Of a stretch of DNA of 29,913 nucleotides, positions 1 to 29,913 are shown one piece after another. Positions within the stretch are counted from its first letter, which is position 1; the number at the start of each line of letters is the position of its first letter. Both the position numbers and the translations under genes were made by a program. Below the pieces are notes generated by a model that had not been told where the DNA came from, searched no databases, and saw nothing but the letters and a program-made list of their open reading frames with translations. Source of the stretch: a virus; the IMG/VR virus record IMGVR_UViG_3300008267_000241, positions 1 to 29,913 of that record; one strand, 5' to 3'.

Positions 1-744
1 AGTTCCAATACCAACAGATGTTCCATTATCAAATATTTGACTATCTGTAAACCCATCTGATGTTTGATATTTTGGTATTGTATTGGTTGTTCCTGACCCA
101 TATAAAAACCCAGGTATTGTTATTGTTCCACCAGATGAATTAAGGTCTAGGTCACCTGTATTAATATCAAAGGTTCCTCCTGTAATTCCACTTCCTCCTC
201 CACCACTTCCTGTAACAAGTTTTTTCCAAACAGATGTTGACCTTGTCTCCCCACTAATACCCTCAACAGTATTTCCCGTCCAAGCATTTATAAAACTTTG
301 GTTCGCACTTGAGTTCGCTCTTACCACTGTTCCAAATTGATTACTAACGACAGTACCTGTTGATGCTGTTGCTGCCGACCATAAAGTATCATAGTTGTCA
401 ATTAAGAACTGATATATTTGGTCAGTTTCGTAAACATAGACTAACATCCCAAGTTTTCTTCTACCCGATGAAATTAAATCTGAATTTAAATTTAATGTAT
501 CAATTGAAAAAGTAGTTCCACTTCCTTTAGAAAAACTAATTGGAATTGTGTTACCACTATATTGAATAAGTCCATAAGTATTAGAAGGAATCGTATAATA
601 TAAGTCTGATACATTATATACTTCCATGTACCCACCGACTCCATATATACTGAAGTGGGTTCCAAATAAAGTAGTATTAGATACTGAAGGAGTACCTACC
701 GACTGAATTGGACTGTTTGGATTTTTATAAGGAAGTTGTGACAT
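1..744 (-). CDS. Tail fibre protein, C-terminus cut off by window edge
   Basis: The frame is open from ATG at 742-744 to the left edge with no stop, giving 248 residues of a longer protein. Residues about 95-121 contain RRKLGMLVYVYETDQIYQF, a segment of a type I associate with Bacteroidota phage and surface proteins. A Gly/Ser-rich linker (about 179-190) leads into a beta-rich stretch. The last visible residues, NTIPKYQTSDGFTDSQIF followed by DNGTSVGIGT, resemble the 'SQIFDNGTNVGIGTTSP' pattern that precedes repeats and an intramolecular chaperone (peptidase S74, endosialidase type) in many fibres. The chaperone itself is outside the window, so its presence is inferred. The gene starts 9 bases after the stop of the upstream gene, with no Shine-Dalgarno sequence. 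It is most likely a distal receptor-binding fibre; the fibre class is fairly sure, the receptor is unknown. Confidence 0.8.
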   Translation of the reverse strand, partial: MSQLPYKNPNSPIQSVGTPSVSNTTLFGTHFSIYGVGGYMEVYNVSDLYYTIPSNTYGLIQYSGNTIPISFSKGSGTTFSIDTLNLNSDLISSGRRKLGMLVYVYETDQIYQFLIDNYDTLWSAATASTGTVVSNQFGTVVRANSSANQSFINAWTGNTVEGISGETRSTSVWKKLVTGSGGGGSGITGGTFDINTGDLDLNSSGGTITIPGFLYGSGTTNTIPKYQTSDGFTDSQIFDNGTSVGIGT

Positions 745-753
745 ATTATATAA

Positions 754-1707
754 TTATGTTCCAAGTGAATTCCCTTTGAAATACAAAGTAGTTAATGAAT
801 TATCAAATAATAGTTCTGTCGATGGAAAAGTGGTATATACATGGTAAGTTGTTTGAGAATAGGTTGAACCTGTATAATAAAATCCTCTTGTGTAGATTGA
901 TGAGTCAGTTTTAACTGAATAAAAACTATGAAGTTCTCCTTGACTTACATCAATTTTCTTTTGGTAAAGTGAGCCTGTTAATCCGGTGGAAATTATAAAT
1001 GTGTACCAAGCGGGGCACTGTATTAAATTTTGAATTACTCTAATAGTTTGAAAGTTTCCTGAAGTTTGAAAGTTTCCAGAATTATCAAAACCTGTATTAC
1101 TAATTGAAATTAACGACCCTGTTCTTACGAAATCATTTGTCCATCCTGAAAAATTCATATAAGCATTCATTTCTTTTTGAAATTCAACCGTATCCTCAGA
1201 TGGGGATGTCCCGTTAGAGAACCCCAAAAAATTTAAATTTTGATTGTACATATAGTTTCCGATTTCAGAGGCTCCTGATATTGGTTCAATAAAAAGCCAA
1301 GCAACATTAGTTCTAGCAATAGGACTGGCCGAGGGAGTAATAGTTGGAGTTTGTGTTGGTGTAGGAGTAGAAGTATTTGTAGGCGTTGGATTTGGGGTAC
1401 TCATACTCTGTGTAAGAGTGGGAGTTTGGGTTATAGTAGGTGTTATGGATGGTGTTGGAGTTATGGATGGTGTCGGTGTTGGGCTAACACAACTATAAGT
1501 TTCGGTAGTCGTGCATCCACTACTATCAATAATTTTAATTAAAACTATAGGACTATAAGTAAATGCCGATGGTGTAGTAAGTGTAATAGATGGAGGTACA
1601 GAAGTTACTCCAGTTAAAGTAAGTTCACAATAAGACTGATTAACATCGCATACATAAATGTTATACGGAGGTGACCCGCTTATTGTATTTATTGTAATTT
1701 GAGCCAT
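754..1707 (-). CDS. Putative tail fibre/adhesin with Thr/Pro-rich linker
   Basis: A 317-residue protein in three parts. Residues 1-74 resemble the end of one SprB-like repeat (SGSPPYNIYVCD and later IIDSSGCTTTETYSC, with paired cysteines). Residues 75-130 are a low-complexity Thr/Pro/Ser linker built from TPTPSIT-like units. Residues 131-317 form a Tyr/Ser/Thr-rich domain that I do not recognise. The last part contains a perfect hexapeptide duplication (SGNFQT twice), encoded by an 18-base direct repeat. The layout of globular head, flexible stalk and globular tip suits an accessory fibre or baseplate-attached adhesin. The gene lies 3 bases downstream of the SprB-repeat gene, whose product carries a similar linker, so the two probably belong to one adhesion apparatus. 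No signal peptide or membrane segment is visible. The function is inferred from architecture and position. Confidence 0.75.
   Translation of the reverse strand: MAQITINTISGSPPYNIYVCDVNQSYCELTLTGVTSVPPSITLTTPSAFTYSPIVLIKIIDSSGCTTTETYSCVSPTPTPSITPTPSITPTITQTPTLTQSMSTPNPTPTNTSTPTPTQTPTITPSASPIARTNVAWLFIEPISGASEIGNYMYNQNLNFLGFSNGTSPSEDTVEFQKEMNAYMNFSGWTNDFVRTGSLISISNTGFDNSGNFQTSGNFQTIRVIQNLIQCPAWYTFIISTGLTGSLYQKKIDVSQGELHSFYSVKTDSSIYTRGFYYTGSTYSQTTYHVYTTFPSTELLFDNSLTTLYFKGNSLGT
1046..1081. repeat. 18-base tandem direct repeat inside fibre gene
   Basis: Two adjacent 18-base units (1046-1063 and 1064-1081) share the 14-base core GTTTGAAAGTTTCC and differ at one later position. They encode the duplicated hexapeptide SGNFQT. 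The unit length is a multiple of three, so gain or loss of a unit would keep the frame. Confidence 0.85.
1315..1485. repeat. Thr/Pro-linker minisatellite-like region
   Basis: This low-complexity tract encodes the Thr/Pro/Ser linker of the 317-residue protein. It is made of degenerate units on a 6-base and 18-base period; the clearest pair is GTTATGGATGGTGT at 1442-1455 and again at 1460-1473, 18 bases apart. Similar units occur in the neighbouring gene at about 2190-2272. Confidence 0.75.
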
Positions 1708-1710
1708 CTA

Positions 1711-4446
1711 TTAATTTATCGTACATGTTGTAATTCCACTTATTGTAATACCATAAGAACTTCCCGATACTGAAGGTATTCCACAGAAACATCCATAGAC
1801 AGCAGTATTATTAGTTAAATCAAAGGAAGTTGGTTGTCCTATGTAAATTGGTGAAACCTCAATTGTTGCAACATTTGGAGTTCTATTTTCTATGTAATAG
1901 TAATTTGGTACTGAGCAATATGTCGAAGGTTGTAGTAAGGTATTACAAGTAAATGCCGATGTAACACCAGTAATTACTCCTCCAAAATCTAAGGTGTATC
2001 CTGAAAGAGTTCCATTGTCAACAAACTGAGAACCAAAATAAGAAGTACCATACAAATCAGTATACACTGTGTCCCCACTTGTTAATCCACTTGATGAACT
2101 AAACAAGAACTGAGTAACAGGGTAACAATCAAGTACATCATCGGTAGTATTGTAGATATAGAATGTAGAATAAATTGGTTGTAAAGAAGAAGGAGTTATA
2201 GTTGGCGTAGGCGTTAACGTAGGTGTAGGCGTTAACGTAGGGGTTACACTTGGGGTTGGTGTAGGAGTTACACACATTATTCCATTTACAGAATTACAAT
2301 TAATTACATAATCAATTATTATTGTAAATGATACAGACTCTCCTTTATAGGTTTCAACATTATTATTAACCGAAGATACTATATTAATTATATTATTGTC
2401 CACATCAATATTACAACTGTCAATATTTGGTATCGATAAAATTGATGTTTCTATTATTCCTGCAAAGTAACTTAATTCAGGTATACTATCAAAAGTCTGA
2501 GTATAGTAAAATGGGAACTGATATGGTGTTCCGGCAATTGTAATTCTAACTGAAAACGTCGCACTACTTAATGAACAATTTACAGCATCTTCAACTAAAG
2601 ATGTATACCCCGAATACATCAAATTTTTCAATGATTTTTTACCAGTCGGATTAACTGTTGGTGCTCCTGAGCTATATTTAAAACTATAGTTAGTTGCCGA
2701 TATTGGATTACAACTAACAACAGTTGTTGCAATATTACTACATCCACCTTCACCACTTACCGTTACTGAATAGGTACCAGCTGTCAATCCTGTAACATAA
2801 ATTCCAGTTTGACCTCCAGTGTTTTCACTCCACGTAATATTAAATGGGCCGTCATGATTGCTGATTAAAGCCGTAATAGTCCCCGAATATCCATCAAAAC
2901 AAGTTGTAGGATACAAATTAACCCTTAATATATCAGAGGTTGCAACGTTAGTCTTTTTTGCAACCAAACAATTATATCTGTCTCTAACGTTCACAGTATA
3001 AGTCCCATTTGGTAAATTTGCAAAGGTGTAAGTTGTGGCAGTCGTAAAAACAGTTTGTTCTCCGTCAGATAATGAATATTGGTAACTTGTTCCTGTAACT
3101 ATTATATCGGTTATATCAATTGTAATACTTCCATTATTTGAACCGCAAGTAGTAGCACTAACTGTCAAGTTATAGTCAAAATTCATAATTTTTTCTACAA
3201 CTATTTGTTCAGTGTAAGTACAAGAACTAAAAGCATCGGTTATGCTCAACGTATAGGTATTAGCAATAAGTGAACTAAAAGTTGTTTGATTAAGAAATGA
3301 ATTTTGTGTTAAAGCAAATCCAGCAGGATTAGTTAAAACAAATCTATAAGGGGGAGTACCTCCATCTACAGCAGCATTAATGAGTCCAAATCCCGCACAA
3401 TTTTGATTTCCATGAGAAGTACTTATAACCCTAAATGAATTTGGTATTTGTAATTCAGCAGTTGCTGAGGTAGTACAAAGTCCCGCATCAGTTACATTTA
3501 ATGTATAATTACCAGCAGTAAGTCCTGTAAAGGTAACTTGATTCGAAAGTAGTATTTGTGAATCCCCATTACTTAATAAGTAATAATATGGGGCGGCTCC
3601 TCCAGAAAATATAAATGTCATTGACCCATCAGAAACAAAACAAGATGGGGGAGTTACACTATAGGTGACAAGAGCCATCGGATTCGCATAATTTACTCTT
3701 GTGAACTTTGTGACTTCACATCCATAATAATCAGTTACAGTACATGAATAAAATCCAGGTGTAACCCCTGTTACAAAATTAGTAGTTGCCGAATAGACAT
3801 CATTTTTTCCACTCCAACTATAAGAAAATGGTCCTGTACCTGTTGCACCAGTAATGTAAATACTTCCACTTTGTACAAGACAAGCAGTACTATCAATTAC
3901 ATAGAATCCAAAATCTAAAGGTGTTGAACCTCTTACAATTACAGTATTACTAAAACTTTCACATCCTCCATAATCAGTTACTTTTGCATAGAAAGCACCT
4001 TCTGTAATTCTTTGAAACAAAATTGAGTTGGTGGTTGTTGTTCCGCTTCTGTAGAAACTGTCTCCACTATAAAGAACTATAGTGTTTGTTCCATCATTTT
4101 GTGTGGTATTCGCTCTTAATCCCCCATTTGCGGGTCCACATAGACTATTAGTTGTAGTTTCAAGTGAAACTCCACAACCTGTAGTTACAAAAATATTAAC
4201 ATTTTGTTGGGTTTGACTTTGGTTTGTTGAGCTATCAGTCAAAATCAAACTATAACTTCCCCCTGTTAAACCTGTAACAACATATGGATTAGATATTAAT
4301 CCTGACGAGAAAGAAGCCCCTGAAATTGGGTCAACCCAATAAGCGTATACACTACTTGCAACCGCCTCATAAGATAATGAAAAGGCTCCAGCCCCTGTAT
4401 TATTACAGTCACCAGTGAGACTAAAACTATAAAAAATATTTGCCAT
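1711..4446 (-). CDS. SprB-like repeat tail fibre/adhesin
   Basis: A 911-residue protein. Residues about 10-580 form roughly seven degenerate repeats of 70-90 residues, beginning near residues 10, 91, 185, 265, 346, 430 and 512. Typical elements are an early Cys with a following Gly-Ser-Ile/Met strand (SCFVSDGSMTF), a GG-x-PY-x-Y segment (SGGAAPYYYL) and a closing motif such as LTAGNYTLNVTDAGLC or VTPGFYSCTVTDYYGC. This is the pattern of the SprB repeat family, named after the Flavobacterium gliding adhesin SprB. Residues 581-725 and 753-911 are Cys-containing beta-rich domains that I do not recognise, joined by a Thr/Pro linker at about 726-752. No secretion signal or type IX sorting domain is visible, which fits a virion protein rather than a host surface protein. 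The gene sits 3 bases after the 978-residue baseplate gene, suggesting a fibre attached to it. The repeat assignment is fairly sure; the adhesion role is inferred. Confidence 0.8.
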   Translation of the reverse strand: MANIFYSFSLTGDCNNTGAGAFSLSYEAVASSVYAYWVDPISGASFSSGLISNPYVVTGLTGGSYSLILTDSSTNQSQTQQNVNIFVTTGCGVSLETTTNSLCGPANGGLRANTTQNDGTNTIVLYSGDSFYRSGTTTTNSILFQRITEGAFYAKVTDYGGCESFSNTVIVRGSTPLDFGFYVIDSTACLVQSGSIYITGATGTGPFSYSWSGKNDVYSATTNFVTGVTPGFYSCTVTDYYGCEVTKFTRVNYANPMALVTYSVTPPSCFVSDGSMTFIFSGGAAPYYYLLSNGDSQILLSNQVTFTGLTAGNYTLNVTDAGLCTTSATAELQIPNSFRVISTSHGNQNCAGFGLINAAVDGGTPPYRFVLTNPAGFALTQNSFLNQTTFSSLIANTYTLSITDAFSSCTYTEQIVVEKIMNFDYNLTVSATTCGSNNGSITIDITDIIVTGTSYQYSLSDGEQTVFTTATTYTFANLPNGTYTVNVRDRYNCLVAKKTNVATSDILRVNLYPTTCFDGYSGTITALISNHDGPFNITWSENTGGQTGIYVTGLTAGTYSVTVSGEGGCSNIATTVVSCNPISATNYSFKYSSGAPTVNPTGKKSLKNLMYSGYTSLVEDAVNCSLSSATFSVRITIAGTPYQFPFYYTQTFDSIPELSYFAGIIETSILSIPNIDSCNIDVDNNIINIVSSVNNNVETYKGESVSFTIIIDYVINCNSVNGIMCVTPTPTPSVTPTLTPTPTLTPTPTITPSSLQPIYSTFYIYNTTDDVLDCYPVTQFLFSSSSGLTSGDTVYTDLYGTSYFGSQFVDNGTLSGYTLDFGGVITGVTSAFTCNTLLQPSTYCSVPNYYYIENRTPNVATIEVSPIYIGQPTSFDLTNNTAVYGCFCGIPSVSGSSYGITISGITTCTIN
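2190..2272. repeat. Thr/Pro-linker repeat with 18-base tandem unit
   Basis: The linker-coding tract contains the 17-base string GTAGGCGTTAACGTAGG at 2207-2223 and again at 2225-2241, an exact 18-base period encoding a six-residue Thr/Pro/Leu unit. Degenerate GTAGGNGTT-type units continue on both sides. It resembles the linker tract at 1315-1485 in the adjacent gene. Confidence 0.8.
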
Positions 4447-4449
4447 ACG

Positions 4450-7386
4450 TTACAAACAAGCGAAGTTTACATTTTTATACTCCAAATTGAAGTCGATTGA
4501 CTCTATTATCAAACAATCTTCTGAAGTAATTATTAATTCATTTAATTCATAGGATGCTGTAAGTCCTGCACTTGCAAATTCACCCATTAAATACCCCAAA
4601 CCTTGTGTTACAAATGTGGTCCACTGAGCCTCTTTTATTACTTGTGTGGGGTAACTATATTTTTCTGTATCTGTGTAATTAAAGGTATAAGTAACTCCAT
4701 TCTTAACAACAACTATCTCAAATGCATAATTTAAATTTTGAACAGTCGGATTTAATCCTTTACAATCTATTGTTTTAGAAAGAGTTCCTAGATTTGATTG
4801 TATTAAATTTCCGTCATATTTCAATACTAAACTCATCAAAGAAGCCGGACATCCTTGTGGTGCAAATCCTCCTAAAACTTGTGGTCCTAAAATTTGAACT
4901 TCAAGTGGGAGGCACCCTCTTTGCATCCTATAAGAAAATTTTTGTCTGTGAAATATTGAATTTTCAATTCTTGTTCCCGTATTCCAAAGTGTTGTTGCCG
5001 GTATAAATTGTTCTACAAGTTTGACCCAAAAATTTCCAATACCATTAACATAATCAATCATCTTAGTATAAGAGAACCCATTATTTTCAATACCAGCGTC
5101 TTGTTCACTTTCCAAGTAACTATAAAATATATTTTGTAAAAATGGATATCCACCTGTCTTACCGTCACTAGATATTTGTCTATTTCTCACATTAATCATG
5201 TTTCTCCAAAAACTTTCTTTAAATTCGAAGAAATCTTTGATTTGAGGTTTGGGGTCAATTATAGTATTGTCAACATCAAAAACTGTGAACGAAGGTGTTA
5301 GTCCATTGTATGGTATAGGATAATCTTGTGTTTTAGAAAGATACCATACATCGTAAACAAGTGCTTGAGCAGGATTTAAAAATAAGTCTACATTCTTAAC
5401 GTTCATTATTAATTTTTCTTCGCTAGCCTTGTAAAACGCATCATAATTTCCGTCACTATTTTTTCTCAAAATTTCTTGTGTATCAACCCAAGATTTTTTA
5501 TTATCAATTGTTTTTTGTAAACCAAACCCCATTCCTAAGTATGGAAAGTTTCTAAACCTGTCCAAATATTTTTCTCCATATGTGAATGGTTCAAGTGAAC
5601 TTTGTATTGATGGGCTATTTCCCGTGACTACCGCAGTACTTATATCCAAAACCTCGGGGGACCTATGTTGGGGGGTTGATTCATACCAACCCTCCCCTTT
5701 TTGAAAATAGAAACCATCATTACTTGTAGGAGGACTTGGATATCCTTGTGAGTCGATTGGGTAATCAGCCTTAGTAAAAGACACATCAATAGATGATGTT
5801 GATACAGTATATGCTGTGTATGGTGCCCCATTAAATCGATATACATTGTTCGGGTCCAAAACAGGTAACTCTGAAGTGAAAGTACCCCCTGTAATAGAAC
5901 TATAAAGTTGGTCAAATCTAGATAATTGTATCTTTCCCCCAACTGTGTATACGTATTCATTAAATTCTACAAGAGCTTCGGGAGCCCCTATATTATTCAT
6001 TAAAAATTCAATAGCCTTTCTTGTTCCTTTTGATTTGAAAAGATATGCGGAATTTAAAATTAAATTTCTATAGTATTGATATTCAATTTCATCTGTAGAC
6101 ATTGAGCTAGCCATTCCAGGAAATTGACTTTCGCTTGTTTCATAAAGTGTTGACAAAAAAGAATCGCTCTGTATTGGGGATATGTTTGTATCCCACCCAA
6201 GTGTTTCTGCCAAGTTTACCAATAATTTTGATGGAACATCATTACCTATATTGTAATTAACTGAAACCATATGAGATATGGAATCTGCATATTTTTTTGT
6301 TTCATCAAAACTTCTTCCATAAATTTTAAATGTCTTCTGTACTTTTTTATCTAAAGTATCAAACTCTTTTAAAGATTCGGTTGTGTAAAATCTAGAAATT
6401 AAATCTGTCTCATATTCATCAAATTTACTTCCAAGTTGTTCTAATTTTTGAATATAATTTGTAAATTGGGGAGTTCTAATATCTATATTCCAAACTCCGT
6501 CTATGGGCCAAGTTAGTGTTTGTAATTTTATAAAGTCGTTTCCATCGTCTCCTTCAGTTAGTACTTGAAATTTAGATGTGTAAATAGGATAAGAAAATCT
6601 GTTTAATAATAATTCCTCGACCTCATCAAGTTCTAAATTGAACACCTCATTAACGGTAAAGTTGTTTGGTCTTATTACTAAAGTATCAGTTGTTGTAGTT
6701 ACTCCGCTAAAAACGTTACCTTTCACTAGTAGATATAATGTGCCGGCACTTATTGAAGTCGTGCCAGTCATATCTATAATTCTATAAGAGTCGTTTGGAG
6801 TAAATAAAGAATAACTTGTAAAGTTAGAATTAAAGTTTCTATATTTTGAAACGTCATATCCTAATGAATTTATATTTCTAGTTGCATTAATTGTGAAATC
6901 AATACTAAAAGGATTTCTCAAAGTTTGAGCATCTAAAGAAAGATAAGTAACATCTTCTTGACTATCATAAGAAATATTAAAAGCGGTATTACCAGTTGAG
7001 TAATTTTGTCTTATTGACGTTGACTCAATTGCCGCTGGGAAAAAATTAATTATATTTAAAACCGCGGCCGAAAATCTTTTCGATAATGGTCCATAGGCGA
7101 CAAAATTTAAAACGTCAGTTTGGTCAAAATTTGGATATACTTTAAAGTTTACATCATTAATTTTTTTAGCTTGAGCTACTGAACCAATGTTTAAATTGTT
7201 AAGAGTAATTGGACCTGAAAAAATTCCAGTATCAAAAAACCTATTTGATTTCTCATTATTGGTTGTTGTGACTTGAAAATTCCCTTGCGTTAATCCTCCT
7301 CCTTGAACTACTTGTAATCCAACTATGTTTTCAAAATAAAAACCTTCGGAACTTCTCCTTTGTGGAGGACAACTATAATTACTCAT
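4450..7386 (-). CDS. Baseplate protein with P2 gpI-like core (putative)
   Basis: A 978-residue structural protein. Residues about 330-475 are the most telling: a helical stretch with a KTFKIYGRSFDETKKYADSI segment leads to NLILNSAYLFKSKGTRKAIE, then to a GAPEALVEFNEYVY turn. The 'SAYLFKSKGTRKAIEFL' pattern is what I associate with tail-protein-I-type baseplate proteins, which link the wedge to the fibres. Residues about 784-825 carry WVKLVEQFIPATTLWNTG and a following HRQKFSYRMQRGC segment, a pattern I recall from large uncultured myophages. The C-terminal 150 residues contain several Cys and beta-rich sequence and may hold the fibre attachment. The start ATG is one base after the stop of the preceding gene and has an AAGGA sequence 4 bases upstream. 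The downstream neighbours are fibres, consistent with a wedge-to-fibre connector. The exact T4 equivalent is uncertain. Confidence 0.72.
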   Translation of the reverse strand: MSNYSCPPQRRSSEGFYFENIVGLQVVQGGGLTQGNFQVTTTNNEKSNRFFDTGIFSGPITLNNLNIGSVAQAKKINDVNFKVYPNFDQTDVLNFVAYGPLSKRFSAAVLNIINFFPAAIESTSIRQNYSTGNTAFNISYDSQEDVTYLSLDAQTLRNPFSIDFTINATRNINSLGYDVSKYRNFNSNFTSYSLFTPNDSYRIIDMTGTTSISAGTLYLLVKGNVFSGVTTTTDTLVIRPNNFTVNEVFNLELDEVEELLLNRFSYPIYTSKFQVLTEGDDGNDFIKLQTLTWPIDGVWNIDIRTPQFTNYIQKLEQLGSKFDEYETDLISRFYTTESLKEFDTLDKKVQKTFKIYGRSFDETKKYADSISHMVSVNYNIGNDVPSKLLVNLAETLGWDTNISPIQSDSFLSTLYETSESQFPGMASSMSTDEIEYQYYRNLILNSAYLFKSKGTRKAIEFLMNNIGAPEALVEFNEYVYTVGGKIQLSRFDQLYSSITGGTFTSELPVLDPNNVYRFNGAPYTAYTVSTSSIDVSFTKADYPIDSQGYPSPPTSNDGFYFQKGEGWYESTPQHRSPEVLDISTAVVTGNSPSIQSSLEPFTYGEKYLDRFRNFPYLGMGFGLQKTIDNKKSWVDTQEILRKNSDGNYDAFYKASEEKLIMNVKNVDLFLNPAQALVYDVWYLSKTQDYPIPYNGLTPSFTVFDVDNTIIDPKPQIKDFFEFKESFWRNMINVRNRQISSDGKTGGYPFLQNIFYSYLESEQDAGIENNGFSYTKMIDYVNGIGNFWVKLVEQFIPATTLWNTGTRIENSIFHRQKFSYRMQRGCLPLEVQILGPQVLGGFAPQGCPASLMSLVLKYDGNLIQSNLGTLSKTIDCKGLNPTVQNLNYAFEIVVVKNGVTYTFNYTDTEKYSYPTQVIKEAQWTTFVTQGLGYLMGEFASAGLTASYELNELIITSEDCLIIESIDFNLEYKNVNFACL

Positions 7387-7387
7387 T

Positions 7388-8299
7388 TTATCCTTGTGAA
7401 ATTATATTTTGGAAATTTTTACTAAAGTCAATGTTATCAATTCTATCTTGTCTAACCTCGTAAAGAAGTTCGTTAAATTGGTCTCTTATTACGTATAAGT
7501 TATATTGTCTGTAGATATTGTTATCAGAATCATAGATAGTATAAATACCGTCTTCGATTGACTTGGTTTGGTTTCCATAAAGAGCAATTGCGAGTGTTGA
7601 AGCATCATGTTCAACTATTTCAACCTCAACAACTGTTGGATTAAAAAAAGTATTTGTAATTAGTATTGATTGACTTGGCGAACCTATGAAGGGTATTGCG
7701 TTTGGTCTAGTAGTTGGTGAGGACGATGGAGTTAATGTGCAAAACATAAGATTGGTTGTTCCATCTGAGTACCTATATCTTACAGCCTTTTGTATAGTAT
7801 TTGTTAAGTTTTGAGTAACTGGTTCACAAAAAAAGTTTGATGTAATTATTCTATAAAAGTTTGGGATTTTAGTTCCATCAGAATTCAAATATTCAACTCT
7901 GAATCCGACTAATCCTTGGTTGACAAACTTGTTTCTATAGTTAGAAGGTACATCTTGCAAATTAATTATAATTCCTTTTATATTTGGTGAGGATGATAGA
8001 ACTCCGCAATCATTTATAATAGTTCTGATTTGAGCTGGTCTAAAATATATTGTGTAAATTCCTAAAGCATTAAACTCGTTTGCCGGAAGTGTCAAATTAT
8101 ATAACCCACCTAAAATTTCCGCAGTACTGCCTCCAATATTACTATTATTATAATAAGGTCTTAGATATTGAGCAGAGTCCAATCTTGTAAGAGTAAAGTT
8201 AGTTGTTTCGTCCCTTGACGGTGTATAATGAAGAATTATATCCACGTCCTCGGGACTAACATCTGCCGGTCTAACTGTTCCGTAATTACCTGTTGCCAA
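7388..8299 (-). CDS. Unknown structural protein, TTG start
   Basis: I do not recognise this 303-residue protein. It looks like an extracellular or virion beta protein: rich in Asn, Thr, Tyr and Ile, with segments such as GIYTIYFRPAQ, VGFRVEYLNSDGTKIPNFYR and DGIYTIYDSDNNIYRQYNL. Residues about 188-204 (TLTPSSSPTTRP) form a short Ser/Thr/Pro linker like the longer linkers in the downstream fibres, dividing the protein into two halves. The start must be TTG at 8297-8299: an in-frame TAA lies at 8306-8308 just upstream and no internal ATG occurs until far into the protein. The leader is nearly pure A/T, with long A runs and no Shine-Dalgarno sequence. Its place between the PKD-domain protein and the gpI-like protein suggests a baseplate-peripheral component or a small fibre adaptor. 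Confidence 0.7.
   Translation of the reverse strand: MATGNYGTVRPADVSPEDVDIILHYTPSRDETTNFTLTRLDSAQYLRPYYNNSNIGGSTAEILGGLYNLTLPANEFNALGIYTIYFRPAQIRTIINDCGVLSSSPNIKGIIINLQDVPSNYRNKFVNQGLVGFRVEYLNSDGTKIPNFYRIITSNFFCEPVTQNLTNTIQKAVRYRYSDGTTNLMFCTLTPSSSPTTRPNAIPFIGSPSQSILITNTFFNPTVVEVEIVEHDASTLAIALYGNQTKSIEDGIYTIYDSDNNIYRQYNLYVIRDQFNELLYEVRQDRIDNIDFSKNFQNIISQG
7391..7395 (-). promoter_or_regulatory. Shine-Dalgarno-like site before 978-residue gene
   Basis: AAGGA lies 4 bases before the ATG at 7384-7386. It overlaps the last codons of the preceding gene, which code for Gln-Gly-stop. It is one of two such sites in a window where most starts lack one. Confidence 0.4.
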
Positions 8300-8324
8300 T
8301 TTTTTTTATTTTTTATATTTTTTA

Positions 8325-9773
8325 TTAAAGATTATCATAAAATTTCACATCAAAAAAACCATAACCATATGTTCTTAAAGCTCCAGTGTTGTTAATGTCA
8401 CCAATTCTTCTGAAATTTTCCAAACCAGAATACTTTCCTCTTTCAATAAATACATTTGATTGTATTTCCGGCTGTTCAATTACATTCATCAAGTACTCAA
8501 ATTTTGTAATAGTTGTTGCAGTAATTGTATTTTCTGTAAATCCTTCTGATTGGACTACAAATATTGTAGTACCATTTGCAAAATCAATGTAGGTTTGTTC
8601 ATTAATTATATATTCAGTATATTCAGGAGTTTGGGAAACAATATATCCTTCTGTTCCGTCACTTAAAATTCTATTTAAGTTAAGTATATAAGGTTGCGGT
8701 CCGTAAACTTTTAATTCATTAAGTCTTGATTGGGTAAATCCTGACACAATAAAAGGTGTACTAACATAGTTCGAACTAACTTGACCTGCGACTGTATTAA
8801 TAGAGTCATAATTATAAATGTAGTTCTGACTTGACGGTGTCGCACTCCATGAACCCCCATTTGAAATAAAATTAACCGAACCATATGGATTTGACGGTAC
8901 AATATCAGTGTATGGTACCTCCACGTTTTTAGTAACTGAGTAAGCCCCGACCGAATTTACACCTGAAAAAGTTATAGTGTATGTTCTGGGTGTTCCAATA
9001 TTAGGGTATATATGACAAAAACTTTGTGGAATTACTACCTCCACTTGTTGGATTGTGGAATCGTCCCCCCAGTCAACTGTATATACAGCATTTTGGAAAT
9101 AGTTTAAATTATAGTTAGAAGTATTATAAATACAATATCTATAGGGTAACAATGTAGTCGCACTAAATGTAAAGTTAACTTCTTCAGATAATTGTGAAAC
9201 ATATCCATCAAATGGTGAATAGTATCCAATATCTTCATAGTCTTGTTTTAATAAAACAGGTATAGATAAATCAATTAACTGTGACGTATTTGGTTGTATA
9301 ATTGTAAGATTAACATCTATGTCATAGGGAATATTTTCAGTTACTCCGGAGGGTATAACATATAATCCAACAAAATCTGTTAAAACTATATCAATTAATT
9401 CAAATCCTGGTTGATATATATTTGGTGGTTGATTATTTTTTATAAATGTATAAGTGGTACCTTCTGCCGTAATCTGAATTATTGCTCCAGGTAAAATAGA
9501 CATAAGATACTTTTGCCAATTATAACCATTAGACCCAACCGTATTTATATAAATAAGGTTTGAATTTGGTCCTAAGAACTGAAGTGCTCCCGCCCCTAAT
9601 GTACCAGCAACTCCCATAACAGGTTGTGTTGACCATGTTCCCAAATTTATAGTACCGGCCGATAATACATCAGACATTCCACTATAAAATCCAATAGTTT
9701 GACCGCTATAATTATAACTTCCTAAATCTCCTTTAAGTACCTCGGGCGATATTTTAATTTTGAATGTCTCCAT
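8325..9773 (-). CDS. Structural protein with PKD-like domain
   Basis: A 482-residue protein. Residues about 226-288 match a PKD/Ig-like fold: VYTVDWGDDSTIQQVEV, then CHIYP, then TPRTYTITFSGVNSVGAYSV, the family's W-G-D-x-S opening, H-x-Y-P middle and TYTITF strand. PKD domains are extracellular beta sandwiches used for binding and spacing. The N-terminal 200 residues (METFKIKISPEVLKGDL onward) and the C-terminal 190 are beta-rich and unrecognised. The start codon overlaps the stop of the upstream gene as TAATG, so translation is probably coupled. An AGGA sits 5 bases before the ATG, one of only two Shine-Dalgarno-like sites in the window. Position among baseplate genes indicates a virion component exposed near the tail tip. 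The domain call is fairly confident; the role is inferred. Confidence 0.75.
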   Translation of the reverse strand: METFKIKISPEVLKGDLGSYNYSGQTIGFYSGMSDVLSAGTINLGTWSTQPVMGVAGTLGAGALQFLGPNSNLIYINTVGSNGYNWQKYLMSILPGAIIQITAEGTTYTFIKNNQPPNIYQPGFELIDIVLTDFVGLYVIPSGVTENIPYDIDVNLTIIQPNTSQLIDLSIPVLLKQDYEDIGYYSPFDGYVSQLSEEVNFTFSATTLLPYRYCIYNTSNYNLNYFQNAVYTVDWGDDSTIQQVEVVIPQSFCHIYPNIGTPRTYTITFSGVNSVGAYSVTKNVEVPYTDIVPSNPYGSVNFISNGGSWSATPSSQNYIYNYDSINTVAGQVSSNYVSTPFIVSGFTQSRLNELKVYGPQPYILNLNRILSDGTEGYIVSQTPEYTEYIINEQTYIDFANGTTIFVVQSEGFTENTITATTITKFEYLMNVIEQPEIQSNVFIERGKYSGLENFRRIGDINNTGALRTYGYGFFDVKFYDNL

Positions 9774-10843
9774 TAAATTCCTACTGGTGGATTTTTATAT
9801 TCATACCAATTAAGTGTATCAACAAAAGTATCATTAGAAGTTAAGAAAAGAGAATATTCATCATTTACATAATCAATACTCACCCTATAATAAAAATCTT
9901 GGTTTGGGATTCTGTAGGTATTGGTATAACTTGTTTGGTCATTAACTATGAATTTAATATATTGTCCTACACTAGCGTTAAAAAACTTTGCAGACATATA
10001 TAAATTATCTATGTTCAAAAGACTTCTATCTTCAAACCAATGTAGAAAAAAACCTTCTTGGTTTCTGTTAAAGTCTGTCGCAATTATGGGTATAGCCAAA
10101 GGTCTTGAACTAGATGTACCAAGTAACCCACTTTCACATTGGCAATTTCCTAAGAAAAATATTAAATAGTTTAAAGTACTTTGATTAAGGTTTACTAATG
10201 TTTGAGCAACAATAACAACACCTTCAGCATTTAATCTTCTTCTTATAAAATATACAGGAGTTCCAATCTTAGTACAAAACCTAACAACAGTTGCCGGATT
10301 ATCTCCAACCGCCCCATTACCCACTACTGTAACCTCAAGTCCACAACAGTCGGTATATTTTAATTCGTTTGGATATAAAGGTTCACTAATTGTATCAAAT
10401 ACAAATTCATATTCTTCACACCCATTTTCTTCAAGAGTACTACTCATCCTTGTGGGTAATATAATTGTCAGATAGTTTTTTTGAGTTTTGGGGTCTAATG
10501 AATCATAAAAGTCTAACTTAAAGAATGAGTTTCTAAATGCATCAGTAAAAAATCTTACCTGACTATCAGTAAATTTAGATAAGTAACTTGTTTCAGCAGG
10601 AACGGTAACATCTTCTGTAAAATTAAATACGTAGGTTAGTGAGGTATCTCCAGCCGTATTCCTCGCTCTTGAGTATCTTGATAATTCATAGTTAGTTGGA
10701 GTTCCTATTATTTGTTCAATTATTTTTCGTTCCTCTTGTATAATAGCAGATTCCCTATCCAAAAAATCTGGATTTGTACTTATCGGAACAACAATTTCTT
10801 TGTCACCAATCGATTCTATTATTTTAATTTTATTCACATCCAT
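9773..10843 (-). CDS. Unknown baseplate/tail structural protein
   Basis: I do not recognise this 356-residue protein. The N-terminal 60 residues look helical and charged (RESAIIQEERKIIEQIIGTP), followed by a beta-rich body with notable Cys clusters: NGCEEYEFVF, KYTDCCGLEVTVVGNG and FLGNCQCESGLL. The last 100 residues contain aromatic beta strands (NQDFYYRVSIDYVNDEYSLF). No signal peptide or membrane segment is visible. Its first 14 bases overlap the end of the 592-residue gene, and its stop overlaps the next start, so three consecutive genes are translationally chained. That coupling suggests fixed-ratio partners in one baseplate subassembly. No enzyme motif is present. Confidence 0.7.
   Translation of the reverse strand: MDVNKIKIIESIGDKEIVVPISTNPDFLDRESAIIQEERKIIEQIIGTPTNYELSRYSRARNTAGDTSLTYVFNFTEDVTVPAETSYLSKFTDSQVRFFTDAFRNSFFKLDFYDSLDPKTQKNYLTIILPTRMSSTLEENGCEEYEFVFDTISEPLYPNELKYTDCCGLEVTVVGNGAVGDNPATVVRFCTKIGTPVYFIRRRLNAEGVVIVAQTLVNLNQSTLNYLIFFLGNCQCESGLLGTSSSRPLAIPIIATDFNRNQEGFFLHWFEDRSLLNIDNLYMSAKFFNASVGQYIKFIVNDQTSYTNTYRIPNQDFYYRVSIDYVNDEYSLFLTSNDTFVDTLNWYEYKNPPVGI
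9779..9782 (-). promoter_or_regulatory. Shine-Dalgarno-like site before PKD-domain gene
   Basis: AGGA lies 5 bases before the ATG at 9771-9773, within the end of the upstream gene. The start also overlaps the upstream stop as TAATG, so re-initiation may matter more than this short match. Confidence 0.35.
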
Positions 10844-12608
10844 CTATCGTTGGTAATTGTACGTCTATTATATTTAATATATTTGTTCCTTCCGGAATTA
10901 TCCTGAATATAAAATTATCATATGGATAATGTCTTCCATTCATAAATGGATAGTTAACTCCATTCCCATCTGAATCTACATATCCATAAGGATAAATATC
11001 TTTCCATAGAAACCTATTAAGATATTGTGAAAAGAAAGCATAGCTTGGGACTCCATCGATTGTTGCTGGGTCACCTTCTTCAATATAGTCCCCATAATCT
11101 TTTATCTTTAGTGAAAATAATGGTTTGTAATAATATCCCAATGGATTTTGTAGACTACTACCTATATTGAATATTTCTTGATTAAATACAAATTTATGGT
11201 AACAATCTGATAGTACAGTTTCTGTTTGGGTAATATCATTCCACTCGCACAAGTCTCCGCTGAGTCTATCCCCTTGTACTAAATCATTGTTGTAAAAAAA
11301 TTCTCTTGTACCTATTGTGTAAGAACTTGTCAAAATGTTTGTGTCAGAAACAAAATTATCCCTTTCCCACCAAGAACTACTTATAGAGCCCAAATTAAAT
11401 CCCCAACCTTCCTTTAAAGCGTTTCCCGCTTGTGTTGGCGGATTAAAATATCCAAAATACCCTCTATTTATTACTGTTATAAAAAGTTCAGACACAGGTC
11501 TATTCAAATTATCAACTAGTGTTGCAATATTAATACTACTATTAAATGATACATTATAAGACTGTGAATCTTCCTTAATTGAAATTCTTGATTCTTGATT
11601 TGGTGTGAGGTCCTCTGACTCCCACTTTTTTACTGTTCTGAATGCGGTTTGTTCAAATCCCGAATTAGTTATAATAGAATCATTTACATTTGTTAAAATT
11701 GTATGTTCTCTTACGTAATATCTAGATTGGGACTCTACTGGATTATCCGCATCAATAACTCTAAAAAATTGTCCTTTTTTTCCTTCTTCAAAAGTTGAAA
11801 CATTTTGAGGTGTACCCACATCAACCAAATTGAATATCTTTTCTTCTGAACCGAAAAATCCATTTCCTAAACTATATACTTCAAAAAGAGCCCCATTTGG
11901 TACAGGTACTCCTTGTCCATCAATAATTGTCACATTTGTTAGATTGACATATTCACCAACTTGTAAATTATGCTTTACAGGACAAGTAAATTGCCAAAAA
12001 GTTTTACCCTCAATACTTACCAAATTCATTTGATACGGTAAACCATAAAAAGGTTGCCAATCAAAGATAGTTCCGTCCAAAAAATCATATTGCATATTTT
12101 TAAGCGGATTGCTATAACTTGGATAACTCAAGTAAAATCTCCAATTATAATTTGTTACATCTCTTGCAAGACCTGTAATATGTCTCCCCGTTCCAGTGGT
12201 GTAACCTTCAATACCCATATCAGTCCTTATAAAATTAAACTCATTATACTGAGGTAAACCTGGCCATGCAAGTGTCACACTTGATACTACCTGTAATAGT
12301 TTGGTTGATTCGGGATTTATGTAAAATAGATTATTATTAAATGGTGGATACGGGTTATCAGGTGTTTGTGTGGAACCGCTGTAAGTATTTGCAAAAATTA
12401 ATTGGAATTTACAGGATGGGGCAAAAAATGTAGATTTTTGCCTTTCTAAATCAAAGACCTCAGCTAAGTCAATTGTCAAATTTCTTTGATATTCATCTAA
12501 CTCCTTAACTTTCCCTGAAAGGGGTGCAGTAATCTGAACTGGAACCTCGGGAGCTCTTTTATATCTTAAACTTCCTTTTACAAAAGTTATGTTACCTAAA
12601 TCACTCAT
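10830..12608 (-). CDS. Unknown baseplate/tail structural protein
   Basis: I do not recognise this 592-residue protein. It begins MSDLGNITFVKGSLRYKRAP, has a proline- and aromatic-rich body (NPYPPFNNNLFYINPES, WRFYLSYPSYSNP), and ends in a segment dense in Tyr, Asp and Gly (KDIYPYGYVDSDGNGVNYPF). It has few Cys and no signal peptide, membrane segment or enzyme motif. Its ATG overlaps the last 8 bases of the giant gene, whose stop is TGA, so its translation probably depends on ribosomes finishing that gene. By order it occupies the place where T4 has gp8 or a nearby wedge protein, but I see no sequence support for that equation. A structural role is inferred from location. Confidence 0.7.
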   Translation of the reverse strand: MSDLGNITFVKGSLRYKRAPEVPVQITAPLSGKVKELDEYQRNLTIDLAEVFDLERQKSTFFAPSCKFQLIFANTYSGSTQTPDNPYPPFNNNLFYINPESTKLLQVVSSVTLAWPGLPQYNEFNFIRTDMGIEGYTTGTGRHITGLARDVTNYNWRFYLSYPSYSNPLKNMQYDFLDGTIFDWQPFYGLPYQMNLVSIEGKTFWQFTCPVKHNLQVGEYVNLTNVTIIDGQGVPVPNGALFEVYSLGNGFFGSEEKIFNLVDVGTPQNVSTFEEGKKGQFFRVIDADNPVESQSRYYVREHTILTNVNDSIITNSGFEQTAFRTVKKWESEDLTPNQESRISIKEDSQSYNVSFNSSINIATLVDNLNRPVSELFITVINRGYFGYFNPPTQAGNALKEGWGFNLGSISSSWWERDNFVSDTNILTSSYTIGTREFFYNNDLVQGDRLSGDLCEWNDITQTETVLSDCYHKFVFNQEIFNIGSSLQNPLGYYYKPLFSLKIKDYGDYIEEGDPATIDGVPSYAFFSQYLNRFLWKDIYPYGYVDSDGNGVNYPFMNGRHYPYDNFIFRIIPEGTNILNIIDVQLPTIDGCE

Positions 12609-15600
12609 AAACTATATTTGTGTCAACATATTTTTGTATAAATCTATCCATGGCACTAGCCCCTTGTTTTAATCCAAAATAGAAGTGAAACGGAGCACCA
12701 AATGTATATCTATATCTAGTACCCGCAGGTATTCTATTAACTGCAATTACAACAGTATTTCCGTCACTATCTGTTCCCGCACTATAATTAATTAAATATC
12801 CTTTATAATAGAAACTATTATTAACACCAGGTACAAAATACTCCGAACTTGGTCCAAATCTATCAAGGGTTTGGTAACCATGTGCAAAAAATCCATTTGG
12901 GAAGGTTGAACTATCCACATATGTAGGTGTTGCTGGGAAATTTGTAATGAAATTATTTGATTGAGTTCCAAACAAACTTTGTGGAGAATCCAAATTATGA
13001 AACACATTCCACTGATAAAAAGGTACAACTTGTGTTTTTACCGCGATGTCGGTAAATCCTGAGGGAGAAACTGGTACGTCAGCATTTTGTGCCCAAATAG
13101 TTCTTCTTGGCGTAATATAATCTCTAAGTTGATTATCTCCACTAAAAAATATACCAAAGTATGGATAAGTAGGAGTTACGGTATCCTCAGCAAAAATTAT
13201 ATCATTGTTTGTATAATTTTCAGGTGAAAATTCGTTCACACCAAATTCAGAATTTATTGAAATCATCTGGCTATAATCAGCATCCACAAGACCCGGTAAT
13301 AATCCTGAGAAAAATAATTCACCATTTTGCCATCTAGAGTTTTTAAAGAAAGCTCCGACACTTGGGTCGTCACCTCCTTGTTCATTACCACTATTGTCAG
13401 GTAACGGAAATAATTGTTGTATAAATGATGTATTAACAAGTCTACTTAATACAAAAAGATTTAATATATCAGTTACATCTTGGAAAGTAGATGAAGGTAT
13501 TCTAGGTACAATATACCCATCATAATCATCTGAATATACTATCTCTTGTATGAAGGCAGTCTTTGGCCCTAAATCAATCAAAGTAGTTGGGAATAATAAA
13601 TTTCGTTCATTACCAATTAGTCTTTGGTCTGAAGAAGAATATCTTGGTCTTCCTACAAAATTTGTCCCGTCCCATGGACTTGAGCGATAATAATAATTAT
13701 TCAAAGGGTCATGAAAATATATTGTATCTCTACAAAATCTTCTACGTGGCCTATTTTGTGAATCAAAAGTAGTTTCGTTTTGGAATGAGAAAGCATAGAG
13801 TGTTCCATTTATCCAATTGTTTGAGAACGTATGTGAGTACACATCAAAACAAAGTGAAAAAGTCAATTTGAGTCTCTGAATCCATTCCACAACTGTTGCA
13901 AAATCTGAGTACCTTTTTTGGGGTCCTCCTGGGTCAGGATTACCAGCACCTGTTGGTACATCATGGAAAAATAAGGACCTTAAAGGTTTTGATACTACAT
14001 TATAACATCCTGTTCCTCTAACAAACCATAACCAATCAGCTCCTGTTGCCGGTTCCGAGCTATACCCATCTCCACCTGGTTGTATTGCAGGATTTTCATC
14101 TGAATCTGTATAGTAACTATTAAGGTCAACAGCTTCTGCACAGTTTGTTAAAGAAGCCGCAACATTAGCAATTGGTCCATCGGCACCTCCAGGAATAACA
14201 TCAAAGTCCAAGTCAACAAATATAGGAGTTGGAAGTTCCCCACCTCCCTCTTGTTCATAGTCACAATTACCAATTATGTACATTGAAAACCCTCCATTTT
14301 GATGTAACAAATATCCATTACCATTTCCGTCTTGTTGAACATCAGTTGATGATGGTAATCTATCAGTTCTCATTACTTGATAAAATCTGTTACTCATTGT
14401 AACATAATGGTTTGGATTAACATACCATTGATTTTCGGGTACGTCAACACCAGGTGGAGGTGTATTAGGGAATACCGCATACACTGGAGAAATATATTGA
14501 GTTGCGTCCCATGTTATTTGTCTAGTTTGTCTATCTTTACCGTCTCCAGGTCCTCCTTCACAATTACCTCCTCCCTCCCATGGGTCTCCTTCATTTGGTC
14601 CCCATTGAGGAGCGTCATCGGCTCCTCCTCCAGCCGGGTCTTCATAAAAACAATTTCTTGTAGTAGAATATACTCTTTGATAAACGTCAGTAATTCCATT
14701 AAAGTCAACGGCAAGAGCTGAACCTCCCTCTACATACTCTCCTTTTTGATATCCACTTAGATTTCTTTTAGTGGCATTTGATGTTCTCTGATGATAAGTT
14801 AATCCACCTACATATAAGTTTTCTCTATATCTACAACAACCAGGACAAGCGGTAAGTCTATTTTCATTATCAAATCTATCATTATTTTCACAAACATAGT
14901 TTTGTCCTCCGGCTTCCCCATCTTGGGCAGCATCTCCACAAATTTTACTATTTGTAAATGCTCCTGCTGTTACTAATCCCAGAGTACTACTATGACAAGG
15001 TATAAATAAATTTCTTTGCAAATCATCATCATTAACCGCTCTTCCTATAAGAGCTCTAAATCCGTTTTCTTCTGAAATTACCGCAAAACCATTTTGCGTG
15101 TAGTCTACCCCATTTACCGAAAGGTCTAAAACTGCCGAAGGTCTCCACCCAAAACTTTGATATCCCCAAATTACTGTTTCACTATCAAGTGCTGAATAAT
15201 AGGTAGGCATTGTCGTATCATAAGAAACATAATCATCATTAAATCTATAGAACTGACTTGGGAAATATATTTGTTGTTGTTCATTATTAGTAATCAAATG
15301 GTGTTTTGGTAAAATTAAACCGTTAGGATTATCTGTAACCCATTCATTCTCATCTGCGTAGTAAGTTATGTCCCCTCCATTTATTAAATTAGAAACAAGT
15401 AATATATATTCATGTCCCTCTATCAGATTAATAATATAATTATTAAATAGATTTTGTGTTAAGGTAAGAACATCTAAGGTTTCTAACGTAACGTTAGTTG
15501 ACGTTGTGTTATCTCTCAAAATAATCCGTAGTCCTCCATTTTGAAAAATACTTCCACTATATCTAAGAAATACAGATATCGAGTAGTCACCAGTTTCTTG

Positions 15601-18600
15601 TGGTGTTAAAATTCTAGTATTTTCATCAAAAATACCATTATCATCAACAAAAGAATCTGTAGATTTAACTAAAGGACTAAGTTGGTCAGTATCAGGTCCA
15701 TTTGTTTGTGTAACTGTTTGTCCAAGAACTGCTAAAAATTGGTAGTCACTTGATACATTTGGGGTCCCGTTAGCAAAATAACTCCTTATAATCCCGTTCA
15801 TCCTCCATCCAGAAGTTTCAAAAACATTAAATCCGTTTGTTATAATACCTCCTGGTAAAATTGGTTGATTTAATTTGAATCTACCCTGAACTATACAATA
15901 AGCACTAATGTCATTTCCATTGATAACTGGTGTATTACCGTAGTCGGTTGAGACTCCAAAGAATCTTCTTAAATCAAATCTTTGTTCAATAAAGGGAGAA
16001 TTAACATCAACTCCTCTTTGTACAAAAATAACTCTTACGTTAGGATTTCTTTCTAAGAATTGTCCCCATGGGTTTACTTGTCCTAAAATATGTGTTGTCT
16101 CATTCCAACAAGATTGAAAACAATTTGGGTCGGGTAGTGTATAGGTCCTATTAATTATACAGGCGTTGGCCCAATTATCGGAAGGTTCGATTCCACTAGT
16201 TGCGTTGTCTGAAAATGGTTGAACGTAGTCTTCAAAGTCAGCAAAAGGATTATCAATTGGTCTATCTGACCTCATAAATCTCCATGGAAGTGAAAATCTT
16301 CTATCACTAGCATTTGATGGAGTATCAAATCCACTATCACACCAATATTCCCCTGTACTTGAGATACATAAAAACTCTGAATATGGCATTTCTTGGACTA
16401 CTTGGAAGTATTCAATATCAGAAGGGTAGCAAGTTCTGCCAGGTCTATTTCCGTCAGCAAATTGTAATTCAGGTAACCCATTACCATATGCTCCATCCAT
16501 ATTATATATGGTGGTTAATAATGGTTCCGAACTTGTCACATCAGGATTAGCGTACTTAACAGTATAAGACTCAGGTTCTAAAATAACACCAGATGTACCT
16601 GAAAAATTGCCAGTTCCAAATAGTTGACTATTATTATTAACATCAGTAGATTCGTTTGGGTCCTGAAATGTAATTACGGTACCTCTTGTAAACGCAGTTG
16701 AATCAACTAAGAGTACCAATAAATTATCTGTATGATAAAAATCTTCATAGTCGTTTTCATCAGGATTTATCGTCACCGCAACTTGATTCCAACCAACGTT
16801 ACCAGGGCTTGGTGTATTGTTAGTACCATACTGAGTTGTCAAATTGTCGAAATATTTAGCCTTTGTATTAAACAGATTTAATCTTTCTGCGATGGGTAAT
16901 GAGGTTGAAAACAAATCTACATTTGCCTCAAAAATATTTCCTCTCCAAAACGGTACTTTTCTTATTAATGGAGCAGCTGCGGAATTACCTGCAACAACCG
17001 CCGCAAAACCGTCCGTATATTCTACAGCATTAAACACATTATTAGCCCCACCAGTAGCGTAATATCCGGCAGGTGACAACCCATTAGGAACATGATTAAA
17101 CCCTGAGGTTGTGGCCGTCAAAGTAAGTGACGAAACATCATTTAAGTCTGCCAAACTAGATACATTACCCTCATCCAATTGGGTTAAATTTTGATTTAAT
17201 TCGAATAAAGTTGTATTACTTTCTTCATCTAAATCTTGGTCAACAACCTTACACCTACATCTTTCACATCCATCTTCAGTGTATAAAAACAAAGGTAGTC
17301 TGACGTTTTTAAATGGATTTTTAAGTAAGTCCCCCAAATCTTTTGGTTCCTTACAATCTAAACCAAACCTCAATTTGTCTCTTAAAAATGTACATATTTT
17401 ATAGACAACTTTTTGAATTGCCCAAACAATTGTTATTATAATTGCAAAAACAGGCCACAAAAATGCTAATACGTGAAGAAAAACAACAAGTAACAAAAAT
17501 ACAAATTTCATTATACTCAAAATGACATTTGCCAAAATGAATAATAAATTGTATCTATAATACACATCGTTAGTTGGAAATGTATTGTAATCTCCCTCGC
17601 AAGTATCATCTAATATGTGTTTGACTTGTATTGATTTTTGTGGAAATAATCTGTTAGTATATCTATCTAAAAGTTGAGATATTGTATACACTTTGTTGTA
17701 TTGGAATTCATAGAATCTATCCTCGCAGTCAATAGCCTCTTGTATCATAGTGTCATCACCGTAATCAGTCCAACTCAAGCTGAAAGCATAAGAACACTGT
17801 TGTAAATATTGTGAAGAGTTTAAGGCTTTGAAACTTATTGAGGTATCGTCAATAGTTGCGTCAATTAAATTATATCTTATTTCAACCGTGTTGTCACTTA
17901 GTTGAGGCATTGGTATTGTATTGTAGTAGTCGTTGTTTTCAACCCCATCAACTAGTATTGTATAAGATTCTATATTATTTGTATTTGATACATTATAGTA
18001 ATAATCATTAGTGGGTGGAATTGTAAACAAAAATGGACCAGTACTTGGTTCTTCTCCCGGTAAAGGTGGTGTTGGGGGAATATTTATAGTTACAGTTGGG
18101 GTTGAGAAAAAATTTATTTCGCTGTTTGGGTCGTCAGATGGTTCAATCATGGTTGGGTCCCATCCATACTCTTTAATATTTGGTACAAGGAAGTATGCCC
18201 TCTTTGTTTCTTCTCTTAATGAAGGAGACTGTTGCCATTTTACTTTAAATCTATATTTCGCTCTTACAGGTACACCAACTTTACCATCGGGAGAGACTCT
18301 TCTAATACCATTCTCATCTGTATAGACATAATCTAAATTCATGGGTAACTCAATCATCCATGTACCATTTTCATCAATGAGTTTACCGTCATTTTGAAGT
18401 TTAAAATTTTCAAGAACTGGTCTACCTGTACTATCGGTAAAAATAGTTTGTCTTATTGTTTCAATCTGTCCAGGTCCCGAAATAAGGTCGCAGAGCCATC
18501 CTTGTTTAGCAGGAACTCTACATCTTTTCTTTAATTTCTTTTTATCAGTACTTGAAAACATTGAGCCAATGAAAACCGCTGTTGGTTGGAATTCTATTCC

Positions 18601-19338
18601 TCCTTCGGATGTTAAGTCAAAATCAGCTCTTGTTATAAAGTGTTGACAAACTCCGTCTTGTCCAAAAAATGAAGAAACTTGGACGACTTTTTTTAGTGTA
18701 ACTATCTGAGGTAATTCACTGTAGTTTTCTGAAAATTTAAATTTGGTTCCGTTTACTTGTGCTTCAGTCGCTCTACCCATTCTTATTAAATCCTGAGGTG
18801 TCAAAGAAAATTCACCAATGTCTGAAAGGTCAACTTGCATGATAATATCGTGTTGACCCAAAGGAAGTCCAAATATCATGTAGTCACCTGCATCGTTTGT
18901 TTTTGCGGTAAACTTATAATACTTATCGTAAACTTCAACAACTGTAGGGTTTGTCAAAGCATCAATTCTTTCAGGAAAGGTACCAACTGCAACGTGTCCA
19001 GAATGCGAAGGAGTATAAGGTAATAAATTAAACTTGTATCCATCTTCATTAAAATCATCAAAACTTTTATAAGGATATAATGTTGAAATTAACGGATTAC
19101 TTTCATCATCAGGACTTATTGGTATAAAAACAGCAACTCTTGCATTAACAATACCATAACCTTTGTTTGCAAAAACTCTTCCACAAATTACACCATAATC
19201 AGCACAACTTCTTGTGTATACATTGTTTGGATAAATCGCTAAAGATAATATTTCTAATGAATCGTAATCTTGGTCTAATTTTAAAGGTATCGTTCTATTC
19301 ACACCTAACTGCGTGCGAACTCTAAAGGAATTGGGCAT
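12601..19338 (-). CDS. Giant baseplate-region protein with hydrophobic segment
   Basis: A 2245-residue protein, by far the largest here. Residues about 46-170 resemble a carboxypeptidase-regulatory-like beta sandwich: DYGVICGRVFANKGYGIVNA, then AKTNDAGDYMIFGLPLGQHD. Residues 412-432 are Pro/Thr-rich. Residues about 597-646 are strongly hydrophobic (LLFILANVILSIMKFVFLLL, then VFLHVLAFLWPVFAIIITIV), long enough for two membrane helices. A basic stretch and a CERCRC cluster (691-696) follow. Further on are a CPGCC motif (about 1493-1500) and an acidic Gly-rich region (about 1563-1602). The remaining 1500 residues are beta-rich and unrecognised. Placement directly after gp6 matches T4 gp7, but the size is double and I see no clear gp7 similarity. 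I recall similar long proteins from uncultured marine myophages, without assigned function. The ATG is immediately preceded by an AT-rich inverted repeat. Gene reality is certain; its role is inferred. Confidence 0.85.
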   Translation of the reverse strand: MPNSFRVRTQLGVNRTIPLKLDQDYDSLEILSLAIYPNNVYTRSCADYGVICGRVFANKGYGIVNARVAVFIPISPDDESNPLISTLYPYKSFDDFNEDGYKFNLLPYTPSHSGHVAVGTFPERIDALTNPTVVEVYDKYYKFTAKTNDAGDYMIFGLPLGQHDIIMQVDLSDIGEFSLTPQDLIRMGRATEAQVNGTKFKFSENYSELPQIVTLKKVVQVSSFFGQDGVCQHFITRADFDLTSEGGIEFQPTAVFIGSMFSSTDKKKLKKRCRVPAKQGWLCDLISGPGQIETIRQTIFTDSTGRPVLENFKLQNDGKLIDENGTWMIELPMNLDYVYTDENGIRRVSPDGKVGVPVRAKYRFKVKWQQSPSLREETKRAYFLVPNIKEYGWDPTMIEPSDDPNSEINFFSTPTVTINIPPTPPLPGEEPSTGPFLFTIPPTNDYYYNVSNTNNIESYTILVDGVENNDYYNTIPMPQLSDNTVEIRYNLIDATIDDTSISFKALNSSQYLQQCSYAFSLSWTDYGDDTMIQEAIDCEDRFYEFQYNKVYTISQLLDRYTNRLFPQKSIQVKHILDDTCEGDYNTFPTNDVYYRYNLLFILANVILSIMKFVFLLLVVFLHVLAFLWPVFAIIITIVWAIQKVVYKICTFLRDKLRFGLDCKEPKDLGDLLKNPFKNVRLPLFLYTEDGCERCRCKVVDQDLDEESNTTLFELNQNLTQLDEGNVSSLADLNDVSSLTLTATTSGFNHVPNGLSPAGYYATGGANNVFNAVEYTDGFAAVVAGNSAAAPLIRKVPFWRGNIFEANVDLFSTSLPIAERLNLFNTKAKYFDNLTTQYGTNNTPSPGNVGWNQVAVTINPDENDYEDFYHTDNLLVLLVDSTAFTRGTVITFQDPNESTDVNNNSQLFGTGNFSGTSGVILEPESYTVKYANPDVTSSEPLLTTIYNMDGAYGNGLPELQFADGNRPGRTCYPSDIEYFQVVQEMPYSEFLCISSTGEYWCDSGFDTPSNASDRRFSLPWRFMRSDRPIDNPFADFEDYVQPFSDNATSGIEPSDNWANACIINRTYTLPDPNCFQSCWNETTHILGQVNPWGQFLERNPNVRVIFVQRGVDVNSPFIEQRFDLRRFFGVSTDYGNTPVINGNDISAYCIVQGRFKLNQPILPGGIITNGFNVFETSGWRMNGIIRSYFANGTPNVSSDYQFLAVLGQTVTQTNGPDTDQLSPLVKSTDSFVDDNGIFDENTRILTPQETGDYSISVFLRYSGSIFQNGGLRIILRDNTTSTNVTLETLDVLTLTQNLFNNYIINLIEGHEYILLVSNLINGGDITYYADENEWVTDNPNGLILPKHHLITNNEQQQIYFPSQFYRFNDDYVSYDTTMPTYYSALDSETVIWGYQSFGWRPSAVLDLSVNGVDYTQNGFAVISEENGFRALIGRAVNDDDLQRNLFIPCHSSTLGLVTAGAFTNSKICGDAAQDGEAGGQNYVCENNDRFDNENRLTACPGCCRYRENLYVGGLTYHQRTSNATKRNLSGYQKGEYVEGGSALAVDFNGITDVYQRVYSTTRNCFYEDPAGGGADDAPQWGPNEGDPWEGGGNCEGGPGDGKDRQTRQITWDATQYISPVYAVFPNTPPPGVDVPENQWYVNPNHYVTMSNRFYQVMRTDRLPSSTDVQQDGNGNGYLLHQNGGFSMYIIGNCDYEQEGGGELPTPIFVDLDFDVIPGGADGPIANVAASLTNCAEAVDLNSYYTDSDENPAIQPGGDGYSSEPATGADWLWFVRGTGCYNVVSKPLRSLFFHDVPTGAGNPDPGGPQKRYSDFATVVEWIQRLKLTFSLCFDVYSHTFSNNWINGTLYAFSFQNETTFDSQNRPRRRFCRDTIYFHDPLNNYYYRSSPWDGTNFVGRPRYSSSDQRLIGNERNLLFPTTLIDLGPKTAFIQEIVYSDDYDGYIVPRIPSSTFQDVTDILNLFVLSRLVNTSFIQQLFPLPDNSGNEQGGDDPSVGAFFKNSRWQNGELFFSGLLPGLVDADYSQMISINSEFGVNEFSPENYTNNDIIFAEDTVTPTYPYFGIFFSGDNQLRDYITPRRTIWAQNADVPVSPSGFTDIAVKTQVVPFYQWNVFHNLDSPQSLFGTQSNNFITNFPATPTYVDSSTFPNGFFAHGYQTLDRFGPSSEYFVPGVNNSFYYKGYLINYSAGTDSDGNTVVIAVNRIPAGTRYRYTFGAPFHFYFGLKQGASAMDRFIQKYVDTNIVYE

Positions 19339-19361
19339 AACTATTTTTTTTATAAATAGTT
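19339..19361. other. AT-rich inverted repeat before the giant gene
   Basis: AACTATTT (19339-19346) and AAATAGTT (19354-19361) form a perfect 8-base stem around a 7-base loop, directly against the start codon of the 2245-residue gene. The stem has a single G-C pair, so it is weak. It occupies about half of the 57-base gap between gp6 and this gene, the longest gap in the window. It may modulate initiation, but could be chance in such AT-rich DNA. Confidence 0.45.
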
Positions 19362-19395
19362 TAAGTAAAATTTTAAAAAAATAAATGATGAATCC

Positions 19396-21234
19396 TTACG
19401 AGAAGTTCACTGAGGACATATTTTTAACTCTAATAATGATATCTTCACCAGGAACTCTAACTTGATAAATCTGTGTTGGTTCTGCAAAAATTGTATCGTC
19501 AATTAATTCAATTTTTCTTGTTGCAGGGTCAGAGTATTTTTGTGAGGTTTCAGATGAAGAGTATGCCCCTCCTACTTTATTGTAAACTGAAATATCTGAT
19601 ATAGTTATAACACCGTTTTCGGATTGTATAATTCTTCTTAATTCTGATATATTTACATTTTCCCCCATTTCTCTGTTAACAGGACTCATAAAATCAGAAA
19701 TTCTAACTATTACATTAGAAATTATAACTCCTTGGTTTTGTGAAGCGTCCAAAACTAAAGATACATCAAAAGATAAATCAATTACACTTGCAGATGTAAC
19801 AAATATGTAATCATTTATCATCCTATAGTTAGATAAATAATTTGCAATGTTTCTCTTTAGTGTGTCTGAAATTACAGGAACTAACTTTCCATTACTATCA
19901 TAAGACAAGACATTCACTTTAATTTTATTATCTTCTTCGGTAATAGATACTTTTACTGGTGAACCGAATTGAGATGGCATTTTTCTAAGAATCGCCTCAT
20001 AGTCATTTATGGTTACAGCTCTATTTTGGGCTGCAAAATTAAATGTAGTGTAATATCTAACTTCCTCAGTTGTTGGTACACCGGCTCCTCCAATAGCAGC
20101 GGTAATGTTAGTACATCCTAATGAATTAATTACATTTGTATTTGTAGTCGTTGAAGGTCCATTTACGTTGAAATTTACTGTTCCGACCTGATTAATTATG
20201 TTAACACCTAAATTTGTTCCAAGTCCTCCTCCTATTCTATATTGAATAAATAAAGTAGAATTTGACTTTAGAGTGGAACCAAGTGAGAAATTGTTTTGGT
20301 ATTTAGATAAATCTAATGGTGTTCCGTTTCTTGCAAAGTCTCTTAAAAGTTCATCAGAGGATGTATTACCTCCACCAAAAGTTAATTTACTGAAACCTTC
20401 AGGTGTAAACTCAGTAATAAATCTATCATTTGTTTGTATATACCTACCAACCTTTATACCAGGTGTGTCAGATGCCTTTGTAGGGTCCTCAATAAATATT
20501 CTGTCTTCAGCAAGAGCTTGTACTTCATACCATCTATTTGCAGAACCTAAAAATTCTTGAGCCGATGGAACATTTGTATAGGTCGTTCCGTCTTTTAGTA
20601 AAACACTTGTAACCCCCAAAACATTTTTTTCAGGTAAAAATATTTCATAAAAAGGTCTAGACTCAGCATCCCCTATACTTTTTTTAAACACTTTAGTTAA
20701 TCCATTAACTACAGCTTCTCTTTTTACAATTGTGTAGTTGATTAACTGATTGTTTGCGTTAAAGTTTGGGATTACTTTTCTGTTTGGAAACCCACTACTG
20801 TTATAATTTGCCGCAAAATCTACATCATCCGCAGTTTCAAAAACTTGTCCAGCTCCCAAAACTTGACTACCTCTTCTCAATATTCCGCAATATCTTAAAT
20901 CTTCTTTATCTCCAAGTGCGGGGACTGTAATTGAGAATTCAACAAGCGCTACGGATGGTCTTTGTCCTGGTATCTTTAATCCATAAGTTCTTGCAATGTT
21001 ATAAATTGAAGACCTTTGTTGGGCGTACTGTAGTACCGTTTCTTGTAAACTTCTATCAATATGATAATGAAGGTTGTCAGTTACAGCAGCATTCAAATCC
21101 ATGAATACACTGAATATAGCAGCATCATTAAAATTTGTTACTAACTCAGGATAATAAGTTTTTGTAAAATTAATCAGCTCTTGTCTGATATTTTGAAAAT
21201 CTCTTGTTGTATATGAAATTTGCTTATTAGCCAT
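19396..21234 (-). CDS. 6: Baseplate wedge protein, T4 gp6-like (baseplate J)
   Basis: A 612-residue protein, close to the 660 of T4 gp6. The N-terminus is characteristic: ISYTTRDFQNIRQELINFTK, then YYPELVTNFNDAAIFSVFMD and DRSLQETVLQYAQQRSSIYN, which I recognise from gp6/baseplate-J wedge proteins of many myophages. The central part (LRRGSQVLGAGQVFETADD) and a C-terminal stretch on NDYEAILRKMPSQFGSPVKV fit the same family. In T4, gp6 dimers form the ring that holds the wedges together around the hub and moves during sheath contraction. It lies directly after the gp25-like gene (5-base gap), the usual pairing in contractile tails. The leader ATAACAAAAATG has no Shine-Dalgarno sequence. The family call is confident. 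Confidence 0.9.
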   Translation of the reverse strand: MANKQISYTTRDFQNIRQELINFTKTYYPELVTNFNDAAIFSVFMDLNAAVTDNLHYHIDRSLQETVLQYAQQRSSIYNIARTYGLKIPGQRPSVALVEFSITVPALGDKEDLRYCGILRRGSQVLGAGQVFETADDVDFAANYNSSGFPNRKVIPNFNANNQLINYTIVKREAVVNGLTKVFKKSIGDAESRPFYEIFLPEKNVLGVTSVLLKDGTTYTNVPSAQEFLGSANRWYEVQALAEDRIFIEDPTKASDTPGIKVGRYIQTNDRFITEFTPEGFSKLTFGGGNTSSDELLRDFARNGTPLDLSKYQNNFSLGSTLKSNSTLFIQYRIGGGLGTNLGVNIINQVGTVNFNVNGPSTTTNTNVINSLGCTNITAAIGGAGVPTTEEVRYYTTFNFAAQNRAVTINDYEAILRKMPSQFGSPVKVSITEEDNKIKVNVLSYDSNGKLVPVISDTLKRNIANYLSNYRMINDYIFVTSASVIDLSFDVSLVLDASQNQGVIISNVIVRISDFMSPVNREMGENVNISELRRIIQSENGVITISDISVYNKVGGAYSSSETSQKYSDPATRKIELIDDTIFAEPTQIYQVRVPGEDIIIRVKNMSSVNFS

Positions 21235-21239
21235 TTTTG

Positions 21240-21683
21240 TTATAAATTTATAATTATGAAGTCACTAGAATTAAATACATTACTAGTAATTGTGTAATCT
21301 ATTTTTACTTTAGCAGTATATTCAACGGAAGACCTTCCTGGCATTTCAAAAGTTTTAGTTTCACTAACCCCTCCCAATTCATCATCAGTTGCAGGATATA
21401 CCGATATTTTATTAACTTGTAAGTTTGGTATATACGTTCTAACCGAATCCCTTATCTCAGCCTCAATTTGATTAAATGTAGGACCATCCAAAGGTTCAAA
21501 TATAAATTCATAAAGACGTGTTCCAAAGTCAGGTAAAAAATATCTTGAACCCTTTCTTGTTAAAAGTAAGTGAATCAAACTATTTCTGATTTCTTCATCT
21601 TCGTAATCAGATAAATCTAAATACTTTCCGTCAAATGAATCCCTAAAGGGAAACGTTACACCATATGTTTTACCATTTGCCAT
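21240..21683 (-). CDS. 25: Baseplate wedge/sheath initiator, gp25-like
   Basis: A 147-residue protein of the GPW/gp25 family, close to the usual 130-150 residues. The core at residues 31-64 is diagnostic: EIRNSLIHLLLTRKGSRYFL followed by PDFGTRLYEFIFEP. After it comes a helix (FNQIEAEIRDSVRTYIPNL) and closing beta strands. In contractile tails this protein joins the wedge to the first sheath ring and starts sheath assembly; the old 'lysozyme' label is not supported by its role in solved baseplates. The N-terminus (TFPFRDSFDGKYLDLSDYED) is about 20 residues longer than the minimal domain. It sits between the 207-residue unknown and gp6, 17 bases downstream of the former. The leader is A/T-rich without a Shine-Dalgarno sequence. 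Confidence 0.93.
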   Translation of the reverse strand: MANGKTYGVTFPFRDSFDGKYLDLSDYEDEEIRNSLIHLLLTRKGSRYFLPDFGTRLYEFIFEPLDGPTFNQIEAEIRDSVRTYIPNLQVNKISVYPATDDELGGVSETKTFEMPGRSSVEYTAKVKIDYTITSNVFNSSDFIIINL

Positions 21684-21700
21684 ATCATATAAATATGGAA

Positions 21701-22324
21701 CTATTCAATTTCATTAAGGTCATAGTAATAACAATCTCCATTATCTGCAACCCATCTATCTGATAATGTTTCAACTGAAGGTAATTCTGAGTCAACTTTA
21801 ATTAATTTTGGTTCGATAGGAAATTTATTTGTTATCCAATTTGAGTCTCTCCAATATATTCTATTGTTTGGCTGACACAGTAAATAACCGTCATCGGCAA
21901 TTAAGATATGTCCACATTTGTAGTCTGAAGGTTCATCAGAATATGAGTTTCGATACCAGTCAACTGTCATGAGGTAAGTTGCCCAAATTTTTGACCCATC
22001 TCTTAATACAACTTCACATCTTTTTTCATACAAATAATCAAAAATTTTTACAGTTACATTTTCTGAAAAACAGTCCCATAATTGTTTAAAATGAAAAGGA
22101 ATGTCCTTTGTTGGTTCATTCATAAAAATTTCAGATATTGGAACTCTTGACCTTAACATTCCATAATCTGTCATTATGTGAAATGTTAATATTTTTCCCG
22201 CAACTGACTGTATACCAAAAGCATATGCTTTATGAAATTTATTATCATCTTCAGGATTTTTTGTAAAATGTGAAACCCTAACTAAACATTTAAATAAATC
22301 TATATTTTCGTTTAATACTGACAT
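21701..22324 (-). CDS. Unknown protein heading the baseplate cluster
   Basis: I do not recognise this 207-residue protein by function. It is mixed alpha/beta, with ten or so Trp and Tyr in the C-terminal half (WATYLMTVDWYRNSYSDEPS, then DGYLLCQPNNRIYWRDSNWI) and an acidic end (DRWVADNGDCYYYDLNEIE). The N-terminal section (LVRVSHFTKNPEDDNKF, then TDYGMLRSRVPISEIF) resembles hypothetical proteins I have seen beside structural genes in uncultured T4-like phages. It is the first gene after the hairpin that follows nrdA, so it may be the first cistron of the late unit. T4 gene 53 has a similar place next to gene 25, but I cannot confirm homology. There is no signal peptide or membrane segment. Confidence 0.75.
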   Translation of the reverse strand: MSVLNENIDLFKCLVRVSHFTKNPEDDNKFHKAYAFGIQSVAGKILTFHIMTDYGMLRSRVPISEIFMNEPTKDIPFHFKQLWDCFSENVTVKIFDYLYEKRCEVVLRDGSKIWATYLMTVDWYRNSYSDEPSDYKCGHILIADDGYLLCQPNNRIYWRDSNWITNKFPIEPKLIKVDSELPSVETLSDRWVADNGDCYYYDLNEIE

Positions 22325-22337
22325 AGTTGTAAATTTA

Positions 22338-22359
22338 AAATCCCGATTTCTCGGGATTT
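22338..22359 (-). terminator. Hairpin terminator after nrdA
   Basis: Read on the minus strand, AAATCCCGA and TCGGGATTT form a perfect 9-base stem closed by a GAAA tetraloop, followed by TAAATTT. It starts 4 bases after the nrdA stop and ends 13 bases before the next start codon. The stem has five G-C pairs in an otherwise AT-rich gap. The trailing U-run is interrupted, so termination may be partial. It separates the replication/nucleotide module from the baseplate module. Confidence 0.75.
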
Positions 22360-22363
22360 ATTT

Positions 22364-24796
22364 TTATGATGAACATCCGAAACAATCAAATTCACTATTC
22401 TCGGGTTTTGGTGGTAAGTTTAAATTTGAATAATCGACCTTTGGTGGCTCGGGTGTGACATTTGGTTTTTTAATCCTTGATATATCAACTGCCAAGTGTT
22501 TTGCGCCCGTTGAAATCGCCTTTGTTCTAACATAGTAACAAAGTGTCTTTAGTCCCTTTTCCCATCCATAGAAGTGAGATGATGAAATTTTTGACAAGGT
22601 CGGATTACCCATATAGATATTCATTGACTGAGATTGGTCGATAAATGGAGCCCTATCCGCTGACATTTCAATCAATTCTTTTTGAGAAATTTCCCAAATG
22701 GTTTTGTATTTTGGAATTAAATGTTCAATTCTCTTAACCTTCCTATTATAGTTCCTATCTTCAGGGTCAAGATAATTGTTGAAGTTAATTCCCTGAACTG
22801 AACCCTCATTTAGAATGATTTCATTCTTTAAGTCTTCTCCCCAAATTCCAATCTTTTCAAAATCGTTAATCAAATACTTGTTAACAATCATAATCTCTCC
22901 ACCAACAACTCTTCTGTTAAAGATTGCCGAGTGGGCTGGTTCTGTCATCTCATATGAACCTGTAATCTTAGCCGATGACGCTACAGGCATTTGAGCGGTG
23001 AATAATGAATTACAAACACCATAGTCCTTAACTTCTTCTTTTAATGAAGTCCAGTTCCATCTACCTGATAAGTTATCTTCATTAAGCCCCCACATATCAA
23101 ATTGGAAATCTCCTTTTGACATTGGTGAGCCGTTGAAATAACTATATGGTTCATATTCACCTGACTTACATAATGAGCAACTTTCGGTTACTGCTGCGAA
23201 ATAAATTGTTTCAAATATTTCTTTATTTAATTTACGAGCCTCGTCGGATGTAAAAATATAATCCATTAAATAGAATACATCAGCAAGTCCTTGAGTTCCG
23301 ATTGCAATCGCTCTTTGTTCGAGTCCACCTTTACGTCCTTTCTCAGTAGAGTAATTATTAATATCAACAACTTTGTTAAGAGCTCTTACAACCTTACGAG
23401 TTTCATTATATAGTAGTTGGTGGTCAAACGCTCCATCTTTAATGAAGTTTTTCAACACCATAGATGACAGAGTACAAATTGCCGTTGTATTTTCATCAGT
23501 GTATTGGTAAATCTCATTACAAAGGTTAGATTGTTTAATTACACCAATGTTTTGATGATTTGTTTTTCTGTTTGCGCTGTCTTTAGAACAGAGATAGGGA
23601 ACACCAGTTTCTATTTGAGATTCAATAATCTTATTCCAAATTTCTTGAGCCTTAACTTTTTTTCCAATACCGAGTGATACCGCTTTGTTATAGTTATCCT
23701 CGTATTCATCTCCAAAACATTCTTGAAGTGCTTTTACTCCGGCCTTCTTAATATCGTTAGGACAGAACAAATACCAATCGTCATTACTTCTAACCGCATT
23801 CATAAAGTTGTCAGGAATCCAAAGAGCGGTGAACAAATCTCTTGCTCTAAGTTCTTCAGCACCTGTATTCTTTTTAATATCAAGTAGGTCAAAGATATCT
23901 TTATGCCAAGGTTCCAAATAAATTGCCGCAGAACCAGGTCTACGACCTTGTTGGTTAAAGAATCTAAGTGACTCATTAACAATCTTTAGATACTTCAATA
24001 GTCCGCCAGCATATCCACCTGAAGATGTAATACGACTTTCCTTACTACGTATATTTGACATAGAAAGACCAATACCCGCAGCATCTGATGAATATGTAGA
24101 AATATCTCTCATAGTACCCAAAAGCCCCTCTCTTGAGTCAGCATCATTGTAATGTAATACACAAGAAGCAAGTTGTGGGATTTTTGTACCTGAGTTAATC
24201 ATGATTGGTGTCGCAGGTGAAATAAGTTGACTTGATAGTGACTTGTAATATTCAACCGCTTGTTCAAGTGATTTAGTGACCCATATTGCAACACGCATAT
24301 ACATATGTTGAGGTCTTTCAATTGTTTTACCTGTTGGTAATTTCAAAAGATACATCTCTTGTAATGAACGCCAAGCAAAGTAGTCAAAATTATAATCATT
24401 ATCATGATTAATAACTTCATCAATATTGTTTGGTCCATATTCATTAATCATATTAATGAATTTTTCACTCACAATACCTTCACTATAAAGTGTCATCATC
24501 GTATTAGAAAAACTCGCATCAGTCTCTTTATGGTAGGCTGAAATTGCCACCGATGACGCAAGTCGTGAATAATCATGATGACTACCTGTAAATGCCGCGG
24601 CAATTTCATAGATTAACTTATCAAGTTCTTTTGTTGTAATCTCCCCTTCAGTTGGTACTGAAGTTATTACCTTAATGAAAATCTCGTCAGAATTAATGTT
24701 GAGTCCTTTAGCCGCTCTTTTAATTCTATTATATATTTTCTGTGGGTTAAAAGACGCATCTTCCCCACTACGTTTTTTTATTTTTAGTGACATCAT
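22364..24796 (-). CDS. nrdA: Ribonucleotide reductase class Ia large subunit
   Basis: An 810-residue R1 subunit, which reduces ribonucleoside diphosphates to deoxy forms for phage DNA synthesis. Residues about 4-92 form an ATP-cone (LKIKKRSGEDASFNPQKIYN). Catalytic residues are all present: C212 (LASCVLHYND) and C441 (ICTLSS) as the redox pair, C426 as the thiyl-radical Cys in SNLCNEI with N424 and E428, and the Y754-Y755 radical-transfer pair in TLCYYVRTKA. The tail carries C805 and C808 (DCFGC) for re-reduction by a thioredoxin or glutaredoxin. Motifs such as MNIYMGNPTLSK followed by HFYGWEKGLKT resemble the eukaryote-like R1 group more than E. coli NrdA. Two consecutive ATGs (24791-24796) are possible starts. 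It lies 19 bases after nrdB, likely co-transcribed with it, and before a hairpin terminator. Confidence is very high. Confidence 0.98.
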   Translation of the reverse strand: MMSLKIKKRSGEDASFNPQKIYNRIKRAAKGLNINSDEIFIKVITSVPTEGEITTKELDKLIYEIAAAFTGSHHDYSRLASSVAISAYHKETDASFSNTMMTLYSEGIVSEKFINMINEYGPNNIDEVINHDNDYNFDYFAWRSLQEMYLLKLPTGKTIERPQHMYMRVAIWVTKSLEQAVEYYKSLSSQLISPATPIMINSGTKIPQLASCVLHYNDADSREGLLGTMRDISTYSSDAAGIGLSMSNIRSKESRITSSGGYAGGLLKYLKIVNESLRFFNQQGRRPGSAAIYLEPWHKDIFDLLDIKKNTGAEELRARDLFTALWIPDNFMNAVRSNDDWYLFCPNDIKKAGVKALQECFGDEYEDNYNKAVSLGIGKKVKAQEIWNKIIESQIETGVPYLCSKDSANRKTNHQNIGVIKQSNLCNEIYQYTDENTTAICTLSSMVLKNFIKDGAFDHQLLYNETRKVVRALNKVVDINNYSTEKGRKGGLEQRAIAIGTQGLADVFYLMDYIFTSDEARKLNKEIFETIYFAAVTESCSLCKSGEYEPYSYFNGSPMSKGDFQFDMWGLNEDNLSGRWNWTSLKEEVKDYGVCNSLFTAQMPVASSAKITGSYEMTEPAHSAIFNRRVVGGEIMIVNKYLINDFEKIGIWGEDLKNEIILNEGSVQGINFNNYLDPEDRNYNRKVKRIEHLIPKYKTIWEISQKELIEMSADRAPFIDQSQSMNIYMGNPTLSKISSSHFYGWEKGLKTLCYYVRTKAISTGAKHLAVDISRIKKPNVTPEPPKVDYSNLNLPPKPENSEFDCFGCSS

Positions 24797-24815
24797 AGTT
24801 TAAAAAGATAATCAA

Positions 24816-25763
24816 TTAAAAGTCATCCGTAAAGGAGAGGGTTTCATTAAGTTTTGCTTTCTGATACTCAACAGTCCTTGACTCAAAGAAATTACCCTTT
24901 GTTTCAACTGCGATTTGTTCCATAAATTTAAATGGTTGTTCAACATTAAATTGTTTTTTACATCCAAATTTAACAAGTAGTCCGTCAACAACAAATTCGA
25001 GATATTGTTTCATTAGATTTGAATTCATTCCAATAAGAGAAACTGGAAGAGACTCTGTAATAAACTCTTTTTCAATTTCAAGTGCTGACAATAGAATTTC
25101 TTTAATTCTCTTTTCACTTGGTTTGTTTTCTATGTGGTTATTCAAAAGGTGAATTGCAAAGTCACAGTGTAGGTTTTCATCTTTGAATATTAGTGAATTT
25201 GCATTACACAAACCTTGCATAATACCTCTTGATTTTAACCAAAAGATTGAACAGAATGAACCTGAAAAGAAGATACCTTCAACCGCGGCAAATGCCACAA
25301 GTCTTTCTTGGAAAGATGCGTTTGTAATCCAATCCAATGCCCATTTTGCTTTCTTCTGAACGGCCGGTAATCTATCAATTGCGTGGAAACATTCGTCCTT
25401 CTCATTTGGGTTTGAGACATAAGTGTCAATCAAAAGTGAATACATTAGACTATGGATATTCTCCATTGCAAGTTGCATTCCGTAAAAGAATTTTGCCTCG
25501 GGGTATTGTACTTCACGGTAGAAGTTTTCGGCCAAATTTTCGTTAACGATTCCATCTGATGCCGCAAAAAACGACAATACATTCTTAACAAAGTATTGTT
25601 CATTCTCTGAAAGGTTCTCCCAATCACGAATGTCACCCGACAAATCCACCTCTTCTGCCGTCCAAAATGCGGCTTGGTGCATTTTATAATATTCCCATAT
25701 GTCGTTGTGTTCGATAGGAAATATAACAAAACGATTTGGATTTTCTACCAATATTTTTTCCAT
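24816..25763 (-). CDS. nrdB: Ribonucleotide reductase class Ia small subunit
   Basis: A 315-residue R2 subunit that carries the di-iron tyrosyl-radical cofactor. All ligands are visible with normal spacing: D70 ([13 protein letters not shown]), E101 and H104 ([16 protein letters not shown]), E162 ([12 protein letters not shown]), E196 and H199 ([10 protein letters not shown]). The radical tyrosine is Y108, so this is a radical-forming R2 rather than a Tyr-less variant. Sequence motifs ([21 protein letters not shown]) are strikingly like eukaryotic R2. The C-terminus ends in SFTDDF, resembling the FTLDADF peptide by which eukaryotic R2 docks into R1. It precedes nrdA by 19 bases and follows the helicase by 25. 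The leader is A/T-rich with no Shine-Dalgarno sequence. Confidence is very high. Confidence 0.98.
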
Positions 25764-25788
25764 AATAAGTAATCTTGTTTTTTAATAA

Positions 25789-27159
25789 TTATACTGTTTG
25801 TTGTTTCTTTCTGTCTAGAATTTCACGAATTCTATCTCTATTTTTCTGTTCCTTGTTTTCTTCAAACCCGAGCATTGTCATTGAACTTTCTGTATCAATT
25901 AAAAGTAATTCATTGTCAAATTTACAGTTCTCGAAGATTACTCCATCCTTACCTATACGGGACTTTGTAATTGCAATTGTTGCAAGTTTAAGTTCTTTTT
26001 GTTGTAAAGTTTTTGCCACCGATATGATAACGTGACCTACTTGAGCTTTCTTAATTGAACCTCCCATTTGGTCTGTTGTTACAACTTCAGATGAAATTGA
26101 ACTTCTGTTACCTTGTGTTGCCGTCCAACCAGCTATGTTTAGTTCGTGACACATCGCTTCAAATGCTCTCATTACTGAACCCTCACTCTTCCATTCGTCA
26201 TCCATCATCTTCTCAGGTGTTACACAATCAATGTAATCCAAGATAATAACATCAATCTTAATCCCATCGGCAATCATCTTTCTGATTTGGTTTTTTATTT
26301 GACCCATAGTCAAAGTATCTGATGGAAGTTTTTTAAGAATAAGTTTGTTCTTCATCTTATCTTGAACTTCGGTTACTTTTTTCATAACCTCTTCTTTGTG
26401 TTCTCCAAGAAGGTCAGGAGCGATTCCAGTCCAAAGGGTAAAGTGTTTTCTTTGAATAATCTTTGGGTTGTCCTCAAAGAATATCTGTAACACATTAAAT
26501 CCCATATTAAAAGCGTGGTTAGCAAACTTTGTTGTTAAACTTGTCTTACCTACACCTGTGGGTGCTAATATAACTCCAATTTCACCTTTTGCAAGACCAC
26601 CCTTCAAAAGATTATCTATACCTGGTATTCCAATTGGAATTGGGTGTCTATAATCTTCTTCTAGTACTTGGTCCAAGTTCTCAAATACATCGCCAGTATC
26701 CTTCTCTATGACACCAACCTGAAGAGCCTCTCGAACCATCTCTTCAAGGGTGTCATAGTTTTCAAATTCTCCTCCGTCAATAATCTTTTGAGCCTTTGTC
26801 ATTACCTTCTGAAGCTCTTGTTGCTTACAGAATTTAAGTGCCTTTTCTTGAACAAACAATACCCCTTCGTCAGATACAATCTTAATGTCATTAATTGTGT
26901 CAAGTACAATCTTTAACATCAATTCTTGAGTAATCTCTGACTTTACAATTTGGTGTAAAGTGTCATAAGTGGGAGTACAATCAAACTTTTTGTGGTACTC
27001 TTTAATCAATTGAACAATCAATTTGTAGTACTTATTTTCGAAGTACCCTGGCTCTAAAACTTCTAAAATAGAGTGAGCGAAATTCTTATCAGATATTATC
27101 TGATTGATAAGTTGTTGTTGAAATGTGTTTCCTAAGTAGTCAAAATTTTTGTCAGCCAT
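25789..27159 (-). CDS. 41: Replicative DNA helicase, DnaB family (gp41-like)
   Basis: A 456-residue hexameric helicase. Residues about 1-155 form an N-terminal helical domain (FQQQLINQIISDKNFAHSIL), followed by a linker and the RecA-like motor. Walker A is APTGVGKTS (199-207), with the GEIGVILAP strand in front. Walker B is VIILDYID with D308. A conserved glutamine lies in TQGNRSS (Q349), and ITKSRIGKDG (397-406) matches the Arg-containing motif 4 region of DnaB helicases. The pattern FFEDNPKIIQRKHF corresponds to the motif 1a region. The length is close to T4 gp41 (475). It unwinds the lagging-strand template 5' to 3' and would recruit a primase, which is not in this window. It is 25 bases after the 151-residue gene's start and next to nrdB, so DNA synthesis functions are grouped. 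Confidence 0.95.
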   Translation of the reverse strand: MADKNFDYLGNTFQQQLINQIISDKNFAHSILEVLEPGYFENKYYKLIVQLIKEYHKKFDCTPTYDTLHQIVKSEITQELMLKIVLDTINDIKIVSDEGVLFVQEKALKFCKQQELQKVMTKAQKIIDGGEFENYDTLEEMVREALQVGVIEKDTGDVFENLDQVLEEDYRHPIPIGIPGIDNLLKGGLAKGEIGVILAPTGVGKTSLTTKFANHAFNMGFNVLQIFFEDNPKIIQRKHFTLWTGIAPDLLGEHKEEVMKKVTEVQDKMKNKLILKKLPSDTLTMGQIKNQIRKMIADGIKIDVIILDYIDCVTPEKMMDDEWKSEGSVMRAFEAMCHELNIAGWTATQGNRSSISSEVVTTDQMGGSIKKAQVGHVIISVAKTLQQKELKLATIAITKSRIGKDGVIFENCKFDNELLLIDTESSMTMLGFEENKEQKNRDRIREILDRKKQQTV

Positions 27160-27184
27160 GTTAGTCTTTTATTATTAAATATTA

Positions 27185-27640
27185 CTAGACTAAGGAGTAA
27201 CCCATCATTTCGTGAGTTAAATTTTTGGTTGAGAAAACTTCGGTTAATGTGGACAAAATACCTTTTAAATACGGACGAATATCAACAGTATATCTTACTT
27301 TTGGTGGGTAAGGTTTAGCATCAAAAGTGTAGTGACACATAATGTTTCCATTATATTTCAAGTACAAATTAAACACCTCTGGACCATCTGTGAAAGATGT
27401 ATCAAGAACTTCAGGGTTCTCCATAATCTCATACTGATTGTCAGTCATGTAAGTAACCGTCTTCAGTTTCAAATGGCGTTTTAGTTGTTCTACAAACCCG
27501 TCCAAAACTTGCATCAAATCGGCGGAGTTTTTTGCCTTTGGGTTATAGTCCTTGACGTTAAAATAACGTTGTACAATAAAGTTGTCGTTTACCGTCATAA
27601 GGAATTCCAACTTTGTTAAATCTACATTCTGTTCTTTCAT
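27185..27640 (-). CDS. Unknown protein between exonuclease and helicase
   Basis: I do not recognise this 151-residue protein. It starts MKEQNVDLTKLEFLMTVNDN, has a helical centre (SADLMQVLDGFVEQLKRHLK) and beta-rich second half (EVFNLYLKYNGNIMCHYTFD, then KVRYTVDIRPYLKGILSTL). There is no Zn site, signal peptide or membrane segment. It begins 8 bases after the exonuclease stop and ends with TAG 25 bases before the helicase start. Placement between two replication genes suggests a replication accessory role such as helicase loading, but size and sequence do not let me match it to T4 gp59 or UvsY. Function is unassigned. Confidence 0.8.
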   Translation of the reverse strand: MKEQNVDLTKLEFLMTVNDNFIVQRYFNVKDYNPKAKNSADLMQVLDGFVEQLKRHLKLKTVTYMTDNQYEIMENPEVLDTSFTDGPEVFNLYLKYNGNIMCHYTFDAKPYPPKVRYTVDIRPYLKGILSTLTEVFSTKNLTHEMMGYSLV

Positions 27641-27648
27641 AAGAATTT

Positions 27649-28650
27649 TTACTTTGTTTTTTTACTTTTTTCTTTTCTTGTTAACTTTAAAAATGGTGTA
27701 ATAAAATATGTCCATGCGTCGTCCGTTTTCGGTAGGAACTTAAAAATCCCATCATCCACCATAAATTTGATTAGATTTTTATAACTCCTCCCATCTGTAT
27801 CCATGTTCTCAGAAAAGATAAGTTTCACTTGTTCAATCGCTTCTTCATTCAAAAGAGGGTTGGACAAATCCACAATCTTTTCATTAATCTCATAATACTC
27901 TTTTTCAAATATACCTGATTTTGTCTTACCAGTCAAAATATTTTTTAAAGTTTGGTTATCTTTTTGTTCTTTCAACAATTGTTCAGCCCTTTCAAGAATT
28001 TCTTGGTAGGTGACTTTTCTTTCCAAAACTTCGGGAAAAAATTTGACAAGTGTCTTCTCCCCAAGAGATTGAATCCCTTGTATATTATCTGATTTGTCAC
28101 CCATCATTATCTTCAATGTTAGAACATTTTCGTGAGGAAATTCAAAATCATTAAACTTGATTTTGTCTCCATTTTCATATGTTGTTCTAAGTGAAGGTGA
28201 ATAAAGTGAAACTTTTTCAGATATAAGCTGGGTTAAATCTTTGTCAGAAGAGAATATTAGTTTCTTTTCATTCTCAGATATTTTACAATACTCAGCCATA
28301 AGGTCATCAGCTTCAATTCCTTGGACTTCAATCTGTCGGACATACATTTCTTCCAAGTATTGTTTAACTCTGTTTTTTTGGTATAGATATGATAGATAGA
28401 TTGGTTCTTCAAAAGATAGTTTTCTATTCTGTTTGTAACTTGGATATAGAATTTCTCTTTTTGACCTTGAATCTTCTCCGTCCCAAAATACAATTACTTT
28501 GTCGAAGTTATGCTCGTCAATAAATTTTCTAAGAGTATTAATAAAGTGAAAAAGACCCCCAATATGGTTTCCATTGTGGAAATAATCTTTCACACCGTGG
28601 AAACCTATTTTGAATAGGTTGTTACCGTCAACAAGGAGAGTCTTTTTCAC
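27649..28650 (-). CDS. 5'-3' exonuclease, T4 RNase H-like, GTG start
   Basis: A 333-residue PIN/FEN-family nuclease, near the 305 of T4 RNase H, which removes RNA primers and flaps from Okazaki fragments. Metal-binding acidic residues are in place: D8 (LLVDGNNLF), D57 (VIVFWDGEDSRSKRE), E113, D115 and D116 (GIEADDLMAEY), D136 and D138 (FSSDKDLTQL), D185 and D188 (MMGDKSDNIQG). A helix-three-turn-helix follows (IQGIQSLGEKTLVKFF). The C-terminus is very basic (LTRKEKSKKTK), perhaps for DNA binding. The start is GTG at 28648-28650; the frame upstream reaches an in-frame TAA at 28669-28671, which is the uvsX stop, with no ATG between. The gene therefore lies in the same frame as uvsX, 18 bases after it. 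A strong inverted repeat lies within codons 10-17. Confidence 0.95.
   Translation of the reverse strand: MKKTLLVDGNNLFKIGFHGVKDYFHNGNHIGGLFHFINTLRKFIDEHNFDKVIVFWDGEDSRSKREILYPSYKQNRKLSFEEPIYLSYLYQKNRVKQYLEEMYVRQIEVQGIEADDLMAEYCKISENEKKLIFSSDKDLTQLISEKVSLYSPSLRTTYENGDKIKFNDFEFPHENVLTLKIMMGDKSDNIQGIQSLGEKTLVKFFPEVLERKVTYQEILERAEQLLKEQKDNQTLKNILTGKTKSGIFEKEYYEINEKIVDLSNPLLNEEAIEQVKLIFSENMDTDGRSYKNLIKFMVDDGIFKFLPKTDDAWTYFITPFLKLTRKEKSKKTK
28602..28620. repeat. 8-base inverted repeat near exonuclease start
   Basis: AACCTATT (28602-28609) and AATAGGTT (28613-28620) are perfect inverted copies around a 3-base loop, inside codons for NNLFKIG, about 30 bases after the GTG start. In mRNA it would make a small hairpin just inside the gene. 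It overlaps the conserved N-terminal motif, so it may be incidental. Confidence 0.5.
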
Positions 28651-28668
28651 AAGTACAAAGATAATGAA

Positions 28669-29658
28669 TTAATCTTCGCTTTCAATAACTTCTTCAGCTT
28701 CTTCAAGAATTATTTCACCAGTACCTGAAAGTATTGCGTTCCAGTACTGAGAATAATCCTTCTTATAATTTTCAAGTGCGTCTTTATCATCCGCAATATA
28801 TCCTTGTGGAGTTGCGATGATTTTTCCGTCTTTGTATCCAAGACCATTAATGTGGTTCTTCAATACAGAGATTTTAGTACGGATAGCGTAAGATACAGTT
28901 CGTCCATTTTTGGTTGCCGTAATGTGGTTAATACCAGCATTTTTCTGATTACCAAATAAGAACACAAGTGCCGATGCTAGCCATAGAGCCTCTCCACCTT
29001 TTGCTTTGATGGTTGGTTGCCCGAATGGATTATCAGGAAGTTCCACCCAAGGTTGGTTTACAACAACTAATGTGTTGTAATATGGGTAATCCTCTTTCTT
29101 TGACTTGGTAATACGAGCGTGAATACCCATACCAATTTTGTCAGCGAGAACTGAAGCATTATGTTGCTTTCCACCCTTACCATCAAAAGTCATCTTACAA
29201 GGGATTGAACCTACCGAGTCCCACAGGAAACAAAGAGAGTGAGGAATGTTTCCTTTCTCTTGTTCATCAAGGAGTGTATTAATATATTCAGTTACTTGTT
29301 CGATGTAGTCAAATGAGTCATTGAATATAAAATATCCGTCCCATTCTCCGTCAACCATTTTAGCTTCAAGTCCAAGTTCAACAGCATGGTCCCAAGACCA
29401 CTTCTTTTCAGTAATAATAAAAACTGGTAGGACTCCTTTCTTTTGAGCATCTACCGCTGTTTTAACCAAGGCAGTCGTTTTTGAAGAGTTCGAGTGACCG
29501 AGAAACATGTTAATATTCCCCATAGCAGGACCTGGAATGCCGCAGCTATTATGAAAAGCCTCACCGACCTCAAAAAACAAAGTATCCTTGTACTTAGTTT
29601 TGGTTGAGTACTTGTCTTTAATTGCATCTAACGAAAATTCTTTTTTCTTTAATGCCAT
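28669..29658 (-). CDS. uvsX: UvsX/RecA-like recombinase
   Basis: A 329-residue RecA-fold ATPase for strand exchange in recombination-dependent replication and repair. The Walker A region is GHSNSSKTT (residues 54-62), in which the usual Gly before Lys is Ser. T4 UvsX also departs from the consensus there (GPSKSFKS), so this supports a UvsX-type assignment over host RecA. E84 (PVFIITEKKW) lies where RecA has its catalytic Glu. Walker B is SLCFLWDSVGSI with D147. VVVNQPW (198-204) matches the Gln-bearing motif C, and KAKGGEALWLASALVFLF (218-235) matches the conserved RecA core motif. The C-terminus is acidic (EEAEEVIESED), as in several RecA-like proteins. It starts 2 bases after the stop of the small first gene and precedes the exonuclease. 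Confidence 0.93.
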   Translation of the reverse strand: MALKKKEFSLDAIKDKYSTKTKYKDTLFFEVGEAFHNSCGIPGPAMGNINMFLGHSNSSKTTALVKTAVDAQKKGVLPVFIITEKKWSWDHAVELGLEAKMVDGEWDGYFIFNDSFDYIEQVTEYINTLLDEQEKGNIPHSLCFLWDSVGSIPCKMTFDGKGGKQHNASVLADKIGMGIHARITKSKKEDYPYYNTLVVVNQPWVELPDNPFGQPTIKAKGGEALWLASALVFLFGNQKNAGINHITATKNGRTVSYAIRTKISVLKNHINGLGYKDGKIIATPQGYIADDKDALENYKKDYSQYWNAILSGTGEIILEEAEEVIESED

Positions 29659-29660
29659 AA

Positions 29661-29885
29661 TTAGTTGTATTTATAAAATTGTTGTAATGCTTCGCTTTTA
29701 TCTTTTGCGTTTGCAAGTTTTTCAACCATCTTGTCCATCTCTTCAAGATGTTGTGGATGTTCCCCAATACCAACAGGGTTGTTAAAATAGACCAAAAGTG
29801 TTGCCTCAGCTTCGTTCATCTCTGAAGCATATTTGCTCATAAGAGCCTCATAGAATTTTTGAGAAATTTTTTCTTGATTTGACAT
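29661..29885 (-). CDS. Small conserved hypothetical protein
   Basis: A 74-residue acidic, mostly helical protein. The central segment NNPVGIGEHPQHLEEMDKMV resembles a motif I recall from small hypothetical proteins of several T4-like phages, with function unknown. Helices flank it (KFYEALMSKYASEMNEAEA, then ANAKDKSEALQQFYK). The ATG at 29883-29885 is the first start after an in-frame TAA at 29889-29891 and has an A-run leader. It ends 2 bases before uvsX, so the two are probably co-translated. Confidence 0.8.
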   Translation of the reverse strand: MSNQEKISQKFYEALMSKYASEMNEAEATLLVYFNNPVGIGEHPQHLEEMDKMVEKLANAKDKSEALQQFYKYN

Positions 29886-29913
29886 TTTTTAATAAGATTA
29901 AAAACCGCCCCGT

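What the first reader, a model, noticed from the sequence alone, without database searches (positions are those of the whole stretch)
2700..4420. Phage tail adhesin built from SprB-like repeats
The 911-residue protein has about seven degenerate units with the Cys, GG-x-PY-x-Y and G-x-Y-x-V-x-V-T-D-x-x-G-C signature of SprB repeats, a family best known from surface adhesins of gliding Bacteroidota. In a phage fibre this suggests that host adhesin domains were captured, either to bind the same glycans as the host adhesin or to mimic the host surface. It also gives a host prediction.
Basis: partly seen in the sequence, partly recalled or inferred. Interest (0 to 1): 0.62.

Follow-up and report, generated by a model that had tools for sequence, protein, structure and literature searches.

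The report
Seven SprB-type domains in phage tail
A tail protein of a large, uncultured phage group carries exactly seven copies of a domain otherwise known from the surface adhesins of Bacteroidota bacteria; the number and order of copies never vary among 127 distinct relatives, so it looks like an old, fixed part of the phage tail rather than a recent theft from the host.

Summary
The 911-aa protein (1711-4446, minus strand) matches Pfam SprB (E=2e-11, above cut-off) and has exactly seven degenerate Ig-like units (residues 1-582), then an alpha/beta domain, a PTPTPS linker and a variable C-terminus. AlphaFold2 (mean pLDDT 75.6) predicts beta strands throughout the seven units; the closest solved structure is the Aureispira grappling-hook protein.

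The gene lies in the baseplate/fibre module of a T4-like myophage. A neighbour-anchored IMG/VR survey found it wherever enough sequence remained: 166 complete arrays (127 distinct, about 60 clusters at 70% identity), all with seven units. Units are orthologous by position (844 of 882 best matches across distant arrays). Bacterial SprB-repeat proteins carry 1-40 more similar units. The domain after the array is homologous to the C-terminus of the upstream baseplate protein in related phages, suggesting a shared docking role.

'SprB repeats in a phage tail' and 'Bacteroidota host' are supported, the host also by absent Shine-Dalgarno signals and Flavobacterium-phage kinship. Recent capture, same-glycan binding and mimicry are not. 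Closest precedent: crAssphage's eight-BACON array, so a new variant of a known kind. UniProt already labels one relative 'SprB repeat' automatically; I found no paper on it.

The parts
1711..4446 (-). 911-aa baseplate/fibre protein with seven SprB-type Ig-like units
4174..4446 (-). unit 1 (residues 1-91), most divergent; conserved LTGDC start
3916..4173 (-). unit 2 (residues 92-177)
3676..3915 (-). unit 3 (residues 178-257), starts with the widely conserved DFGFYV
3433..3675 (-). unit 4 (residues 258-338), best SprB match
3178..3432 (-). unit 5 (residues 339-423)
2926..3177 (-). unit 6 (residues 424-507)
2701..2925 (-). unit 7 (residues 508-582)
2287..2700 (-). alpha/beta domain (residues 583-720), homologous to the C-terminus of the upstream baseplate-module protein in related phages
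   Evidence: clean profile hits E 8e-11 to 3e-10 in L018/L019/L020/L041, 8e-7 to 4e-4 in six others; fold
2176..2265 (-). Pro/Thr/Ser-rich linker, present in some relatives only
1714..2175 (-). variable C-terminal region; 40 of 73 relatives scored end before it
   Evidence: not modelled (pLDDT about 25)
4450..7386 (-). 978-aa baseplate-module protein; its profile reaches proteins shortly after gp6 in other myophages
7388..8299 (-). 303-aa highly conserved module protein, used as anchor for the copy-number survey
754..1707 (-). 317-aa protein with a possible single distant SprB-like N-terminal unit and a PTPTPS linker
   Evidence: hhalign 86% probability, E 5e-6; no Pfam match
19396..21234 (-). 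gp6-like baseplate wedge protein
   Evidence: PHROG 219, E 1e-19; Flavobacterium phage immuto, E 9e-48
21240..21683 (-). gp25-like baseplate wedge protein
   Evidence: PHROG 261, E 3e-19

Best explanation
It is a baseplate-associated arm or side fibre of a T4-like myophage that infects Bacteroidota. Shown: seven SprB-type units in fixed number, order and near-constant linkers, followed by a domain shared with the adjacent baseplate-module protein, inside the baseplate/fibre gene block. Inferred: the units form a rod of set length made of non-interchangeable Ig-like domains; the domain after the array docks it to, or assembles it with, the baseplate; the variable C-terminal extension and the fibre proteins encoded downstream contact the cell. 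The array works mainly as a structural spacer adapted to the Bacteroidota surface, with any ligand binding secondary and specific to single units.
For: 166 of 166 complete arrays have seven units (127 distinct sequences, 60 clusters at 70% identity); none of the 239 anchored loci with at least 5.5 kb downstream lacked the gene (the one array scored as six has a weak unit 1, E=0.019). The best match in arrays under 45% identical falls at the same position for 844 of 882 units; linkers are 9-14 residues by median. Within-array identity of 0.28 means units are not equivalent copies. The 583-720 domain is shared with the upstream protein's orthologues. Baseplate gene context. The array is less conserved (39-47%) than its neighbours (51-88%), as expected of an exposed part. 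Columns at least 95% conserved are mostly fold residues (Gly, Cys, aromatic), with no polar motif shared by all units. C-terminal extensions vary.
Against: No virion structure or proteomics; position in the particle rests on gene order and one shared domain. A fixed copy number would also arise if each unit bound a different ligand. Which end faces the cell is not shown: unit 1 is the most variable unit, and the C-terminal extension also varies. The relative placement of domains in the model is not reliable (pTM 0.35).
Confidence: 0.55

Rival explanations
1. The array is a multivalent receptor-binding fibre: the SprB-type units themselves bind glycans of the Bacteroidota surface.
For: SprB-type units are known from adhesins; the array evolves faster than its neighbours; the same hypothesis was made for BACON arrays of crAss-like phages (PMC6949934).
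Against: Units within an array are only 28% identical and share no polar motif. Multivalent binding gives no reason for an invariant seven. PMC6949934 notes that the solved BACON structure indicates a linker, not a sugar binder.
Confidence: 0.25
2. Host adhesin units were captured recently by this phage, or are exchanged often with hosts, to mimic or compete with the host adhesin.
For: SprB units abound in Bacteroidota genomes; a huge phage record carries a complete host-type SprB protein, so such transfer can happen.
Against: Fixed seven-unit register through the sampled group, position-specific orthology, no closer match to bacterial than to phage units, no T9SS domain.
Confidence: 0.06
3. 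The protein is a head or neck decoration (Hoc-like or whisker-like) rather than a baseplate part.
For: The profile weakly matches phage decoration proteins and a neck-whisker protein in the PDB (E 0.001-0.01); Hoc has the same layout of Ig string plus C-terminal docking domain (PMC10385173).
Against: Gene order (baseplate wedge genes upstream, fibre-like genes downstream) and the C-terminal domain shared with the upstream module protein.
Confidence: 0.12

Closest known systems
BACON-domain tandem array of crAssphage (gp64), PMC6949934
   Same: Bacteroidota-associated Ig-like domain in tandem in a tail-associated phage protein; fixed number (eight) and position-specific clades in one lineage
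   Different: Different domain family (BACON, PF13004), different phage group, eight units rather than seven; BACON arrays of other lineages have other numbers (five, six)
SprB-repeat surface proteins of Bacteroidota (SprB of Flavobacterium johnsoniae and kin)
   Same: Same Pfam repeat with the Cys pair and the GG-x-PY and V-T-D-x-x-G-C signature
   Different: Host ORFs examined have 1-40 more similar units, with signal peptides and sorting domains in those read; the phage protein has seven dissimilar units and neither export signal
Grappling hook protein A (GhpA) of Aureispira, PDB 9flp and related entries
   Same: Closest solved structure by sequence (E 1.7e-5) and by fold search (E 2e-19)
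   Different: 5898-residue bacterial surface protein; global superposition is poor (TM 0.20), so only string-of-domains similarity is shown
Hoc of T4 and relatives, PMC10385173
   Same: String of Ig-like domains followed by a C-terminal virion-docking domain
   Different: Capsid protein, non-essential in the laboratory, number of Ig domains varies from one to ten; no link to SprB-type units tested
A0A6J5LD72, 'SprB repeat [uncultured Caudovirales phage]'
   Same: 39% identical over the array; a member of this very family, labelled by automatic annotation
   Different: No experimental or published description found

Membership tests
SprB repeat (Pfam PF13573) | score above the curated Pfam cut-off | tested here: met
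   43.7 bits against 28; 19 of 19 relatives match
SprB repeat (Pfam PF13573) | tandem array with Cys pair and Y-x-V-x-V-T-D-x-x-G-C | tested here: met
   seven units; conserved Cys in all units, a pair in units 2-7
SprB-type T9SS surface adhesin | T9SS C-terminal sorting domain | tested here: not met
   no NCBIfam sorting domain in the window protein, while the LR756502 protein has TIGR04131
SprB-type T9SS surface adhesin | N-terminal signal peptide | tested here: inconclusive
   the protein starts MANIFYSFSLTGDC, unit 1 itself, with no basic-hydrophobic signal visible by eye; no predictor was available
SprB-type T9SS surface adhesin | adhesive function on the cell surface | not testable with these tools
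   needs binding assays
Ig-like phage tail/fibre proteins | tandem beta-sandwich-like domains in a gene of the tail module | tested here: met
Ig-like phage tail/fibre proteins | present in the virion | not testable with these tools
   needs virion proteomics or cryo-EM
Hoc | Hoc C-terminal capsid-binding domain | tested here: not met
   no Pfam or PHROG match to Hoc in the protein; the domain after the array matches the upstream baseplate-module protein instead
BACON arrays (PF13004) | BACON domain match | tested here: not met
   no PF13004 match in the window protein or in any aligned member at E 0.001

The most novel reading that the evidence does not exclude
A baseplate arm whose reach is set by exactly seven specialised SprB-type domains: a fixed-length structural ruler built from a Bacteroidota adhesin fold and docked by a domain duplicated between baseplate neighbours, conserved throughout a widespread but uncultured myophage group.
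Probability: 0.35. Interest if true: 0.6.

Novelty: new variant of a known kind. Interest (0 to 1): 0.42.

Why it matters
It shows a second Bacteroidota surface-domain family (after BACON) built as a fixed tandem array into phage tails, in a different phage group with hundreds of IMG/VR contigs. The invariant seven-unit register turns 'domain capture' into a testable structural question (why seven, and what does each position contact), and the gene is a marker for finding and host-assigning these uncultured phages.

Tried and rejected
Scan of GTDB genomes for relatives of the whole protein: none. Single 70-aa consensus against INPHARED by tblastn: no match. Search of 396 Bacteroidota genomes for the 303-aa anchor, as a host link: nothing, and uninformative. 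First AlphaFold2 run with six sequences: poor (mean pLDDT 51), replaced by the 19-sequence run. hhalign of the domain after the array against the C-terminus of the window's own 978-aa protein: not significant (12%; the profile used had drifted into the repeats); the homology appears with a clean profile and only for orthologues in related phages. Tree of phage and bacterial units: positions 1, 4 and 7 are pure clades, the deep order is unresolved. Recent capture and mimicry rejected on the fixed register.

Full report
What is there. The window is a 29.9-kb virus fragment with genes of a T4-like myophage: gp25- and gp6-like baseplate wedge proteins, NrdA/NrdB, a DnaB-like helicase, an exonuclease and a UvsX-like recombinase. 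The genes of the module are on the minus strand. Reading downstream from gp25 and gp6 their lengths are 2245, 592, 356, 482, 303, 978, 911 (the finding), 317 and a cut fibre-like protein.

The repeats. The 911-aa protein matches Pfam SprB at E=2e-11 (43.7 bits, cut-off 28) with five stretches; weaker matches to other beta-sandwich families (Y_Y_Y, PKD) fit the same fold class. Hand delimitation gives exactly seven units between residues 1 and 582, and a profile trained on them finds all seven. Six of the seven keep a Cys pair. AlphaFold2 with 19 rows gives mean pLDDT 75.6 with beta strands throughout the seven units, then an alpha/beta domain; pTM is 0.35, so the arrangement of the domains relative to each other is not known. 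The nearest solved structures are fragments of the Aureispira grappling-hook protein, by sequence and by fold, with low global TM as expected for strings of domains.

Relatives. A search by sequence found 37 IMG/VR loci, with the same gene order in the three I read in full. To avoid selecting on the repeats, I then searched with the conserved 303-aa gene two genes upstream, in three scans (each keeps its best 80 hits, so the sample is the better-matching part of a larger group). [quoted passage not shown] In the rest the array is not complete or not reached; none with at least 5.5 kb downstream lacks the gene. The 166 are 127 distinct sequences in about 60 clusters at 70% identity; mean array-to-array identity goes down to 31%. 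Against arrays less than 45% identical, the best match of a unit is at the same position in 844 of 882 cases, chance being one in seven (108 of 112 in the first set). Linkers between units are near constant.

Contrast with host proteins. A consensus unit found bacterial SprB-type proteins, almost all in Bacteroidota by record title (selected for similarity to the consensus). Sixty complete ORFs hold 1-40 units, with median within-protein identity 0.47 and often near-identical copies, against 0.27-0.28 and never above 0.52 in the phage arrays. The phage protein has no T9SS sorting domain and no visible signal peptide. Window units are no closer to bacterial units (0.32-0.52) than to distant phage units (0.33-0.62). 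A tree of units keeps positions 1, 4 and 7 as pure phage clades but leaves the deeper order open. The array is therefore old in this phage group; where its unit came from is unknown.

The domain after the array. A profile made only from residues 583-720 and their equivalents matches the C-terminus of the upstream 978-aa protein's orthologues in related phages, at E 8e-11 to 3e-10 for four loci and 8e-7 to 4e-4 for six others. The window's own 978-aa protein is not reached. The 978-aa family matches a protein shortly after gp6 in Microcystis phage Mel-JY01 (E 7e-8) and more weakly in two other phages. I infer a shared docking or assembly domain of two neighbouring baseplate-module proteins. Beyond it, 40 of 73 relatives end, 26 carry a Pro/Thr/Ser linker with further sequence and seven another extension: the C-terminus is the changing part.

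Host. Besides the SprB units, the gp6-like protein is nearest to an uncultured huge phage, to Flavobacterium phage immuto and to Mel-JY01. Shine-Dalgarno-like motifs precede 5-6% of genes in this group, about the shuffled rate (3-6%), as in the Bacteroidota loci (5%) and immuto (0%); Mel-JY01 has 32% and T4 64%. In the window itself it is 2 of 16 genes. A Bacteroidota host is likely; the genus is not known.

Known or new. Ig-like strings in phage structural proteins are known (Hoc, PMC10385173). The closest precedent is crAssphage gp64 with eight BACON domains in position-specific clades (PMC6949934). One relative of the present protein is already labelled 'SprB repeat' in UniProt (A0A6J5LD72). 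I found no paper in the held library that describes SprB repeats in a phage tail (most subscription journals are missing). Hence a new variant of a known kind.

Noticed in passing
L010 (LR756502.1, 504247-529464), ORF 10132-15144: A 642-kb uncultured phage record without annotation encodes a 1670-aa complete host-type adhesin: hydrophobic signal-like N-terminus, 13 SprB stretches, PKD domain and a T9SS type B sorting domain (TIGR04131 E 2e-13, CHU_C E 5e-14). If the contig is sound, the phage may use the host's T9SS to put an adhesin on the infected cell's surface.
   Followed up: partly
window 754-1707 and equivalents (L007 12209-13213, L009 12130-13131): The next gene downstream begins with one possible distant SprB-like unit (hhalign 86% probability) followed by a PTPTPS linker; in L039 (14442-15785) and others a protein further downstream has two clear SprB units.
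   Followed up: partly
window 7388-8299: The 303-aa protein is strongly conserved across the group (66-93% identity to the queries in most kept hits, hundreds of IMG/VR contigs) yet matches no Pfam or PHROG family; useful as a marker gene.
   Followed up: partly
L009 10001-12099: In this contig the array gene is split just after unit 7; the C-terminal domain continues in another frame (ORF 11779-12099), so either a sequencing error or a broken gene.
   Followed up: no
window 12601-19338: A 2245-aa protein of the baseplate module with no PHROG match at E 0.001.
   Followed up: no
L007 13223-17754: Two fibre-like proteins with many SFIGGG-type repeats, the second ending in a sequence that resembles an intramolecular chaperone (S74-like, by eye only).
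   Followed up: no
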